From NCBI RefSeq assembly GCF_024055715.1, contig NZ_JAMXMV010000001.1, positions 620,001 to 684,000 on the forward strand: 64,000 nt of DNA, read 5' to 3'. Origin of the DNA: Actinoallomurus soli. Its GTDB lineage: Bacteria; Actinomycetota; Actinomycetes; Streptosporangiales; Streptosporangiaceae. Shown here piece by piece: positions 1-64,000 of this stretch. Position numbers and translations under genes: made by a program. The notes below the pieces were generated by a model. The model searched no databases, was not told the DNA's origin, and saw nothing but the letters and a program-made list of their open reading frames with translations. Numbering within the stretch: the stretch's first letter is position 1; each line of letters begins with the position of its first letter.

Positions 1-267
1 AGCGTCCACCGAGACGGCCACCTGATCGGCACCGTGCTCATCGAACCGGGCCAGACCCTGCTCAACGGCGGCCTCGACGCAGGCCTACCGATGCCCTACT
101 CCTGCACCATCGGCAACTGCGGCGAATGCATGGCCGAACTCCTGACCGGACAGACCGTGATGAGCGAGCCCAACTGCCTCACCCGGCAGCAACAAGCCGA
201 AGGTCACATCCTGCCCTGCGTCAGCCACCCCACCTCCGACGTCCACATCGACATCACCGAGGAGTAG
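1..267 (+). CDS. 2Fe-2S ferredoxin domain, C-terminal part (5' truncated)
   Basis: The 5' end lies outside the window; the frame is open from base 1. The visible 88 residues are a plant-type [2Fe-2S] ferredoxin domain. It has the C-x4-C-x2-C cluster (CTIGNCGEC) and the distal fourth cysteine in ILPC. In this family these four cysteines hold a one-electron cluster. The domain is either a free ferredoxin or, equally likely, the C-terminal electron-transfer domain of a phthalate-dioxygenase-reductase or phenol-hydroxylase-reductase type flavoprotein; the missing part would decide. The gene ends in TAG, and its last 183 bases are covered on the other strand by the open frame of the beta-propeller gene. 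Confidence 0.85.
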   Translation, partial: SVHRDGHLIGTVLIEPGQTLLNGGLDAGLPMPYSCTIGNCGECMAELLTGQTVMSEPNCLTRQQQAEGHILPCVSHPTSDVHIDITEE

Positions 268-1731
268 ATCACCGGCATTGGCCGGCCTCTCATATCCGGG
301 TTCGACCCCCTCCCCACCGGGCGGCGGAACGCCGATCGCCGGCGGCAAGAGGTCGGTGTTCCCGTCGTATCCGGGAGGGTTCCCGGGGGACGCGTCGTCC
401 GCGGGATCGATGAGGATCGGTGGCACCGCCAGGTCGCCGTCGCCGGGCGCGGACGGCGGCTCGCCGCCATGACCAGCGGATCCGGGCGGGCCGCCCGCCG
501 GCCCGGCCGGTGGGCCCTGGCGGGCCGCCCTGGGGTCGGTCTGGCCGGGGCCGGACTGCCCAGGGCCCGTCTGACCGGGGCCGGGGTGGCCGGGGCGAGG
601 GGCCGCCGGAGGCGGTTCACCGGGGTTCCTGGCGAAGGCGATGCCGAGCGGGGCCGTGCGCAGCTGCTTCACCCCGGAGGCGCTGGAGACCGTCGCGATG
701 ACGGCGTCCGACGCCGTGCTGATCGCCGAGACGGTGCCGGACATGGCGTTGCCCACCCAGACCTCCGCGCCGTCCGGTGTGATCACCACGGGGGCCGGGA
801 GCCTGCCGACCGTGACCGTACGCCGGATCCTCCGCGCCGCCGGGTCGAGCACCGCGACCGTATCGGCGTTCATCCGGCTGACGTAGGCCTTCGCGCCGTC
901 CGGGGTGACCGCGACGCCCCACGGCTCGTCACCGACCGCGATCCGGCCGCGCACCCGGCCGCTCGCCGTGTCGATCACCGCGACCGTGCCCGCCCGGGGC
1001 TCCGTCACGTACAGCGTCCGGCCGGCCGCGTCCACCGCGACGCCCTGCGGACCGGACGCGTCGCGGACCCTGCGGATCACCCGGTCCCTCCGGGCGTCCA
1101 GCACCGCGACCCCGGAGTCGTACGTGACGTACGCGCGCGCCCCGTCCGCCGCGAACACCACCTGCCGCGGCGCCGTCCCGACCCGTACGGACCGCTCCAC
1201 CGTGTCGGACCGGGTGTCGATGACCGCGACGACGTCCGAACCGCCCTTCCCGGTGTCCCCGCCGGTGACCGCGGCGTACGCCTTCGTCCCGTCCGGGGAG
1301 ACCGCGACGCTCCGGGGGAACGGCCCGACGCGCAGCGGGCGCGTCGACCCGGTCGCCGGATCGACCGCCAGCACGTCGAACTGGCCGGTCTCGGCGACGT
1401 ACAGCTTCGCGCCGTCCGGGGTCGCCGCGACGCCCTGCGGGGCGTCGGCGAGAAGGTCGTTCGCCACGATCCGGTGCGTCGCGACGTCGATGGCGGCCAC
1501 GGAGTACCCGCCGGCCAGCGCGACGTACGCGACGTACGAGCCGGCCGCCCGCCTGGCCTGCGGGTGCTCGCCCGGCGGGTCCCACCTCGGATCGCCGGGG
1601 ACCGTGTTGCGCGGGGTGGGCCGCGGCCGGGGCCCCTGCGCCGCCGAACCCGCGGGGACGGCCAGGACGACCAGTCCCGCGACGCCGCCCCCGGCCAGGA
1701 GAAGCCGCCGCCGTGAGATGCTCTTCGGCAC
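85..1731 (-). CDS. Tat-exported YVTN-repeat beta-propeller protein
   Basis: About 548 residues. The N-terminus has a twin-arginine signal (SRRRLLLAGGGVAGLV). It is followed by roughly eight repeats of about 42 residues with the signature of YVTN/surface-layer beta-propellers (VTPDGAKAYV, VAVIDT). After the propeller comes a Pro/Gly linker with GPGQ repeats and an acidic tail. The GTG start at 1731 is chosen because GGAAGGGA lies seven bases upstream and the Tat motif follows at once; an in-frame ATG at 1863 has no such support. It lies 28 bp downstream of the phosphoesterase gene on the same strand, so the two are probably co-transcribed. Such propellers usually serve as extracellular binding scaffolds; no catalytic role is visible. 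The last 60 residues run antisense into the ferredoxin gene, so the true C-terminus is uncertain. Confidence 0.8.
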   Translation of the reverse strand: MPKSISRRRLLLAGGGVAGLVVLAVPAGSAAQGPRPRPTPRNTVPGDPRWDPPGEHPQARRAAGSYVAYVALAGGYSVAAIDVATHRIVANDLLADAPQGVAATPDGAKLYVAETGQFDVLAVDPATGSTRPLRVGPFPRSVAVSPDGTKAYAAVTGGDTGKGGSDVVAVIDTRSDTVERSVRVGTAPRQVVFAADGARAYVTYDSGVAVLDARRDRVIRRVRDASGPQGVAVDAAGRTLYVTEPRAGTVAVIDTASGRVRGRIAVGDEPWGVAVTPDGAKAYVSRMNADTVAVLDPAARRIRRTVTVGRLPAPVVITPDGAEVWVGNAMSGTVSAISTASDAVIATVSSASGVKQLRTAPLGIAFARNPGEPPPAAPRPGHPGPGQTGPGQSGPGQTDPRAARQGPPAGPAGGPPGSAGHGGEPPSAPGDGDLAVPPILIDPADDASPGNPPGYDGNTDLLPPAIGVPPPGGEGVEPGYERPANAGDLLLGDVDVDVGGGVADAGQDVTFGLLLPGEAVGLAHHGLSGQEFGHAFAAVADGAGVGHR

Positions 1732-1759
1732 GTGTCGATCCCTTCCGGCCCGCGGCGGC

Positions 1760-3190
1760 TCAGCCCCTGGGCCGAGGCCGTGGTCCCTTCTCCTGATGGG
1801 GCGGGGTCTGCGCCGCCCCGGGGAACTCCGGGGCCGGCAGCCGGTCGACGGCGTCGGCCGCACGCGCCAGCTCCGGCTTCGTCCGGGGCAACTGCGGCGG
1901 CCGGCCGCGCACCGCCATCCCCAGCGCGGACGTCAGGTCCCCGAACGTCCGCCGCCGCCAGGCGCTGAGGTTCGGCACGCGAACCCCCGTCACCCGCTCC
2001 AGCAGCCGCAGCGTGGAGGTGTGGTCGAACGCCTCGCGCGCCACCCAGCCGCCCTGCGTCCAGGGGGAGACGAGGATGCACGGCACGCGGAAGCCGCCGC
2101 CGATCGGCAGGCCCCCGACGAACTCGTCCGGCGTCCCCGCCGGAGGGACCGGGGGAGGGACGTGGTCGAACAGCCCGTCGTTCTCGTCGTAGTTGAGGAC
2201 GAACAGCGTCTTGGCCCACACGGCGGGGTTGGACGCGATCGCGTCGATCTTGCTCGCCACGTAGTCGGCGCCGGCGGCCGGGGTGTAATCCGGATGTTCG
2301 GACTGATAACTCGTCGGGATGATCCACGAGACCGTCGGCAACCGGTCGTGGGCCGCGTCGAACTCGAACTGACCCGCGGCGTACGTGCGGAGCCCGTTGC
2401 GGTACAACGGCGAGTCGGCCGAGGCGTCCTGGAACGCGTCGAACCGTTCGAGCACATTGCATCCGTAATTGTCGACCTCCTGGTAGACCCGCCAGTCCAC
2501 GCCGGCCGCGGTCAGCGCCTCCGGATAGGTCTTCCAGCTGTACGGAATGGGATCCCGGTTGCCGATGACGGGGCCGCCCTGATCGCCGCCCGGGTCGATG
2601 GTGCCGCTCATCAGGTAGAGCCGGTTCGGCCACGTGGGCCCCAGCACCGAGCAGAAATAGTTGTCGCAGATCGTGAACGACTCCGCCAGGGCGAATTGGA
2701 ACGGAATGTCCGCCCGGGTGTAATGGCCCATGACGTACGGCGCGTTCTCCCCGTCGGCCGCCCGGTGCGCCGGCACCCAGTTGTCCATCCTGCCGCTGTT
2801 CCACGCCTGGTGCTGCACCGTCCACGCGTGGTTGGTCGACGGGATCGACTGCGCGTTCGTCGTCCGCGTGTCCAGGTGGAACGGCAGGAGGTAGCCCGCT
2901 GGATTCTGCGGATCCGGCTGGTGGAAGACCGACCGGCCGGTGCTCAGCGTGATCGCCGCCGGGTCGGAGAAACCGCGCACCCCGGGAAGAGTCCCGAAAT
3001 AATGATCGAATGAGCGATTCTCCTGCATCAGGACGACGACGTGCTTGATATCGCCGAGCCGGGGCCTTCCCGGCGACGGAGCGGCGGCCATCGCCCGCCG
3101 CAGATTCGGAGGCAGGAACTCCGCGGCGGACGCCGCAGCGGCCATCGCCCCCGCCGCACTGAACAGGCGACGGCGGGTGAGTTCCGGCAT
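1760..3190 (-). CDS. Tat-exported phosphoesterase, phospholipase C / acid phosphatase family
   Basis: About 476 residues of the phosphoesterase family (PF04185), which includes non-haemolytic phospholipases C and AcpA-type acid phosphatases. The N-terminus carries the Tat motif TRRRLFSAAGA and an Ala-rich hydrophobic stretch. The family block VVVLMQENRSFDHYFG follows at about residue 50, with the Glu-Asn pair that starts the metal site. Further blocks are SWIIPTSYQSEHPDYTP and NYDENDGLFDHVPPP. The ATG at 3190 has GGGAG eight bases upstream and begins directly with the export signal. Family members hydrolyse phosphate esters outside the membrane, often under phosphate limitation. The exact substrate cannot be read from the sequence. 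It is shorter than the roughly 650-residue PLCs that carry two extra C-terminal domains. Confidence 0.88.
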   Translation of the reverse strand: MPELTRRRLFSAAGAMAAAASAAEFLPPNLRRAMAAAPSPGRPRLGDIKHVVVLMQENRSFDHYFGTLPGVRGFSDPAAITLSTGRSVFHQPDPQNPAGYLLPFHLDTRTTNAQSIPSTNHAWTVQHQAWNSGRMDNWVPAHRAADGENAPYVMGHYTRADIPFQFALAESFTICDNYFCSVLGPTWPNRLYLMSGTIDPGGDQGGPVIGNRDPIPYSWKTYPEALTAAGVDWRVYQEVDNYGCNVLERFDAFQDASADSPLYRNGLRTYAAGQFEFDAAHDRLPTVSWIIPTSYQSEHPDYTPAAGADYVASKIDAIASNPAVWAKTLFVLNYDENDGLFDHVPPPVPPAGTPDEFVGGLPIGGGFRVPCILVSPWTQGGWVAREAFDHTSTLRLLERVTGVRVPNLSAWRRRTFGDLTSALGMAVRGRPPQLPRTKPELARAADAVDRLPAPEFPGAAQTPPHQEKGPRPRPRG

Positions 3191-3554
3191 ATGACACGCT
3201 CCCGTCGGACCGAGGACCACGCAACACCAGATAGAAAATGGCCCATTCAACGGCCGTGTGCAACGCGAACGCATGAACGACGTTCGATGATCGGGCGACG
3301 GAAACGTTGATTCGGGCAATCAACGGAATTCGCTTTATTGCGATATCTAACGGCAGATGTCGGTGACCCGGAGGGCGGAGACCGGCCACGTCCAGCGGGC
3401 GGCGGAACACCGGCGGACGCGGCCACGACCGGCCGCCCCCCGCATCGACGGCAACACTCTGTTCCGAACGTCACACCCGAGGGCGAATATCAGCCCCGAT
3501 GCCGGGCAGGGCTCATGAAGCACGGCCGAAAGCACCACTCGGGAAGGTAGACCC
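3191..3554. other. Divergent intergenic region with an inverted repeat
   Basis: This 364-bp gap separates the phosphoesterase gene (reading left) from the PfpI-like gene (reading right) and must hold both promoters. It is less GC-rich than its surroundings around 3300-3360. A perfect 8-bp inverted repeat, CGTTGATT / AATCAACG with a 5-base spacer, sits at 3305-3325. I looked for direct repeats typical of a PHO box and did not find a convincing one. Confidence 0.5.
3305..3325. promoter_or_regulatory. 8-bp inverted repeat, possible operator
   Basis: The arms CGTTGATT (3305-3312) and AATCAACG (3318-3325) are perfect reverse complements around CGGGC. The site lies about 115 bp upstream of the phosphoesterase start and 230 bp upstream of the PfpI-like start. 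It is not followed by a T-run, so an operator fits better than a terminator. No regulator can be named. Confidence 0.3.
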
Positions 3555-4109
3555 ATGAGCACCAACCTCCACGGCAGGACGATCGCCTTCCTCGTCGCCC
3601 CCGACGGGATCGAGCAGGTCGAACTGACCGAGCCCTGGAAGGCGATCGAACAGGCCGGCGGCACGCCGCGCCTCGTCTCCACCAGCAGCGGCCGGGTGCA
3701 GGCCCGCGACCACCTCGAGAAGGCCGACACGTTCCCCGTGGACACCACCGTCGACGAGGTCTCGGCCGACGACTTCGACGCGCTCGTCCTGCCCGGCGGC
3801 GTCGCCAACCCCGACTTCCTGCGCACCGAGCCCAAGGCCGTCGCCTTCGCCAAGGGATTCTTCGACAGCGCCAAGCCGGTCGCGGCGATCTGCCACGCCC
3901 CCTGGACCCTCGTCGAGGCCGACGTCGTACGCGGCCGCACCCTGACGTCCTGGCCCAGCCTGAAGACCGACATCCGCAACGCCGGCGGCACCTGGGTCGA
4001 CCAGGAGGTCGCGCGCTGCACCGCCGGCCCCAACACCCTCATCACCAGCCGCAAGCCCGACGACCTCAAGGCCTTCTGCCAGGAGATCGTCGAGACGTTC
4101 GCGGCCTGA
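3555..4109 (+). CDS. Type 1 glutamine amidotransferase-like protein, DJ-1/PfpI family
   Basis: 184 residues, the normal length for the PfpI/YhbO branch of the DJ-1 superfamily. The nucleophile elbow reads AAICHAPW (Cys113, His114) and the supporting acid is the Glu in PDGIEQVEL (Glu20). This is the Cys-His-Glu arrangement of PfpI proteases and of the deglycase-like YhbO/YajL group. Family members form oligomers in the cytoplasm and are linked to stress and carbonyl damage; the true substrate is disputed. The ATG start is backed by GGGAAGG seven bases upstream. The gene stands alone ahead of pyk. Confidence 0.88.
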   Translation: MSTNLHGRTIAFLVAPDGIEQVELTEPWKAIEQAGGTPRLVSTSSGRVQARDHLEKADTFPVDTTVDEVSADDFDALVLPGGVANPDFLRTEPKAVAFAKGFFDSAKPVAAICHAPWTLVEADVVRGRTLTSWPSLKTDIRNAGGTWVDQEVARCTAGPNTLITSRKPDDLKAFCQEIVETFAA

Positions 4110-4345
4110 ACCACCGGCGCGCGGCCGGCCGGACGCACGGCGTCCCGGCCGCCCGCGCCGCCCTCCGTACAGCCGGGACCTGCGGCACGAGACGCGGCCC
4201 GGACTCCGCGCGGGCGCCCGTACGGTTCGCGCACCCGGCCGCCCGCTCCGCACTCCGCAGGAGCCGGACTCGCCGATCCGGCTGCCGTTTCCCGCATCCG
4301 GGCATACCCTCACATCTAGGCCAAGGGACCCTTGTCGGCCCCTTC

Positions 4346-4355
4346 GGTCTAGACC
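4346..4355. promoter_or_regulatory. DasR-like palindrome GGTCTAGACC upstream of pyk
   Basis: A perfect 10-bp palindrome, GGTCTAGACC, lies 73 bp upstream of the pyk start, flanked by TTC and AAT. The DasR-responsive element of Streptomyces is centred on TGGTCTAGACCA; this site matches 11 of those 12 bases. DasR is a GntR-family sensor of amino-sugar phosphates. Control of pyk by a DasR homologue is my inference from the match and its position. No dasR gene is in the window. Confidence 0.45.
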
Positions 4356-4427
4356 AATACGTGAACACTGGGCGACGCCGACCTGCATGAATACGCGTAC
4401 CGCCCAGTAACTACCTAGGGTTGTAGC

Positions 4428-5864
4428 GTGAGTCGCCGAGCAAAGATCGTCAGCACGATAGGTCCCGCCTGTTCCAGCCAGGAGAACATCCACGCCCTCG
4501 TGGAGGCCGGGATCGACGTCGCCCGGCTCAACATGAGCCACGGCACGCAGCAGCAGCACGCGGAGGTTTATCGATATCTCCGCGACGCCTCCAACGCCAC
4601 CGGCCGCGGCGTCGGCATCCTCGCCGACCTCCAGGGACCGAAGATCAGGCTCGGCCGGTTCGCCGACGGCCCGGTCCGCCTGACCCTGGGCGACGAGTTC
4701 ACCGTCACCACCGAGGACGTCCCCGGCGACCGCGCCATGGTCTCCACCACCTACGGCGGGCTCCCCGGCGACGTCAACGCCGGTGACACCGTCCTCATCG
4801 ACGACGGCCGCGTCGTCCTCAGCGTCACCGCCGTCGACGGCCCCCGCGTCCGCACCCGCGTCCTCGTCGGTGGCATGGTCTCCGACCACAAGGGCCTCAA
4901 CCTCCCCGGCGTCGCCGTCAGCGTCCCCGCCCTCACCGAGAAGGACGAAGAAGACCTCCGCTTCGCCCTCCACCTCGGCGTCGACATGGTCGCCCTGTCC
5001 TTCGTGCGCAGCCCCGACGACGCCACCACCGCCCGCCGCATCATGGAGGAGGAAGGACGCACCGTCCCCCTCCTCGCCAAGATCGAGAAGCCGCAGGCCG
5101 TCGAGCGCCTCGAAGAGATCGTCGAAGCCTTCGACGGCATCATGGTCGCCCGCGGCGACCTCGGCGTCGAGCTCCCGCTCGAGCAGGTCCCCATCGTCCA
5201 GAAACGCGCCATCGAGCTCACCCGCGAGAAGGCCCGCCCGGTCATCGTCGCGACCCAGATGCTCGAGTCCATGATCAGCGCGCCGCGCCCCACCCGCGCC
5301 GAGACCTCCGACGTCGCCAACGCCGTCTTCGAAGGCGCCGACGCCGTCATGCTCTCCGGCGAGACCAGCGTCGGCGACTACCCCATCGAGTCCGTCCAGA
5401 CCATGGGCCGCATCGTCTGCGCCGCCGAGGAGCACACCCTCCGCGCCACCCACTCCCTCGACCGCGTCCCCGAGACGGTCGGCGGCGCCATCGCCCGCGC
5501 CGCCGCCGAGATCGGCGCGACCGTGGGCGCCAAGGCCCTCGTCGCCTTCACCATGACCGGTGAGACCGCGCGCCGCATGTCGCGCTACCGCTCGCCGATC
5601 CCCCTCCTGGCCTTCACCGCCCGCCCCGAGACCCGCAGCCAGCTGGCCCTCGTCTGGGGCGTCGAGACCTTCATCGTCCCCGAGGTCTTCCACACCGACG
5701 AGATGGTCCGCCAGGTCGAGGCCGCGCTCCTCGACATCGGCCGCCTCCAGAAGGGCGACCGCGTCGTCATCGTCGCCGGCTCGCCCCCCGGCACCCCCGG
5801 CTCCACCAACGCGCTGCGCGTCCACCGCATCGGTGACGCCATCGCCACCCACCCGGCGTCCTGA
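4428..5864 (+). CDS. pyk: Pyruvate kinase
   Basis: 478 residues, full length for bacterial pyruvate kinase, which converts phosphoenolpyruvate and ADP to pyruvate and ATP at the end of glycolysis. The N-terminus SRRAKIVSTIGPA and the block NMSHGT form the start of the TIM barrel. The active-site loop MVARGDLGVELP and the signature MLESMISAPRPTRAETSDVANAV are intact. The C-terminal allosteric domain (about residues 345-470) is complete. The GTG start is preceded by TAGGG at a 7-base spacing. The gene is monocistronic: a DasR-like box lies upstream and a hairpin region downstream. In M. tuberculosis pykA also precedes the pdtaR-polA-rpsA block, which supports vertical inheritance. Confidence 0.97.
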   Translation: MSRRAKIVSTIGPACSSQENIHALVEAGIDVARLNMSHGTQQQHAEVYRYLRDASNATGRGVGILADLQGPKIRLGRFADGPVRLTLGDEFTVTTEDVPGDRAMVSTTYGGLPGDVNAGDTVLIDDGRVVLSVTAVDGPRVRTRVLVGGMVSDHKGLNLPGVAVSVPALTEKDEEDLRFALHLGVDMVALSFVRSPDDATTARRIMEEEGRTVPLLAKIEKPQAVERLEEIVEAFDGIMVARGDLGVELPLEQVPIVQKRAIELTREKARPVIVATQMLESMISAPRPTRAETSDVANAVFEGADAVMLSGETSVGDYPIESVQTMGRIVCAAEEHTLRATHSLDRVPETVGGAIARAAAEIGATVGAKALVAFTMTGETARRMSRYRSPIPLLAFTARPETRSQLALVWGVETFIVPEVFHTDEMVRQVEAALLDIGRLQKGDRVVIVAGSPPGTPGSTNALRVHRIGDAIATHPAS

Positions 5865-5884
5865 CCCCAGGACGCTCCGGACCC

Positions 5885-5946
5885 AGTGCGGGGCCACCGC
5901 CCACCACCCCGGGCGCTGACCCCGCACTCGGAGCCGTGTGGGCTCC
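5885..5946. terminator. Convergent terminator hairpins between pyk and the LAGLIDADG gene
   Basis: Two stem-loops fill the 95-bp gap. The first pairs AGTGCGGGG (5885-5893) with CCCCGCACT (5920-5928) around a C-rich loop. The second pairs GGAGCC (5930-5935) with GGCTCC (5941-5946). Neither has a T-tract, as is usual in actinobacteria. They sit where convergent transcripts must end. Confidence 0.5.
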
Positions 5947-5959
5947 GCACGGCGGCCGC

Positions 5960-6727
5960 TCAGTACTTCGGCCCCACGAACTCATCCAGCCGCGCCACCG
6001 CCTCCCTCCGCGCGATTGAGATCGTCTTCCGGTTCATCTGCTTCCATGCGATCCCGAGCCGATCCAGTGCATCCGTGAACAGTCGGCGGATGTCCGCCGA
6101 CTCGTTGACGAACGTGTAGCGCGGGTACTCGTACCAACGATCGCCGCCCTTCAGCGGGCGCCGTACACGGTTCATGGAACGGCAACCATCCGAATGGATG
6201 AGCCCCCGGACGAACTCTTCGGCGAATTTCGTGACTATGTCCTCCTGCCATACGGCTAGCGCGATCTTCCTCGTGTGCTTCATCCCTGGTCCGTGCTGGG
6301 GGAACAGGCAGGGGAGATGCTTCGAGAGGACTCCGACCATCGTGCAGCCCTGCCTCTGGCGGTAGCCGACCGCATTAGATGGCATGACGGCCTTAATCGC
6401 CTCCGCGGCTGCGTGGATGAGTCCGGGCCAGGCGTCACAGCAGGCGATCTCGAGGCGGAAGACGTCTTTGGGGCAATGCACGATATGCCCGTCTCCGAGA
6501 TAGAGGCCGAGCAGGTAGGCGTAAGACTGCTCATCGAGGGACCGCTCGTGGCACCGAGGGCAGTCGAACTTTCGAGGAGCTGCCTGCTTGCTGCGCCGAG
6601 TGCCGTACTTCCAGTGCCGGACAGCGCCGATGGAGACGCCGCACATCCGAGCGACCTCACGGTCTGTGAATCCCCGGCGGGACAGGGTTAAAGCCCGCTC
6701 CAGGATGCGTCTGTCGTACATACGCAT
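5960..6727 (-). CDS. HTH - double-motif LAGLIDADG homing-endonuclease-like protein
   Basis: 255 residues. Residues 10-42 form a helix-turn-helix of resolvase/MerR style (FTDREVARMCGVSIGAVRHW). A CPRC knuckle follows at 56-59. Two LAGLIDADG helices are visible: YLLGLYLGDG (71-80) and FVRGLIHSDG (172-181), each ending in the acidic residue that binds metal in homing endonucleases. Two motifs in one chain imply a monomeric enzyme with pseudo-twofold symmetry. It is free-standing and not within an intron or intein. The start lies 60 bp downstream of the 3' end of tRNA-Leu, in the same direction. Codon use is visibly less GC-biased than in neighbouring genes and includes a TTA codon (codon 13), which suggests horizontal arrival. 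It could instead be a domesticated DNA-binding regulator; cleavage activity is inferred only from the motifs. Confidence 0.8.
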   Translation of the reverse strand: MRMYDRRILERALTLSRRGFTDREVARMCGVSIGAVRHWKYGTRRSKQAAPRKFDCPRCHERSLDEQSYAYLLGLYLGDGHIVHCPKDVFRLEIACCDAWPGLIHAAAEAIKAVMPSNAVGYRQRQGCTMVGVLSKHLPCLFPQHGPGMKHTRKIALAVWQEDIVTKFAEEFVRGLIHSDGCRSMNRVRRPLKGGDRWYEYPRYTFVNESADIRRLFTDALDRLGIAWKQMNRKTISIARREAVARLDEFVGPKY

Positions 6728-6786
6728 AGTGTTGCGCTGCGGTACGACAGAATGTTGCCGTTAGTAAGTGGCCGGTCACGAATGGG

Positions 6787-6869
6787 TACCGGGAGCGGGA
6801 CTCGAACCCGCACGTCCTTTCGGACAGACGCTTTTGAGGCGTCCTTGTCTACCATTCCAACATCCCGGC
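6787..6869 (-). tRNA. tRNA-Leu (anticodon CAA)
   Basis: Reading the minus strand from 6869, the sequence folds into a class II tRNA. The acceptor stem GCCGGGA pairs with TCCCGGT (one G-U pair at the end). The anticodon stem GACGC/GCGTC holds loop CTCAAAA, giving anticodon CAA (plus-strand 6834-6836). There is a long variable arm (TGTCCGAAAGGACG) and the T-loop GGTTCGAGTCC. The discriminator is A; the next bases are CCC, so CCA is added after transcription. A -10-like TACAAT (6882-6887) lies 12 bases upstream of the 5' end. Leucine class is assigned from the anticodon, the variable arm and A73. Confidence 0.93.
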
Positions 6870-6881
6870 ATTTTCCCCGAC

Positions 6882-6887
6882 ATTGTA
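6882..6887 (-). promoter_or_regulatory. -10 element of the tRNA-Leu promoter (TACAAT)
   Basis: TACAAT on the minus strand matches TATAAT at five of six bases and lies 12 bases before the mature 5' end of the tRNA. No clear -35 hexamer is visible at 16-18 bases upstream, so this is a partial call. Confidence 0.4.
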
Positions 6888-6966
6888 AGAGATGTCCGGA
6901 AAAACTGCCTGGGGTGCCAAGTGACACCCCGGGTCGGGTACCAGGGTAGCGGGTCCGGGTACGCTC

Positions 6967-7578
6967 GTGCGCGTGACCGAGAGCGCGCGTCGTGTTGTGA
7001 TCGCTGAGGATGAGGCTCTGATCAGGCTTGACCTCAAGGAGATGCTGGAAGAAGAGGGGTACGAGGTCGTCGGCGAGGCCGGGGACGGGGAGACGGCGGT
7101 CCGCCTGACCACGGAATTGGTGCCGGACCTGACGATCCTCGACGTGAAGATGCCGGTCCTGGACGGGATCTCGGCGGCCGAGCGGATCGCCGGCGAGCGG
7201 ATCGCGCCCGTGGTCATCCTGACGGCGTTCTCTCAGCGGGAGCTGGTCGAGAGGGCCCGGGAGGCCGGAGCCATGGCCTACCTCGTGAAGCCGTTCACGA
7301 AGGCGGACCTGGTGCCCGCCATTGAGATGGCGGTGAGCCGGTTCCAGGAGATCAAGAGCCTTGAGGCCGAGGTGACGTCGCTCGAGGAGCGGCTCGAGAC
7401 GCGGAAGCTGGTCGACCGGGCCAAGGGGCTGCTGCAGAGCGCGCACGGGTGGTCGGAGCCGGAGGCGTTCCGCTGGATCCAGAAGACCTCGATGGACCGT
7501 CGGCTGACGATGCGGGCGGTGGCGGAGGCGGTCATCGTGGGCGGTGTGGGTGACACCTCCGGGGCGAAGACCGAATAG
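6967..7578 (+). CDS. pdtaR: RNA-binding antitermination response regulator, ANTAR domain
   Basis: 203 residues with two domains. The receiver domain (about 8-125) has the acidic pocket AEDEA, the phosphoacceptor Asp59 in TILDVKMP, and the Lys of LVKPF. A short coiled coil leads to an ANTAR domain (about 135-195) with LVDRAKGLLQ and the terminal helix region. In M. tuberculosis PdtaR (Rv1626), phosphorylated by PdtaS, binds paired stem-loops in mRNA and prevents termination. The receptor kinase is not in this window. GTG at 6967 and GTG at 6973 both fit; the second gives the family-like N-terminus TESARRV. No good ribosome-binding site is seen, so a leaderless message is possible. Confidence 0.93.
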   Translation: MRVTESARRVVIAEDEALIRLDLKEMLEEEGYEVVGEAGDGETAVRLTTELVPDLTILDVKMPVLDGISAAERIAGERIAPVVILTAFSQRELVERAREAGAMAYLVKPFTKADLVPAIEMAVSRFQEIKSLEAEVTSLEERLETRKLVDRAKGLLQSAHGWSEPEAFRWIQKTSMDRRLTMRAVAEAVIVGGVGDTSGAKTE

Positions 7579-7848
7579 TGGGCCTGGTGGTGTCCGTTAA
7601 CACCCCTGTAACGGAGTGAGCTGCGCTACTACGCAGAGTAGTCATCCGTATTCGTATCCGGACTTTTGGGGCACGGACCAGTAACGAATCAGCAACACCA
7701 TCGCTGAATCCCTACTCCTCGTAGCCGGTGCTCGGTGTACTACCCACCTGAGCCCCAGGAAACGTGTCATTTCGCCCGCACCGAGTCCACGACCTGGGTG
7801 CAGATTAAGTCCCTGATCCCGGGGATTCGGACGGAAGGAAGAGCTACC
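7579..7848 (+). other. Leader/promoter region of the branched-chain amino-acid transporter
   Basis: This 270-bp gap contains a perfect inverted repeat TCCGTTA/TAACGGA (7593-7599 and 7609-7615) just after pdtaR. A short hairpin CTGCG-CTACTA-CGCAG follows at about 7622-7637. The first may end pdtaR transcription or act as an operator. I tested the second as an ANTAR target; its hexaloop lacks the expected A1/G4 pattern. An open frame extends upstream of the TTG start through this region but looks non-coding. Confidence 0.4.
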
Positions 7849-9015
7849 TTGCGGAGCAGATTGATTACCGTCGTCGGCGTGGTGGCGGCGAGCGCGACAC
7901 TGGCGCTCGGCGCGTCCGCGTGCGGTGGCAACTCCAAGGGCGGTGGCGACAATGTCACCATCGGGTTCATGGGTGACCTGACCGGCGAGAACTCCGGCAT
8001 CGTCATCCCGCCCAAGCAGGGCGCTCAGCTGGCCATCGACCAGTACAACGCGACCAACCCGAAGGTCAAGATCACCCTCAAGACCTACGACAGCCAGGGC
8101 AAGGGTGAGCAGGCCGTGCCGCTGGCCAAGCAGGCCATCACGAAGGACAAGATCGCCGGCCTGATCGGCCCGACCTTCTCCAGCGAGTCGGCGCAGGCCG
8201 ACCCGGTCCTGGAGGAGGGCAAGCTGCCGAACATCTCCTCCTCGGCGACCAACGCGGCCCTGGCGACGCACGGCTGGAAGTACTGGCACCGCCTCATCGC
8301 CAACGACAACGTGCAGGGCGCGGGGATCGGCGAGTTCATCAGCAACGGGCTGAAGGCCAAGAAGGTCTTCATCATCCACGACAACTCCGAGTACGGTAAG
8401 CCGCTCGGTGAGACGGTCAAGGCGACGGTCGAGAAGGCCGGCGCCCAGACCTCCGAGGACGCGATCGACCCGAACGGCTCGGACTTCTCCGCGACCGTGA
8501 ACAAGGTCAAGGCGTTCGCACCGGACGCGATCTTCTTCGGCGGCTACTACTCCGCGGGCGGCAAGCTGATCAAGCAGCTGCGCGAGGGCGGCGTGAAGGC
8601 GCGCTTCCTGTCGGGTGACGGCTCGCTGGACCAGGGTCTGGCCAAGGGCGCCGGCGGCACGAACGCCGACGGCTCGATCATCGGCTGCCCGTGCCTGATC
8701 GACCCGAGCGGTACGGCGAGCGCGGCGAGCAAGAAGTTCGCCGAGGACTACAAGGCCAAGTTCCACGCCGACCCGGCGATCTACTCGGCCGAGGGCTACG
8801 ACGCGGCCACCGCGTTCATCGAGGCGGTCAAGGCCGGCAACACGACGCCGGAGAAGATCAACGACTTCCTGACCAAGGTCGACAAGCCGGGCGTCTCGAA
8901 GGAGATCAAGTTCCAGAGCAACGGTGAGCCGACCGCGACGGACGTCTACGTCTACGAGGTCAAGGGCACCCAGCTTCCGCTGCTGGGCAGCGCCAAGAAC
9001 GCGACGGTCAAGTAG
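7849..9015 (+). CDS. livK: Branched-chain amino-acid ABC transporter, substrate-binding lipoprotein
   Basis: About 388 residues. A short lipoprotein signal ends in the lipobox GASAC with Cys25 as the acylated residue. The rest is a type I periplasmic-binding fold (Peripla_BP_6) of normal length, starting VTIGFMGDLTGENSG. It captures the amino acid outside the membrane and delivers it to the LivHM channel. The TTG start at 7849 is chosen because GGAAGGAAGAG precedes it and the lipoprotein signal begins at once. A strong hairpin follows the gene before livH. Exact ligand specificity (Leu/Ile/Val or another amide) is not proven by sequence. Confidence 0.93.
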   Translation: MRSRLITVVGVVAASATLALGASACGGNSKGGGDNVTIGFMGDLTGENSGIVIPPKQGAQLAIDQYNATNPKVKITLKTYDSQGKGEQAVPLAKQAITKDKIAGLIGPTFSSESAQADPVLEEGKLPNISSSATNAALATHGWKYWHRLIANDNVQGAGIGEFISNGLKAKKVFIIHDNSEYGKPLGETVKATVEKAGAQTSEDAIDPNGSDFSATVNKVKAFAPDAIFFGGYYSAGGKLIKQLREGGVKARFLSGDGSLDQGLAKGAGGTNADGSIIGCPCLIDPSGTASAASKKFAEDYKAKFHADPAIYSAEGYDAATAFIEAVKAGNTTPEKINDFLTKVDKPGVSKEIKFQSNGEPTATDVYVYEVKGTQLPLLGSAKNATVK

Positions 9016-9047
9016 TCCGCCTGCCAGACGGCGGCCTTGAGACACGC

Positions 9048-9084
9048 GCAGGGGCGGGAGCGAAAGACGCGCTCCCGCCCCTGC
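9048..9084 (+). terminator. 15-bp hairpin between livK and livH (attenuator)
   Basis: GCAGGGGCGGGAGCG (9048-9062) pairs perfectly with its complement at 9070-9084 around the 7-base loop AAAGACG. It stands 33 bp after livK and 16 bp before livH in an otherwise continuous operon. The likely effect is partial termination or 3' protection of the livK message, giving more binding protein than permease. Confidence 0.6.
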
Positions 9085-9100
9085 GGCAAAGGCGACCACA

Positions 9101-10066
9101 TTGAACACTCTCTTCAGTCAATTCTGGCCGTACACCATTGACGGCCTGTCGCTGGGCGCGATCTACGCGCTGGTGGCGCTGGGCTACACGATGGTCTACG
9201 GCGTCCTGCGACTCATCAACTTCGCGCACTCCGAGATCTTCATGATCGGGACGTTCGGGGTGCTCGGAGCCCTGCACCTGTTCGGGATGCCGTCGAACGT
9301 CGGCGGTTTCGCGCTGGTGGGCCTGGTCCTCGCGCTCGCGGTGGTGGGCGGGGTCGCCTCGGGCGGCAGCGCCGTCATCTTGGAATACGTGGCGTACCGG
9401 CCCTTGCGGCGGAACAACGCGTCACGGCTCGCGGCGCTGATCTCGGCGATCGGCGCGTCGCTGTTCCTTCAGCAGCTGTTCGCGCGGCTCGTGATCCCGC
9501 AGGCCTTCGGCCTGCCGAAGGAGAAGGGCGCGCTGCCGGTCCAGGGGCACTTCGTGCGCCGTACCGATGTGATCCACATCGGTGGGTTCGAGCTGTCGAA
9601 CGACCGGCTCATCGTGATCGTCGGCGCGGTCCTCATGATGGTCCTGCTGGACCTGTTCGTGAACCGGACGAAGCTGGGCCGCGGCATCCGCGCGACGGCG
9701 CAGGATCCGGAGACGGCCGTGCTGATGGGCGTCAACATCGACCGGATCGTGACGGCGACGTTCGCGCTCGGCGGCGCGATGGCGGGTGTCGCGGCGGCGC
9801 TGTACATGCTGCGGTTCGAGGAGACGAAGTTCGACGTCGGGTTCCTGCTGGGCATCAAGGCGTTCACCGCCGCGGTGCTGGGCGGTATCGGCAATCTCCG
9901 CGGTTCGCTGATCGGCGGTATCGTCCTGGGCCTGATCGAGATGTACGGCTCGGCGGTCTTCGGTTCCGAATGGCAGAACGTCGTCGCATTCAGCGTTCTG
10001 GTGCTTGTCCTCATGTTCCGTCCCACCGGCATCCTCGGTGAGTCCCTTCAGCAGGCGCGCGCATGA
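9101..10066 (+). CDS. livH: Branched-chain amino-acid ABC transporter permease LivH
   Basis: 321 residues with about eight membrane helices, the usual size for LivH. The N-terminus TIDGLSLGAIYALVALGYTMVYGVL and the block LINFAHSEIFMIG are family hallmarks, as is the cytoplasmic coupling loop ATAQDPETAVLMGVNIDRI. It forms half of the membrane channel with LivM. The start is TTG at 9101, with AAAGG upstream. Its stop overlaps the livM start by four bases (ATGA), implying translational coupling. Confidence 0.95.
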   Translation: MNTLFSQFWPYTIDGLSLGAIYALVALGYTMVYGVLRLINFAHSEIFMIGTFGVLGALHLFGMPSNVGGFALVGLVLALAVVGGVASGGSAVILEYVAYRPLRRNNASRLAALISAIGASLFLQQLFARLVIPQAFGLPKEKGALPVQGHFVRRTDVIHIGGFELSNDRLIVIVGAVLMMVLLDLFVNRTKLGRGIRATAQDPETAVLMGVNIDRIVTATFALGGAMAGVAAALYMLRFEETKFDVGFLLGIKAFTAAVLGGIGNLRGSLIGGIVLGLIEMYGSAVFGSEWQNVVAFSVLVLVLMFRPTGILGESLQQARA

Positions 10067-11250
10067 ACGATACGACCAACCGAAACCCGCTCACCCGCCT
10101 ACGGGACGGGTACTCGTCTTTCTCCGACTCGCTTCATGACCGCTGGGCGACCGCTCCGCGCTGGGCGCGGTGGGTCGTCTACCTGGTGCTGATCGTGGTC
10201 GCGATCATCCTGCCGGCGGACGGCATCGGCAGTTTCATGTCGCCGTACACCGACTGGCCGACGCTGCTGTTCTTCCCGATCGGCGGGTACATCCTGCTGG
10301 CGATCGGCCTGAACGTGGTCGTGGGGCAGGCCGGTCTACTCGACCTGGGCTACGTCGCGTTCTTCGCGATCGGCGGCTACGCGATGGCCATCTTCGGGAC
10401 GAAGATGCACATGGACTTCTGGGAGATCCTGGTCGTCGGTGTGCTGCTGTCGGCGGTGTCGGGCATCATCCTGGGCGCTCCGACGCTGCGGCTGCGCGGT
10501 GACTACCTGGCGATCGTGACCCTGGGCTTCGGGGAGATCGTCCGGATCGTGGCGCAGAACACCGACTACATCGGTGGCCCGAACGGCATCGGTGGCATTC
10601 CGCACCCGCCGACGCTGACGGAGTGGACGGTCCCGGACAACGGGTTCTTCGACGCGATCGGGCTCGGCGGCGTGCAGCCGTTCAAGTACGGCGCGCTGGA
10701 CGGCAAGCCGTACTACTACCTGATGCTGCTGGTGATCGTCCTGGCGATCATCTTCTCGAAGCGGCTGGAGAACAGCCGGGTGGGCCGTGCGTGGGCCTCG
10801 ATCCGGGAGGATGAGGACGCGGCCGAGCTGATGGGCGTTCCGACGTTCAAGTTCAAGCTGGCGGCGTTCGCGATCGGCGCGGCGATCGGTGGCGCGGGCG
10901 GCGTGGTGTACGCGTCGCAGGCGGTGTCGATCATCCCGAACAACTTCCCGTTCATCCTGTCGGCGACGATCCTGGCGGCGGTGGTCCTCGGCGGCTCGGG
11001 GAACCTCCCGGGCGTCATGCTGGGCGCCTTCCTGGTGGCGTGGATCCCGGAGCGGATCCGTGGCCTCCAGGAGTACCGCGTGCTGGTGTTCGGCGGGGTG
11101 CTGGTCCTGTTGATGGTCTTCCGGCCGGAGGGCCTGCTGCCGTCGCGGCGCCGTAAGGCGGAGCTCGCCGAGGGTGAGGGCGGCATGGGCGGCCTCGGTG
11201 CCGAGGTGGGCGGTCCGGTGACCGTCGCCGCTGGTGAGGTGGGCGAATGA
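10063..11250 (+). CDS. livM: Branched-chain amino-acid ABC transporter permease LivM
   Basis: 395 residues. A hydrophilic N-terminal extension of about 35 residues precedes eight to ten membrane helices. The family segment GLNVVVGQAGLLDLGYVAFFAIGGY is complete. The coupling-helix region SIREDEDAAELMGVPTFKFKLAAF contacts the LivG/LivF ATPases. A Gly/Glu-rich tail ends the protein. It overlaps livH at its start and livG at its end by four bases each, so the operon is tightly coupled. Confidence 0.95.
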   Translation: MNDTTNRNPLTRLRDGYSSFSDSLHDRWATAPRWARWVVYLVLIVVAIILPADGIGSFMSPYTDWPTLLFFPIGGYILLAIGLNVVVGQAGLLDLGYVAFFAIGGYAMAIFGTKMHMDFWEILVVGVLLSAVSGIILGAPTLRLRGDYLAIVTLGFGEIVRIVAQNTDYIGGPNGIGGIPHPPTLTEWTVPDNGFFDAIGLGGVQPFKYGALDGKPYYYLMLLVIVLAIIFSKRLENSRVGRAWASIREDEDAAELMGVPTFKFKLAAFAIGAAIGGAGGVVYASQAVSIIPNNFPFILSATILAAVVLGGSGNLPGVMLGAFLVAWIPERIRGLQEYRVLVFGGVLVLLMVFRPEGLLPSRRRKAELAEGEGGMGGLGAEVGGPVTVAAGEVGE

Positions 11251-12059
11251 GCGAGACGGCAGCCGTTCCGGTGGAGGAGCGGACCGGTACGCCGGTGCTG
11301 GAGCTGCGTGAGATCACGATGCGCTTCGGCGGCGTCGTCGCGATCAACGGCCTGAACCTGACGATCAACGAGGGTGAGATCTTCGCGTTGATCGGACCGA
11401 ACGGCGCGGGCAAGACGACGGTCTTCAACGTCGTCACCGGGGTGTATCGGCCGACCGAGGGCCAGGTGGTCTTCGGTGGTTCCCGGATCGACGGCAAGAA
11501 GCGGTTCCAGGTGACGAAGCGGGGCGTGGCGCGCACGTTCCAGAACGTCCGGCTGTTCCACAACATGTCGGCGCTGGAGAACGTCATGGTGGGCGCGGAC
11601 GCGCACCATCGGACGGGTCTGGCCGGTGCGGCGCTGGGACTGCCGTGGCATCGCCGTGAGGAGCGCGACGGCCGGGTCAAGGCCCGGGAGCTGATGGAGT
11701 TCGTCGGCATCGCGCACCGGATGGAGGAGACGGCGAAGAACCTGCCGTACGGCGACCAGCGGCGGCTGGAGATCGCTCGTGCGCTGGCGACGGACCCGAA
11801 GCTGCTGCTGCTCGACGAGCCGGCCGCCGGGATGAACCCGACGGAGAAGGAGGAGCTGCAGGGGCTGATCCGCAGGATCCGGGACACCGGGCGGACGGTG
11901 CTGCTGATCGAGCACGACATGAGCCTGATCATGGGCATCAGCGACCGGATCGCCGTGCTGGACTTCGGCCAGAAGATCGCGGAGGGCCTCCCGGCGGAGA
12001 TCCAGAACAACCAGCGGGTCATCGATGCGTACCTGGGGGTTCCCGCCGATGCTTCTTGA
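11247..12059 (+). CDS. livG: Branched-chain amino-acid ABC transporter ATP-binding protein LivG
   Basis: 270 residues. After a 20-residue extension the ABC domain shows Walker A GPNGAGKTT, a signature region reading NLPYGDQRRLEIARAL in place of LSGGQ, Walker B LLLLDEPAAGMNP and the switch His in LLIEHDMSLI. The YGDQ/QRR form of the signature is normal for LivG. It hydrolyses ATP as a heterodimer with LivF under the LivHM channel. The start overlaps livM by four bases, and the gene end overlaps livF by 11 bases. Confidence 0.96.
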   Translation: MSETAAVPVEERTGTPVLELREITMRFGGVVAINGLNLTINEGEIFALIGPNGAGKTTVFNVVTGVYRPTEGQVVFGGSRIDGKKRFQVTKRGVARTFQNVRLFHNMSALENVMVGADAHHRTGLAGAALGLPWHRREERDGRVKARELMEFVGIAHRMEETAKNLPYGDQRRLEIARALATDPKLLLLDEPAAGMNPTEKEELQGLIRRIRDTGRTVLLIEHDMSLIMGISDRIAVLDFGQKIAEGLPAEIQNNQRVIDAYLGVPADAS

Positions 12060-12780
12060 GATCAAGGACATTCACGTCCACTACGGCAAGATCGCGGCGC
12101 TCAAGGGCGTGTCCGTGGAGGTCGACGAGGGTGAGATCGTCACGCTGATCGGCGCGAACGGCGCCGGCAAGACGACGACGCTCAAGACGATCTCGGGGCT
12201 GCGTCCGCTGACGCGCGGTTCGATCGTGTTCGACGGCAAGGACATCAGCAAGGTGCCGGGGCACAAGCGCGTGCTGATGGGCATCGGGCAGTCCCCGGAG
12301 GGCCGTGGCATCTTCCCCGGCATGACGGTCGTGGAGAACCTCCTGATGGGCGCGTACGCGCGCCGGGACGAGGTCGAGAAGGACCTGGAGGAGGTCTACG
12401 ACCTGTTCCCGCGGCTGGCCGAGCGCAAGGACCAGGCGGGCGGCACGATGTCCGGCGGTGAGCAGCAGATGCTGGCGATCGGCCGGGCGCTGATGACCAA
12501 GCCGAAGGTGCTGCTGCTGGACGAGCCGTCGATGGGTCTGGCGCCGATGCTGATCAAGCAGATCTTCGAGATCATCACGGAGATCAACCGGCGGGGCACG
12601 ACGGTGCTGCTGGTCGAGCAGAACGCCCAGCAGGCGCTGCAGGTGGCGCACCGTGCGTACGTCCTGGAGACGGGCACCGTGGTGAAGTCGGCGGAGGCCG
12701 GCGCGCTGCTGAACGACCCGCAGGTGCGCGCGGCGTACCTCGGTGGCGGCGCGGAGGCGGCGGCGGGCCCGACCGCCTGA
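12049..12780 (+). CDS. livF: Branched-chain amino-acid ABC transporter ATP-binding protein LivF
   Basis: 243 residues. Walker A is GANGAGKTT, the signature is MSGGEQQMLAIGRALM, Walker B is LLLLDEPSMGLAP and the switch region is LLVEQNAQQAL, all intact. ATG at 12049 gives the family N-terminus MLLEIKDIHVHYGK and follows GGGGG at a suitable distance; the in-frame ATG at 12025 would add eight residues overlapping livG further. It completes the livKHMGF operon, which ends at a strong hairpin. Confidence 0.95.
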   Translation: MLLEIKDIHVHYGKIAALKGVSVEVDEGEIVTLIGANGAGKTTTLKTISGLRPLTRGSIVFDGKDISKVPGHKRVLMGIGQSPEGRGIFPGMTVVENLLMGAYARRDEVEKDLEEVYDLFPRLAERKDQAGGTMSGGEQQMLAIGRALMTKPKVLLLDEPSMGLAPMLIKQIFEIITEINRRGTTVLLVEQNAQQALQVAHRAYVLETGTVVKSAEAGALLNDPQVRAAYLGGGAEAAAGPTA

Positions 12781-12797
12781 CCTCCGTACGGCGTCGA

Positions 12798-12835
12798 AAG
12801 GGGCGGCGGCTCGCGCAGGCGGGCCGCCGCCCCTT
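12798..12835. terminator. Bidirectional terminator after livF
   Basis: AAGGGGCGGCGGC (12798-12810) pairs perfectly over 13 bp with GCCGCCGCCCCTT (12823-12835) around a 12-base loop. It lies between livF and the convergent lipoprotein gene, so it can serve both. Confidence 0.75.
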
Positions 12836-12850
12836 CGTCGTCGCGCCGGG

Positions 12851-13480
12851 TCAGGTCAGGGAGATGTCGACCGGGTTCTTGGTGTTGCCGACGGCGGCGC
12901 CCTTGAGCTGGTCGCCGAGCCGGGACGAGGAGGGGTCGCCGAGCACCCGCAGGGCCTTCACCTTGGCGTTGGCGGGCACGTCGTACCACAGGTCGAAGGC
13001 GCGCATCTCCTGGGAGGCGATGGTCTGCACGCCGGCGGGCGCGCGGGAGATCTGCATGGCGTCGGTGTTGGGGAGATATGTGGCGCCGTCGGCGGTGACG
13101 AGCCGCTGCCGGTAGGGGTCGAAGTCGTGGCGTTCGCGGCCGTGGTCGACCATCAGGAGGCGGACGCGGACGTACTGCCCGTGCGGCATCCAGCTGGCGT
13201 GCGAGCCGATCACCTCGGGGATCTTGGTGCGGAGCCCGATCACGGCGTAGCCGACCTCGCCGATGGTGGCGGTCCGGCCCTTGAGCGGCGTCTCGTGCTC
13301 GGGGAGGGGCTGCGGGGGGATGGTGTAGTCGCGGGCCGGGTGGCCGCAGCCCGCCGCGGCGAGGACGACGGCGACGAGCGGCGTCACGGCCCGGAGGGTG
13401 CCGGGCCGGCGCCCGGCGCGGACGCCGGGTGTGATCGCGAAGGGGCGCACAGCGCGACGGTAGGCGACGGCTGTGATCAT
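12851..13480 (-). CDS. Putative lipoprotein with immunoglobulin-like (DUF4352/telokin-like) domain
   Basis: 209 residues. Positively charged N-terminal residues are followed by the hydrophobic stretch TPLVAVVLAAAGC, whose lipobox LAAAGC predicts an acylated cysteine. The mature part looks like the beta-sandwich DUF4352-type domain: a segment on regulated charge and distance (GQYVRVRLLMVDHGRE), then AFDLWYDVPANAKVKALRV near the end, the usual closing strand of this family. Function is unknown; related domains sit on cell-surface proteins. The ATG at 13480 has AGGGG six bases upstream. It is convergent with livF. Confidence 0.65.
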   Translation of the reverse strand: MITAVAYRRAVRPFAITPGVRAGRRPGTLRAVTPLVAVVLAAAGCGHPARDYTIPPQPLPEHETPLKGRTATIGEVGYAVIGLRTKIPEVIGSHASWMPHGQYVRVRLLMVDHGRERHDFDPYRQRLVTADGATYLPNTDAMQISRAPAGVQTIASQEMRAFDLWYDVPANAKVKALRVLGDPSSSRLGDQLKGAAVGNTKNPVDISLT

Positions 13481-13728
13481 GCAAAGCCCCTGTGGCCGAC
13501 GCGTAGAGCTGCTGTGGCCGAATCGAGACCGGTGCGGCGACGGGACGTGGCGGGGCCGGAGCGTGAATGAGCCCGGAGCGCCTTTGGTGCCGTACGGTCT
13601 GGTGGCCCGTGCAGGCCTTCCCCGGCCCTGCGCGGGAACCGGATCGTACGTTTTCTACTCAGCGCTCCGGGCTCTTGCCCTCCAACGGTAGCGAGACTGG
13701 AGTGACTGGTGCAAAAGATGCGAGAAAT
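13481..13728. other. Intergenic region, no gene seen
   Basis: About 250 bp between two minus-strand genes. It must carry the lipoprotein promoter. Open frames here lack a ribosome-binding site and consistent codon bias. I see no strong hairpin and no recognised RNA. Confidence 0.4.
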
Positions 13729-14148
13729 CTATGCCTTGTCGCGGATGGCGCAGGTGAGTCTGGCGGTGCAGACGCGGCGGTCCTGCTCGTCGGTGATGAC
13801 GATCTCGTAGCTGGCCAGGGTGCGTCCGCCGTGCAGGCGGGTGGCGACCGCGGTGACGTGTCCGCTGGTCGCGGCCCGGTGGTGGGTGGCGTTGATCTCG
13901 ATGCCGAGGGCGATGCGGCCGGGGCCGGCGTGCAGGGCGGCGCCGACGGAGCCGGCGGACTCGGCCAGGACGCAGGAGGCGCCGCCGTGCAGGACGCCGT
14001 ACGGCTGGGTGTTGCCCTTCACGGGCATGCGCGCCACGACGCGCTCGGGGCTCGCCTCCAGGAGCTCGACGCCCATCGCCGTGGCGAGATCCCCGCGCGG
14101 GTCGATGCCGCCGAGATCGTTGGTGGGGCCGCCGCCGGCCTCGCTCAT
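13729..14148 (-). CDS. Hotdog-fold thioesterase, PaaI family
   Basis: 139 residues, typical for PaaI/HGG-type acyl-CoA thioesterases. The core motif PYGVLHGGASCVLAESAGSVGA contains the H-G-G turn and the catalytic acidic residue on the following helix. The fold acts as a tetramer that hydrolyses aryl- or acyl-CoA. It is divergent from polA with 53 bp between starts. In M. tuberculosis a lipid-related gene also sits between pdtaR and polA. Substrate is not predictable. Confidence 0.88.
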   Translation of the reverse strand: MSEAGGGPTNDLGGIDPRGDLATAMGVELLEASPERVVARMPVKGNTQPYGVLHGGASCVLAESAGSVGAALHAGPGRIALGIEINATHHRAATSGHVTAVATRLHGGRTLASYEIVITDEQDRRVCTARLTCAIRDKA

Positions 14149-14201
14149 GAATCCTCCATCACCTGCGTAGAACTGTCGGCAGTGAAGACTAGGCTGCTTG
14201 C

Positions 14202-16895
14202 GTGGTGACGACGGAAGCGACCTCTGAAAACGCGCGCCTGCTGCTCCTGGACGGGCACTCCCTGGCCTACCGGGCGTTCTTCGCGCTGCCCATCGAGAAC
14301 TTCTCGACGACGACGGGGCAGCCGACGAACGCGGTGTACGGCTTCACGTCGATGCTGATCAACGTGCTGCGCGACGAGGAGCCCACGCACGTCGGGGTGT
14401 GCTTCGACCGGTCGGAGCCGACGTTCCGGCACGAGGCCTACGTCGAGTACAAGGCGAACCGGCGGGAGACGCCGGACGACTTCCGCAGCCAGATCAGCCT
14501 GATCTTCGAGGTGCTCGACGCGCTGCGCATCCCGCGGCTCTCCGTCGCGGGCTACGAGGCGGACGACCTGATCGCCACGCTCGCCACGCGGGCCGTGGAT
14601 CAGGGCATGGACGTGGCGATCGTCACCGGCGACCGGGACGCGTTCCAGCTCGTCGGCCCGCACTGCACGGTGCTGTACCCGCGCAAGGGCGTGTCCGACC
14701 TGGCCCGCATGACCCCGGCGGCGGTCGAGGAGAAGTACGGCGTGCCGCCGGAGCGGCACCGGATGCTCACCGCCCTGGTGGGGGAGACCAGCGACAATCT
14801 GCCGGGCGTGCCGGGCGTGGGCCCGAAGACCGCCGCGAAGTGGATCGCCAAGTACGACGGGCTCGACGGGGTCATCGCGCACGTCGACGAGATCACCGGC
14901 AAGGCCGGGGCGAGCCTGCGCGAGCATCTCGGCGAGGTCATGCGCAACTACCAGGTCAACCAGCTGATCTGTGACGTGGAGCTCGACCAGGGCCCCGCGG
15001 ACCTGACGATCGGCCAGTGGGACCGCGACGAGATCCACACGCTGTTCGACACCCTGCAGTTCCGGGTGCTGCGCGAGCGGCTGTACGCCACGCTGTCGGC
15101 GGTCGAGCCGGAGGCGGAGGAGGGCTTCGAGGTCGAGGTGGCCCGGCCGGGGCCGGGCGAGCTCGCCGCGTGGCTGGAGGAGCACGCCACCGGGGAGGGC
15201 CGGGTCGGCGTCGCGGTGACCGGCACGTGGGGGCGCGGCACGGGCGACCTCACGGGCGTCGCGCTGGCCAACCAGGACGGCGCGGGGGCCTTCGTGGACC
15301 CGGTGGAGCTGATCGAGGAGGACGAGCGGGCACTGGCCGCGTGGCTGGCCGACCCGAAGCGGCCGAAGGCGATCCACGACGCCAAGGGCCCGATGCTGGC
15401 GCTGGCCGCGCGCGGCATGCGGCTCGACGGCGTGACGAGCGACACGGCGCTGGCCGCCTATCTCGCGCTGCCCGGCCAGCGCTCCTTCGACCTGGGCGAC
15501 CTGGTCCTGCGCTACCTGCACCGGGAGCTGCGCAAGGAGGCCGACGACAGCGGCCAGCTGACGATCGACGGCTCCGGTGAGCAGGAGGCCGCCCACGACC
15601 TCGTCGTACGGGCGCGTGCGGTCGTCGACCTCGCCGAGGCGCTGGACGCGGACCTGGAGCGGCGGGGTGCGACGCGGCTGCTGCAGCAGGTCGAGCTGCC
15701 GCTGGTCGAGGTCCTCGCCGGCATGGAGCGGGTCGGTGTCGCCCTGGACATCGACTACCTGGCGAAGCTGTCGGCGACCTTCGGCGCGGAGGTCAAGGCG
15801 ATGGAGGAGGGCGCCTGGGAGGCGATCGGGCACGAGTTCAACCTCGGGTCGCCCAAGCAGATCCAGCAGGTGCTGTTCGACGAGCTGGAGCTGCCGAAGA
15901 CGCGGCGCACCAAGACCGGCTACACCACCGACTCCGACGCGCTGACGAGCCTGTTCGCCCAGACCGGTCACCCGGTGCTGGAGCACCTGCTGCGGCACCG
16001 TGAGGTCGCCAAGCTCAAGAGCATGGTCGACTCGCTGATCCCGATGGCGGACGAGGACCGGCGCATCCACACGACGTTCGGGCAGATGGTCGCGGCGACC
16101 GGCCGGCTGTCCTCGGCCGACCCGAACCTGCAGAACATCCCGATCCGCACGGCCGAGGGCCGGCAGATCCGCGAGGGCTTCATGGTGGGGGAGGGCTACG
16201 AGTGCCTGCTCACCGCCGACTACAGCCAGATCGAGCTGCGGATCATGACGCACCTGTCGGAGGACGCCGCGCTGACCGAGGCGTTCGGGTCCGGTGCGGA
16301 CTTCCACACGATCACCGCCTCCCGGGTGTTCGACCTGCCGCCCGAGCAGATCGACGGTGAGCTGCGGTCGCGGATCAAGGCGATGAACTACGGCCTGGCG
16401 TACGGCCTGTCGGCGTTCGGGCTCTCACAGCAGCTGAAGATCACGCCGGACGAGGCGCGGGCGCTGATGGCCGAGTACTTCGAGCAGTTCGGCGGGGTGC
16501 GCGACTACCTGCGCGACATCGTGGCCAAGGCCCGGCACGACGGCTACACCGAGACGATCATGGGTCGCCGCCGCTACCTGCCCGACCTGACCTCGGACAA
16601 CCGGCAGCGGCGGGAGATGGCCGAGCGGATGGCGCTGAACGCGCCGATCCAGGGCTCGGCGGCCGACATCATCAAGGTCGCGATGCTGAACGTCGACCGC
16701 GCGATGCGCACGGCCGGGCTGGCGTCGCGGATGCTGCTGCAGGTCCACGACGAGCTGATCTTCGAGGTGGCGCCGGGCGAGTTGGAGGAGCTGCAGGCAC
16801 TGGTGCGGGAGCAGATGGGCGGCGCGTACGACCTGCGGGTGCCGCTGGAGGTCTCGATGGGCACCGGGCGCACCTGGCAGGAGGCCGGGCACTGA
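14202..16895 (+). CDS. polA: DNA polymerase I
   Basis: 897 residues. Domains in order: 5'-3' exonuclease/flap endonuclease (about 10-300, with CFDRSEPTFRHEAYVEYKANR and VTGDRDAFQLV), a vestigial 3'-5' exonuclease fold (about 320-480), and family A polymerase (about 500-897). Polymerase motif A is DYSQIELR (Asp near 673), motif B RSRIKAMNYGLAYG, and motif C QVHDE near 848-851; all are intact. The proofreading site is lost: where E. coli has the acidic pair DTE this protein has VAVTGTWGRGT. That loss is common in actinobacterial PolA. Start is GTG at 14202 or the adjacent GTG at 14205. It fills gaps in excision repair and Okazaki processing. The final codons are tandemly repeated downstream of the stop. 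Confidence 0.97.
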   Translation: MVTTEATSENARLLLLDGHSLAYRAFFALPIENFSTTTGQPTNAVYGFTSMLINVLRDEEPTHVGVCFDRSEPTFRHEAYVEYKANRRETPDDFRSQISLIFEVLDALRIPRLSVAGYEADDLIATLATRAVDQGMDVAIVTGDRDAFQLVGPHCTVLYPRKGVSDLARMTPAAVEEKYGVPPERHRMLTALVGETSDNLPGVPGVGPKTAAKWIAKYDGLDGVIAHVDEITGKAGASLREHLGEVMRNYQVNQLICDVELDQGPADLTIGQWDRDEIHTLFDTLQFRVLRERLYATLSAVEPEAEEGFEVEVARPGPGELAAWLEEHATGEGRVGVAVTGTWGRGTGDLTGVALANQDGAGAFVDPVELIEEDERALAAWLADPKRPKAIHDAKGPMLALAARGMRLDGVTSDTALAAYLALPGQRSFDLGDLVLRYLHRELRKEADDSGQLTIDGSGEQEAAHDLVVRARAVVDLAEALDADLERRGATRLLQQVELPLVEVLAGMERVGVALDIDYLAKLSATFGAEVKAMEEGAWEAIGHEFNLGSPKQIQQVLFDELELPKTRRTKTGYTTDSDALTSLFAQTGHPVLEHLLRHREVAKLKSMVDSLIPMADEDRRIHTTFGQMVAATGRLSSADPNLQNIPIRTAEGRQIREGFMVGEGYECLLTADYSQIELRIMTHLSEDAALTEAFGSGADFHTITASRVFDLPPEQIDGELRSRIKAMNYGLAYGLSAFGLSQQLKITPDEARALMAEYFEQFGGVRDYLRDIVAKARHDGYTETIMGRRRYLPDLTSDNRQRREMAERMALNAPIQGSAADIIKVAMLNVDRAMRTAGLASRMLLQVHDELIFEVAPGELEELQALVREQMGGAYDLRVPLEVSMGTGRTWQEAGH

Positions 16896-16988
16896 AAGCC
16901 GCCTGGCAGGAGGCCGGGCACTGAGGGCCGCCTGGCAGGAGGCCGGGCACTGAGGGCCGCCTGGCAGGAGGCCGGGCACTGAGGCTGC
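16873..16988 (+). repeat. 29-bp tandem repeat, 4 copies, covering the polA stop codon
   Basis: Copies begin at 16873, 16902, 16931 and 16960 with CCTGGCAGGAGGCCGGGC, then ACTGA. Copies 2 and 3 are identical; copy 1 differs at two bases after the stop and copy 4 at its end. Copy 1 encodes the last residues of PolA (TWQEAGH) and its TGA. The 29-base period is out of frame, so only copy 1 is coding. Confidence 0.95.
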
Positions 16989-17007
16989 CCGGCCGGAGGC
17001 CGGGCAG
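16985..17007. terminator. 10-bp hairpin after the polA repeats
   Basis: CTGCCCGGCC (16985-16994) pairs with GGCCGGGCAG (16998-17007) around GGA. It directly abuts the fourth repeat copy. It may be the original polA terminator, now displaced about 90 bp by the repeat expansion. Confidence 0.45.
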
Positions 17008-17027
17008 CTGAGCGCTGTCCGGCCGGC

Positions 17028-17126
17028 GGGCCGGTCGCCGGGGGCTCATCCGGGCGAAAAGGGCCGGTCGTCGAGGGCTCATCCCGGGTGAAAGGGACGG
17101 TCACGGAGGGCTCACCCCGGTGACGG
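17028..17126 (+). repeat. 33-bp degenerate tandem repeat, 3 copies
   Basis: Units start at 17028, 17061 and 17094. Units 1 and 2 share GGGCCGGTCG, then GGGCTCATCC and a GAAA end; unit 3 is more diverged (GGGACGGTCA, GGGCTCACCC). The sequence is unrelated to the 29-bp family next to it. No open frame with ribosome-binding site uses it. Confidence 0.8.
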
Positions 17127-17153
17127 ATTGCAAGATCCGCTGAGCGGGAAGTA

Positions 17154-17206
17154 AGAGTCCGCGCGGACGGGCCGCCCTGGTCGGGCGGCCGTTCCGCGCG
17201 GACTCT
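17154..17206. terminator. Long two-part hairpin upstream of the deacetylase gene
   Basis: AGAGTCCGCGCGGA (17154-17167) pairs perfectly with TCCGCGCGGACTCT (17193-17206). The inner part also pairs (GGCCGCCC with GGGCGGCC), giving about 23 bp in total with one bulged base and the loop TGGTC. It ends 53 bp before the deacetylase start and is the strongest terminator candidate for polA. Confidence 0.7.
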
Positions 17207-17259
17207 GACGGTGCCCACGGCCGTACGGCTCGCCGTGGGCGCGAGCTTATGGGGGGCCT

Positions 17260-18426
17260 GTGCCGCACCTTCACCGACTCGCCGCCGCCCTGCTCGTCGC
17301 GGCGGTGGCCGTCGGCCTGCTGCTGCCGCCGGCCGGCCGCGGCGGCCACGTGACGGCCGTGCGCCGCGCGGGCGCCGCGGCGGCCGTCTCCGCCGCCGGG
17401 GACGGCGCGGCGACGCCGGGGCGCGGGGCGGGGCGCGGCCGGCGGGCGGTCGCGCCGGCGGTCCCGGCGCAGGCGGCCCCGTCGAGTCCGCCGGCGTCGT
17501 CGGCCCCGCCGGCCTTCGACCGGGCGCGTGCGGCGGCGGCGGCCCGCGCCGCCGGCGCGAACGAGCTCGGCCAGGTCCCGATCCTGATGGTCCACCGGGT
17601 GCTGGCGAAGCCGAAGTCGTCGCTGGACCGTACGCCCGCCCAGCTGTACGCGGAGTTCACCCGGCTGGCGCAGGAGGGCTACGTGCCGGTGACGGCCGCG
17701 GAGTTCGTCACGGGGACGATGAACGTCCCGGCGGGACGGCACCCGGTCGTGCTGACCTTCGACGACGGGTCGCCGACGCATCTGGCCTTCGACGCGGCGG
17801 GCGCTCCGGAGCCGGACACCGCCGTCGGGGTGATCGAGCGGGTGGCCCGGGAGCATCCGGGGTTCCGCCCGGTCGCGACGTTCTTCGTGAACGCCGACCC
17901 GTTCGCGCTGGGGGACCGGGCGGCGGCCGCGATGCGCTGGCTGGCCCAGCACGGCTTCGAGGTCGCCAACCACACGACCCACCACCGGGACCTGGCGGGA
18001 ATGGATCACGGTGCCGTGGCCCAGGAGATCGGCACCGACCAGAAGATGATCACGGCCGCGACGGGTATCCCGCCGGTGACGTTCGCGTTTCCCTTCGGTG
18101 CCCCGGCGCGCCTGTCCTGGGCCGGCCACGGAGCGGCCGGCGGAGCCCGGTGGAACTTCCAGGGGATGTTCCTCGCGGGGTGGCGTCCGGCCGACTCACC
18201 CTTCGAGAAGGACTATGATCCTCGGCAGATCCCGCGGATCCGCGACGACGGCAGGGTTCCCCAGGACGACTGCCGGCGGTTCTGCTCGATCGCGTGGCTC
18301 GACTGGCTGGCCCGGCACCCGGACAAGCGCTTCACGTCCGACGGGGATCCGGCCACGGTGGCCTTCCCGCAGGCTAAGATGATCTACCTCGCCAAGGGAC
18401 TCGCGGCACGCGCGTGCCCGTACTGA
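17260..18426 (+). CDS. Secreted polysaccharide deacetylase (NodB domain)
   Basis: 388 residues. An N-terminal hydrophobic signal or anchor (about 5-25) leads to an Ala/Pro-rich spacer up to residue 95. The catalytic NodB domain follows: PILMVHRV, then motif 1 LTFDDGSP (general base Asp and metal Asp), and motif 2 NHTTHH with two metal-binding histidines. It removes N-acetyl or O-acetyl groups from a cell-wall glycan; substrate is unknown. The segment between the motifs and the C-terminus (RFCSIAWLDWLARHPDKRF) is longer than in minimal NodB proteins. GTG at 17260 follows a run of six G's. It lies between polA and rpsA, as a separate unit. Confidence 0.88.
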   Translation: MPHLHRLAAALLVAAVAVGLLLPPAGRGGHVTAVRRAGAAAAVSAAGDGAATPGRGAGRGRRAVAPAVPAQAAPSSPPASSAPPAFDRARAAAAARAAGANELGQVPILMVHRVLAKPKSSLDRTPAQLYAEFTRLAQEGYVPVTAAEFVTGTMNVPAGRHPVVLTFDDGSPTHLAFDAAGAPEPDTAVGVIERVAREHPGFRPVATFFVNADPFALGDRAAAAMRWLAQHGFEVANHTTHHRDLAGMDHGAVAQEIGTDQKMITAATGIPPVTFAFPFGAPARLSWAGHGAAGGARWNFQGMFLAGWRPADSPFEKDYDPRQIPRIRDDGRVPQDDCRRFCSIAWLDWLARHPDKRFTSDGDPATVAFPQAKMIYLAKGLAARACPY

Positions 18427-18438
18427 TCATCCGAGAGA

Positions 18439-18468
18439 TTGACCGTACCGGGGTACGTCCCATATTCT
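18439..18468 (+). promoter_or_regulatory. rpsA promoter, TTGACC-N18-TATTCT
   Basis: TTGACC (18439-18444) and TATTCT (18463-18468) are separated by 18 bases and match vegetative sigma consensus at five and four positions. The spacer holds a perfect palindrome GTACCGGGGTAC (18445-18456). The implied leader of about 160 nt before the rpsA ATG fits an autoregulated ribosomal-protein gene. Confidence 0.6.
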
Positions 18469-18633
18469 GATCGCTGCGCTGTGGGCCTGCGCGCGCCTCG
18501 GACAGAGCAGGCTCGCGCTCGGTCACGTCGACATCGGTATGGTCACGCCGCCGGTTCATCGGCAGGGACGGATAACTGGCCCTCCGCGCAGCACAGGCAA
18601 CTACGCATGTCCGTATCCGGAGCCATCCCACAC

Positions 18634-20097
18634 ATGACGAGCAGCACCGAGGCCACCTCGAGTACCCCGCAGGTAGCGGTCAATGACATCGGGTCCGAGG
18701 AAGCCTTCCTCGCGGCGATCGACGAGACCATCAAGTACTTCAACGACGGCGACATTGTCGAGGGCACTGTCGTCAAGGTCGATCGAGACGAGGTCTTGCT
18801 CGACATCGGCTACAAGACCGAGGGTGTCATCCCCTCGCGTGAGCTTTCGATCAAGCACGATGTCGACCCGAACGAGGTCGTCAAGGTCGGAGACCACGTC
18901 GAGGCCCTCGTCCTTCAGAAGGAGGACAAGGAAGGTCGCCTGATCCTGTCCAAGAAGCGCGCCCAATACGAGCGCGCCTGGGGCACGATCGAGAAGATCA
19001 AGGACGAGGACGGCATCGTCACCGGTACCGTCATCGAGGTCGTCAAGGGCGGCCTCATCCTCGACATCGGCCTGCGCGGCTTCCTGCCGGCATCGCTGGT
19101 GGAGATGCGCCGGGTCCGCGACCTCCAGCCGTACGTCGGCCGTGAGCTCGAAGCCAAGATCATCGAGCTGGACAAGAACCGCAACAACGTGGTCCTGTCC
19201 CGCCGTGCCTGGCTCGAGCAGACCCAGAGCGAGGTCCGCCAGACCTTCCTCAACACCCTCCAGAAGGGCCAGGTCCGCAAGGGCGTCGTCTCCAGCATCG
19301 TCAACTTCGGCGCGTTCGTCGACCTCGGCGGCGTCGACGGTCTGGTGCACGTGTCCGAGCTGTCCTGGAAGCACATCGACCACCCCTCCGAGGTCGTCGA
19401 GGTCGGCCAGGAGGTCACGGTCGAGGTCCTCGACGTCGACATGGAGCGCGAGCGGGTCTCGCTGTCGCTCAAGGCGACGCAGGAGGACCCCTGGCAGCAG
19501 TTCGCCCGCACCCACCAGATCGGCCAGGTCGTTCCGGGCCGGGTCACCAAGCTGGTGCCGTTCGGCGCGTTCGTGCGGGTCGAGGAGGGCATCGAGGGCC
19601 TGGTCCACATCTCCGAGCTGGCCGAGCGCCACGTGGAGATCCCGGAGCAGGTCGTCCAGGTCGGCGACGAGATCTTCGTCAAGATCATCGACATCGACCT
19701 CGACCGGCGCCGCATCAGCCTCTCGCTGAAGCAGGCCAACGAGACCGGCGGGACGTTCACCGACGAGGAGTTCGACCCGACGCTCTACGGCATGCCCGCC
19801 GAGTACGACGAGCAGGGGAACTACAAGTACCCCGAGGGCTTCGACTCGGAGACCGGCGACTGGCTCGAGGGCTACGACGAGCAGCGTGAGACCTGGGAGC
19901 GGCAGTACGCCGAGGCCCGCGCTCGCTTCGACGCCCACAAGCGGCAGGTCGAGGAGGCCCGGCGCGCCGAGGCCGAGGCGGCCGGCCCGCAGTCGTACGC
20001 GACGGAGGAGTCGCAGGGCGGCGACACGGGCGGCGCCCTCGCCTCCGACGAGGCGCTCGCGGCCCTCCGCGAGAAGCTGTCCGGCGGCCAGGAGTAA
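18634..20097 (+). CDS. rpsA: Ribosomal protein bS1
   Basis: 487 residues. Four S1 (OB-fold) domains lie at about 36-105, 122-187, 208-276 and 293-362. The block GVVSSIVNFGAFVDLGGVDGLVHVSELSW opens the third; its middle part is nearly identical to the mycobacterial protein. A low-complexity charged tail of about 115 residues ends in LREKLSGG, a typical actinobacterial feature. The protein binds mRNA at the 30S platform. ATG at 18634 gives the family N-terminus (STPQVAVNDIGSEEAFLAAID); the upstream ATG at 18607 lacks support. In M. tuberculosis polA, rpsA and coaE occur in the same order. Confidence 0.97.
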   Translation: MTSSTEATSSTPQVAVNDIGSEEAFLAAIDETIKYFNDGDIVEGTVVKVDRDEVLLDIGYKTEGVIPSRELSIKHDVDPNEVVKVGDHVEALVLQKEDKEGRLILSKKRAQYERAWGTIEKIKDEDGIVTGTVIEVVKGGLILDIGLRGFLPASLVEMRRVRDLQPYVGRELEAKIIELDKNRNNVVLSRRAWLEQTQSEVRQTFLNTLQKGQVRKGVVSSIVNFGAFVDLGGVDGLVHVSELSWKHIDHPSEVVEVGQEVTVEVLDVDMERERVSLSLKATQEDPWQQFARTHQIGQVVPGRVTKLVPFGAFVRVEEGIEGLVHISELAERHVEIPEQVVQVGDEIFVKIIDIDLDRRRISLSLKQANETGGTFTDEEFDPTLYGMPAEYDEQGNYKYPEGFDSETGDWLEGYDEQRETWERQYAEARARFDAHKRQVEEARRAEAEAAGPQSYATEESQGGDTGGALASDEALAALREKLSGGQE

Positions 20098-20138
20098 CAC
20101 ACAACCGAAAACCGGCGAGGAGTAGACAGACCACCGTT

Positions 20139-22148
20139 ATGGTCGATTCTGACTCACGCGTCCGATCTGGGGGTCCCGTCGCTACGGCGGGACCCCCGGT
20201 CGTTCCCCAGGAACGTTCGCGGATCTCGCTGATCGCGATCACCCTCGCGGTGCTCGCCGAGGTGCTGCGGGCGGCGTTCCCCGCGTTCGGGCACTACACC
20301 GAGACCGGCGGGGCGGTCACCGCCACGCTGGTGATCCTGGTGGCGTGCCTGTCCGGCTTCCTGGCGCCCGGCGTCCGCGCGGTCGCCGGGTCGCGCGGCC
20401 TGGCGGCCGTCGCGATCGGCGGGCTGCTGGCCGTCCGGCTCGCCATGCAGGCCGTCTCACCGGCGCTGTGGCTCGCGTTCGCGGGTGCCGTGTTCGGGAT
20501 GCTCGCCGTCACGGCGCTGTACGAGGTGGCGCGCGGCCTGTCCGGCACGGGCTTCGCGGTGGCGGCGACGGCCGGGCTCACCGGCGACACCGCGCTGCGG
20601 CTCGCCTTCGGCACCTGGGACCCGCCCGCCCGTACGGGCGTCGCCGCCTGGGCCGTCACCGTTGTCATCGTCGCGGGCGGAGCGGCGGTGCTGATGCGCT
20701 GGCTGCGCACGCCGCCGGTCGAGGCTCCGGTGATCGGCTGGCGTGACGCGCTCGGCGCGGCGGCCCTGGGCCCCTTCCTGGCCCTGCAGGTCCTCGTGCT
20801 GTCCAGCCCGGCCTTCACGTCCTCCAGTGGCGGGCTGCCCCTGGCCGTCGCCGGCGCGGTCGTCCTGGCCGGGCAGGCGCTGGCCCTGGCGTTCCTGTCC
20901 TCGGGCCTGGCCGTCGCGGCCGTGCCCGGCGGGGTGTGCGTCTTCGGCGGCACGCTTCTCGGTGTCGGCGCGGGCGCGGTCACCGGCCGGTACGGCCTGA
21001 CCGGCGCGGTGGCGATCGCGGTCGTGGTCGTCGGGCAGGTGCTGTCGGCGTGGCTGCTGGCGGTCGCCTCGCGGGTGCCGCTGCGGCGCGGCGGCTACCG
21101 CGGCCGGCCCGCCGAGCGGGGCGGGCCGCCGCCGAACGTCAGCGTCCCCGATACCGGGGGCCGGGCGTGGCGCGTCGACCTCGGCGCGGCCTTCGGCGCG
21201 CTGGGGGTCCTGCTCGTGATCCTGCCGTACCAGCTGCACTACACCCACCCGCTGCCGTTGCCGAACAAGGTCCTGCCGGGCCTGGCGGGCATCGCGCTGG
21301 GCCTGCTGTCGGCCATCGCCGCGGCGCGCGGCGGCCCGCTGCCGGCCCGCTCGGCGGTCCGCGCGCTCGGCGCGGGCGTGGGCGCGCTCGTCCTCGTGGC
21401 CGTCCCGGTGGTCTACGCGGTGACCGCGCCGTCGGTGACCCGCGCCGCGACGCTGCCGGGCACGTTCCGCGTCGTCTCGTACGACATCCACGACGCCGCC
21501 GGAAACGGCGGCCGGCTGGACCCGGAGGCGATCGCCCGCGCGATCGAGGCGCAGCGCGCCGACGTGGTGGCGCTGCAGGAGGCCGGGCGTGGCCGCCCGA
21601 TGTCGGGCACGACCGACGTGGCGTCCTGGCTCGCCCGGCGGCTGAAGATGCGCCTCGTGTGGGGCCCGGCGGGGGACCACCAGGACGGCAACGCGGTGCT
21701 GACCCGGCTGCGCGTCAAGGCCACCGGTACCGGGCGGCTGCCGGTGGGCGCCGGCCCGCAGGCGCCGGGGTACGTCTGGGCGCGGGTCGACGTCGGCGGC
21801 GGGAACACGGCCGACGTGTGGTCCGTCCGGCTCCAGCAGGGCGCGGACCGCACCCAGAGCCGGCTGGCCGAGATCGTGAAGCTGCTGCAGGTGTGGAGCG
21901 GCGCGCCGCGCACGGTCATCGCCGGGAACATCGGTGCGGGTCCGGGCGGCCCGGAGCTGAGCCGCCTCACGGGCCAGAGCGGGCTGCGCAGCCCGACCGA
22001 CTCGCCTCCGCCGACGACGACGGGCGGCGCACGCGTCGACTGGATCCTCGGCAGCGACGACCTCGGCTTCGCCAACAGCGCGGTCGACTCGACCCGGCGG
22101 GCCTCGGACCACTACCCGGTGGCCGCGACCGTCCGCGTGGTGGGCTGA
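20139..22148 (+). CDS. Polytopic membrane protein with C-terminal endonuclease/exonuclease/phosphatase-like domain
   Basis: 669 residues. About 12-14 hydrophobic helices occupy residues 30-335 and 350-435. An outward-facing EEP-fold domain (about 446-669) follows. Some EEP motifs are intact: DVVALQEAG (metal Glu), VDWIL and the closing SDHYPVAATV. Others are altered: the opening YNIH reads YDIH, the THL histidine position reads VRLQQG, and the GDFN loop reads AGNIG. So key catalytic residues are missing and the domain may bind rather than cleave. The only in-frame start before the first helix is ATG at 20139; the ribosome-binding GAGGAG is 16 bases away. A 10-bp hairpin lies inside codons 11-20. 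It is encoded 41 bp after rpsA and six bp before the GNAT gene. Confidence 0.75.
   Translation: MVDSDSRVRSGGPVATAGPPVVPQERSRISLIAITLAVLAEVLRAAFPAFGHYTETGGAVTATLVILVACLSGFLAPGVRAVAGSRGLAAVAIGGLLAVRLAMQAVSPALWLAFAGAVFGMLAVTALYEVARGLSGTGFAVAATAGLTGDTALRLAFGTWDPPARTGVAAWAVTVVIVAGGAAVLMRWLRTPPVEAPVIGWRDALGAAALGPFLALQVLVLSSPAFTSSSGGLPLAVAGAVVLAGQALALAFLSSGLAVAAVPGGVCVFGGTLLGVGAGAVTGRYGLTGAVAIAVVVVGQVLSAWLLAVASRVPLRRGGYRGRPAERGGPPPNVSVPDTGGRAWRVDLGAAFGALGVLLVILPYQLHYTHPLPLPNKVLPGLAGIALGLLSAIAAARGGPLPARSAVRALGAGVGALVLVAVPVVYAVTAPSVTRAATLPGTFRVVSYDIHDAAGNGGRLDPEAIARAIEAQRADVVALQEAGRGRPMSGTTDVASWLARRLKMRLVWGPAGDHQDGNAVLTRLRVKATGTGRLPVGAGPQAPGYVWARVDVGGGNTADVWSVRLQQGADRTQSRLAEIVKLLQVWSGAPRTVIAGNIGAGPGGPELSRLTGQSGLRSPTDSPPPTTTGGARVDWILGSDDLGFANSAVDSTRRASDHYPVAATVRVVG
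20169..20197 (+). terminator. Intragenic 10-bp hairpin at the start of the membrane-EEP gene
   Basis: GGGGGTCCCG (20169-20178) pairs with CGGGACCCCC (20188-20197) around a 9-base loop, 72 bp beyond the rpsA stop. It resembles a factor-independent terminator for rpsA but lies within the next reading frame. It would limit read-through into the membrane protein. Confidence 0.45.
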
Positions 22149-22154
22149 CCGCCC

Positions 22155-22640
22155 GTGGAGGAGGCCCGGATCGAGCGCGCCGGCGTCGCCGACGCCGGGG
22201 AGATCCTCACCGTGCAGCGCGCCGCGTACGTCACCGAGGCGCAGCTGCACGGTGATCCGTTCCTGCCGCCGCTGGTCGAGTCCCTCGACCAGATCGGGAA
22301 GATGATCGCCGAGTCGGTGGTCCTGAAGGCCAGCGTGGGATCCCGGATCGTCGGTTCGGTACGCGGCCGGTTCAACGAGCGCACCTGCCTGGTCGGCCGG
22401 CTCGTCGTCGCGCCCGACCTGCAGGGGCGGGGGATCGGCGAGGCGCTGATGCGGGCGCTGGAGGCGGAGGCGGCGGGCCGGGCCGACGCCTGCGTGCTGT
22501 TCACCGGGCACCTCAGCGAGACCGACCTGCGGCTGTACCGCCGTCTCGGGTACGCCGAGACCCACCGGGAGCGGATCGCCGACCACCTGACGCTCGTCCA
22601 CATGCGCAAGCCCCTCACGCCCGCGACCGCGCCGGAGTGA
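22155..22640 (+). CDS. GNAT-family N-acetyltransferase
   Basis: 161 residues. Acetyl-CoA pyrophosphate-binding motif A reads [16 protein letters not shown], matching R/Q-x-x-G-x-G/A. The N-terminal strand-helix ([21 protein letters not shown]) and the late tyrosine in LYRRLGYAE complete the fold. Substrate cannot be predicted. GTG start, six bp after the preceding stop; its stop overlaps a possible GTG of coaE, so the three genes form an operon. Confidence 0.85.
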
Positions 22641-22654
22641 GTACGCTCGCGGGC

Positions 22655-23269
22655 GTGCTGAGTGTGGGGTTGACCGGAGGGATCGGGTCCGGCAAGAGCG
22701 AGGTGTCCCGGCGGCTCGCGGAGCACGGCGCGGTGATCGTCGACGCCGACGCCGTCGCCCGCGAGGTCGTCGAGCCGGGCACGCCCGGTCTGGCCGAGGT
22801 CGTCGCCGAGTTCGGCGACGAGGTGCTGCGCCCGGACGGGTCCCTCGACCGCGAGCGGCTCGGGTCCATCGTGTTCGCCGACGAGGAGCGGCGGGCGCGC
22901 CTGAACGCGATCGTCCACCCGCGCGTCGGCGAGCGGATGCGCGAGCTCGTCGAGCGGGCGCCGGGAGACGCGATCGTGGTCTACGACGTGCCGTTGATCG
23001 CCGAGAACGGCCTGGCCGGCATGTACGACCTCGTGGTCGTCGTCGACACGCCCGTCGAGGAGCAGGTGCGGCGGCTGACCGGGCGGCGCGGCATGACCGA
23101 GGCGGACGCGCGGGCCCGCATCGCGGCCCAGGCCACCCGGGAGCGGCGGCTGGAGATCGCCGACCGGGTCATCGACAACTCCGGCACGCTCGAGCGGCTC
23201 GCCGAGCAGGTCGACGACCTGTGGGCGGACCTCAAGCGCCGCGACGACGCGGAAGACTCGCGGCGATGA
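22655..23269 (+). CDS. coaE: Dephospho-CoA kinase
   Basis: About 204 residues, the last enzyme of CoA synthesis: it phosphorylates the 3'-hydroxyl of dephospho-CoA using ATP. The P-loop GGIGSGKS is at the N-terminus, followed by [10 protein letters not shown] (substrate Asp) and the lid region [23 protein letters not shown] at 22655 yields the family N-terminus [12 protein letters not shown] at 22637 would overlap the GNAT stop by three bases and add six residues. Many mycobacterial CoaE proteins carry an extra GrpB domain; this one does not. Confidence 0.93.
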
Positions 23270-23426
23270 CGCGAGCCGCCCGCCCGCCGCGCCGAACCGG
23301 GCGATACGCGAAGACGAGAGCCGTCCGGGCGGCCGGCGCGCCGGCAGGCCGTACCGGCGGTGGGGGTCCGGCAGCGATGACGCGGGTCGCCCGCGCCACC
23401 GGCCGTACCGAGGTGAGGAGCTCACG

Positions 23427-24128
23427 ATGATGCGGGTGAGCTGGGCGTGCGAGCAGGGCAGCCCCGCCCGGCCGAACGAGGACTTCGTCGCGACCGCGCT
23501 CGGCGCCGTCGTCGTGCTGGACGGCATGAGCATCGACATGGACCTGGAGACCGGCTGCGGGCACGGCCGTCCCTGGTACGTCGGGCAGCTCGCGACCCGG
23601 TTGCTGGTCGGCCTCCTCGACCACGCCCTGAGCCCCGACGCCGCTCTCGCTCAGGCGATCACCGGGACGGCCGCCGCGCACGGCGGACGCTGCGACCTGT
23701 CCCATCCCTGGACCCCGGCGACGACGGTCGTCGCCCTGCGCGTCCGCGACCAGGCAGCCGACTACCTGGTGCTGGCGGACTCCACGCTGCTACTCGACCA
23801 GGACGGGCGGGTCACCGCGCTCACCGCCGTCGGCAGCGGGTTCGCCGCCGCCGACCCGCGCGTGGCCGGGCGGGCGCTCACCGGCAGGGTGCCGCTGCCG
23901 GAGCTGCGCCGGGCGGCCCTGCTCACCGACGGCGCCACCCGTCTCGCCGACTCCTTCGGCCTGACCGACTGGCCGCAGACACTGGCCACCCTGGCCGGGC
24001 AGGGGCCGGCGGCGCTGATCGAACAGGTCCGCGAGGCCGAGCGATCCGACCCGGACGGGCGGCGCTGGCCCCGCCACAAGCGCCATGACGACGCCACCGT
24101 CGCCTACTGCGAGTTCGCCACCCCTTGA
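23427..24128 (+). CDS. PP2C-like protein phosphatase domain protein
   Basis: 233 residues. It matches the PP2C fold at several blocks: PNEDFVATALGAVVVLDGMS (the metal-binding D-G at the start), PATTVVALRV, LTDGATR and the closing DDATVAYCEF. The usual N-terminal RxxNED pattern reads RPNED. It is shorter than full regulatory PP2C phosphatases and lacks an obvious membrane or sensor part, so it may be a soluble Ser/Thr phosphatase or a substrate-binding relative. ATG at 23427 has GAGGAG upstream. The 157 bp before it contains an imperfect 21-bp repeat of the coaE end (23263-23283 and 23374-23394). Confidence 0.7.
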   Translation: MMRVSWACEQGSPARPNEDFVATALGAVVVLDGMSIDMDLETGCGHGRPWYVGQLATRLLVGLLDHALSPDAALAQAITGTAAAHGGRCDLSHPWTPATTVVALRVRDQAADYLVLADSTLLLDQDGRVTALTAVGSGFAAADPRVAGRALTGRVPLPELRRAALLTDGATRLADSFGLTDWPQTLATLAGQGPAALIEQVREAERSDPDGRRWPRHKRHDDATVAYCEFATP

Positions 24129-24180
24129 GGTCCGAGCGGAACGGTGCGCCTTGGCGGGTGCCGCCGGTCGCCCGCCTGCG

Positions 24181-25017
24181 CTACCCCTTGAGGACCGAGC
24201 GGAGCGTGTCGGGACGGTTGGTGATGATCCCGTTCACCCCGTAGCCGATCATCCGGCGCATCGTCGAGCGGTCGTTGACGACGTACACGAAGACTTTGAG
24301 GTGGCGCTTCTTCACGCTTGCGACGTAGCTCTTGCCGACCGTCGTGTACTTCGGGTTGACGTACCGGGCGTACTTCGCGACGGCGGGCAGCTCGCTGGTC
24401 GTGGGCTTGCCGAGCACGCCGAGCGGCACGGACGGCAGCAGCTTGTGGAAGCTCTTCAGCGACGACCAGTCGAAGCTCTGCACGATCAGCCGGCCGGGGC
24501 GCAGCCAGTACGGCTCGGTGCGCAGCTCGGCCGCGATCCGGGCGGTCATGCCGGGGTACAGGGACGGGTTCTTGATCTCCAGGAGGAGCTTCAGCCCCTG
24601 GCCCTGCATGGTGCGCAGGGTCTCGTCCAGAGTCGGCACCCGCTCGCCCTTGTACTTGGACGAGAACCACGACCCGGCGTCGAGCCGCTTGATCTGCTTG
24701 AGGGTGTAGTCGCGGATCCGCCAGGGCGAACCATGCGGGTAGACCTTCTCCACGTTCGTGGTGCGGCTGAGCGTCGTGTCGTGCATGACGATCAGCTGGT
24801 GGTCCTTGGTCTGCTGGACGTCCAGTTCGAAGTAGTCCGCGTGCCGGGTCTTGGCCTGCCGGAAGGCCGCGAGAGTGTTCTCCGGCGCGTACGCGGAGGC
24901 ACCCCGGTGTCCGACGTCCGCCACGGTCGTGGCGGCGGAGGCGGTACCACCGAGGGCGAGGGCGAGAGGCAGGGGGAGGGCGGAGGCGAGCGTGAGGGCG
25001 GCGAGGCGTGCAGGCAA
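24181..25017 (-). CDS. Secreted glycerophosphodiester phosphodiesterase
   Basis: 278 residues. A Sec signal ends near ASAATT (about residue 29). The GDPD TIM-barrel follows, with the hallmark HRGASAYAPENTLAAF (catalytic His and the P-E-N-T loop), ELDVQQTKDHQLIVMHD (Glu and Asp metal ligands and second catalytic His) and LLLEIKNPS (third Glu). It splits glycerophosphodiesters into glycerol-3-phosphate and an alcohol outside the cell. The start codon is TTG at 25017, with AAGGGA eight bases upstream. It converges on the PP2C gene. Phosphate control is likely for this family but I could not define a PHO box. Confidence 0.92.
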   Translation of the reverse strand: MPARLAALTLASALPLPLALALGGTASAATTVADVGHRGASAYAPENTLAAFRQAKTRHADYFELDVQQTKDHQLIVMHDTTLSRTTNVEKVYPHGSPWRIRDYTLKQIKRLDAGSWFSSKYKGERVPTLDETLRTMQGQGLKLLLEIKNPSLYPGMTARIAAELRTEPYWLRPGRLIVQSFDWSSLKSFHKLLPSVPLGVLGKPTTSELPAVAKYARYVNPKYTTVGKSYVASVKKRHLKVFVYVVNDRSTMRRMIGYGVNGIITNRPDTLRSVLKG

Positions 25018-25147
25018 TGGGGGGTCCCTTCACGGCCGGGGGGAGGGGCTCGGTCACGACGGTGCTCCGGGCGCACTGCGGGGCGGGAAGCACGGCGTAA
25101 GCCGGACATGACGCTCATATTGACATCTAGTGACATTGGTTGGGAGT

Positions 25148-25185
25148 CCTTCGCCCGCTCTCCCCGAGGGGGGAGCGGGCGAAGG
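25148..25185. terminator. 18-bp terminator downstream of the ABC permease gene
   Basis: CCTTCGCCCGCTCTCCCC (25148-25165) pairs with its near-perfect complement (25168-25185, one G-U pair). It lies 18 bp beyond the permease stop on the minus strand and before the glycerophosphodiesterase promoter. Confidence 0.8.
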
Positions 25186-25202
25186 TTTCGAGGGCCGGCC
25201 GG

Positions 25203-27602
25203 CTATTCCGTGCGCAGAGCGATCGCCGTCCGGGCCCGGGCGGCCCAGCCGGCGGGGAGCAGCGCCCCCGCCGTCGCGATGACCATCCCGCCCAGGACGA
25301 GCGGGATCAGCACGGGCAGGCCGTACACGGCGATGTCCGCCGCCGGGAACCGGGTTCCCGCGGCGTGGCCCATGACCGGCAGCACCTGGTCGTGCAGCGC
25401 CATACCGACCGGGACCCCGAGCGCGCTGGCGGACAGGCCGATTCCGGCGACCGACGTGATGACCATGGTGACCGTCTGCCTCGGTGACATGCCCAGTGCC
25501 TTGAGCACTCCGAGGTCGTGGACGCGTTCCCGGGTGTCGAGCACCACCGTGTTGAGCACGCCCAGACCGGCCACGGCGAGCAACAGGAGAGTGAGCATCG
25601 CGGCGAGCGCGTCCATGGCGATGACCGTGCCGCTCAGCTGCCCGGAATTGGCCTGGGCGGTGATGCCGAGCGGCTGCAGGGCCGCGTTCAGCGACGTCAG
25701 ATACCTCTGCGGATCGGTTCCTGGTCTCAGGTCGATATCGAACTCGACCGATTCCGGCAGGACAGGGGCACGGAGGCCGGCAAGAGACGAAGCGTCGGTC
25801 AGGATGACCATGCCCTCCTCGCGCAGGTCCAGCGCCTCGCCGACGATCCGCACCGGGGCGCTGCGGCCGTTCGCGGTCAAGGTGATGGTGTCCCCGAGAT
25901 GGGTCCCGGTCGCCTTGAGGAATCCGGAGGGGACCACCGCCTGGCCCGGGCCGCTCAACCATGATCCTGCGACCATCTGGTATGAACCCCACGAGTAGTC
26001 GCCCTGATAAGCGATCACGGTCGTCGTGCCGGCCCGTCCGGTCACGCTGACCCGGGCCTGGCCGGTGCTGAAGTACCTCCCGGTGCCCGGTTGCGCGCTG
26101 ATCTTCGCGGCGATCGCCTTGGGCCTCACGGCCGGCTTGATCGTCGGTGTCGCGGGCGGGCCGGTCGGGTCGGTTCCGGGGGCGGGCGGAGCAGGCGCGC
26201 CGAAGGCCTGGACGACGACGGCACCGGGGGTCCGGCGGCTCAGGCCGTTCTGGATGTCGTTGAGGGACATGGCGAGCCCCGCACCGAAGGTGATCCCGAT
26301 CGTGCCGAAGGCCACAGCCGTGGCCATCGTGGCCGACCGCGTGGGCCGGGAGAAGGGGGTGGCCAGACCGAGGCTGACCGGGCGCGGGAGTGGAAGCCGG
26401 CCCAGCAGGTACCGGACCGCGCGGCCACGTCCGGGCCGCGGGGTGCGGCCGACGGCGATCGCCTCGACGGTTCGCAGCCGCCCGGCACGCAGCGCGGGCA
26501 CCAACGCTGTGCCGGCGACCGCGGCGAGAGCGACGGCGGGGACTGCGAGGTCGATCCACGGGGCGACCGTCAGGCTCCCGGTGCCGTAGGCGCTCTCGGC
26601 CTCGCCCAGGACCGGGATCGACAGCAGGTCGCCGAAGACGACGCCGAGGACGGTACCGATGGTCGCGGGGATCAGTGCCTGCGCGACGTAGGCGCGGACG
26701 ACCTGTGCCGGGGTGAAGCCCAGGGACTTCAGGATGCCGATGCGCCGGGTCGCGGCGCTGACCGCACCGCTGACCACGACGCCGATGATCAGGATCGACA
26801 TGAACAAGCCGAGGACTCCGAAGGCGGTCACGAACGGAACGAACGTCGCCGAGGCGCGGCTCGCGGCCAGCTTGAGCTTCAGGTAGGACGCCGCTCCGGT
26901 CATCGACCCGGGCGGCACGGCAGCGGCGACCGCGGCACGATCGGCGCCGATCTGGGCGTCGGTGGCGGCGTGGTCGAAGCGGTAGAGCATCTGCCGGGTC
27001 GGTACGGCGCCGGGAGGGGTCAAGGCCACGAGCTGTGCCGGTGACACCCATGCCTCGGCGCTCATGCCTACCGACCTGGCCAACCCGACCACCGTCAGCG
27101 ACGGACGGCCCGGCAGGTCGGGGAACTCCATCCGGTCGCCGATGCCGAACGGCGCGTCGCCGTCGGGCAGCACGATCTGTCCTGTACCGGTGGCCCACCT
27201 GCCAGAGGTGAGGTCGAGGTCGTCGACCGGTCCGCCCGGATCGGCACGGCCGACGATCGTCATCGGCGGCAACCGGTCGCCCACCGGCATTCCGGAGTCG
27301 TTCGTGCCGACGTGCGGACGCAGGGAGAGAACCGGGAACGGCCCGGCGGCCGCCGTCACGCCGGAGACGTGCGCCGTCGCCGCGGCCTGCGCGGCGGTGA
27401 CCCGGGTCCCGTCGAACTGCGCGGTCAGGTGCGCGCCCTTCTGCTGGGCGAAGGCGTGGTCGAACGGTGCCTGCGACGCCACGAGAAGACCGGCGGCCAG
27501 TACCGACGCGGTGACCGCCATCATCGTGGTCAGTGTCATCACCAGGGTCTGGACCCGGCGCCGTCCGACACCGGCGCGGACCACCTTGCCCAGTGCGCTC
27601 AT
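25203..27602 (-). CDS. ABC transporter permease, double FtsX/MacB type
   Basis: 799 residues. An N-terminal helix (15-42) is followed by a large extracytoplasmic domain, three helices of a first FtsX unit (about 250-400), a second anchoring helix near 425, another extracytoplasmic domain, and a second FtsX unit to the end. The motifs RRIGILKSLGFTPAQVVRAYV and RVHDLGVLKALGMSPRQTVTMV are the paired coupling helices of FtsX domains. This architecture is a type VII mechanotransmission ABC permease with both halves in one chain. It overlaps its ATPase gene by four bases. With a histidine kinase/regulator pair divergently encoded upstream, it resembles antibiotic- or peptide-responsive export modules; the cargo is unknown. 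Confidence 0.9.
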   Translation of the reverse strand: MSALGKVVRAGVGRRRVQTLVMTLTTMMAVTASVLAAGLLVASQAPFDHAFAQQKGAHLTAQFDGTRVTAAQAAATAHVSGVTAAAGPFPVLSLRPHVGTNDSGMPVGDRLPPMTIVGRADPGGPVDDLDLTSGRWATGTGQIVLPDGDAPFGIGDRMEFPDLPGRPSLTVVGLARSVGMSAEAWVSPAQLVALTPPGAVPTRQMLYRFDHAATDAQIGADRAAVAAAVPPGSMTGAASYLKLKLAASRASATFVPFVTAFGVLGLFMSILIIGVVVSGAVSAATRRIGILKSLGFTPAQVVRAYVAQALIPATIGTVLGVVFGDLLSIPVLGEAESAYGTGSLTVAPWIDLAVPAVALAAVAGTALVPALRAGRLRTVEAIAVGRTPRPGRGRAVRYLLGRLPLPRPVSLGLATPFSRPTRSATMATAVAFGTIGITFGAGLAMSLNDIQNGLSRRTPGAVVVQAFGAPAPPAPGTDPTGPPATPTIKPAVRPKAIAAKISAQPGTGRYFSTGQARVSVTGRAGTTTVIAYQGDYSWGSYQMVAGSWLSGPGQAVVPSGFLKATGTHLGDTITLTANGRSAPVRIVGEALDLREEGMVILTDASSLAGLRAPVLPESVEFDIDLRPGTDPQRYLTSLNAALQPLGITAQANSGQLSGTVIAMDALAAMLTLLLLAVAGLGVLNTVVLDTRERVHDLGVLKALGMSPRQTVTMVITSVAGIGLSASALGVPVGMALHDQVLPVMGHAAGTRFPAADIAVYGLPVLIPLVLGGMVIATAGALLPAGWAARARTAIALRTE

Positions 27603-28288
27603 CGGGCCGCCGCCCGGACGTCACGGGCGATCCTGCCGTCGACGAGCTCGATGGTCCCGGTCGCGCACGATGCGGCGAGGGCGGTGTCGTGAGTGACCAG
27701 CAGGATCGTCTGCCCCGTGTGGTTCAGGTCGACCAGCAGTTCCCTCACGTCTGCCGCGGAGGCGCTGTCCAGCGCGCCGGTCGGCTCGTCGGCCAGCAGC
27801 AGCGGAGGGCGGTTCATGAGCGACCGGGCGACCGCGACGCGCTGACGTTCCCCGCCGGACAGCCGGCCGGGGAAGGCACGGGCGTGCCGGGCGATGCCGA
27901 GCTGCTCGAGCAGCTCGGCGGCGCGGGCACGCGCCTTGCCCCGGGGAACCCCGGCCAGCTGCGCCGGCAGCAGGACGTTGTCCTCCACGGTGAGGTCGTC
28001 CAGGAGGTTGAAGAACTGGAAGATCATGCCGATGCGTTCCCGGCGGTACTTCGCCAGGGCCGTCTCGCTCAACGAGTCGACGCGCACCCCGTCCACGGTG
28101 ACGCCGCCCTCGCTCGGCTTGTCCAGACCGGCGATCATGTTGAGCAGCGTCGACTTCCCGCTGCCCGACCGGCCGAGCACGGCCAGCGCCTCACCGGCAC
28201 GCACCTCCAGGCTCAGCCCGGCCAGCGCCGGCCGTCCTTCGTCATATCTCTTGCTCACGTCGCGGATCTCGATGATCGGCGCGTCCAC
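27599..28288 (-). CDS. ABC transporter ATP-binding protein (LolD/MacB type)
   Basis: 229 residues. Walker A GRSGSGKST, Q-loop MIFQFFNLLDDLTV, signature LSGGERQRVAVARSL, Walker B LLLADEPTGALD and switch His LLVTHD are intact. FNLL after the Q-loop is typical of the LolD/MacB/FtsE family that drives FtsX-type permeases. GTG at 28288 has GGAGG four bases upstream. Longer in-frame extensions to 28882 lie over the divergent histidine-kinase gene and are not coding. Confidence 0.93.
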   Translation of the reverse strand: MDAPIIEIRDVSKRYDEGRPALAGLSLEVRAGEALAVLGRSGSGKSTLLNMIAGLDKPSEGGVTVDGVRVDSLSETALAKYRRERIGMIFQFFNLLDDLTVEDNVLLPAQLAGVPRGKARARAAELLEQLGIARHARAFPGRLSGGERQRVAVARSLMNRPPLLLADEPTGALDSASAADVRELLVDLNHTGQTILLVTHDTALAASCATGTIELVDGRIARDVRAAAR

Positions 28289-28492
28289 GGGCCCTCCAGG
28301 GATCGGTCGGTATCGACGCGACCCGACGCTAGGAGCGGCCCAGGAGCCGGCGCGTCGGCAGCCGTGACGAACTCCCGTCCTCCACCCGGCCGATGAGGGA
28401 TTCGCGTCATCACTGCGATGTACGTCGCGCGCCGCGAGCCGGTCATCACCGGGACGGATGTGCCGGTCCAGGCGGCTTGGGAGACTGAGCCC

Positions 28493-29797
28493 GTGAACAG
28501 GGCTGAGATCACCGGACGCCTGCGAGCCCGCGTCGCCACGCTGTGGCGGGTCACGAGTCCGCCGCCGCCTCTCTCGGGCTGGGCGTGGGCGGCCGACGCG
28601 CTTCTCGCCCTGGTCCTGGCCATCGGTGTGCTGAGCGTGCACCCGAGCGGGTCCGGCCCAGGTCCCGTGCCGGTGCAGGACATACCGGTCCCGGTGACCT
28701 CCGGGGGCGGTCCCCCGGTTCCCCCGCCCCCGCCTCCCGGTCCCGCACAGCTTCACGGGGCCCACCCGTTCTGGCATCTGGTCCTGGCGGTCGCGATCGG
28801 GATCCCGCTGGTGGCACGCCGCCGATACCCACTCGCGGCGTTCTGGGTGGTGCTCGGAGCGACGCAGCTCTTGCGCGTCCATCCGGGCTACGACCCGTCA
28901 TTCATCTTCGCCGCCTGTCTGATCGCCGCCTACAGCGCGGTGATGTACAGCCCGTACCGATCGCTGGCGCTGGCGAGCGCCCTGGTGGGCGCCGGTCTGA
29001 TCACCGGGGGCCACAAGACGGTCGTGCCCTCCATCAGGCCCGGCCTGGTGACGTTCCTCATCCTGATCCCGGCCGGACTCGCGGCCAACGCGATCCACAC
29101 CTGGAAACAGCGCGTACAGACCCTCGAGGTCGAGCAGGAGGCCGCCACGCGGCACGCGGTGGAGCTGGAGCGTTCCCGGATCGCGCAGGAGCTGCACGAC
29201 GTGGTCACCCACAATGTCAGCATGATGGTCGTGCAGGCCGGGGCCGCCCGCAAGGTGATGAGCACGGCGCCCGAGCGGGCGGAACAGGCGCTGCTGGCCG
29301 TCGAATCCGGCGGGCGCGCCGCGATGACCGAGCTGCGCCACGTCATGGGCCTGCTGACCATGAACGGCGACGATCCGGACCAGGTGGCCCCCGAAGACCT
29401 CGCCCCGCCGCCGGGCCTCGACCGGGTGGCGGCGCTCACCGTCCGGGTCCGCGAGTCCGGCGTGCCCGTCGAACTCACCGTGACCGGCTCCGCGGTGCCG
29501 CTGCCCGCGGGCGTCGACCTGGCGGCGTACCGCGTCATCCAGGAGGCGCTGACCAACACCGTCAAGCACGCCGCCGGCGCCCGCGTGCGGGTCACGGTCG
29601 CGTACGCTCCGGACGAGCTTCGCGTGGAGGTCATCGACACGGGTGGCACGCCGACCGCGGCGGCGCGCTCCGGGAGCGGCCGGGGACTGATCGGCCTGCG
29701 CGAACGCCTCGCCGTCTACGGAGGCAGGTTCGAGGCAGGGCGGCTCCCCACCGGCGGGTACCACGTCCGCGCCGTGCTCCCGCTGGGGGAAGAGTGA
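28493..29797 (+). CDS. Sensor histidine kinase, HisKA_3 (NarL-type) family
   Basis: About 434 residues. Membrane helices lie at about 35-50, 95-110, 112-130, 136-152, 160-173 and 183-200, with a Pro-rich loop (65-85) after the first. The dimerisation domain holds the phosphorylated His235 in ERSRIAQELHDVVTHNVSM. The HATPase domain has the N-box QEALTNTVKHA and glycine box GSGRGLIGLRERL. GTG at 28493 is chosen for GGGAG nine bases upstream; ATG at 28418 is possible. It pairs with the LuxR-type regulator immediately downstream and is divergent from the ABC exporter. Confidence 0.9.
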   Translation: MNRAEITGRLRARVATLWRVTSPPPPLSGWAWAADALLALVLAIGVLSVHPSGSGPGPVPVQDIPVPVTSGGGPPVPPPPPPGPAQLHGAHPFWHLVLAVAIGIPLVARRRYPLAAFWVVLGATQLLRVHPGYDPSFIFAACLIAAYSAVMYSPYRSLALASALVGAGLITGGHKTVVPSIRPGLVTFLILIPAGLAANAIHTWKQRVQTLEVEQEAATRHAVELERSRIAQELHDVVTHNVSMMVVQAGAARKVMSTAPERAEQALLAVESGGRAAMTELRHVMGLLTMNGDDPDQVAPEDLAPPPGLDRVAALTVRVRESGVPVELTVTGSAVPLPAGVDLAAYRVIQEALTNTVKHAAGARVRVTVAYAPDELRVEVIDTGGTPTAAARSGSGRGLIGLRERLAVYGGRFEAGRLPTGGYHVRAVLPLGEE

Positions 29798-29852
29798 GCG
29801 AGCGGCCGACGAGCACACTGCCTCTGGTCACTCCTCCGGCGAAGGACGGCGC

Positions 29853-30557
29853 GTGAGCGAGCGAGCCATGGGCGAGGCCCTGCGGGTGGTCATCGCCGAC
29901 GATCAGGCGCTCGTCCGCACCGGGTTCGCGATGATCCTGGCCGCCGAGGGGATCGATGTCGTCGGTGAGGCCGCCGACGGCGCGCAGGCTGTCGACGAGG
30001 TTCGCAGAACCCGGCCCGACGTCGTCCTCATGGACATCCGGATGCCCGAGGTCGACGGGCTGGAGGCCACGCGGCGCATCCTGTCCGCCGGCTCGCACGC
30101 GCCGCGCGTCATCATCCTGACCACGTTCGACCTCGACCGGTACGTCTACGCGGCGCTCGCCGCAGGCGCCAGCGGGTTCCTCCTCAAGGACGTCTCACCC
30201 GAGCACCTGGTCGCCGCCGTCCGGCTGGTCCGGTCCGGTGACGCGCTGCTCGCCCCGAGCATCACCCGTCGCCTCATCGAGCGGTTCGCCCGTCACGACG
30301 ACCAGCGCCCGACCCTGCATCGCGACCTGTCGACGCTCACGCCACGAGAGCTCGACGTACTCCGGCTGCTGGCCCGCGGGCTCAGCAACGCCGAGCTCGC
30401 CGGCAGGCTGCAGGTCAGCGACGCGACCGTGAAGACCCACGTGACACGGATCCTGTCCAAGCTCGGCCTCCGCGACCGCGCCCAGGCGATCGTCGTCGCC
30501 TACGAGACGGGCCTCGTCGTCCCGGGAGGAGCCGGGGGTGTGGAGAGCGTGACGTGA
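29853..30557 (+). CDS. LuxR/NarL-family response regulator
   Basis: 234 residues. The receiver domain has the acidic pocket IADDQ, phosphoacceptor Asp61 in VVLMDIRMP and Lys in FLLKD. The C-terminal LuxR helix-turn-helix reads LTPRELDVLRLLARGLSNAELAGRLQVSDATVKTHV. GTG at 29853 has AAGGA upstream; the internal ATG at 29868 is an alternative. It is the cognate partner of the kinase encoded 55 bp upstream, and the likely target is the divergent ABC exporter operon. Confidence 0.93.
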   Translation: MSERAMGEALRVVIADDQALVRTGFAMILAAEGIDVVGEAADGAQAVDEVRRTRPDVVLMDIRMPEVDGLEATRRILSAGSHAPRVIILTTFDLDRYVYAALAAGASGFLLKDVSPEHLVAAVRLVRSGDALLAPSITRRLIERFARHDDQRPTLHRDLSTLTPRELDVLRLLARGLSNAELAGRLQVSDATVKTHVTRILSKLGLRDRAQAIVVAYETGLVVPGGAGGVESVT

Positions 30558-30721
30558 CTCCGGATCGGTACGTATGGTGACATCCGGCACTGCCGAATCG
30601 GTGACGTCCTGTGCGCGTGCCCGGTCGGCGGGGCATGCTCTTTCGGTGTAGGCTCGCGCGGTCCGGGCGGCGGCGGCCGACGACGCAGTTCACGACAAGG
30701 CCGATATCCCCGGAGATCTTG

Positions 30722-32248
30722 ATGGGGCGAGTGGACCGTTCACTGGAAGCGGATCGTGCACCGATGGAACGCGGCGTCGTCGCGTTGCTGGGCAACTGGC
30801 CGGCCGGCCGTGGCCCGCTCTACCAGCGCCTGGCCGACGCGGTGCGCCGCGCGGTCGAGGACGGCCTGCTGCATCCCGGAGACCGCATGCCGTCCGAGCG
30901 CCGTCTCGCCGACGCGCTCCGCGTGAGCCGGACCACGGTGGTCGGGGCCTACGACCGGCTGCGCTCGGACGGGCTGCTCGTGAGCCGGCGGGGCAGCGGC
31001 ACGCGGATCGCGGCGACCGCACGCCCGCACCGCCGCGTCATGGACCGCCGGGTGCCGGGCGGGACCGCGACGGCCGTGTTCCAGCGGCTGATCGACGGAC
31101 CGGACCAGGTGATCTCCCTGACCACTACGGTCGAGGGCGCCGTTCCGGAGCTGGAGGAGGTGCTGCGCGACCTCGCCGCCGAGGACCTGACCGACCTGCT
31201 GGCCGACCCCGGCTACCATCCGTGCGGTCTGCCCGAGCTGCGCACCGTGCTGGCGGAGCGGATGACCCGCGACGGCCTGCCCACCGTCGCCGACGAGATC
31301 CTCGTGACGACCGGGGCGCACCAGGCCATCGCGCTCGTCGCCGACCTGTACCTCGGCTCGGGCGGCACCGTGCTCGTGGAGACGCCGAACTGGCCCGGTT
31401 GCCTCGACGTCTTCCGTGCCCGCGGCGCGCGGCTGCGCATGGTGCCGGTGGACGACGAGGGCGCCGACGCCGACGCCGTGGCGGCGGCCCTGGCGGCCGG
31501 ATCGCCCCGGCTGCTCTACGTGATGCCGACCTACCACAACCCGACCGGCGTGCTGATGTCGGCGGCCCGGCGGCGGCGCATCGCCGAACTGGCCGCCCGC
31601 CACGACGTTCCGGTGCTGGAGGACAACGCCTACGTCCGGTACGAGGAGTCGGCGGAGCCGCTGCGGCCGCTGGCCGGGTATGCGCCGCCGGGCGCGGAGG
31701 TGCTGTCGGTGGGTTCGCTGGCCAAGACGGTGTGGGCCGGGCTGCGGATCGGGTGGGTGCGCGCCCCCGCCGAGGTCGTGCAGCGCCTCGCGCGGCGGAA
31801 GGTGCTGGCCGACATCGCCGGCCCGGTGCTCGACCAGGCCCTGGCCGCCCGGCTCGTTCCCCGGCTGGAGGAGATCACGCGCGCTCGCGCCCCGGAGCTG
31901 GCCCGGCGCCTCGACCACGTGGAGGCGCTGCTCCGCGACCGGCTGCCCCGCTGGCGGTGGCGCCGCCCGGACGGCGGCGGCGCGCTGTGGATCGAGCTGC
32001 CCGGCGTGGACGCCGACACTTTCGCGCAGGTGGCGCTCAGGCACGGGGTCGAGGTGGTGCCCGGGTCGGTGATGGACCCCGGCCGGGCGCACGACTCCCA
32101 CATCCGGGTCCCCTTCACGCTGCCCCGGGAACGGCTCGACGTGCTCGTGCACCGGCTCGCCCGCGCCTGGGCCGAGATCGAGCGCGACGGCCCGGTGGCG
32201 GCTCGGGACGGGGGCGGGACCGAGCGCGGCGGGCCGATCGTGGCGTAG
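30722..32248 (+). CDS. MocR-type GntR regulator with aminotransferase domain
   Basis: About 508 residues. An N-terminal GntR winged helix (about 20-95; MPSERRLADALRVSRTTVVGAYDRL) is joined to a fold-type I PLP aminotransferase-like domain (about 115-500). The PLP lysine lies in GSLAKTVWAGLRIGW. PdxR and GabR are the known members and regulate vitamin B6 or GABA genes. ATG at 30722 follows GGAG at six bases. The neighbours do not include pdx genes; the flanking operon does contain a PLP enzyme (TrpB2-like), which may be a coincidence. Confidence 0.9.
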   Translation: MGRVDRSLEADRAPMERGVVALLGNWPAGRGPLYQRLADAVRRAVEDGLLHPGDRMPSERRLADALRVSRTTVVGAYDRLRSDGLLVSRRGSGTRIAATARPHRRVMDRRVPGGTATAVFQRLIDGPDQVISLTTTVEGAVPELEEVLRDLAAEDLTDLLADPGYHPCGLPELRTVLAERMTRDGLPTVADEILVTTGAHQAIALVADLYLGSGGTVLVETPNWPGCLDVFRARGARLRMVPVDDEGADADAVAAALAAGSPRLLYVMPTYHNPTGVLMSAARRRRIAELAARHDVPVLEDNAYVRYEESAEPLRPLAGYAPPGAEVLSVGSLAKTVWAGLRIGWVRAPAEVVQRLARRKVLADIAGPVLDQALAARLVPRLEEITRARAPELARRLDHVEALLRDRLPRWRWRRPDGGGALWIELPGVDADTFAQVALRHGVEVVPGSVMDPGRAHDSHIRVPFTLPRERLDVLVHRLARAWAEIERDGPVAARDGGGTERGGPIVA

Positions 32249-32270
32249 GACGGGAGCGGGTCCCTGCGGG

Positions 32271-32735
32271 TCACCGTTTGACCAGGTCGGCGAAGACCGG
32301 CCGCACCACCTCGATCAGGTCGGCGGCCTGTGCCGTCAGGGTCTCGTCGGCCCGGCCGCTGCCGAAGTGGACCGTCGCCATGTCGCGCACGGAGACGTCG
32401 AAGACGATCTGGGTGCCGGGCAGGCCGGTCAGGGGGCTGACACCGCCGGGCTCCATGCCGAGCTCCGCCAGGTCGCCGGGCCCGGCCTGGCGCAGGGCCG
32501 CCCTCGGCAGCCCGGCGGCCTTGGCGAGCGGGCCGTAGGCGACGCGGGACAGGATCGGCAGCGAGGCGAGGACGAATCCCGTCTCGGAGCGGAACGCCAT
32601 CGTCTTGAGGAGGAGCTCCGGCGGCAGTTTCAGCTCCCGTTCGATGTCCTCATAGGTGCGGATCGGCGGGTGCGTGAACGAGGAGAACGCGATGCCGGCC
32701 GCGCTCAGCATCTCCGCCGGAGTGGGCAGCGTCAT
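32271..32735 (-). CDS. YbaK/ProX-family aminoacyl-tRNA deacylase-like protein
   Basis: 154 residues of the YbaK/EbsC domain family. Family members hydrolyse mischarged tRNAs such as Cys-tRNA(Pro) or Ala-tRNA(Pro) in trans. The characteristic lysine is probably in ELLLKTMAFRSE, and the closing region has GSGRADETLTAQAADLI. It is the last gene of the pyrrole-operon strand: its ATG overlaps the MaoC-fold stop (ATGA). A deacylase here could be a passenger, or could hydrolyse an aminoacyl/prolyl adduct; the latter is speculative. Confidence 0.75.
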   Translation of the reverse strand: MTLPTPAEMLSAAGIAFSSFTHPPIRTYEDIERELKLPPELLLKTMAFRSETGFVLASLPILSRVAYGPLAKAAGLPRAALRQAGPGDLAELGMEPGGVSPLTGLPGTQIVFDVSVRDMATVHFGSGRADETLTAQAADLIEVVRPVFADLVKR

Positions 32736-33154
32736 GCGGAGGACATTACGCGTCTCCTGACGAGGCTGTAAAAGGTCATGCGCATCACCGGCCGGTCCCG
32801 GTCATCGGAGAGCTCACCGCGCTGCCGGACGACACCGCAGTCCGGCCGGGACAGCGACGGTGCGACGTCGAGCACCGTCGCCCTGCCCGAGAGCACGTCG
32901 CCGGGCCGGACGGGGCGCAGCCAGGCCAGCTCGTCGATGCCCGGGGAGAGGTCCACGGCCGTGTCCCGCAGCACGGCGTCGACGTACAGGCGCATGAACA
33001 CGCCGGCCACCTGCCAGCCGCTGGCGATCGTGCCGTCGAGGTGCGGGACCTGCGGATCGTACGACCGGGCGAACCGCGTGATGTCCGCCTCCGACAGGCT
33101 CATGCGGCCGAGCTCGTGGACCTCGCCGATCCGGACGTCCTCCAGGTGCCGCAT
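32732..33154 (-). CDS. MaoC-fold (hotdog) dehydratase-like protein
   Basis: 140 residues with a single hotdog domain. ITRFARSYDPQVPHLD matches the MaoC hydratase active site, in which Asp and His of D-P-x(3)-H activate water; here the spacing is D-P-Q-V-P-H. The substrate strand is WLRPVRPGDVLSGRATV. Such proteins hydrate enoyl thioesters. Its start overlaps the amidohydrolase stop (TGATG) and its stop overlaps the YbaK-like start, so it is translationally coupled on both sides. Confidence 0.8.
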   Translation of the reverse strand: MRHLEDVRIGEVHELGRMSLSEADITRFARSYDPQVPHLDGTIASGWQVAGVFMRLYVDAVLRDTAVDLSPGIDELAWLRPVRPGDVLSGRATVLDVAPSLSRPDCGVVRQRGELSDDRDRPVMRMTFYSLVRRRVMSSA

Positions 33155-34023
33155 CAGGTGAACCTCCCGAACAGGGCCCGTGCGTGATCCGGACCGCTCA
33201 TCGCGCGCAGCGTCGAGGCCACCACCGGCTCGGGCATGAACGGATAGTCGGTGCCGAACAGGATGTGCGACTCGTCGGTGACCGTCCGCAGGCAGGCCAG
33301 CGCGCCCGCCGACGCGGACTGCGCCATCTCGTAGTACGGCCGGCGCAGGTCGTCGCGCACCTGTCGCGCGTCGGCGCCGGGGACGACCCACTCGCCGGCC
33401 AGCTCGAACCGCTGGGCGAGGTACGGGACCGCGCCGCCGCCGTGCGCCAGGATGAACCTGACGTCCGGGCAGCGGCGCAGCGTGCCGCCGAACAGCAGGC
33501 CCGCCACCGCCCGGGTGGTGTCCATGACGAAGTCGACGAGAGGCGGCGGGACGCCCGGTCCGGTGCAGGAGCATCCGTACGCCGGGTTGGGATGCACGAA
33601 GACCACCGCCCGCCGCCGGTTCAGCTCGTCGAAGAGCGGCGCCAGCGACGGGTCGCCCAGCAGCCGGCCGTCGGGCAGGCTGGCGCTCAGCACCACGCCG
33701 TCCATCTCCAGGACGTCCAGGGCATGGGCGAGCTCGTCGAACATCGCGTCCGGATCGCCCATCGGCAGCGAGGCCAGCCCGGCGAACCGGTCGCCGAGGA
33801 GTTCGGCGGTCCACTCGTTCACCCGCCGGACCAGCCCGGCCGACGGCCGGGCCGCGTCCGGCAGCAGCACCGACAGCACCGCCCCGTCCAGGCCGTTCCG
33901 GTCCAGGACCCGGAGCGAGTCCTCCGGCGTCCACGTGGGCACCGGCACGCCCGGGGCCATCTCGGCGACGCCGAGCTCGTCGGCCAGCCGGGCGTGGTAG
34001 GCGTGGTGGTGGACGTCGATCAC
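33154..34023 (-). CDS. ACMSD-type amidohydrolase/decarboxylase
   Basis: 289 residues, amidohydrolase_2 fold. Metal-binding residues are visible in order: DVHHHAY (H-x-H), [19 protein letters not shown] and FGTDYPF (catalytic Asp). This set defines the 2-amino-3-carboxymuconate semialdehyde decarboxylase / gamma-resorcylate decarboxylase group, which mostly performs metal-dependent, non-oxidative decarboxylation and sometimes hydrolysis. The GTG start overlaps the TrpB2-like stop by four bases. In a pathway that begins with a carboxylated heteroaromatic, decarboxylation is a plausible role; the substrate is inferred, not shown. Confidence 0.85.
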
Positions 34024-35381
34024 CGGGCGACCTGGGGCAGCTCGTTCAGCGCCGCCTCCAGCTCGTGCTGCGGCGTCTCGTAGTCCTCCAGCCGTCCGGC
34101 CAGGAACGCGTCGAACGCCGCCAGGTCGAAGTGCCCGTGACCGGAGAACCCGAACAGGATCGTGCGCGCCTCACCGGCCTCGCGGGCGGCCACGGCCTCC
34201 TCGACCGCGCCGCGCAGCGCGTGCGAGGACTCCGGCGCCATCAGGAACCCCTCGCTGCGGGCGAAGCGGACCGCTTCGGTGAACACCGCGGTCTGGTCGT
34301 AGGCGCGGGCCTCGACGTGTCCCTGGTCGTACAGCGCGCACAGCGTCGGCGCGTCGCCGTGGAAGCGCAGACCGCCCGCGTGGATCGGCGGGGGGATGAA
34401 CCCGCGCCCGACGGTGTGCATGGGCAGCAGCGGGCCCAGGCCGGCCGTGTCGGGGTGGTCGTAGGCGTAGCGGCCCTGGGTGAGCGTCGGGCACGCCGTC
34501 GGCTCGGCGGCCACGAAACGCGTCGCCGGGCGGTCCCCGGACAGCCGGTCGGCCATGAACGGGAACGCCAGGCCGGAGAAGTTGGAGCCGCCGCCGACGC
34601 AGCCGACGACGACGTCGGGGTAGTCGCCGGCCATCTCCAGCTGGCGCTTGGCCTCGATGCCGATCACGGTCTGGTGCAGCACGACGTGGTTCATCGCCGA
34701 GCCGAGGGCGAACCGGGTGTCGTCCCGGCTGAGCGCGTCCTCGACCGCCTCGGCGATGGCCATGCCGAGGCTGCCCGGGGAGTCGGGGTCCTTGGCGAGG
34801 ACGTCGCGGCCCGCCTGGGTCAGGTCGGTCGGCGACGCGAACACCTGACCGCCCCAGGTCTCCATCAGCGACCGGCGGTACGGCTTCTGGTGGTAGGAGG
34901 ACTTCACCATGTAGACGGCGACCTCGACGCCGAACAGCGCCCCCGCGAACGACAGCGCCGAGCCCCACTGCCCGGCCCCGGTCTCGGTGGTGACCCGGCG
35001 CACGCCCTGCCGGGCGTTGTAGTAGACCTGCGGCACCGCGGTGTTCGGCTTGTGCGAGCCCGCCGGGGACACGCCCTCGTACTTGAAGTAGATCTTCGCC
35101 GGGGTGTCCAGCGCGCGCTCGAGCCGGTCCGCCCGGTACAGCGGCGTGGGCCGCCACATCCGGTAGATGTCACGGACCTCGTCGGGGATGTCCACCCAGC
35201 GCTCCTGCGTGAACTCCTGGTCGATCACCGCGTCCGGCAGCAGGGACGTCAGGTCCTCCCGGGCCAGCGGCTCATGGGTGACCGGGTGCAGGTACGGCTT
35301 CAGCGGCACGGGCAGGTCGGGGAGGATGTTGTACCAGCGGTCCGGCAACCCGTCCTCGGTGAGCACGAACTTCTTCATCAC
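34020..35381 (-). CDS. TrpB2-like PLP-dependent beta-elimination/replacement enzyme
   Basis: 453 residues, the length of the TrpB2 branch of tryptophan synthase beta subunits. The PLP lysine is Lys111 in GSHKPNTA. The catalytic Glu lies in [10 protein letters not shown] and the phosphate loop is [10 protein letters not shown]. TrpB2 enzymes join indole or another nucleophile to an amino-acrylate formed from serine or phosphoserine, without a TrpA partner; none is encoded nearby. Start ATG-ATG with AAGGA upstream. It lies 15 bp after the halogenase gene, so here it may use a pyrrole-type nucleophile. That role is inference. Confidence 0.88.
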
Positions 35382-35396
35382 ACGTGTCCTTCCTCG

Positions 35397-36737
35397 TCAG
35401 AACAGCGGGGCCTGGCTCGGCGCGCGGAGCGTGCCGAGATGCCGGTGCCACAGGTGGTCCGGGTTCTCCTCGACCTGGCGGGTGATCTCCCGCATCTTGG
35501 TGAGCGCGGCCGGTTCGCCGCCGTCGTAGACGTCGCCCTGGAGCATCTTCAGCACGTCGATCCGGTACCGGGGGTCGGCGACGAAGGCGGTGAACAGGAT
35601 GTTCAGCCGGTAGTAGATGGAGATGAACTCGTACCAGTTGCGCACGGCCCGGCGCAGCCGGCCCTCGTACGCGTCGAACGACGGCTTGCCGAAGTCGCCC
35701 TTCTCAGCGGCGGCGATGATGTCGTACGACGCGATGCGGGCGCTGTTCATGGCCACGCTGACGCCGCTGGAGAAGATCGGGTCGACGAAGCGCGCGGCGT
35801 CGCCGATGAGCATCCACCGGTCACCGCAGATCTCCCGCATGGCGTAGCTGTAGTCGCCCTCGGGGCGGAACGGCCGCACCCGCTCGGCGGCGCGCAGCGC
35901 GTCGGCGAGCTCCGGGCGGCTCTCCACGCACTGCCAGAAGAACCCCTTCCAGTCCTGCTTCGCGGCGGTGAACTGCTGCTTCTGGGTGACCACGCCGACG
36001 CTCGTGACGGTGTCGGTGATCGGGATCTGCCAGACCCACGTGTCGGTCACCGGCAGGAAGTGGATGAAGATGAAGTCGGCCTGTTTCTTGTCCGCCGAGA
36101 GCGCGGAACGATCCAAACCGTCGAACCACGTGTGGATCGCGTACTGGTTGAAGACCGGGTCGGGGACCTTCAGTTTGAGCTGCCGGCCGAGGAAGGTGTT
36201 ACGCCCGCTCGCGTCCACCACCATCCGCACCCGCACGTCCGTCTCGCGGCGGCCCATGGCGAAGACCACGCGAGGGTCGTCGCCGAGGTCGGCGTGGCGG
36301 ACCCGTACGCCCTCGTAGACCTTGGCGCCCAGCGACTCCGCGTGCTGCAGGAGCAGCAGGTCGAACTTGCCGCGGTCCACGTGGTAGGTGTAGTCCTGCT
36401 TCACACCCGGCTGGTCGCGCTCGCTGAACGCCACCTCGGCCGCCTGGAACCCGTGCGACAGCTCGAAGCCGAGTGTGGGGATCCGCGAGTCGGCCGCCGA
36501 CGTCCACGCCGCACCGTACTTCCGCGGGAAGCCGCCGGTGTCCACCTTCTCCAGCGCGCCGATGTCGGCCAGCACCGGCGTGGTGGCCGGGATCAGCGAC
36601 TCTCCGACATGGGGGCGGGGGAACAGCGCGCTCTCGAAGACGACGCACGACAGGCCGGCCTGCGACAGGTACGAGGCGAGGGTGGAGCCGGCCGGCCCGC
36701 CGCCGATGATGCCGATGTCGAAATCAACGTCCGCCAC
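35397..36737 (-). CDS. FAD-dependent halogenase, carrier-protein (PltA-like) type
   Basis: 446 residues. The FAD site is GGGPAG (12-17). Halogenase hallmarks are present: a lysine in the F-x-x-K-Y-G context (Lys73) that forms the chloramine in this family, the W-x-W-x-I-P motif (Trp234, Trp236, Ile238-Pro239) that suppresses monooxygenation, and DPIFSSG (319-325). Those features are shared by PltA, CmlS and other halogenases acting on carrier-bound substrates. The tail is shorter than in tryptophan halogenases. GTG start with GGGAG eight bases upstream; it overlaps the carrier-protein gene by 14 bp, which fits a partner relationship. Predicted role: halogenation of pyrrolyl-S-carrier protein. 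A flavin reductase must come from elsewhere. Confidence 0.88.
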   Translation of the reverse strand: MADVDFDIGIIGGGPAGSTLASYLSQAGLSCVVFESALFPRPHVGESLIPATTPVLADIGALEKVDTGGFPRKYGAAWTSAADSRIPTLGFELSHGFQAAEVAFSERDQPGVKQDYTYHVDRGKFDLLLLQHAESLGAKVYEGVRVRHADLGDDPRVVFAMGRRETDVRVRMVVDASGRNTFLGRQLKLKVPDPVFNQYAIHTWFDGLDRSALSADKKQADFIFIHFLPVTDTWVWQIPITDTVTSVGVVTQKQQFTAAKQDWKGFFWQCVESRPELADALRAAERVRPFRPEGDYSYAMREICGDRWMLIGDAARFVDPIFSSGVSVAMNSARIASYDIIAAAEKGDFGKPSFDAYEGRLRRAVRNWYEFISIYYRLNILFTAFVADPRYRIDVLKMLQGDVYDGGEPAALTKMREITRQVEENPDHLWHRHLGTLRAPSQAPLF

Positions 36738-36984
36738 GATCGCACTCCCTCACCAAACGGCTGATGCTCGCCAGGTCTTTGAAGTTGTCACCGACCATTT
36801 CGCTCATCGGTATCTCCACGCCGAACTGATCGCGGATGAAACCGACGAGCCTGGTGGTGGTGAGCGAGTTGAGAATTCCGAGCTCGAGGAGCGGAGTGTC
36901 CGGTTCTATCGCCACTTCGGAAGTGTCAAGAATCTTCTCCTCGATGAATTTTTGGAGGATTTCGAGCTCGTCCTGCTGTCCCAT
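36724..36984 (-). CDS. Acyl/peptidyl carrier protein (PltL-like)
   Basis: 86 residues forming one four-helix carrier domain. The phosphopantetheine serine is Ser40 in LGILNSL, followed by helix II RLVGFIRDQFGVEI. It reads LNS where many carriers read LDS. ATG at 36984 has GGGAG seven bases upstream. It heads the minus-strand operon and is divergent from the dehydrogenase and adenylation genes. Free-standing carriers of this kind receive L-proline in pyrrole-forming cassettes. Confidence 0.9.
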   Translation of the reverse strand: MGQQDELEILQKFIEEKILDTSEVAIEPDTPLLELGILNSLTTTRLVGFIRDQFGVEIPMSEMVGDNFKDLASISRLVRECDRGGR

Positions 36985-37179
36985 CCGAAGCTCCCGCCCC
37001 TGCGGTCCGGTCCGTCGGGGTGACGCTACCGTCCCCGTTGACCGGCTGTCTTCCGTAGGAGTGGCGAATTTCCGGGCGGCCGGCTCCGCCGTTCGGCCAG
37101 TGGCCTCCGCCGAACTGATGAGTCGGTTCCGGCTTTTTTGTCGAGGACACCCGCCGAAGGTGCTTCTAAACTGCTTTAC

Positions 37180-38295
37180 ATGCATTTGGAGGAGCGGGAC
37201 ATCTACCACCGATTCAGCAAGAGAATTGACGGGCATCCGGTGCCGGCGCCCGGTTACCTGACCCGGGAGGAATGGCAGTGGGCGGCCGGGACCGGACTCG
37301 CCGGACTGAGCGTTTCGCAGACTTACGGCGGGGGTGGGCACGGATTCGCCGCCACGGCCCAGGCCGCGGAGGCGTTCGGGCGGCATCACCCGGACATGGG
37401 GCTGGTGTTCGCCGTTCTGGCGCACCTGTTCGCCTGCGCGATGCCGATCGCCGAGCACGGCGATCCGGCCCTGCGCGAGCGCGTGCTCCCCCGCCTGTGC
37501 TCGGGGGAGTGGATCGGCGCGAACGCCATCACGGAGGAGGGCGCGGGCTCCGACGCGACCGCCCTGGCCACCCGCGCCGTACGGGACGGGGACGAGTACG
37601 TGCTCACGGGCGCCAAGTCCTTCGTCAGCAACGGCCCGATCGCGGACGTCTTCGTCGTGTACGCCAGCACCCGGCCCGAGTTCGGCCATCTGGGCGTCTC
37701 GGCGTTCGTGATCGAGCGGGGGACGCCGGGACTCACGGTCGGCGAGCCGTTCGGCAAGGCGGGCCTGGTCCGCTGCCCGGCCGGCGAACTGCGTCTCGAC
37801 GGGTGCCGGGTCCCGGTCGGCGCGCGCCTGGGCGCCGACGGGCAGGGCGCGGCGATCTTCCAGTCCGCCATGCGCTGGGAGCGGACCTGCCTGTTCGCGG
37901 CCTACCTCGGGCAGTCCGAGCGGCTGCTGGACCGCTGTGTGGAGCACGCCCGTGAGCGCCGCCAGTTCGGCCGGCCGCTCGCGGCGAACCAGGCCGTCTC
38001 CCACCGGATCGGCCGGATGCGGGTCCGTCTCGACGCCGCCCGCCTCCTGCTCGAACGCGCGTGCGCGCGCCTCGACCAGGGGGAGCGGGCCGTTCTCGAC
38101 GTCGCGATGGCCAAGCTGGCGGTCAGCGAGAACGCCGTGGCGACGACCCTGGACGCCCAGCACATCTTCGGCGGCGCCGGTGTCCGTGAGGACGCCGGGA
38201 TCGCCAAGGACGTACGGGACGCGCTGCCCTGCACCACCTTCTCCGGCACCTCGGAGATGCAGCTCGAACAGATCGCCGAGGAGATGGGGCTGTGA
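37180..38295 (+). CDS. Acyl-CoA dehydrogenase-like prolyl-S-PCP dehydrogenase (PltE-like)
   Basis: About 371 residues of the acyl-CoA dehydrogenase fold. The blocks MGLVFAVLAHLFACAMPI, NAITEEGAGSDATAL, KSFVSNGPIADVFVVYAS, WERTCLFAAYLGQSERLL and ERRQFGRPLAANQAVSHRI resemble PltE/RedW enzymes more than fatty-acid dehydrogenases. Those flavoproteins oxidise L-prolyl-S-PCP by four electrons to pyrrolyl-2-carboxyl-S-PCP. The catalytic segment near the C-terminus reads FSGTSEMQ rather than the EGT of acyl-CoA dehydrogenases, as I recall for PltE. ATG at 37180 is chosen by length; TTG at 37138 would add 14 residues, and neither has a clear ribosome-binding site. GTGA overlap joins it to the adenylation gene. 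Confidence 0.87.
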   Translation: MHLEERDIYHRFSKRIDGHPVPAPGYLTREEWQWAAGTGLAGLSVSQTYGGGGHGFAATAQAAEAFGRHHPDMGLVFAVLAHLFACAMPIAEHGDPALRERVLPRLCSGEWIGANAITEEGAGSDATALATRAVRDGDEYVLTGAKSFVSNGPIADVFVVYASTRPEFGHLGVSAFVIERGTPGLTVGEPFGKAGLVRCPAGELRLDGCRVPVGARLGADGQGAAIFQSAMRWERTCLFAAYLGQSERLLDRCVEHARERRQFGRPLAANQAVSHRIGRMRVRLDAARLLLERACARLDQGERAVLDVAMAKLAVSENAVATTLDAQHIFGGAGVREDAGIAKDVRDALPCTTFSGTSEMQLEQIAEEMGL

Positions 38296-39707
38296 GGCTC
38301 GAGCAGCTCCTGCGCGCGCACGCGCGCTCGTCCGCTCCGGCGGTCGACGGTGTCGGGTACGCCGAGCTCGACGCGCGGGCCGACGCCCTGGCCCGGGAGC
38401 TGGCCGCGCTGGGCGTACGCCGGGGCGACCGCGTCGCGTTCTGGCTCGACAAGAGCCCGTACGCGGTGGCGGTCATGCAGGCGGTGCTGCGGCTGGGAGC
38501 CGCGTACGTGCCGGTCGACCCGGTCGCGCCCGCCGGCCGGGCCGCAGCCGTCATCCGCGACTGCGCCCCGCGCGTCGTCGTCAGCGACCGCGCCGGCGAA
38601 CTGCGCGCGGAGGGGATCACGGCCACGACCCCGGCCGGGCGGCCCGGCGGCCCGCTGCCCGCCCACGACGGCACGGAGGACGATCTCGCCTACATCCTGT
38701 ACACGTCGGGGTCCACCGGGGCGCCGAAGGGGGTGTGCATCTCCCACCGCAACGCGATGGCGTTCGTCGAGTGGGCCGCCGGCGAGCTGGGAGCCCGCCC
38801 GGACGACCGGTTCGCCAACCACGCGCCGTTCCACTTCGACCTGTCGGTCCTCGACCTGTACGTGGCGTTCCACGCCGGGGCCTCGGTCCAGCTGATCCCG
38901 CGCGAGGCGGCGTACGCGCCGCGGCTGCTCGTCGAGTTCCTGGTCCAGCGTGGGATCACCGTCTGGTACTCGGTTCCGTCCGCGCTCGTCCTGATGGCGC
39001 GCGACGGGGGGCTGCTCGACGTGCGGCCGCCCGCGCTGCGGGCGCTCCTGTTCGCCGGCGAGCCCTATCCGGTGACCCACCTGCGGCGGCTCCGCGAGCA
39101 CCTGCCCGGCATCCGGTTCCTGAACCTGTACGGCCCCACCGAGACCAACGTCTGCGCCTTCTACGAGGTGACCGATCTGCCGGCCGAGCCGGTGCCCATC
39201 GGCACGGCCTGTTCCGGGGACCGGATCCATGCCGTGCGCGAGGACGGCTCGGCCGCGGCGCCCGGCGAGGAGGGCGAACTGGTCGTCGAGGGGCCCACGG
39301 TGATGCTCGGCTACTGGGGCCGCCCGCCGCAGACCGGCCCGTACCCGACCGGCGACCGCGTCGTCCTCCGCGACGGGGTGTACCACTACCTCGGACGGCG
39401 TGACGGGATGGTGAAGGTACGCGGTCACCGGATCGAGCTCGGCGACGTGGAGTCCGCGCTCCTCACCTGCCCGGGGGTGTCCGAGGTCGCGGTCGTGGTC
39501 TCCGGCGCCGGGCTCGACGCGCGGCTGGTCGCGTACGTGGTGCCGGGCGAGGATCGGCGGCCGAATCTGCTCGAGCTCAAGCGGCACTGCGCCGACCGGC
39601 TGCCCCGGTACATGATCGTGGATTCGGTCCGCTACGTGGCCGCGCTGCCCCGTACGGGCAACGGAAAGACCGACCGCCGCCGGCTCACCGTCGAGGCGGC
39701 GCCGTGA
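38292..39707 (+). CDS. Stand-alone L-proline adenylation enzyme (PltF-like)
   Basis: 471 residues, one ANL adenylation domain with no condensation or thiolation domain. The ATP loop is YTSGSTGAPKG, core A5 is LYGPTET, A8 is GRRDGMVKVRGHRIELG and the catalytic lysine lies in GNGKTDRR. Aligned by eye to PheA, the pocket residues read D-L-L-Y-L-A-L-V-C-K (starting with HFDLSVLD). From memory this is the code of proline-activating enzymes of pyrrole pathways such as PltF and RedM. It would make prolyl-AMP and load the PltL-like carrier. GTG start overlaps the dehydrogenase stop. Confidence 0.9.
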   Translation: MRLEQLLRAHARSSAPAVDGVGYAELDARADALARELAALGVRRGDRVAFWLDKSPYAVAVMQAVLRLGAAYVPVDPVAPAGRAAAVIRDCAPRVVVSDRAGELRAEGITATTPAGRPGGPLPAHDGTEDDLAYILYTSGSTGAPKGVCISHRNAMAFVEWAAGELGARPDDRFANHAPFHFDLSVLDLYVAFHAGASVQLIPREAAYAPRLLVEFLVQRGITVWYSVPSALVLMARDGGLLDVRPPALRALLFAGEPYPVTHLRRLREHLPGIRFLNLYGPTETNVCAFYEVTDLPAEPVPIGTACSGDRIHAVREDGSAAAPGEEGELVVEGPTVMLGYWGRPPQTGPYPTGDRVVLRDGVYHYLGRRDGMVKVRGHRIELGDVESALLTCPGVSEVAVVVSGAGLDARLVAYVVPGEDRRPNLLELKRHCADRLPRYMIVDSVRYVAALPRTGNGKTDRRRLTVEAAP

Positions 39708-39836
39708 CCGCCGGGTCCCCGGTCGTCCCGGCGAGCCCGTGACGGACGAGCCGGGCGACCCCGCCGCGCGGCCCGGTCGATCGACTCGGCCGGGCCGGCC
39801 GCCCGGTGGGGTCGATCGAGTCCGCGAGCCCGCTGC
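39708..39836. other. Convergent gap with palindromic repeats
   Basis: 129 bp between the adenylation gene and the transporter gene. GTCGATCGAC at about 39777-39786 is self-complementary, and a related GTCGATCGAG follows about 40 bp later with GC-rich inverted sequence between. It is the likely bidirectional termination zone of the two convergent operons. Confidence 0.35.
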
Positions 39837-40763
39837 TCAGCCCGTTCGGCCGGCCGTCTCCTCGACGACCGGGCCGACCGGCTCGGAGCCGTCCGGACGA
39901 CGCGTCCGCAGTCCGAGGAGCAGCCCGGCGATGACCAGGGCGGCGCCGGCGACGTCGGCCCACGAGGGATGCCCGGTCCCCAGCACCATCGTGGAGATGA
40001 TCGCGCCCACGGGGAGGAACCCGGAGAACAGCCCGGCGCGTTCGGGCCCCAGCCGGGGCAGCGCGTCGTACCAGCAGAAGAACGCGAAGGCGGTCACGAC
40101 GACGGCGAGGTAGCCGAGTGCGCCCGCCTCCGACGCCGTCGGCACCCGCAGGGCGTGCCGGCCGTCGGTGACGAGACCGGCGATCAGCAACAGCGGCACG
40201 GCCGCCACGGCGGAGTACGCGGAGACGCGGATGGCGCCGAGCCGGGGCAGCAACGGCAGCGCCAGGAGCGAGAACCCGACCTCGCCGCCGAGCGCGCCGA
40301 GTGCCAGCAGCAGCCCGAGGGCGGCGCCGCCGCCGAAACCGGTGGCGATGGCCGCGCCGCTCGCCACGACGACGGCCGCCGCCACCAGGTTCCGGCGCGG
40401 CCGTTCCCCCTCCATGAACGGCCCCACCACTGCCAGGACGATCGGCACGGTGGCCACGATCGTCCCTACCGTCGCCGGATCCGCGTACCGCGTGGATTCG
40501 ACGATGAAGACGTTGAAGGCGGCCAGCCCGGTGAGCGCCAGCAGGATCACCAGGCCGACCTCGCGGAGGCTCAGCCGCAGATGCCTGATGCCGCGGAACC
40601 GCGCGACCAGCATGAGCAGCAGCGCCCCTACGGCGTAGCGGATCGCCTGGCCGCCGTAGACGGGATAGTGGTGTAACGCGGGCGAGACTGCGGTCAGCGT
40701 CCCCACGCAGAACATGGCCGTGGCCGCGCCCACTCCTCCTCGGATGCCCCGCATGCCCATCAC
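39837..40763 (-). CDS. DMT-superfamily (EamA) exporter with a TTA codon
   Basis: 308 residues with ten membrane helices arranged as two EamA repeats, the form of drug/metabolite exporters. The end of the first repeat holds ADPATVGTIVATVPI and the second EVGFSLLALPLLPRLGAIRV. GTG at 40763 or ATG at 40760 may start it. Codon 30 is TTA (40674-40676), rare in this DNA. It lies 55 bp after the LuxR regulator on the same strand and converges on the adenylation gene. Likely role: efflux of the cluster product; this is inferred from position. Confidence 0.8.
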   Translation of the reverse strand: MMGMRGIRGGVGAATAMFCVGTLTAVSPALHHYPVYGGQAIRYAVGALLLMLVARFRGIRHLRLSLREVGLVILLALTGLAAFNVFIVESTRYADPATVGTIVATVPIVLAVVGPFMEGERPRRNLVAAAVVVASGAAIATGFGGGAALGLLLALGALGGEVGFSLLALPLLPRLGAIRVSAYSAVAAVPLLLIAGLVTDGRHALRVPTASEAGALGYLAVVVTAFAFFCWYDALPRLGPERAGLFSGFLPVGAIISTMVLGTGHPSWADVAGAALVIAGLLLGLRTRRPDGSEPVGPVVEETAGRTG

Positions 40764-40818
40764 GATCGCAGCAGGGCCGAGTCGAGCAAAGATCCATTGG
40801 ACGGCGAAGTGGACTGCT

Positions 40819-41487
40819 TCATCGCGCTTGCGCCGACTTGCGACCAGAGGGGAGCTCTGCCGGATTGCTGCCGATCTCTACGAGGCCCGTCTCGTAGGCG
40901 TAGATCACGGCGGCCACACGGTTACGGAGACGCAGCTTGCTCAGCAGGCTCTGCACATGAGACTTGACGGTGCTCTCGCTCACGGAGAGTTCTTTCGATA
41001 TCTCCGCATTCGACCGGCCGCGGGCCAGGAATCGGAGGACGTCGAGTTCGCGCCGCGTCATTCTTTCGGCCTCCGCGTCCGCGCGATCGGCGTTCGGCCC
41101 TCTGCGGGCCGGGCCGAGGAAGGAGTACCCGGCGGAGAGCATGCGGATCGCGGCGCGGAACTCCTCGGGGTCGGCGCTGGTCAGGAGCAGGCCGACCGAC
41201 TCGGGCTGCTCACGTGGGTCCGGGCCGGGCGGGTCGCTGAGCACTAAGGACCGGCCGCGGATCGCGCCGATCCGCGCGATGGCCCTTAATGGGTCGGGGT
41301 GGTCGGCGAGCTGGCCGACGACCGTGACGTCCGGTTTGAGATCGTCGATGGCCGCCGCCGCCTCGGCGTAGTCACACGCCTCGCCGATCAGCGCGAGGTC
41401 GGCCGACTCCTGGATGATTTTCTTCAGGCCGAAACGCACCAGACCACGGCGTTCGGCGAGCAGGACGGTGATCTGAGAACGTGACAC
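40819..41487 (-). CDS. LuxR-family regulator with atypical receiver domain and two TTA codons
   Basis: About 222 residues. The C-terminal LuxR HTH is intact (MTRRELDVLRFLARGRSNAEISKELSVSESTVKSHV). The N-terminal domain keeps the receiver shape, but the acidic pocket ADD is replaced by AER and the phosphoacceptor position in KPDVTVVGQL is Gly, so phosphorylation is not expected. Codons 67 and 81 are TTA (41287-41289, 41245-41247), which in streptomycetes makes translation depend on the bldA tRNA. GTG at 41487 is chosen because it starts the receiver fold. Such orphan regulators usually control the adjacent biosynthetic genes. Upstream lie a TTGACT-N17-TCATAT promoter and a direct 12-bp repeat. 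Confidence 0.85.
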   Translation of the reverse strand: MSRSQITVLLAERRGLVRFGLKKIIQESADLALIGEACDYAEAAAAIDDLKPDVTVVGQLADHPDPLRAIARIGAIRGRSLVLSDPPGPDPREQPESVGLLLTSADPEEFRAAIRMLSAGYSFLGPARRGPNADRADAEAERMTRRELDVLRFLARGRSNAEISKELSVSESTVKSHVQSLLSKLRLRNRVAAVIYAYETGLVEIGSNPAELPSGRKSAQAR

Positions 41488-41499
41488 GCTGCTACCTAG

Positions 41500-41526
41500 G
41501 AGGCGTTCCCGTGAGAGGCGTTCCCG
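41500..41526. repeat. Direct repeat GAGGCGTTCCCG in the regulator leader
   Basis: GAGGCGTTCCCG occurs at 41500-41511 and again at 41515-41526, a period of 15 bp, starting 13 bp upstream of the regulator GTG. Two same-orientation copies fit binding by a protein dimer or an mRNA-level element. Autoregulation is an inference. Confidence 0.4.
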
Positions 41527-41578
41527 GAAGTACCCACAATCCAACCCCCGTCGTGCGCGGTCGTACCGCTTCGCACCA

Positions 41579-41607
41579 ATATGACGCTCTGTGGTCAAAT
41601 TAGTCAA
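41579..41607 (-). promoter_or_regulatory. Promoter of the LuxR regulator, TTGACT-N17-TCATAT
   Basis: On the minus strand TTGACT (41607-41602) and TCATAT (41584-41579) are 17 bases apart. The surrounding 41575-41640 stretch is a notable AT-rich island in this GC-rich region. CCAATATG occurs twice (41577-41584 and 41615-41622). The predicted leader is about 85 nt. Confidence 0.55.
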
Positions 41608-41860
41608 GTAAAGCCCAATATGTGGGATTTATGTCGCCTTGCGTGGTCGTGGGGTCATGCGGTGTGGTCACGTCGCCGTGCGACGGGCGGGTACGCCGGG
41701 GCGCGCGGTGCCAGGGCCCCGGACGCCTTGGGCGCTCGGGCGGGCCGGAATGTCGGCGGCGGGGCGTAGGTTGAACCACGTAGCGGGGACCGTGGCCGTC
41801 GGCCCGCCCGATCCAGGAGCCGCCGAGGCGGCCAGCGAGCGCATCAAGCGAAGGAGCATC

Positions 41861-43975
41861 GTGCGGCCTGTCACCGATCTTCAGCGGAAGGTGGCGCCCT
41901 TCGAGGTCGTCACCGAGATGACCCCGTCCGGCGACCAGCCGGCGGCGATCGCCGAGCTGGAACAACGCGTCAAGCGCGGCGACAAGGACACCGTCCTCCT
42001 GGGCGCGACCGGCACCGGCAAGACCGCGACGGTCGCCTGGCTGATCGAGAAGGTCCAGCGCCCGACCCTGGTCATGCAGCCGAACAAGACGCTCGCCGCG
42101 CAGTTCGCCAACGAGCTGCGCGAGATGCTGCCCCACAACGCCATCGAGTACTTCGTCTCCTACTACGACTACTACCAGCCCGAGGCGTACGTCCCGCAGA
42201 CCGACACCTACATCGAGAAGGACTCCTCGATCAACGACGAGGTGGAGCGGCTGCGGCACTCGGCCACCAATTCCCTGCTGACCCGCCGCGACACGATCGT
42301 GGTCGCGTCGGTGTCCTGCATCTACGGCCTGGGCACCCCGCAGGAGTACGTCGACCGCATGGTCCGCCTGCGGGTCGGAGACGAGATCGAGCGGGACGAG
42401 CTGCTGCGCCGCCTCGTCGCGATGCAGTACGCCCGCAACGACCTGGCGTTCACCCGCGGCACGTTCCGGGTGCGCGGCGACACGATCGAGATCATCCCGC
42501 AGTACGAGGAGCTCGCCGTCCGCATCGAGATGTTCGGCGACGAGATCGAGAAGCTCGCCACGCTGCACCCGCTGACCGGCGAGGTGATCACCGAGGACGA
42601 GGAGCTGTACATCTTCCCCGCCTCCCACTACGTCGCCGGCCCGGAGCGCATGGAGCGCGCGATCAACGGCATCGAGACGGAGCTGGAGCAGCGGCTCGCC
42701 GAGATGGAGCGGCAGGGCAAGCTGCTGGAGGCGCAGCGGCTGCGGATGCGCACCACGTACGACATCGAGATGATGCGGCAGGTCGGCACCTGCTCCGGCA
42801 TCGAGAACTACTCCCGTCACATCGACGGACGCGGTCCCGGCACCCCGCCCAACACCCTCCTCGACTACTTCCCGGAGGACTTCCTCCTCGTCATCGACGA
42901 GTCGCACCAGACCACGCCGCAGATCGGCGCGATGTACGAAGGCGACATGTCGCGCAAGCGGACGCTCGTCGACCACGGGTTCCGGCTCCCGAGCGCGATG
43001 GACAACCGCCCCCTGAAGTGGGAGGAGTTCTTGGAGCGCATCGGGCAGACGGTGTACCTCTCGGCGACGCCCGGGCCGTACGAACTGGGCCGGGTCAAGG
43101 GCGACGTGGTCGAGCAGGTCATCCGCCCGACCGGCCTGGTCGACCCCGAGGTGATCATCAAGCCGACCAAGGGGCAGATCGACGACCTGGTCCACGAGAT
43201 CCGGGAGCGCGCCGACCGGGACGAGCGGGTGCTGGTCACCACGCTGACCAAGAAGATGGCCGAGGACCTCACCGACTACCTCCTGGAGCTCGGCATCCGG
43301 GTGCGCTACCTCCACAGCGAGGTCGACACGCTCCGCCGGGTCGAGCTGCTGCGCGAGCTGCGGCTGGGGGAGTTCGACGTCCTGGTCGGCATCAACCTGC
43401 TCCGTGAGGGCCTCGACCTGCCGGAGGTGTCACTGGTCAGCATCCTCGACGCCGACAAGGAGGGGTTCCTGCGCTCGGAGACCTCGCTGATCCAGACCAT
43501 CGGCCGCGCCGCCCGAAACGTCTCCGGCCAGGTCCACATGTACGCCGACAAGGTCACCCCGTCGATGGAGCGGGCGATCGACGAGACCAACCGGCGGCGC
43601 GCCAAGCAGATGGCCTACAACGAGGCGAACGGCATCGAGCCGACGGCCCTGCGCAAGAAGATCGCCGACATCCTCGACATGCTGGCCCGGGAGGACGCCG
43701 ACACCGAGGAGCTGATCGGCGGTGGCGGGCGGCAGCAGAGCCGGGGCAAGGCCCCCGTGCCGGGCCTGTCCTCCAAGCAGCGGGCCGGCCGGCACGCGGC
43801 CGACCTCGTCGGTGAGCGGCCACGCGAGGAGATGGAGGCCCTCATCGACCAGATGACGCAGCAGATGCACCACGCGGCGGAAGAGCTGCAGTTCGAGATG
43901 GCGGCCCGGCTCCGCGACGAGATCAAGGAGCTCAAGCGCGAGCTGCGCGACATGAAGGAGGCCGGCGTCCACTGA
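41861..43975 (+). CDS. uvrB: Excinuclease ABC subunit B
   Basis: About 704 residues. Walker A GATGTGKT (about 46-53), the beta-hairpin [12 protein letters not shown] that inserts between DNA strands, the helicase motif DESH, SATPG, and motif [11 protein letters not shown] are all intact. The C-terminal UvrC-binding UVR domain is present ([22 protein letters not shown]). UvrB verifies damage with UvrA and recruits UvrC. GTG at 41861 follows AAGGAG at four bases and gives the family start [16 protein letters not shown]; extensions to 41639 are non-coding. In M. tuberculosis uvrB also follows coaE. Confidence 0.97.
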
Positions 43976-44668
43976 CGACGCCCCGGCACGCGGAGCCGCC
44001 CCCGGCCGGCGGCCAAGCCGGAGCCCCACCCTCAGGAGCTCCGGCGGCCGGTACGTCCGCCGCAACAGCCCAGGGGCTGGAAGGGTTCGGGCGCTGAGAC
44101 GGTGCAGGGCTGCCGCTCCCGCTGGACCTCCCGCGCCGCGAAGGCCGCCCGACCGTCGCTGTGTCCGGTTGCGCCGGGGGTTTCGGTGGTGCGGGCCTCG
44201 ACGATCCTCGGCGTTGTCGGCGAGGCCAGGCCGGCAGGCGCAGAAGTCTCGGACAACGCGACAATCGATGTCCCGTCTGCCGAATCAACCCCCTTCGGGC
44301 GCCGGAGATGCCGCGTTCACCGCCTGCCCAGGATCGATCAGCTCGCTTAGGCCGCCCGCCGCAAGAACTCGCCGCCGCCGTTGACGGGTGAACCTCGCTA
44401 TCCGGACGTCCCCCCGGCATTGCCGGCGGCGACGTGGTCGTATCGGCGGCACCGTCGCAGCGGCGACGGCCACCTGCTGTGCCGCTCTGCTCACTCAGGG
44501 TATGTGTTGGACCGTTCCAGGTGCATACCCCGGGTAAGTCCCGTGTGGCCAGGAGCCGACGAGCATGGGCCGCGCGTTCATGCCGTCGCCTCCGGACGGA
44601 CCTCGTCCAGGCGCAGCACCGAGACGATCCGGTGGGTGGCCGCCTCGACGTTGGAGGCCGGAACGACG
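43976..44668. other. Long intergenic region with two weak minus-strand reading frames
   Basis: About 690 bp between convergent uvrB and the cold-shock gene. Two short minus-strand frames show coding-like third-position bias. One (44032-44256, TTG start) would encode 74 residues ending in QPLGCCGGRTGRRSS. The other (44578-44679, GTG start) would encode 33 residues including NVEAATHRIVSVLRLDEVRPE. Neither has a clear ribosome-binding site and I recognise no family. They may be small genes or decayed remnants. No structured RNA was recognised. Confidence 0.3.
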
Positions 44669-44699
44669 CGGGCCCGCACCGACGAACGGTGCGGGCCCG
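44669..44699 (-). terminator. Cold-shock gene terminator
   Basis: CGGGCCCGCACCG (44669-44681) pairs perfectly over 13 bp with CGGTGCGGGCCCG (44687-44699) around ACGAA. It begins 18 bp after the csp stop on the minus strand. Confidence 0.8.
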
Positions 44700-44717
44700 G
44701 TCAGGCACATCTAAGCC

Positions 44718-44921
44718 TTAGAGCGGGGTCACGTCCTCCGCCTGCGGGCCCTTCGGGCCCTGGGTCGTCTGGAAGCTCACGCGCTGGTTCTCCTCGAGGC
44801 TACGGAAGCCCGAGGTCGTGATCGCCGAGTAGTGCACGAACACGTCGGGGCCGCCGCCGTCAGGAGCGATGAATCCGAAGCCCTTGTCGGCGTTGAACCA
44901 CTTGACGGTACCTTCTGCCAC
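44718..44921 (-). CDS. Cold-shock protein, CspA family
   Basis: 67 residues, one cold-shock domain. RNP1 is KGFGFI and RNP2 is VFVHYSAI, both intact; the family start [13 protein letters not shown] and the closing [10 protein letters not shown] are as in actinobacterial CspA. It is an RNA chaperone that binds single-stranded nucleic acid. The ATG has AAGGAG with a long purine-rich spacer. A leader of at least 100 nt containing a 9-bp stem-loop is visible, as expected for temperature-responsive csp mRNAs. Confidence 0.95.
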
Positions 44922-45029
44922 TTTCTTTCTTCTCTCCTTCTTGGGAGCCTCACCGAGGCGCCGGTCGACGCTCGGGGCTGCGTTACGGACTTTTGCTTAC
45001 GTCCGCGAAAACTATCCCGGAGAAGCGAA

Positions 45030-45060
45030 AACGCCCGCCGTCAAAACTTCCGCGGGCGTT
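45030..45060 (-). promoter_or_regulatory. Stem-loop upstream of the cold-shock gene
   Basis: AACGCCCGC (45030-45038) pairs with GCGGGCGTT (45052-45060) around a 13-base AT-richer loop, about 110 nt before the csp ATG. It may be part of the csp 5' leader or the terminator of an upstream message. A TTGACG motif overlaps it, but no properly spaced -10 was found. Confidence 0.35.
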
Positions 45061-45230
45061 CAAGATCAAACTTAACACGTACGAGGAAACTACGACTGCA
45101 ACACCAGGGATGCTATCCCCTCCTCGGAACCCCGGCAAGCGTGCCGATCACCGCGGTGTCTCCCGGGAGACCCGCCCCCGCGGCGACGGAGAGCCGAGCC
45201 CGCGAGGGGTGGAGCCCGGACGCCGCCCGG

Positions 45231-45370
45231 GGGCGAAGACCCGCCCCCACAGGGCGAAGACCCGCCGCTGCCGGGGCGGGGACCGGTGCTCACAAGGGCG
45301 AAGTCCCGCCGCCGCCGGGGTGGCGGACGTCCGTTTTCGCCGTCGGCGGACGCCCCTTTCCGCCGACGGC
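45231..45370. repeat. GGGCGAAG repeats and a 12-bp hairpin
   Basis: GGGCGAAGACCCGCC occurs at 45231-45245 and 45252-45266, with a third copy differing by one base at 45296-45310. A perfect 12-bp hairpin, GCCGTCGGCGGA (45339-45350) with TCCGCCGACGGC (45359-45370), follows. The 370-bp gap before the SGNH gene contains no convincing gene. Confidence 0.55.
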
Positions 45371-45449
45371 GGAGGCCCGATGCGGCCGGGCCCGAGGCTC
45401 GCCTCGGGCGTGGTGAAATGAGATCATGATCTCGGGGCGGAGGTGGTGC

Positions 45450-46492
45450 ATGGTCGCGTTCGCGGCACTGGGGAGACGCATCCGCACACGCCGTGGCCTG
45501 CTCATCCTGGTCCCGGCGGTCGTCGCGGTTCTGATCGCCGCGCTGGCCGTTCCACTGGCGATGACCGGGCGGTGCCGGCTCTTCGGCTCCGGCTGCGAGA
45601 TCCCGCGCATCCGGTTCGTCCCTCCGCCGACCCGGCTGACCGCCCTGCAGGCCGCCCTGCGCGGTGGCTACATCGCCCTCGGCGACTCGTACTCCTCGGG
45701 CGAGGGCACTTGGGACCTCGCCGCCGACCGCGGCTACGCCGGCGGCGGGTCCGAAGACTGCCACCGGTCCAAGGGCTGTCGGTGACGCAGGGCTTCCGGT
45801 TCGCGCTCGGCGGCACTCTGTGGGCCTGCAGCGGTGCGCGGATCGGCGACGTCCTCTACGGCGGCCAGCACGGCGAGCCGGCCCAGGTCGATCGCCTGCG
45901 ACCCGACACCAGCCTGGTGACCCTCACCATCGGCGGCAACGACATCGGCTTCTCGGAGATCGTCACCCGCTGCGTCGTGCGCTTCCCCTGGTCGTCGGCC
46001 TGCCGTGACCAGGATCCCGACATCCGGGCCCGGATGGCCGCCCTGCCCGCCGGGCTGGCGTCGGTCTTCGACCAGATCGGGCGGCGTGCGCCGAAGGCGC
46101 GGATCATCGTGCTGGGCTATCCCCGGCCGTTCCCCGTGCGGCCCGGCCACTCGGTGGACAACATCGGCGTCGCCGACCAGGTGTACCTCGACGGCGTCGT
46201 CCGCGATCTCGACGACGTCATCGCCGCCGCGGCCCGCCGCGCGGACGGGGCGCTGGCGGCGGCGGGCCGGCCGGGCACGGTGGAGTTCACCGACGGGTAC
46301 ACCGCGTTCGACGGCCACGAGCTGGGCACGGCGCAGCCGTACCTGAACGCGCTGAAGGTCGATTTCGGGGCGCTGTCGGTCGAACCACGGAGTTTCCACC
46401 CGAACGAGCTCGGCTACCGCGCCTTCGCCCAGCTGATCGATCGGCAGATCCAGGCCGGGCCGTCCCGTCCGGTGTACCAGTACCGCCGCTGA
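45450..46492 (+). pseudogene. SGNH/GDSL hydrolase, broken by a frameshift
   Basis: The N-terminal part (from ATG 45450, GGAGG six bases upstream) encodes a signal anchor and block I with the catalytic serine, YIALGDSYSSGEGTW, then runs to CHRSKG and stops at about 45785. The rest continues one base out of frame: LWACSGARIGDVLYGG, block III TLTIGGNDIGFSEIV and block V FHPNELGYRAFAQLI with the catalytic His. All catalytic blocks exist but in two frames, joined at about 45765-45785. One missing base explains it: a real mutation, a sequencing error, or programmed shifting. Intact relatives are secreted esterases of about 350 residues. Confidence 0.8.
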
Positions 46493-46559
46493 CCGGCCGT
46501 TCCTCCATCCGGGCCGCCGCCTCACCGGAAGGCCCGGTGGTCCTCCGCGGGCTCACCGC

Positions 46560-49493
46560 CTACTGGCAGGCCGACAGGCCGGGGGCGCGTCTGCCGCCGG
46601 CCAGCTGGCCGCAGACGGCCGTGGGCGCGGCTCCGAGGTCGCGGCCGGTCACCTTGACCAGCGTGAGGGCCCGGCGGCCCGAGCCGCCGCTGACGTGCTG
46701 ATCATGAGTGAAGTCGATCAGCCCGGTGGCGCCCTGGTAGCTGAGGTTCGGCAGCGTCAGCAGGACCGAACCGGAGGTGACCGACGCGCTGCCCGGTGCC
46801 CGGGCCGCGCCGTGCGCGGCGAGGTCGAGGGTGCCGAAGGCGCGCTCCGCCGCCTGTGCCAGCGCGGACGCGGAGTCGTACGCCATGATCATCTGACCGT
46901 CCGCCAGCAGAGCCGAACGTTCCTCGGGACCGATCCCCAGCTCGTTCCGGGCGAGGACGAAGAACGGGTTGTCGGTGTCCCCGCCGTCCGCCAGCAGGTT
47001 CGGCAGGTAGGTGAAGGTCGTGTAGTAGACGGTCATCGAGCGGGGCAGGAGCACGTCGGTGCGGCCGGTGCCGAACCGCGACCGCGACACCTCGTCCCCG
47101 CCGAGCACCGTCAGTTCGCGGTCGGCGCAGCCGCCGTCGCGCAGGGCGTTGATCAGGCCACCGAGGTCCTCGGTGCGCCCGGCGAAGTACACCAGGGCGT
47201 AGGGGTCTCCCGCCGAGCCGCGGCACGCCGCCCGTACCTTCGCGCCGATGTCGTCCGTGCCGTCGTAGCGCAGCATCGTGGAGGACGGGGCGACCGCCAG
47301 CGCTCGCCCGGCGTCCTCGGCCAGCTCCGCGCCGTAGTCGCTGCCCTCCGCGCCGGGGGACCGGTAGACGATCAGCGTACGGCCGGCGCGCTTGCCGCCC
47401 AGGACCTTGCGGGCGACCGTCGCCTCGTCGTTGTCGGTGGCGGCCAGGCCGTAGAACTGCGGGAGCGCGCGGAGCGTGTCGGAGGAGTTGACCGGGTCGA
47501 GCACCGCCAGACCGGCGGCATTGAGGCGGCGGATGGCCTTCTGGGATTCGGCGGTGTTCCGGCTGATGCCGACCACCCCGACGACCGTCCGGTCCCGTCG
47601 CGCCATCGCGAGGATACGGTCCGCCGTGATCTTGGAGAAGGCCATGTCCTGGCCCGCGTTCACCGCGAGCAGGCGGATCTTCAGGGGATTGTCGCCGCCG
47701 CCGGCCTGCGCCCGGTTGTTGCCGCGCTGCGCGAGGTACGCTCCCGCCAACTGGCGGATCTCGCTCACCGCGCTGCTCTCCTGGCCCTCGGCCGCCGTCA
47801 GCATCCCGACGTACAGGATCGTCACGTACGGGCGGTGACCGGCCAGCACCCAGGCGTTCTCCGCCGCGATCCGGTCCTCCAGGTCGGCAAGGGTGATCTG
47901 GTCCGCGGTGTGGGCGGTGTCGGGCCTGGCGCTCCCGCCGCCCAGCGTGGTGCTGAGGGGGGCGCGTTCGAAGCGGACCCCTCCGGTGGCGATGCCGACG
48001 CACTCGCGGCTGCCCGCAGCGTCGCGGCGGAGCTGGGTATCGGTGTTGGCGAAGAACAGGGCGTGGACGCTGCAGTGCGTCGAGGTCAGCTGGGCGTGCA
48101 GGTACGATCCGCCGACGGCGAGCGCGGCGAGGAGCACCAGCAGCGACCGGCCCGACCACAGCCACGTCCACCGCGGCCGGGTGCGGGGCTTCAGCGGCGG
48201 AGGGGTCGCGGCGGCAGGGTTGTGGGCGGGGATCGGCAGCCGCAGCAGCCACGGCGAGGTGACCTGAGTGCTGGGCCCCTGGGCGCCGGCCAGGGACTTG
48301 ATCCAGTCCTCGTAGCGCTTCTCGATGGTCTGGGCGGGCTCGCCGGAGGGCAGGGCGGCGAGGGCGGGGGCGGTACCGAGCAGGTCGCCGATGTGGGCGT
48401 GGTCGGCGGAGGCCACGACGAGCAGGGGGTGCAGTTCGCTGCGGCGGCTGCGCACGTCGCTCATGGCCACCAGGAACTGGACGCCGCCGTTCCGGCCGGT
48501 GACGTTCCTGAGGAAGGCCACGGACGGGACCGGCCGCTTGAACCCCCGGAGGGTGAAGGAGAGCTTGCGGTGCCGGGCGCGCAGGTCCTCCAGGAACGCG
48601 AACGTCTTGGTCTGCAGCCAGGGCTTGGCCACCTCGTCCGCGTCGGCCGGCCCGGCCACGAGGGCTTCGGCGACCTGGTCGAGCTGGACGTTCAGCCGCC
48701 CGCCGAATCCCCGGCTTCCCTGGGCCGCGGCGAAGAAGGACGAGGTGGCCAGCCAGCGGTACCGCGTGCCGAACCCGACGCGGGACAGGACGGGCAGCCA
48801 GATTCTGCGGTTCGACAGGCCGGCGGCGAGCGCGACCGCGGCCAGCAGGACGCCGCAGACGGCCAGCAGGGTGCCGATGCGCGTCTTGTCGGCGACCCCC
48901 TGGGCGATGCCGCCGAAGATGGCGGCGACCAGCACGATGACGGTGGACCACCACACCGGCGCGGTCAGGGGCCGCCGGGTCCACGGCAGCAGGACGGCGG
49001 CGTCGTACCACTCCTCGGCGGGCGTCGTCGAGGCGGGCCGCGCCCTGTTCTTCTCGGCGGCGCTGCGGACCGCCTCCTCCCAGGAACGTACGAGGTCCGA
49101 CCGGGGGAACCGGTAGCGGCCTGCCGCGGGACCGTTCCCGGGCCACGCGCCCGGCTTGCTCAGCGAGTCGAGCAGGGTGATCCCCGGTGGCGTCCCACCG
49201 GGAGCCGCGCCGTCCCGGTCCCCGCCGTCGGCGGAGGTCTCCGGGGCGTCCGGGGGAGACAGGACGATGTGCGGGATGTCCGCCGCGGCGGCCGCCTGCG
49301 CCAGGGCGTCGATGTACGCGCCGGCGTCCACGCTCGCGTCGGTCGCCTCCAGCACCACCAGGGGGAACGCCTGGCCGCCCAGCCGCCACGGATGCGCCTT
49401 GGTCCAGTCGTCCAGCCGCTCCAGGAGCTCACGGCCGATCCCGGTGCTGAGGACCTCCTCCCCGCGCGCTTTGGCGGGTACCGTCTCGCTCAC
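46560..49493 (-). CDS. Membrane-anchored receptor with extracytoplasmic type I periplasmic-binding domain
   Basis: About 977 residues. The N-terminal 175 residues are cytoplasmic and have an unrecognised fold. Two membrane helices follow (about 180-197 and 206-224), then a 220-residue cytoplasmic domain, a third helix (about 448-466), and a 510-residue extracytoplasmic domain. That last part resembles amino-acid/amide binding proteins (Peripla_BP_6): RIAAENAWVLAGHRPYVTILYVG, TVVGVVGISRNTAES, PVNSSDTLRALPQFYGLAATD and TLIVYRSPGAEGSDYGAEL. No transporter genes adjoin and no kinase, cyclase or HTH domain is visible. GTG at 49493 has GGGGG six bases upstream. It is probably a sensor; ligand and output are unknown. 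Confidence 0.7.
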   Translation of the reverse strand: MSETVPAKARGEEVLSTGIGRELLERLDDWTKAHPWRLGGQAFPLVVLEATDASVDAGAYIDALAQAAAAADIPHIVLSPPDAPETSADGGDRDGAAPGGTPPGITLLDSLSKPGAWPGNGPAAGRYRFPRSDLVRSWEEAVRSAAEKNRARPASTTPAEEWYDAAVLLPWTRRPLTAPVWWSTVIVLVAAIFGGIAQGVADKTRIGTLLAVCGVLLAAVALAAGLSNRRIWLPVLSRVGFGTRYRWLATSSFFAAAQGSRGFGGRLNVQLDQVAEALVAGPADADEVAKPWLQTKTFAFLEDLRARHRKLSFTLRGFKRPVPSVAFLRNVTGRNGGVQFLVAMSDVRSRRSELHPLLVVASADHAHIGDLLGTAPALAALPSGEPAQTIEKRYEDWIKSLAGAQGPSTQVTSPWLLRLPIPAHNPAAATPPPLKPRTRPRWTWLWSGRSLLVLLAALAVGGSYLHAQLTSTHCSVHALFFANTDTQLRRDAAGSRECVGIATGGVRFERAPLSTTLGGGSARPDTAHTADQITLADLEDRIAAENAWVLAGHRPYVTILYVGMLTAAEGQESSAVSEIRQLAGAYLAQRGNNRAQAGGGDNPLKIRLLAVNAGQDMAFSKITADRILAMARRDRTVVGVVGISRNTAESQKAIRRLNAAGLAVLDPVNSSDTLRALPQFYGLAATDNDEATVARKVLGGKRAGRTLIVYRSPGAEGSDYGAELAEDAGRALAVAPSSTMLRYDGTDDIGAKVRAACRGSAGDPYALVYFAGRTEDLGGLINALRDGGCADRELTVLGGDEVSRSRFGTGRTDVLLPRSMTVYYTTFTYLPNLLADGGDTDNPFFVLARNELGIGPEERSALLADGQMIMAYDSASALAQAAERAFGTLDLAAHGAARAPGSASVTSGSVLLTLPNLSYQGATGLIDFTHDQHVSGGSGRRALTLVKVTGRDLGAAPTAVCGQLAGGRRAPGLSACQ

Positions 49494-49635
49494 GCCGCAC
49501 CCCCGTGGAATCGGATGACACGGCGGCGACAGACCGCCGTGAATGCAGCGTACGAGGCGGATGCGGGACCGCTCCCGACACTGCCGGATGAGTCCCGACC
49601 ACAACCTGGATGGAGGGAGCGCCGAAACCGGCGGG

Positions 49636-49663
49636 CCCGGCGGACCTCGCTCGGACCGCCGGG
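49636..49663 (-). terminator. Hairpin after the NMO-like gene
   Basis: CCCGGCGG (49636-49643) pairs with CCGCCGGG (49656-49663) around 12 bases, eleven bp beyond the NMO-like stop on the minus strand. The rest of the 180-bp gap shows no gene. Confidence 0.5.
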
Positions 49664-49673
49664 GAACGGCGGT

Positions 49674-50804
49674 TCAGTCCTCCGTGATGCGGTTCAGCCG
49701 CTCGATGGCGTCGGCGAACTCTTCGATCATGTCGTAGACGACCTGACGCGCGGGCTTGACAGTGTTCATCAGCCCCACGACCTGGCCGACGAAGTAGTTG
49801 GCGAGCTGCCGGGCGCCCTCGTTCCCCGCCTCGGCGGCCTTGCCGATCGGCGCCATCGCGCCCTCGGCGACGATCATCTGCAGCGGCATCGGCAGCGGGC
49901 CGGGACCGCCGGCGGAGTCCCACTCGTCGGTCCAGGCGGAGCGGAGCTGCCGGGCCGGCTTGCCCGTGCGCGACCGCGAGCGCACGGTGTCGCGGGACGT
50001 GGCGGCCAGCATCTTCGCCTTGACCGCGGGCAGGGTCTCGGCCTCCTCGGTGGTCAGCCAGACCGAGCCGCACCAGACGCCCGACGCGCCCAGCGCCAGC
50101 GCGGCGGCCATCTGACGTCCGGTCGCGATGCCGCCCGCCGCCAGGACGGGAAGCGGCGCGACCGCGTCGACGACCTCGGGGACGAGCACCATCGTGGAGA
50201 TCTCGCCGGTGTGGCCGCCGGCCTCGCCGCCCTGCGCCACGATCAGGTCGACCCCGGCCTCGACCTGGCGGCGGGCGTGCTCGACCGTGCCCACGAGCGC
50301 CGCCACCGGCACGCCGGCGGCGCGGGCCCGCTCGACCATGACCGGCGGGGGCGGGCCGAGCGCGCTCGCGATGAGGCGGATCGGATGGGCCAGCGCCACG
50401 TCGATCAGCTCGGTGGCGCCCTGCTGCGTCACCTGCCGTCCGACGCCGTCGACCCGCGGGTCGCCGAGGGCCTCCGGCGACGGCGCCGGGACGCCGTACT
50501 TCTCGAAGAGCCCTTTCAGGAACTCCCAGTGCTCCGGCGGCACCGCGGACAGCAGCGAGCCGTGGCCCTCCGCCGCCTCCTTGGCTATCTTGCCGGGGAC
50601 GAGCACGTCGACGCCGTACGGGCGCCCGCCGACGTGCTCGTCGATCCAGCGCAGCTCCTCCTCGAGGCGGTCGGGGCTGTAGGCGACCGCGCCGAGCACG
50701 CCGAAGCCGCCCGCGTTGGTGACCGCCGCCACGACGTCGCGGCAGTGGCTGAAGGCGAACAGCGGGAACTCGATCCCGAACCTGTCACAGACTTCGGTCT
50801 TCAC
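49674..50804 (-). CDS. Nitronate monooxygenase-like / NPD-family FMN oxidoreductase
   Basis: 376 residues, FMN-binding TIM barrel. LFAFSHCRDVVAAVTNAGGFGVLGA opens the fold. VDLIVAQGGEAGGHTGEISTMVL contains the active-site His used by nitronate monooxygenases, and LPVLAAGGIATGRQMAAALALGASGVWCGSVWL is the phosphate-binding end of the barrel. Some members are enoyl-thioester reductases instead. GTG at 50804 has AGGAGG upstream. It overlaps the DUF35 gene by 20 bp, the third gene of a coupled operon for acyl-CoA chemistry, so a role on a CoA substrate is more likely than nitronate detoxification. Confidence 0.82.
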   Translation of the reverse strand: MKTEVCDRFGIEFPLFAFSHCRDVVAAVTNAGGFGVLGAVAYSPDRLEEELRWIDEHVGGRPYGVDVLVPGKIAKEAAEGHGSLLSAVPPEHWEFLKGLFEKYGVPAPSPEALGDPRVDGVGRQVTQQGATELIDVALAHPIRLIASALGPPPPVMVERARAAGVPVAALVGTVEHARRQVEAGVDLIVAQGGEAGGHTGEISTMVLVPEVVDAVAPLPVLAAGGIATGRQMAAALALGASGVWCGSVWLTTEEAETLPAVKAKMLAATSRDTVRSRSRTGKPARQLRSAWTDEWDSAGGPGPLPMPLQMIVAEGAMAPIGKAAEAGNEGARQLANYFVGQVVGLMNTVKPARQVVYDMIEEFADAIERLNRITED

Positions 50805-51189
50805 GGTCCTCCTCGAAAAGGGGATGGCTCTCGCCCTCGTCCGGATGGACGAAGCGCGCACGCAGCGGCAGCCCTTCACGCGGCGCGGTCACCGCGTGCA
50901 GCCGCCCGTACATCCACGGTCCCTCGGCGAGCTCGACCAGCGCCAGCGGCGCGGTCTCGCCGCCGCGCAGGTGCGCGACCGCCCACGACACCAGGACCGC
51001 CCGGCCGCTCGCCTCCGCCCAGCCGAGGTCCTCCGCGCCGCACTCGGGGCAGCCGCCGGCGTCCGGGCCGTACCACCGGTCGCAGGGCGCGCAGCGCCGG
51101 ATCATCAGCCGGTCCCGCGCCGCCCCGTCGAAGAACGGACCGGAGCGGCCGTCCCGCCGCACGACGCCGTAAAAGTTCATTTCCCTCAT
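50785..51189 (-). CDS. DUF35 zinc-ribbon/OB-fold protein, partner of the thiolase-like enzyme
   Basis: 134 residues. A rubredoxin-like zinc ribbon (CAPCDRWYGPDAGGCPECG, four cysteines) is followed by an OB fold (about 60-120). DUF35 proteins bind thiolase-superfamily enzymes; in steroid side-chain breakdown they support the Ltp2 aldolase. ATG at 51189 overlaps the stop of the thiolase-like gene (ATGA), which is strong evidence that the two are partners. Confidence 0.88.
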   Translation of the reverse strand: MREMNFYGVVRRDGRSGPFFDGAARDRLMIRRCAPCDRWYGPDAGGCPECGAEDLGWAEASGRAVLVSWAVAHLRGGETAPLALVELAEGPWMYGRLHAVTAPREGLPLRARFVHPDEGESHPLFEEDREDRSL

Positions 51190-52349
51190 CCCCCCTTCGG
51201 GTGCGGGCCGAGGATCAGGGTCGAGTGGTGGTCGAGGACGCCGCCGTTGCCGCTGACCAGGATGAGATCGTTGCGCGGCGCCTGGCGTGCGCCGCCGTCG
51301 CCGCGCGCCTGGATGACGGCCTCCGACAGCGGCGTCATGCCCCACATGTAGTACGCCGACAGCTGCCCGCCGCCGGTGTTGGTCGGCAGCGCCCCGCCGG
51401 GGCCGAGCGCGCCGCTCGCGGCGAACGGGCCGCCCTCGCCCTTGGCGCAGAAGCCGTAGTCCTCCAGGGAGACCAGCACCGTGTAGGTGTAGCAGTCGTA
51501 CAGCTGGCACTGGGTGATGTCGCCGGGGGTGACGCCGGCCATCTTCATCGCCGCCGGGCCGGAGGTCGCGGCGCCGGTCGTCAGCCCGAACTCACTGCCG
51601 CGTTCGAGCCGATGCCCGGGGTGGCCCTGTCCCCAGCCCCAGACGTAGACCGGCGGCCGCGCCAGGTCGCGGGCGCGCTCACCGCCGGTGACGATGACCG
51701 CGATGCCGCCGTTGGACACGAGGCAGCAGTCGAGGAGGTGCAGCGGTTCGACGACCCAGCGGGACTCCTGGTGGTCGCGCAGTGAGATCGGGTCGCGCAT
51801 CTGGGCGAGGGGATTGCCGGCCGCCCAGGCCCGTGTGCTCACCGCGATCGCGCCGAACTGCTCGCTGGTGGTGCCGTAGCGGGCCATGTGCCGCCGGGCG
51901 GCCAGCGCGTAGTGGGCGTTGACGCTGCGGAACCCGAGGGCCGCGCGGAGCCCGTCCAGGCCGTGCCACTCGCGGGCGTCACGGCCGTACGCCGCGCCCG
52001 CCGGGCGTTCGGGCCGCAGCGGCGCGTCGGCGAACACGCAGGCGACGGCGCTCGCCGAGCCGGCGGCGATCATCGACGCGGCGTAGGCGACCGCCGCCCC
52101 GGCGGACGCGCCGAACGTGTTCATCGTCGTGAGGAGCCGGAGGTCGCGCAGCCCGAGCAAGCGGGCCAGCTCGACGCCGGGGGAGCCGGACATGCCGGGG
52201 GCGACGATCAGCCCGTCGAGGTCGGTGAGGGCGAGCCCGGCGTCGGCGGCCGCCGCCCGTACGGCCTGCGCCGCCAGGCGGCGTGGACTGCGGCCGTACA
52301 CCTTGCCGAGCTCGGTCATGCCCAGCCCGGCGATCGCGGTCTCAGCCAT
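51186..52349 (-). CDS. Thiolase-superfamily lipid-transfer-type enzyme (Ltp2-like aldolase)
   Basis: 387 residues with the thiolase fold. The usual nucleophilic Cys segment reads NTFGASAGAAV (about 77-87), with no cysteine. The C-terminal NxGGG block reads NTGGGQLSAYYMWGM without the catalytic His. Tyr284 (QLYDCYTY) and Tyr334 are spaced by 50, the same spacing as the two catalytic tyrosines I recall for Ltp2 aldolase. So a retro-aldol cleavage of a beta-hydroxyacyl-CoA is more likely than thiolysis. ATG at 52349 gives the family start AETAIAGLGMTELGK. It is the first gene of the Ltp-DUF35-NMO operon. Confidence 0.85.
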   Translation of the reverse strand: MAETAIAGLGMTELGKVYGRSPRRLAAQAVRAAAADAGLALTDLDGLIVAPGMSGSPGVELARLLGLRDLRLLTTMNTFGASAGAAVAYAASMIAAGSASAVACVFADAPLRPERPAGAAYGRDAREWHGLDGLRAALGFRSVNAHYALAARRHMARYGTTSEQFGAIAVSTRAWAAGNPLAQMRDPISLRDHQESRWVVEPLHLLDCCLVSNGGIAVIVTGGERARDLARPPVYVWGWGQGHPGHRLERGSEFGLTTGAATSGPAAMKMAGVTPGDITQCQLYDCYTYTVLVSLEDYGFCAKGEGGPFAASGALGPGGALPTNTGGGQLSAYYMWGMTPLSEAVIQARGDGGARQAPRNDLILVSGNGGVLDHHSTLILGPHPKGG

Positions 52350-52395
52350 GGCCCACCGTCGCCGCCTCACTTTCGCGCGCGTTCCCTCCCACCGT

Positions 52396-52412
52396 ACCGA
52401 ACCGAGTTCGGT
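52396..52412 (-). promoter_or_regulatory. TetR-type operator candidate ACCGAAC-CGA-GTTCGGT
   Basis: A perfect 7-bp inverted repeat with a 3-base centre lies 47 bp upstream of the Ltp2-like start. Size and position fit a TetR-family repressor of acyl-CoA catabolism. No such regulator gene is in the window. Confidence 0.45.
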
Positions 52413-52426
52413 TTCGGGGAGTGCCG

Positions 52427-53442
52427 TCAGCGCGTGAGAGCGGTCACGAGGGCGTCGGTCAGCGCGCGGCCCGCCTCACCCGACGGGTCGAGCTCCGGGC
52501 CGTAGATGCCCACGTCCATGCCGACCGCACGCGGGTCGGCGAGCAGGATCGCCAGGGTCTCGGTGAACTCCGGGAGGGACAGGCCGTCCGGGTTGGGGGA
52601 GTCGACCGCCGGCATCACGCTCTTGTCCAGCACGTCGGCGTCGATGTGGACCCAGTGGCCCTCGACGGGCGCCGCCGCCAGGTCCCGGCGCGCGGCCGCC
52701 GCGGCCGCCGTGGCGCCGTGCTCACGGACGTACTCGATCGGGTACCGGTGGATCGGCGAGGTGCGGAAACGTTCGGCGTCGAACAGCTCCAGGTCCTCCG
52801 GCTCGTACTGCGCGCCGATGTGCGCGGCGTGCTCCTCGGCGACGTACGGGCCGAGGCCCTCGATGCCGGTCAGCGCGGCCGGCCCGTGCCCGGTGATGAG
52901 GGCGAGCGCCGTGCCCCCGGCGGTGAAGCGGCCGTGCCGGCTCGCCGGATCGAGCAGGGGGGAGTGGTCGTCGTTCCCGTCGAGGTACACGAACCCGTAC
53001 GATCCGCGCCGCCGCAGCGCCAGGGCCGGCCCCAGCGCGATGCCGCAGTCGCCGCCCGGCACGAGCGGGAACCGCCCGGCGTCGAGGAGGTCCCCGACGC
53101 GGTCCGCGAGCCGTACGGAGAACTCCGCGATCGCGGGCCCGTTGCGGTAGCCGGTGGCGGGGTCGCCGTCGAACGAGTGGGAGGGAACCCGACGCAGCGA
53201 GTGGAGTGGGCGGCCGAGGAACGAGGCCGCCCACGGAGCGAGTGAGGAGGGTGAGCGACCCATGGGCACGGCGGCGGCTCGACCCGGCCCGCGTCGGCCG
53301 CGCCGAGCCGGCCGACGAGGCCGTGGCCGCGCAGCGCGGCGGCGAGGCCGCGGACCCCGGGCTCGTGGCCCTCGCGCGGCGGCCGGAGCCCGAGGTTCGA
53401 CGGAGCGTCCAGTACGGCGATCGACCGCTGCACGAGGGCCAT
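52427..53442 (-). pseudogene. Arginase-family ureohydrolase gene, disrupted by an insertion
   Basis: The N-terminal 58 residues (ATG 53442, AGGTGG upstream) begin MALVQRSIAVLDAPSNLGLR and end at RVEPPP near 53269. The frame then fails. The remainder, from SFDGDPATGYRNGPA (about 53176) to the end, is in another frame and carries GGDCGIALG, YLDGNDDH and HIDADVLDKSVMPAVDSPNP. Between them lie about 93 bases of palindromic DNA not expected in the protein. Of the arginase metal ligands, one His is Cys and another is Asn, so even the intact gene may not have been a typical arginase. Translation could reinitiate at ATG 53269, but that product would lack the first strand. Confidence 0.75.
53174..53271. 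mobile_element. Short palindromic insert inside the arginase-family gene
   Basis: The insert centres on a perfect 10-bp stem GTGGGCGGCC/GGCCGCCCAC (about 53206-53215 and 53225-53234). CGAGTG-type tracts repeat at 53174, 53198 and 53239. Length of about 92-95 bp (2 mod 3) fits the observed frame change. It has no coding capacity. It looks like a REP/MITE-like element; I could not define a target-site duplication. Confidence 0.5.
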
Positions 53443-53497
53443 GACACCACCTAAGTCATTACGGTGGTCACATCCTGTCGGCGCTCGATCCCCGCCG

Positions 53498-54640
<1,143 letters not shown>

Positions 54641-56887
54641 GTGAGCGATCTCAACGGTTCGGGCGGTTCCTATGCCGCGGAGGGCGCCGGGTCGTCGTGG
54701 GCGCCGGGCAATGTCAACACGCCGGCGCGCTCTGGCGAGACCGACCAACCGGCCGAGGTGGTCGACCGGCTGAGGCAGATGGCCGACATGCTCGCCGGCG
54801 CGCTCGCGCAGGGTGAGCAGAAGGTCGCCGAGGCCAAACAGGAGGCCGCGACGCGGATCGCCGCCGTACGCGCCGAGCACGAGTCGGCCAAGCAGGAGGC
54901 CGCGTCCGCCTGGCAGGAAGTGGAGCGGCTGCGCACCCAGGCGGAGCAGGCCCAGGCCACCGCCCGGCAGATGCTGGCCGAGCGCGAGTCCGCCAAGCAG
55001 GACGCCGCCTCCGCGCTGCAGGAGGTCGAGCGCATCCGCGCCGCGCACGACCAGATGGAGCAGCGCGTCGAGCAGGCCGAGGCCGCCGTGCGCCAGATGA
55101 TGGCCGAGCGGGAGTCCGCGCAGCAGGAGGCCGCGGCCGCGCGCCAGGAGACCGCCACCGCCCGGCAGGAGACCGTCGCGGCGCGGCAGGAGACGCAGGC
55201 CGAACGGCAGGCCAAGGACCAGGCCGAGGCCGCGGCGCGGCAGTTGATGGTCGAACGCGAGGCCGCTCAGCAGGAGACGCTCGCCGAGCGGCAGCTGAAG
55301 GAGCAGGCCGAGGCCGCCGTCCGGCAGATGATGTCCGAGCGCGAGGCCGCCCAGCAGGAGACCGCCGCCGCGCGGCAGGAGACGCTGGTGGAGCGGCAGG
55401 CCAAGGAGCAGGCCGAGGCCACCGCCCGCGGTCTCATGGCCGAGCGGGAGGCCGCCAAACAGGACGCCGCCGCCGCCCTGCAGGAGGTCGACCGGATGCG
55501 CGCCCAGGTCGAGGAGATGGGGCAGCGCGTCGAGCAGGCCGAGGCGACCGCCCGGCAGGCGATGTCCGAGCGCGACTCGGCCACGCAGGAGGCGCAGACC
55601 GCCTGGCAGGAGGGGCTGCGGGCGCGCGCACAGGCGGAGCAGTCCGAGGCCGCGATGCGTCAGGCCCTGACCGAGCGTGACCAGGCGCGCGGGGAGGCCG
55701 TCGGCGCCCGCCAGGAGACCGACCAGGCCCTCGCCCAGGCGCGGCAGGCCGAGCAGCGCGCCGAGCAGACCGAGGCCGCGATGCGCCAGGCCCTGACCGA
55801 GCGTGACCAGGCGCGCGGGGAGGCCGTCGGCGCCCGCCAGGAGACCGACCAGGCCCTCGCCCAGGCGCGGCAGGCCGAGCAGCGCGCCGAGCAGGCCGAG
55901 GCCGCCGTACGCCAGCTCATGTCCGAACGGGAGGCCGCCCAGCGGGAGGCCGGATCGGCATGGCAGGAGGTCGAGCGCCTGCGCGTCTCGACCGAGCAGG
56001 CCGAGGCCGCGATGCGGCAGGCGTTCACCGAGCGCGACCAGGCACGGGCCGCCGCCGAACAGGCGCAGGCGGTCGCCGAACAGGCCAGGGCGATGGCCGA
56101 CCAGGCGGAGGCCACCGCCCGGCAGGCGTTCACCGAACGCGACCAGATGCGCGAGGACCGCGACGAGGCGCACCGCTCCGCCGGGGAGGCCCAGACGGCG
56201 CGCAAGGCCGTCGAGGGCGAGCGCGACCGGATCTCCCAGCACGCGGCCGACCTGGCGCAGACCCTCGACGGCGCCCAGGCCGAGGTCGCCGGCCTGCGGG
56301 CCAAGGTCGCCGAGCTCGAGGCCGCGGCGCTGACCCTGCAGCAGACGGCGGCGGCGTCGGCGAAGGAGGCCGAGGACGCCCGCCGCCGCGCCCAGGAACT
56401 CGACGTCGAGCGCCTGCGGGCGGTGGACCAGGCGACCAAGGCCGAGAACAACCGGGACCTGGCCGAGCGGGGACAGGCACGGGCCCAATCCGAGCTGGCG
56501 CAGGCCCAGCGCCGGGCCGAGGACGCCGCCCGCGAACGCGACCAGGCCCTCGCGTCGGCCCGGCAGGCGAGCACCGACCGGGACCAGGCCCTCGCCTCCG
56601 TCCGGCAGGTGACCACCGAACGCGACCAGGCCCTCGCGTCCGCCCGGCAGGCCACCGCCGACCGGGACGCCCTCGCCCAGAAGCTGAAAGAGCGCGAGGA
56701 GTGGGTCGACCAGCTCGCCGAGGCCGTCACCCAGCAGCGCGACGCCCTGGCCGCCCTCTCCACGGAGCGGGACCAGGCGCGTACCGCCGCCGACCAGGCA
56801 CGGAAGATCATCGACGAGCTCTCCGGCCAGCTGCAGAGCGGCGGGATCCCGAACACGACGGGAAGCTACGCGAACGGCTACCGCTGA
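54641..56887 (+). CDS. Long coiled-coil heptad-repeat protein
   Basis: 748 residues. After about 40 disordered residues, nearly the whole chain (about 40-735) is Ala/Gln/Glu/Arg-rich coiled coil without proline, built from variants of EAAxRQxxxERDQA. There is a short Gly-Asn-Thr tail. A 42-residue unit (six heptads) is duplicated almost exactly. No membrane helix or enzyme motif is present. In actinomycetes such proteins (Scy, FilP, DivIVA class) form polar or cytoskeletal scaffolds. Its place upstream of the pyrG-xerD-parA-scpAB block makes a structural role in growth or segregation attractive, but that is inference. GTG start. Confidence 0.8.
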   Translation: MSDLNGSGGSYAAEGAGSSWAPGNVNTPARSGETDQPAEVVDRLRQMADMLAGALAQGEQKVAEAKQEAATRIAAVRAEHESAKQEAASAWQEVERLRTQAEQAQATARQMLAERESAKQDAASALQEVERIRAAHDQMEQRVEQAEAAVRQMMAERESAQQEAAAARQETATARQETVAARQETQAERQAKDQAEAAARQLMVEREAAQQETLAERQLKEQAEAAVRQMMSEREAAQQETAAARQETLVERQAKEQAEATARGLMAEREAAKQDAAAALQEVDRMRAQVEEMGQRVEQAEATARQAMSERDSATQEAQTAWQEGLRARAQAEQSEAAMRQALTERDQARGEAVGARQETDQALAQARQAEQRAEQTEAAMRQALTERDQARGEAVGARQETDQALAQARQAEQRAEQAEAAVRQLMSEREAAQREAGSAWQEVERLRVSTEQAEAAMRQAFTERDQARAAAEQAQAVAEQARAMADQAEATARQAFTERDQMREDRDEAHRSAGEAQTARKAVEGERDRISQHAADLAQTLDGAQAEVAGLRAKVAELEAAALTLQQTAAASAKEAEDARRRAQELDVERLRAVDQATKAENNRDLAERGQARAQSELAQAQRRAEDAARERDQALASARQASTDRDQALASVRQVTTERDQALASARQATADRDALAQKLKEREEWVDQLAEAVTQQRDALAALSTERDQARTAADQARKIIDELSGQLQSGGIPNTTGSYANGYR
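55646..55897 (+). repeat. 126-bp tandem duplication inside the coiled-coil gene
   Basis: Two units, 55646-55771 and 55772-55897, are almost identical at DNA level (differences near codons 5 and at the end). Each encodes 42 residues beginning EAAMRQALTERDQARGEAVG. Because 42 is six heptads, the duplication keeps coiled-coil register. Confidence 0.93.
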
Positions 56888-56894
56888 CGTCTCT

Positions 56895-59379
<2,485 letters not shown>

Positions 59380-59453
59380 CCCGCGTCCGCCACGACTCGT
59401 CGGGATGAGGTGCCGCGCTGATATCCGCCGCCGGTGAAGAGGTCGGACGATCG

Positions 59454-60365
59454 TTGCAGGCGCAGGTCCGGGCCTACCTCGACCATCTCGCGGTCGAGCG
59501 CGGCCTGGCCGCCAACACGTTGAGTTCATACCGGCGTGACCTGCGCCGCTACGTCGACACGCTGACCGCACGCGGCCGTACGGCGATCGGCCAGGTCGGC
59601 GAGGACGACGTCGTGTCCTTCCTGGCGGGACTGCGGGAGGGCGACGAGGCGCATCCGCCGCTCGCGGCCGGCTCCGCGGCGCGCGCGGTCGTCGCCGTGC
59701 GCGGCCTGCACCGGTTCGCGGTGCGGGAGGGCATGTCGGCGGACGACCCGGCCCGGGACGTCAAGCCGCCCGCGCCGCCGCGCCGGCTGCCCAAGGCGAT
59801 CGGCATCGAGGAGGTCGAGCGGCTGCTGGCCGCCGCCGGGCCGTCGGACACGCCGCGGGGGATGCGCGACCGCGCGCTGCTGGAGCTGCTGTACGGCACC
59901 GGCGCCCGCATCTCCGAGGCGGTCGGCCTGGCCGTCGACGACGTCGACCTGGACGACGCCGTGGTCCTGCTGCGCGGCAAGGGCGGCAAGGACCGCGTCG
60001 TCCCGGTCGGCCGGTACGCGCGGGAGGCCCTCGAGGCCTACCTCGTACGGGCCCGGCCGGCGCTCAACACGCGGGGCCAGGGCGGACCGGCCCTGTTCCT
60101 GAACGCCCGTGGCGGGCGCCTGTCGCGCCAGAGCGCCTGGTCGACGCTGCGGTCGGCGGCCGCGCGCGCCGGACTGAAGGGCGTCTCCCCGCACACGCTG
60201 CGGCATTCTTTCGCGACCCACCTGCTCGACGGCGGCGCCGACGTTAGGGTGGTACAGGAGTTGCTGGGCCACGCGTCGGTGACGACGACCCAGGTGTACA
60301 CCCTGGTCACCGTCGACCGGCTGCGCGAGGTCTACGCATCGGCGCATCCGCGCGCACTGGCGTGA
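59454..60365 (+). CDS. xerD: Site-specific tyrosine recombinase XerD
   Basis: 303 residues. The SAM-like core-binding domain (1-90) includes [23 protein letters not shown]. The catalytic domain shows Arg in GTGARISE, Lys in [21 protein letters not shown] (His and second Arg), [13 protein letters not shown] with His and the nucleophilic Tyr. It resolves chromosome dimers at dif. TTG at 59454 is the best start; no in-frame ATG or GTG lies upstream within the gap, and GAGG is about 12 bases before it. Location beside parA and scpAB is the conserved actinobacterial arrangement. Confidence 0.95.
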
Positions 60366-60454
60366 GCGGGCCGAGGGCGGGAGACGGCGTTTCACGGCGT
60401 CCCGCAGGTCCGTGACACGGTGGTGTTCGCGGTGCGCCGCCTTGCCCGCCCTGA

Positions 60455-60482
60455 TTGACAGGCCCTAGAGTCCCCATCTACG
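60455..60482 (+). promoter_or_regulatory. parA promoter candidate with consensus -35 TTGACA
   Basis: TTGACA at 60455-60460 is a perfect -35 hexamer. The best -10 is TCTACG at 60477-60482 (16-base spacer), a weak match. If used, transcription starts near 60490, which rules out a TTG start at 60455 and supports GTG 60518 for parA. Confidence 0.4.
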
Positions 60483-60517
60483 GCAAACCGCAGCCGCCGG
60501 GGAGGTTCGAGGAGCTG

Positions 60518-61447
60518 GTGACTGAACCCAGCGAGCAGGAGAGAGCACGTTCCGAAATGGCGCTCTCGACCGCCATCGCGACCGATCCGCGTGACGCAGC
60601 GCCACTCGGCCCTACTCTGCGTCCCATTCCGTCCTTTCCGGACCCGCCGCCGTTGCACGAGCACGGACCGGCCCGGATCGTCTCGGTCTGCAACCAGAAG
60701 GGCGGCGTCGGCAAGACGACCACCACGATCAACCTCGGCGCCTCGCTCGCGGAGCAGGGCCGCCGGGTGCTGCTCGTCGACTTCGACCCGCAGGGGGCGC
60801 TGTCGGTCGGTCTCGGCAAGGGCGACCCGCGCCAGCTCGACCTGACGATCTACAACCTGCTCATGGAGCGGGGCGTGGAGACCGAAGAGGTCATCCTGCC
60901 GACGAGCGTCGAGGGCATGGACCTGCTGCCCAGCAACATCGACCTGTCCGGCGCGGAGGTCCAGCTCGTCCACGAGGTCGGCCGGGAGTACATCCTCGGC
61001 GGGCTGCTCAAGCCGGTCGCCGACGAGTACGACTACATCATGATCGACTGTCAGCCGTCGCTCGGCCTGCTGACCGTCAACGCGCTCGCCGCCAGCCAGG
61101 GCGTCCTCGTGCCCCTGGAGTGCGAGTACTTCGCCATGCGCGGGGTCGCGCTGCTCATGGAGACGATCGAGAAGGTCAAGGCCCGGCTCAACCCCGGGCT
61201 GACCATCGACGGGTTCCTCGCCACCATGTACGACTCGCGCACCCTGCACACCCGCGAGGTGCTCGGCCGGATCGTGGAGGCGTTCGGCGAGCAGGTCTTC
61301 CACACGGTCATCAACCGCACGGTCCGCTTCCCGGACGCCACGGTCGTCGGTGAGCCCATCACCCGGTTCGACCCGTCGTCCATGGGCGCGAACGCCTACC
61401 GGGAGCTGGCCAAGGAGGTGCTGCAGAGGTGGCAGCCCGCCGGGTGA
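60518..61447 (+). CDS. parA: ParA/Soj-family chromosome-partitioning ATPase
   Basis: About 309 residues. An N-terminal extension of 50 residues precedes the deviant Walker A CNQKGGVGKTTTTINLG, Walker A' VLLVDFDPQGALSVGLG and Walker B YIMIDCQPSLGLLT. This is the orphan ParA found next to scpAB in actinobacteria (Rv1708 in M. tuberculosis), not the one of the parAB locus near oriC. GTG at 60518 has AGGAG upstream. Its last codons and stop are repeated three times downstream. Confidence 0.93.
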   Translation: MTEPSEQERARSEMALSTAIATDPRDAAPLGPTLRPIPSFPDPPPLHEHGPARIVSVCNQKGGVGKTTTTINLGASLAEQGRRVLLVDFDPQGALSVGLGKGDPRQLDLTIYNLLMERGVETEEVILPTSVEGMDLLPSNIDLSGAEVQLVHEVGREYILGGLLKPVADEYDYIMIDCQPSLGLLTVNALAASQGVLVPLECEYFAMRGVALLMETIEKVKARLNPGLTIDGFLATMYDSRTLHTREVLGRIVEAFGEQVFHTVINRTVRFPDATVVGEPITRFDPSSMGANAYRELAKEVLQRWQPAG

Positions 61448-61494
61448 CCTCCGCAGCCCGCCGGGCGACCTCCGCAGCCCGCCGGGCGACCCCC
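61432..61494 (+). repeat. 21-bp tandem repeat, 3 copies, covering the parA stop codon
   Basis: Copies at 61432-61452, 61453-61473 and 61474-61494 read GCAGCCCGCCGGG, then TGACC or CGACC. Copy 1 encodes the end of ParA (QPAG, stop TGA). In copies 2 and 3 the TGA position is CGA, and the 21-base period stays in frame, so a read-through product would add QPAGRPP repeats. Confidence 0.93.
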
Positions 61495-61517
61495 GCGACG
61501 GCGTCCTAGGGGAGTCC

Positions 61518-62378
61518 GTGACCTCGACTACCGTTGACGAGGTGGGCGAACCGGCGGCGGAGGAGACAGAGGATCAGGGCGGTGGATTCCGGGTCCACCT
61601 GGACAACTTCGAGGGCCCGTTCGACCTGCTGCTCGGGCTGATCTCCAAGCACAAGCTCGACATCACCGAGGTGTCGCTGCACAAGGTCACCGACGAGTTC
61701 ATCGCCTACATCCGGTCCCACGGCAGCGAATGGGACCTGGACCAGGCCAGCCACTTCCTGCTCGTCGCCGCCACTCTCCTCGACCTCAAGGCCGCCCGGC
61801 TCCTCCCGTCCGGTGAGGTCGAGGACGAGGAGGACCTGGCGCTGCTCGAAGCCCGCGACCTGCTGTTCGCGCGGCTCCTGCAGTACCGCGCCTACAAGGA
61901 GATCGCGGGGCTGTTCGCCGGGCGGATCGCGGCCGAGTCGCGCCGCTTCCCGCGGATGGTCCCGATGGAGCCGCAGTTCGCCGACCTCCTGCCCGAGGTG
62001 CTGCTCGGCCTGGGGCCGGAGGCGTTCGCGGGCCTGGCCGCCCGCGCCCTGGCGCCCAAGCGCCCGCCGACCGTGTCCATCGAGCACATGTACTCCCCGC
62101 AGGCCAGCGTGCGGGAGCAGGCGAGCATCCTCGTGGAGCGGTTGCGTAAGCTGGAGCGCGCGACCTTCCAGGTGCTGACCGCCGACTGTGCGGGCACTTT
62201 CGAGGTCGTCGCCCGGTTCCTGGCCCTCCTGGAGCTCTACCGCGAGAAGGCCGTCGCCTTCGAGCAGGACGAGCCCCTCGGTGAGCTGCACGTCACCTGG
62301 ACCGGTGCGGCCGAGGGTGAGATCAAGGTCGGCGACGACTACACCGGCCGACCGACGGAGTCCGACGACGATGACTGA
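61518..62378 (+). CDS. scpA: Segregation and condensation protein A
   Basis: 286 residues. The N-terminal kleisin part FRVHLDNFEGPFDLLLGLISKHKLDITEVSL binds the SMC neck, and the C-terminal winged helix (about 205-265) binds the SMC cap. Together with ScpB it forms the non-SMC part of bacterial condensin. GTG at 61518 follows GGGGAG at five bases. It overlaps scpB by eight bp. smc itself is elsewhere. Confidence 0.95.
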   Translation: MTSTTVDEVGEPAAEETEDQGGGFRVHLDNFEGPFDLLLGLISKHKLDITEVSLHKVTDEFIAYIRSHGSEWDLDQASHFLLVAATLLDLKAARLLPSGEVEDEEDLALLEARDLLFARLLQYRAYKEIAGLFAGRIAAESRRFPRMVPMEPQFADLLPEVLLGLGPEAFAGLAARALAPKRPPTVSIEHMYSPQASVREQASILVERLRKLERATFQVLTADCAGTFEVVARFLALLELYREKAVAFEQDEPLGELHVTWTGAAEGEIKVGDDYTGRPTESDDDD

Positions 62379-63099
62379 CACGCCGCCCCACGAGTCCGAG
62401 CCGGCCTCCCGGCCGGACGCCTTCGCACCGGCCTCCGGGCCGGGAGAGCCGCCCTTCGAGGCGGGCGAGCCGACCCCCGGGCCCGGCGAGCCGACCTCAC
62501 GGCCGGGCGGGTCCGAGACGCACGGCGGGCCGTACGACGAGGTTTCCGGCGCCCCGGAGCCGTCGCTGCGGGCGGGGCTGGAGGCGATCCTGCTCGTGGT
62601 CGACGAGCCGGTGCCGGAGGTCACGCTCGCGCAGATCCTCGAGCGGCCCCGCCACGAGGTCGCCGCGACGCTGCGCGAGCTCGCCGCGGAATACACCGCC
62701 CAGGGGCGCGGGTTCGACCTGAGAGAGATCGCCGGTGGGTGGCGCTTCTACACGCGTGACGTCTGCGCGCCGCTCGTCGAGCGGTTCGTCCGGGACGGCC
62801 AGCAGGCCCGCCTGACCCAGGCCGCCCTGGAGACGCTCGCCGTGGTGGCGTACCGCCAGCCGGTGAGCCGGGCACGGGTCTCGGCCATCCGCGGGGTCAA
62901 CAGCGACGGCGTGATCCGCACGCTGACCCTGCGGGGCCTCATCGAGGAGGCGGGCCACGACCCGGAGCACCAGGCGGTGCTCTACCGTACGACCGGTTAC
63001 TTCCTCGAGCGGCTGGGTCTCAACAGCCTGGAGGAGCTGCCCGATCTCGCCCCGTATCTACCTGACGACGTGGAAGGCATAGAGGAACTCCAGCAGTGA
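62371..63099 (+). CDS. scpB: Segregation and condensation protein B
   Basis: 242 residues. A Pro/Gly/Glu-rich N-terminal extension of about 60 residues, with repeated GEP and RPG units, precedes the two winged-helix domains (about 65-225). The conserved segment QAALETLAVVAYRQPVSRARVSAIRGVNSDGVIRTL is intact. ScpB dimers clamp ScpA in the SMC complex. The extension is an actinobacterial variation with no known function. Start overlaps scpA; stop overlaps the next gene by GTGA. Confidence 0.95.
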   Translation: MTDTPPHESEPASRPDAFAPASGPGEPPFEAGEPTPGPGEPTSRPGGSETHGGPYDEVSGAPEPSLRAGLEAILLVVDEPVPEVTLAQILERPRHEVAATLRELAAEYTAQGRGFDLREIAGGWRFYTRDVCAPLVERFVRDGQQARLTQAALETLAVVAYRQPVSRARVSAIRGVNSDGVIRTLTLRGLIEEAGHDPEHQAVLYRTTGYFLERLGLNSLEELPDLAPYLPDDVEGIEELQQ

Positions 63100-63833
63100 A
63101 CCAGACCAATGAGGGCGTCCGACTGCAGAAGGTGCTCGCCGACGCGGGCATCGCGAGCCGGCGCGCCTGTGAGGACCTGATCGCCGCCGGCCGGGTCACC
63201 GTGGACGGCGAGAAGGTGACGTGGTTCGGCGCTCGCGTCGATCCGGAGACCGCCGTCATCCACGTCGACGGCAAGCGGATCCCGACCCGCACCGAGCTGC
63301 GCTACTACGCCCTGAACAAGCCCAGGGGCGTCGTCAGCACGATGTCGGACCCGCGCGGGCGCAAGACCCTCGCCGAGTACGTCGGGGACGTTCCCGAGCG
63401 TCTGTACCACGTGGGACGCCTCGACACCGAGACCGAGGGCCTGATCCTGCTGACCAACGACGGGGAGCTGGCCAACCGGCTGATGCATCCGCGGTACGGC
63501 GTCAGCAAGACCTACCTCGCGGAGGTGCACGGCCCGATCGAGCGGGACCTGGGCCGCCGGCTGAAGAAGGGCGTCGAGCTCGCGGACGGGTTCGCCAAGG
63601 CGGACGCGTTCCGGATCTTCGACCAGGTCGGCAAGCGCGTCCTGGTCGAGGTGACGCTGCACGAGGGCCGCAAGCACATCGTCCGGCGCCTGCTGGCGGA
63701 GGTCGGCTACCCGGTCCAGCAGCTCGCGCGTACGGAGTTCGGCCCGGTCAAGCTCGGCAGGCTCAAGTCCGGCACGATCCGGGCGCTGAGCACCAAGGAG
63801 ATCGGCGAGCTGTACGCCGCCGTCGAGCTGTAG
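63096..63833 (+). CDS. rluB: Pseudouridine synthase, RluB/RsuA family
   Basis: 245 residues. The N-terminal S4 RNA-binding domain (RLQKVLADAGIASRRACEDLIAAGRVTVDG) leads to the catalytic domain with YALNKPRGVVST and the nucleophile Asp in VGRLDTETEGLILLTNDG. It isomerises a uridine in rRNA, most likely in 23S rRNA as RluB; RsuA cannot be excluded by motifs alone. GTG start overlaps scpB, as in M. tuberculosis where this gene also follows scpB. Confidence 0.93.
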   Translation: MNQTNEGVRLQKVLADAGIASRRACEDLIAAGRVTVDGEKVTWFGARVDPETAVIHVDGKRIPTRTELRYYALNKPRGVVSTMSDPRGRKTLAEYVGDVPERLYHVGRLDTETEGLILLTNDGELANRLMHPRYGVSKTYLAEVHGPIERDLGRRLKKGVELADGFAKADAFRIFDQVGKRVLVEVTLHEGRKHIVRRLLAEVGYPVQQLARTEFGPVKLGRLKSGTIRALSTKEIGELYAAVEL

Positions 63834-63871
63834 AGCGCACCGTTCGCGGGCGGGATATCGAGGAAGGTTCC

Positions 63872-64000
63872 ATGGGACGAGCAGTACGAGCGGTACGCGG
63901 TGCCACGCAGATCGAGGACAACGACCGGGACCAGATCCTGGAGGCGACGGGCGAGCTGGTCGCCGAGGTGATGAGCCGCAACTCTCTCACGACCGATGAC
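63872..64000 (+). CDS. aroH: Chorismate mutase, AroH class (3' truncated by the window)
   Basis: The first 43 residues are visible: MGRAVRAVRGATQIEDND then DQILEATGELVAEVM. This is the start of the trimeric, pseudo-barrel AroH chorismate mutase typified by B. subtilis, including the active-site Arg in VRGATQ. It converts chorismate to prephenate. ATG has AGGAAGG upstream. The remainder lies outside the window. Confidence 0.85.
   Translation, partial: MGRAVRAVRGATQIEDNDRDQILEATGELVAEVMSRNSLTTDD

What the first reader, a model, noticed from the sequence alone, without database searches (positions are those of the whole stretch)
40674..41289. Three TTA codons in the cluster regulator and exporter suggest bldA control
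The LuxR regulator has TTA at codons 67 and 81 and the adjacent DMT exporter at codon 30, in a gene-dense region where TTA is very rare. In Streptomyces this pattern delays antibiotic clusters until the bldA tRNA is active.
Basis: partly seen in the sequence, partly recalled or inferred. Interest (0 to 1): 0.6.

Follow-up and report, generated by a model that had tools for sequence, protein, structure and literature searches.

The report
Rare TTA codons, unusual leucine tRNA
A small imported gene cluster, probably for a halogenated pyrrole, carries three copies of a very rare leucine codon in its regulator and exporter; this looks mostly like baggage of its origin, but the tRNA that must read the codon has a different shape from the famous Streptomyces one while sitting at the same place in the genome.

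Summary
In 2.25 Mb sampled from this 9.42-Mb genome, TTA occurs in 39 of 1865 genes, none of them a core growth gene.

The bldA reading is only partly supported. For it: a single UUA tRNA, at the bldA locus, and TTA codons lie unusually near gene starts. Against it: 0 of 20 AdpA-like (DJ-1/AraC) genes read has TTA; orthologous clusters lack these TTAs (LuxR 0 of 4, DMT 0 of 2); TTA tracks low GC3, and the share of regulators equals that of GC3-matched controls (13/39 vs 11/36). The cluster is an ~11-kb island absent from 5 of 5 congeners examined. I favour acquired rare codons, at most a passive brake.

The surprise is the decoder. The only tRNA-Leu(UAA) and tRNA-Leu(UAG) are class I (76 nt, short variable loop), not class II like Streptomyces bldA. 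The UAA form matches in 85 of 90 genomes of the family (anticodon read in 18 of them). A 2023 review says tRNA-Leu keeps the long arm everywhere except animal mitochondria; my paper searches showed no account of this. That it still acts as a UUA gate is unproven.

The parts
40819..41487 (-). LuxR/NarL-type regulator (222 aa) with two TTA codons; receiver half not recognised by Pfam
   Evidence: GerE domain 2e-18, no Response_reg hit; relatives VraR/NarL; relatives lie within 6 kb of close halogenase orthologs in G087, G113, G028, G060
41287..41289 (-). TTA, LuxR codon 67
41245..41247 (-). TTA, LuxR codon 81
39837..40763 (-). EamA/DMT-family transporter, presumed exporter, one TTA
   Evidence: EamA 1e-23; 74% ortholog in G087 and 75% in G113
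40674..40676 (-). TTA, DMT codon 30 (20 from the GTG at 40733)
   Evidence: CTG (Leu) in the G087 ortholog
38292..39707 (+). Stand-alone adenylation enzyme, like prolyl-carrier-protein ligase
   Evidence: best solved relative 6o6e, L-proline--[L-prolyl-carrier protein] ligase, 2.7e-140
37186..38295 (+). Acyl-CoA-dehydrogenase-like enzyme, like prolyl-carrier-protein dehydrogenase
   Evidence: 6cxt 3.5e-88 and prolyl-carrier dehydrogenases 5zw0, 4irn
36724..36984 (-). Carrier protein (PP-binding)
   Evidence: scanned as 36724-37023
35397..36737 (-). Flavin-dependent halogenase of the ChlB4/PltA group
   Evidence: 7fco ChlB4 3.7e-207, 5buk, 5dbj PltA 6.5e-188; 24 of 341 family genomes at E<=1e-80, own included
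34020..35381 (-). PLP enzyme (PALP; TrpB2-like by recalled motif)
   Evidence: 81% in the G087 cluster
33154..34023 (-). Amidohydrolase
   Evidence: 60% in G087
32732..33154 (-). MaoC-like protein
   Evidence: weak, at cut-off; 63% in G087
32271..32735 (-). tRNA-editing-domain (YbaK-like) protein; no match in the G087 cluster
30764..32248 (+). GntR/aminotransferase (MocR-type) regulator
   Evidence: 68% in G087
30560..41890 (.). Approximate span of the island between a response regulator (29868-30557) and uvrB (41891-43975)
   Evidence: no match to the island's biosynthetic and DMT genes upstream of uvrB in 5 of 5 congeners examined

Best explanation
The LuxR-type regulator and EamA exporter belong to a horizontally acquired ~11-kb cluster for what is probably a halogenated pyrrole-type compound. 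Their three TTA codons are mainly a by-product of that origin: LuxR has unusually low GC3, and low-GC3 genes carry TTA in this genome whatever their function. The codons are read, as leucine, by the cell's only UUA tRNA, a class I tRNA-Leu(UAA) at the bldA locus. One gene copy for a codon used about 7 times in 10,000 leucines may make them a passive brake on translation, but nothing here shows a dedicated bldA-type timing switch. Shown: the codons, their rarity, the single tRNA with its class and locus, the island, the lack of conservation. Inferred: the brake, the product class, the exporter role, direction of transfer.
For: TTA rises steeply as GC3 falls, from 0.3% of genes above 0.96 to 23% below 0.80; LuxR GC3 0.829 is at the 2nd percentile. 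Island missing upstream of uvrB in 5 of 5 congeners, halogenase missing in 7 of 7, and a syntenic cluster in G087 of another genus. TTA absent from LuxR in 4 of 4 orthologous clusters read (one, G113, read in two frames) and from DMT in 2 of 2; where DMT has TTA, G087 has CTG. Regulators among TTA genes 13 of 39, among scanned GC3- and length-matched genes without TTA 11 of 36 (my tally). 0 of 20 DJ-1/AraC genes read with TTA.
Against: Only LuxR has low GC3; DMT is ordinary (0.925) and still has a TTA (P=0.015), and LuxR has more than its GC3 predicts (P=0.0035). TTA is biased to gene starts (27 of 43 in the first 100 codons against 14.6; 16 of 32 against 9.2 beyond codon 20), unlike other AT-rich codons of the same genes, ratios 0.85-1.17; composition does not explain that. 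Other genes of orthologous clusters do carry TTA: a Na/H exchanger in G087 (two) and the adenylation gene in G028 (one).
Confidence: 0.5

Rival explanations
1. bldA-type temporal switch: charged tRNA-Leu(UAA) becomes available late, so LuxR and the exporter are translated only in stationary or developing mycelium and the cluster stays silent until then.
For: Single UUA tRNA at the bldA locus; TTA very rare and not in core genes (and the Pfam scans); TTA concentrated near gene starts, a bias PMC4255298 describes for Streptomyces only; TTA in the cluster regulator and its neighbour; another two-TTA NarL-type regulator beside a cyanophycin synthetase gene that has one TTA.
Against: 0 of 20 DJ-1/AraC genes read has TTA; TTA not conserved in LuxR or DMT orthologs; regulator share no higher than in matched controls; the tRNA is of another class; PMC4255298 (passages) doubts a developmental role outside Streptomycineae. 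No expression data.
Confidence: 0.25
2. Selected static throttle: the rare codons cap the amount of regulator, and so of product, at all times, as AGA codons in pltR do for pyoluteorin in Pseudomonas protegens.
For: Same kind of cassette (PltA/PltF-like genes) and a rare-codon-rich cluster regulator; in Pf-5 recoding pltR raised pyoluteorin 15-fold and extra cognate tRNA raised it too (PMC4836200, abstract and outline seen). LuxR has more TTA than its composition predicts.
Against: Only two rare codons in LuxR; no conservation in orthologs; LuxR is not related to the LysR-type PltR.
Confidence: 0.2
3. Artefact: the TTAs are sequencing or frame errors, or a class II tRNA-Leu(UAA) was missed in a draft assembly, so nothing here is unusual.
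For: The genome is a draft of 60 contigs, completeness 98.06; one TTA in the sample, rpsL, was a start-site artefact.
Against: DMT aligns over its length to a 74% ortholog and LuxR is an open frame aligned to relatives. The class I tRNA-Leu(UAA) is 97-99% conserved in 7 of 7 congeners. In the one-contig genome G028, 55 of 56 tRNA hit regions were read and no class II Leu(UAA) or Leu(UAG) appeared.
Confidence: 0.03

Closest known systems
bldA / TTA-dependent gene expression of Streptomyces
   Same: Very rare TTA in accessory and regulatory genes; one UUA tRNA; same chromosomal neighbourhood as bldA of S. xanthophaeus; TTA biased to gene starts
   Different: tRNA is class I; AdpA-like genes read have no TTA; TTA not conserved in orthologs read; other family
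Rare AGA codons in pltR of Pseudomonas protegens Pf-5 (PMC4836200, abstract and outline)
   Same: Rare codons in the regulator of a cluster with PltA/PltF/PltE/PltL-like genes
   Different: Other codon, other regulator family, Gram-negative host; effect shown by experiment there, not here
plt-type halopyrrole cassette (pyoluteorin, marinopyrrole and relatives; product names partly recalled)
   Same: Halogenase, prolyl-carrier ligase, prolyl-carrier dehydrogenase and carrier protein by homology
   Different: No polyketide synthase seen among the called genes of the window; PLP enzyme, amidohydrolase and MaoC-like gene instead; product unknown
Short-variable-loop tRNA-Leu(TAG) of mycobacterial tRNA clusters (PMC6582537, passages)
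   Same: A class I leucine tRNA in an actinobacterium
   Different: There it is an extra copy beside a normal long-arm tRNA; here the class I forms are the only UAA and UAG leucine tRNAs found

Membership tests
bldA-controlled TTA genes | In-frame TTA in a cluster regulator | tested here: met
bldA-controlled TTA genes | TTA very rare and absent from core growth genes | tested here: met
   39 of 1865 genes in a 24% sample, none core; not a whole-genome count
bldA-controlled TTA genes | A single tRNA reads UUA | tested here: met
   one among 53 tRNA hits, all read
bldA-controlled TTA genes | That tRNA is the class II bldA tRNA | tested here: not met
   class I, 76 nt; class II in the S. xanthophaeus control
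bldA-controlled TTA genes | tRNA gene at the bldA locus | tested here: met
   next to the same gene family (41%) with six further shared neighbours, 49-78%
bldA-controlled TTA genes | TTA in adpA | tested here: not met
   0 of 20 DJ-1/PfpI loci read of 22 hits; which of them is adpA was not settled
bldA-controlled TTA genes | TTA conserved in orthologous genes (often not so in Streptomyces either, PMC4255298) | tested here: not met
   LuxR 0 of 4, DMT 0 of 2
bldA-controlled TTA genes | TTA biased to gene starts | tested here: met
   27 of 43 against 14.6 expected; 16 of 32 against 9.2 beyond codon 20; start sites are approximate
bldA-controlled TTA genes | Expression changes when the tRNA is lost or the codon recoded | not testable with these tools
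   needs experiment
plt-type halopyrrole cassette | Halogenase, prolyl adenylation enzyme, prolyl dehydrogenase and carrier protein together | tested here: met
   by sequence homology only
plt-type halopyrrole cassette | Proline activation and pyrrole halogenation by the enzymes | not testable with these tools
   needs enzyme assays

The most novel reading that the evidence does not exclude
A whole actinomycete family reads UUA (and, in the two genomes checked, CUA) with class I leucine tRNAs in place of the class II forms; the UAA one sits at the bldA locus and in this genus has C33 instead of the usual U33. It works as a weak, regulated gate on UUA-bearing accessory genes such as this LuxR: a bldA-like system on a different tRNA architecture and without a TTA in AdpA. 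The genomic half is well supported here; the gate half is not shown.
Probability: 0.18. Interest if true: 0.82.

Novelty: new variant of a known kind. Interest (0 to 1): 0.5.

Why it matters
TTA codons are often taken as a sign of bldA control of antibiotic clusters in actinomycetes. Here the codons are real, but the tRNA that reads them differs in class from bldA, the AdpA-like genes read lack TTA, and a GC3-matched control removes the apparent preference for regulators; so the inference should not be carried to this family without test. [quoted passage not shown] It makes testable how leucyl-tRNA synthetase accepts both classes in one cell, and whether UUA translation is weak by design.

Tried and rejected
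Rejected: a canonical bldA tRNA hidden in the genome. The patterns and the full tRNA list show none in this genome. In one search no match fell in the own genus (0 of 8), those in other members of the family look like chance (reversed-pattern controls are as frequent), and credible ones lie outside the family: G140 and G177 match S. xanthophaeus bldA exactly over the pattern, G160 nearly. Rejected: UUA read as another amino acid; three aligned TTAs fall on Leu (DMT; cyanophycin synthetase; ComM-like). A fourth falls on Glu or Ile and the two in LuxR on a gap and a Lys in a poorly aligned stretch; these I hold uninformative. Rejected: regulator enrichment as evidence for control (matched set: 37 genes matched to 37 of the 39 TTA genes, the window pair left out; 36 scanned, the longest left out; two control regulators come from a stretch I had fetched for its AraC gene; without such stretches the counts are 9 of 34 against 12 of 38). 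Rejected: the rpsL TTA (start-site artefact). Led nowhere: pattern GAGTTAACC (too short to mean anything); the one scan of named genome contigs gave 6 relatives, best 35%, and leaves this genome out; the edges of the island were printed but nothing was settled; one search's AraC table used wrong frames for some genes and was replaced. No structure prediction was run.

Full report
What was checked. LuxR runs 41487-40819 on the minus strand from a GTG; TTA is codon 67 and 81. The EamA/DMT gene runs 40763-39837; TTA is codon 30, or 20 if the GTG at 40733, which fits the start of its G087 relative, is the true start.

How rare. With a codon-score gene caller blind to TTA, 40 of 1865 genes of at least 100 aa held TTA. 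One, rpsL, is a start error, leaving 39 genes and 43 TTAs against about 62,750 leucine codons. By Pfam, solved relatives or lack of any match, none of the 39 is a core growth gene. TTA depends steeply on GC3. Given LuxR's GC3 (0.829) and length 0.085 TTA is expected, P(2 or more)=0.0035; DMT (GC3 0.925) P=0.015. Across the sample 1.9 genes with two or more TTA are expected and four seen.

Does TTA mark control genes? Thirteen of the 39 are regulators or kinases (my tally): two NarL-type, a SARP, four DUF5753, a TetR, two AraC, a histidine-kinase-like ATPase and two protein kinases. Of 36 scanned GC3- and length-matched genes without TTA, 11 are regulators too. So the preference follows composition. 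One feature survives controls: TTA is biased to gene starts (27 of 43 in the first 100 codons against 14.6; 16 of 32 against 9.2 beyond codon 20), while groups of other AT-rich codons in the same genes show ratios of 0.85-1.17. Genome-wide, single AT-rich codons reach 1.29 when the first 20 codons are counted and 0.83-1.11 when they are not. Start calls are approximate and a few of these TTAs may lie in false 5' extensions. PMC4255298 (passages) says such bias is absent outside Streptomycineae; this sample disagrees.

The decoder. All 53 tRNA hits of the genome were read; 43 anticodon types appear. The only Leu(UAA) (C3:253352-253427) and Leu(UAG) (C1:41317-41391) are class I, 76 nt with 5-6 nt in the variable loop (my count); Leu(GAG), (CAA) and one Leu(CAG) are class II, and there is one extra class I Leu(CAG). 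In the Streptomyces xanthophaeus control Leu(UAA) and Leu(UAG) are class II. The class I Leu(UAA) is matched in 118 of 149 relatives, 85 of 90 in the family (own genome counted), and at 97-99% in all seven congeners. Anticodon UAA was read in all 20 loci cut, the best matches, 18 of them in the family; the other 98 were not read. A pattern for class II Leu(UAA)/(UAG) finds none in the own genus (0 of 8); matches elsewhere in the family do not look like tRNAs, while G140, G160 and G177 of another family match or nearly match S. xanthophaeus bldA. In the one-contig genome G028, 55 of 56 tRNA hit regions were read: Leu(UAG) is class I, Leu(CAA), (CAG) and (GAG) class II, and no class II Leu(UAA)/(UAG) appears; the one unread hit is the class I UAA-like match.

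Same locus as bldA. In S. xanthophaeus the UAA tRNA lies just upstream of a gene starting MRSSNPVFSRRG; its 41% homolog lies just downstream of the class I tRNA here, and six more neighbours match at 49-78% in the same region. A protein with such a start lies next to the tRNA in 11 of the 20 relative loci by eye. So the class I tRNA occupies the bldA position. It has A73 and A14; A73 is the key determinant reported for E. coli tRNA-Leu, where the long arm is not needed for charging (PMC9976931, passages). The own genus has C at position 33 (loop CCTAAAA), as do several other genera, while others have CTTAAAA; C33 might weaken decoding (inference).

The cluster. Halogenase (best relatives ChlB4, 5buk, PltA), prolyl-carrier ligase, a dehydrogenase like the prolyl-carrier ones and a carrier protein form a halopyrrole-type cassette, with a PLP enzyme, amidohydrolase, MaoC-like, YbaK-like and GntR/aminotransferase genes. 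The block lies between a response regulator and uvrB. In G004 and G007 the response regulator is followed directly by uvrB; in G002, G005 and G006 another upstream gene is; none of the five has the island there. G087, of another genus, has it in the same order without YbaK and with an added Na/H exchanger. The halogenase is matched in 24 of 341 family genomes (own included) and in none of seven congeners; seven other genomes have it at 79-83%. LuxR relatives lie within 6 kb of it in four of these, G087, G113, G028 and G060; the other three were not examined. This supports a cluster regulator. None of the four LuxR genes (G113 read in two frames) and neither of the two DMT genes (G087, G113) has TTA; no DMT relative was found beside LuxR in G028 and G060. 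Yet the Na/H exchanger gene of G087 has two TTAs and the adenylation gene of G028 one. LuxR's receiver half is not recognised by Pfam, so it is unlikely to be an ordinary phosphorylated regulator (inference).

Judgement. The codons are real and rare, and there is one UUA tRNA at the bldA locus; but missing conservation, missing TTA in the AdpA-like genes read (0 of 20), the composition effect and the different tRNA class argue against simply calling this bldA control. I favour acquired rare codons acting at most as a passive brake (0.5), over a bldA-type switch (0.25) and a selected throttle of the pltR kind (0.2; PMC4836200, abstract and outline).

Novelty. The listings of paper searches showed no account of class I leucine tRNAs as the only UAA or UAG decoders of a bacterial family. 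I looked into nine papers: passages of eight (in two of them, PMC10886168 and PMC6985074, bldA occurs only in the reference list; PMC6297222, PMC7609411 and PMC4932002 gave nothing on the point) and abstract with outline of one. The nearest is an extra short-loop tRNA-Leu(TAG) in mycobacteria (PMC6582537, passages). The library lacks most subscription papers.

Noticed in passing
L024:10353-10428 (G000:C3:253352-253427): The genome's only tRNA-Leu(UAA) is class I, at the bldA locus, with C33 in the anticodon loop; matched in 85 of 90 genomes of the family.
   Followed up: yes
L027:10318-10393 (G000:C1:41317-41391); L327: The only tRNA-Leu(UAG) is class I too, here and in the one-contig genome G028.
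   Followed up: partly
L025:9980-10053 and the tRNA next to it (G000:C6:181892-182052): An extra class I tRNA-Leu(CAG) beside an odd tRNA-Met(CAT)-like gene.
   Followed up: no
L021:1900-1970 and 15236-15310: Two low-scoring tRNA-Lys(CTT) copies about 13 kb apart sharing their 3' half with the normal gene; perhaps remnants of integrated elements.
   Followed up: no
L144:1786-2391: Another NarL-type regulator with two TTA codons (15, 46), next to a cyanophycin synthetase gene that also has one.
   Followed up: partly
window 5960-6721, minus strand: A 253-aa ORF with TTA at codon 11, helix-turn-helix-like start by eye, no Pfam match, beside the tRNA-Leu(CAA) gene at 6783-6870.
   Followed up: no
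L154:1333-2757, minus strand: The orthologous cluster in G087 has a Na/H exchanger with two TTA codons where the window has none.
   Followed up: partly
L038:1474-2147: The LuxR relative in the G113 cluster is split over two frames, by a real frameshift or an assembly error.
   Followed up: no
window 33154-35381: PLP enzyme (TrpB2-like) and amidohydrolase next to the halogenase are kept in the G087 cluster (81% and 60%); their role with a halopyrrole is unexplained.
   Followed up: no
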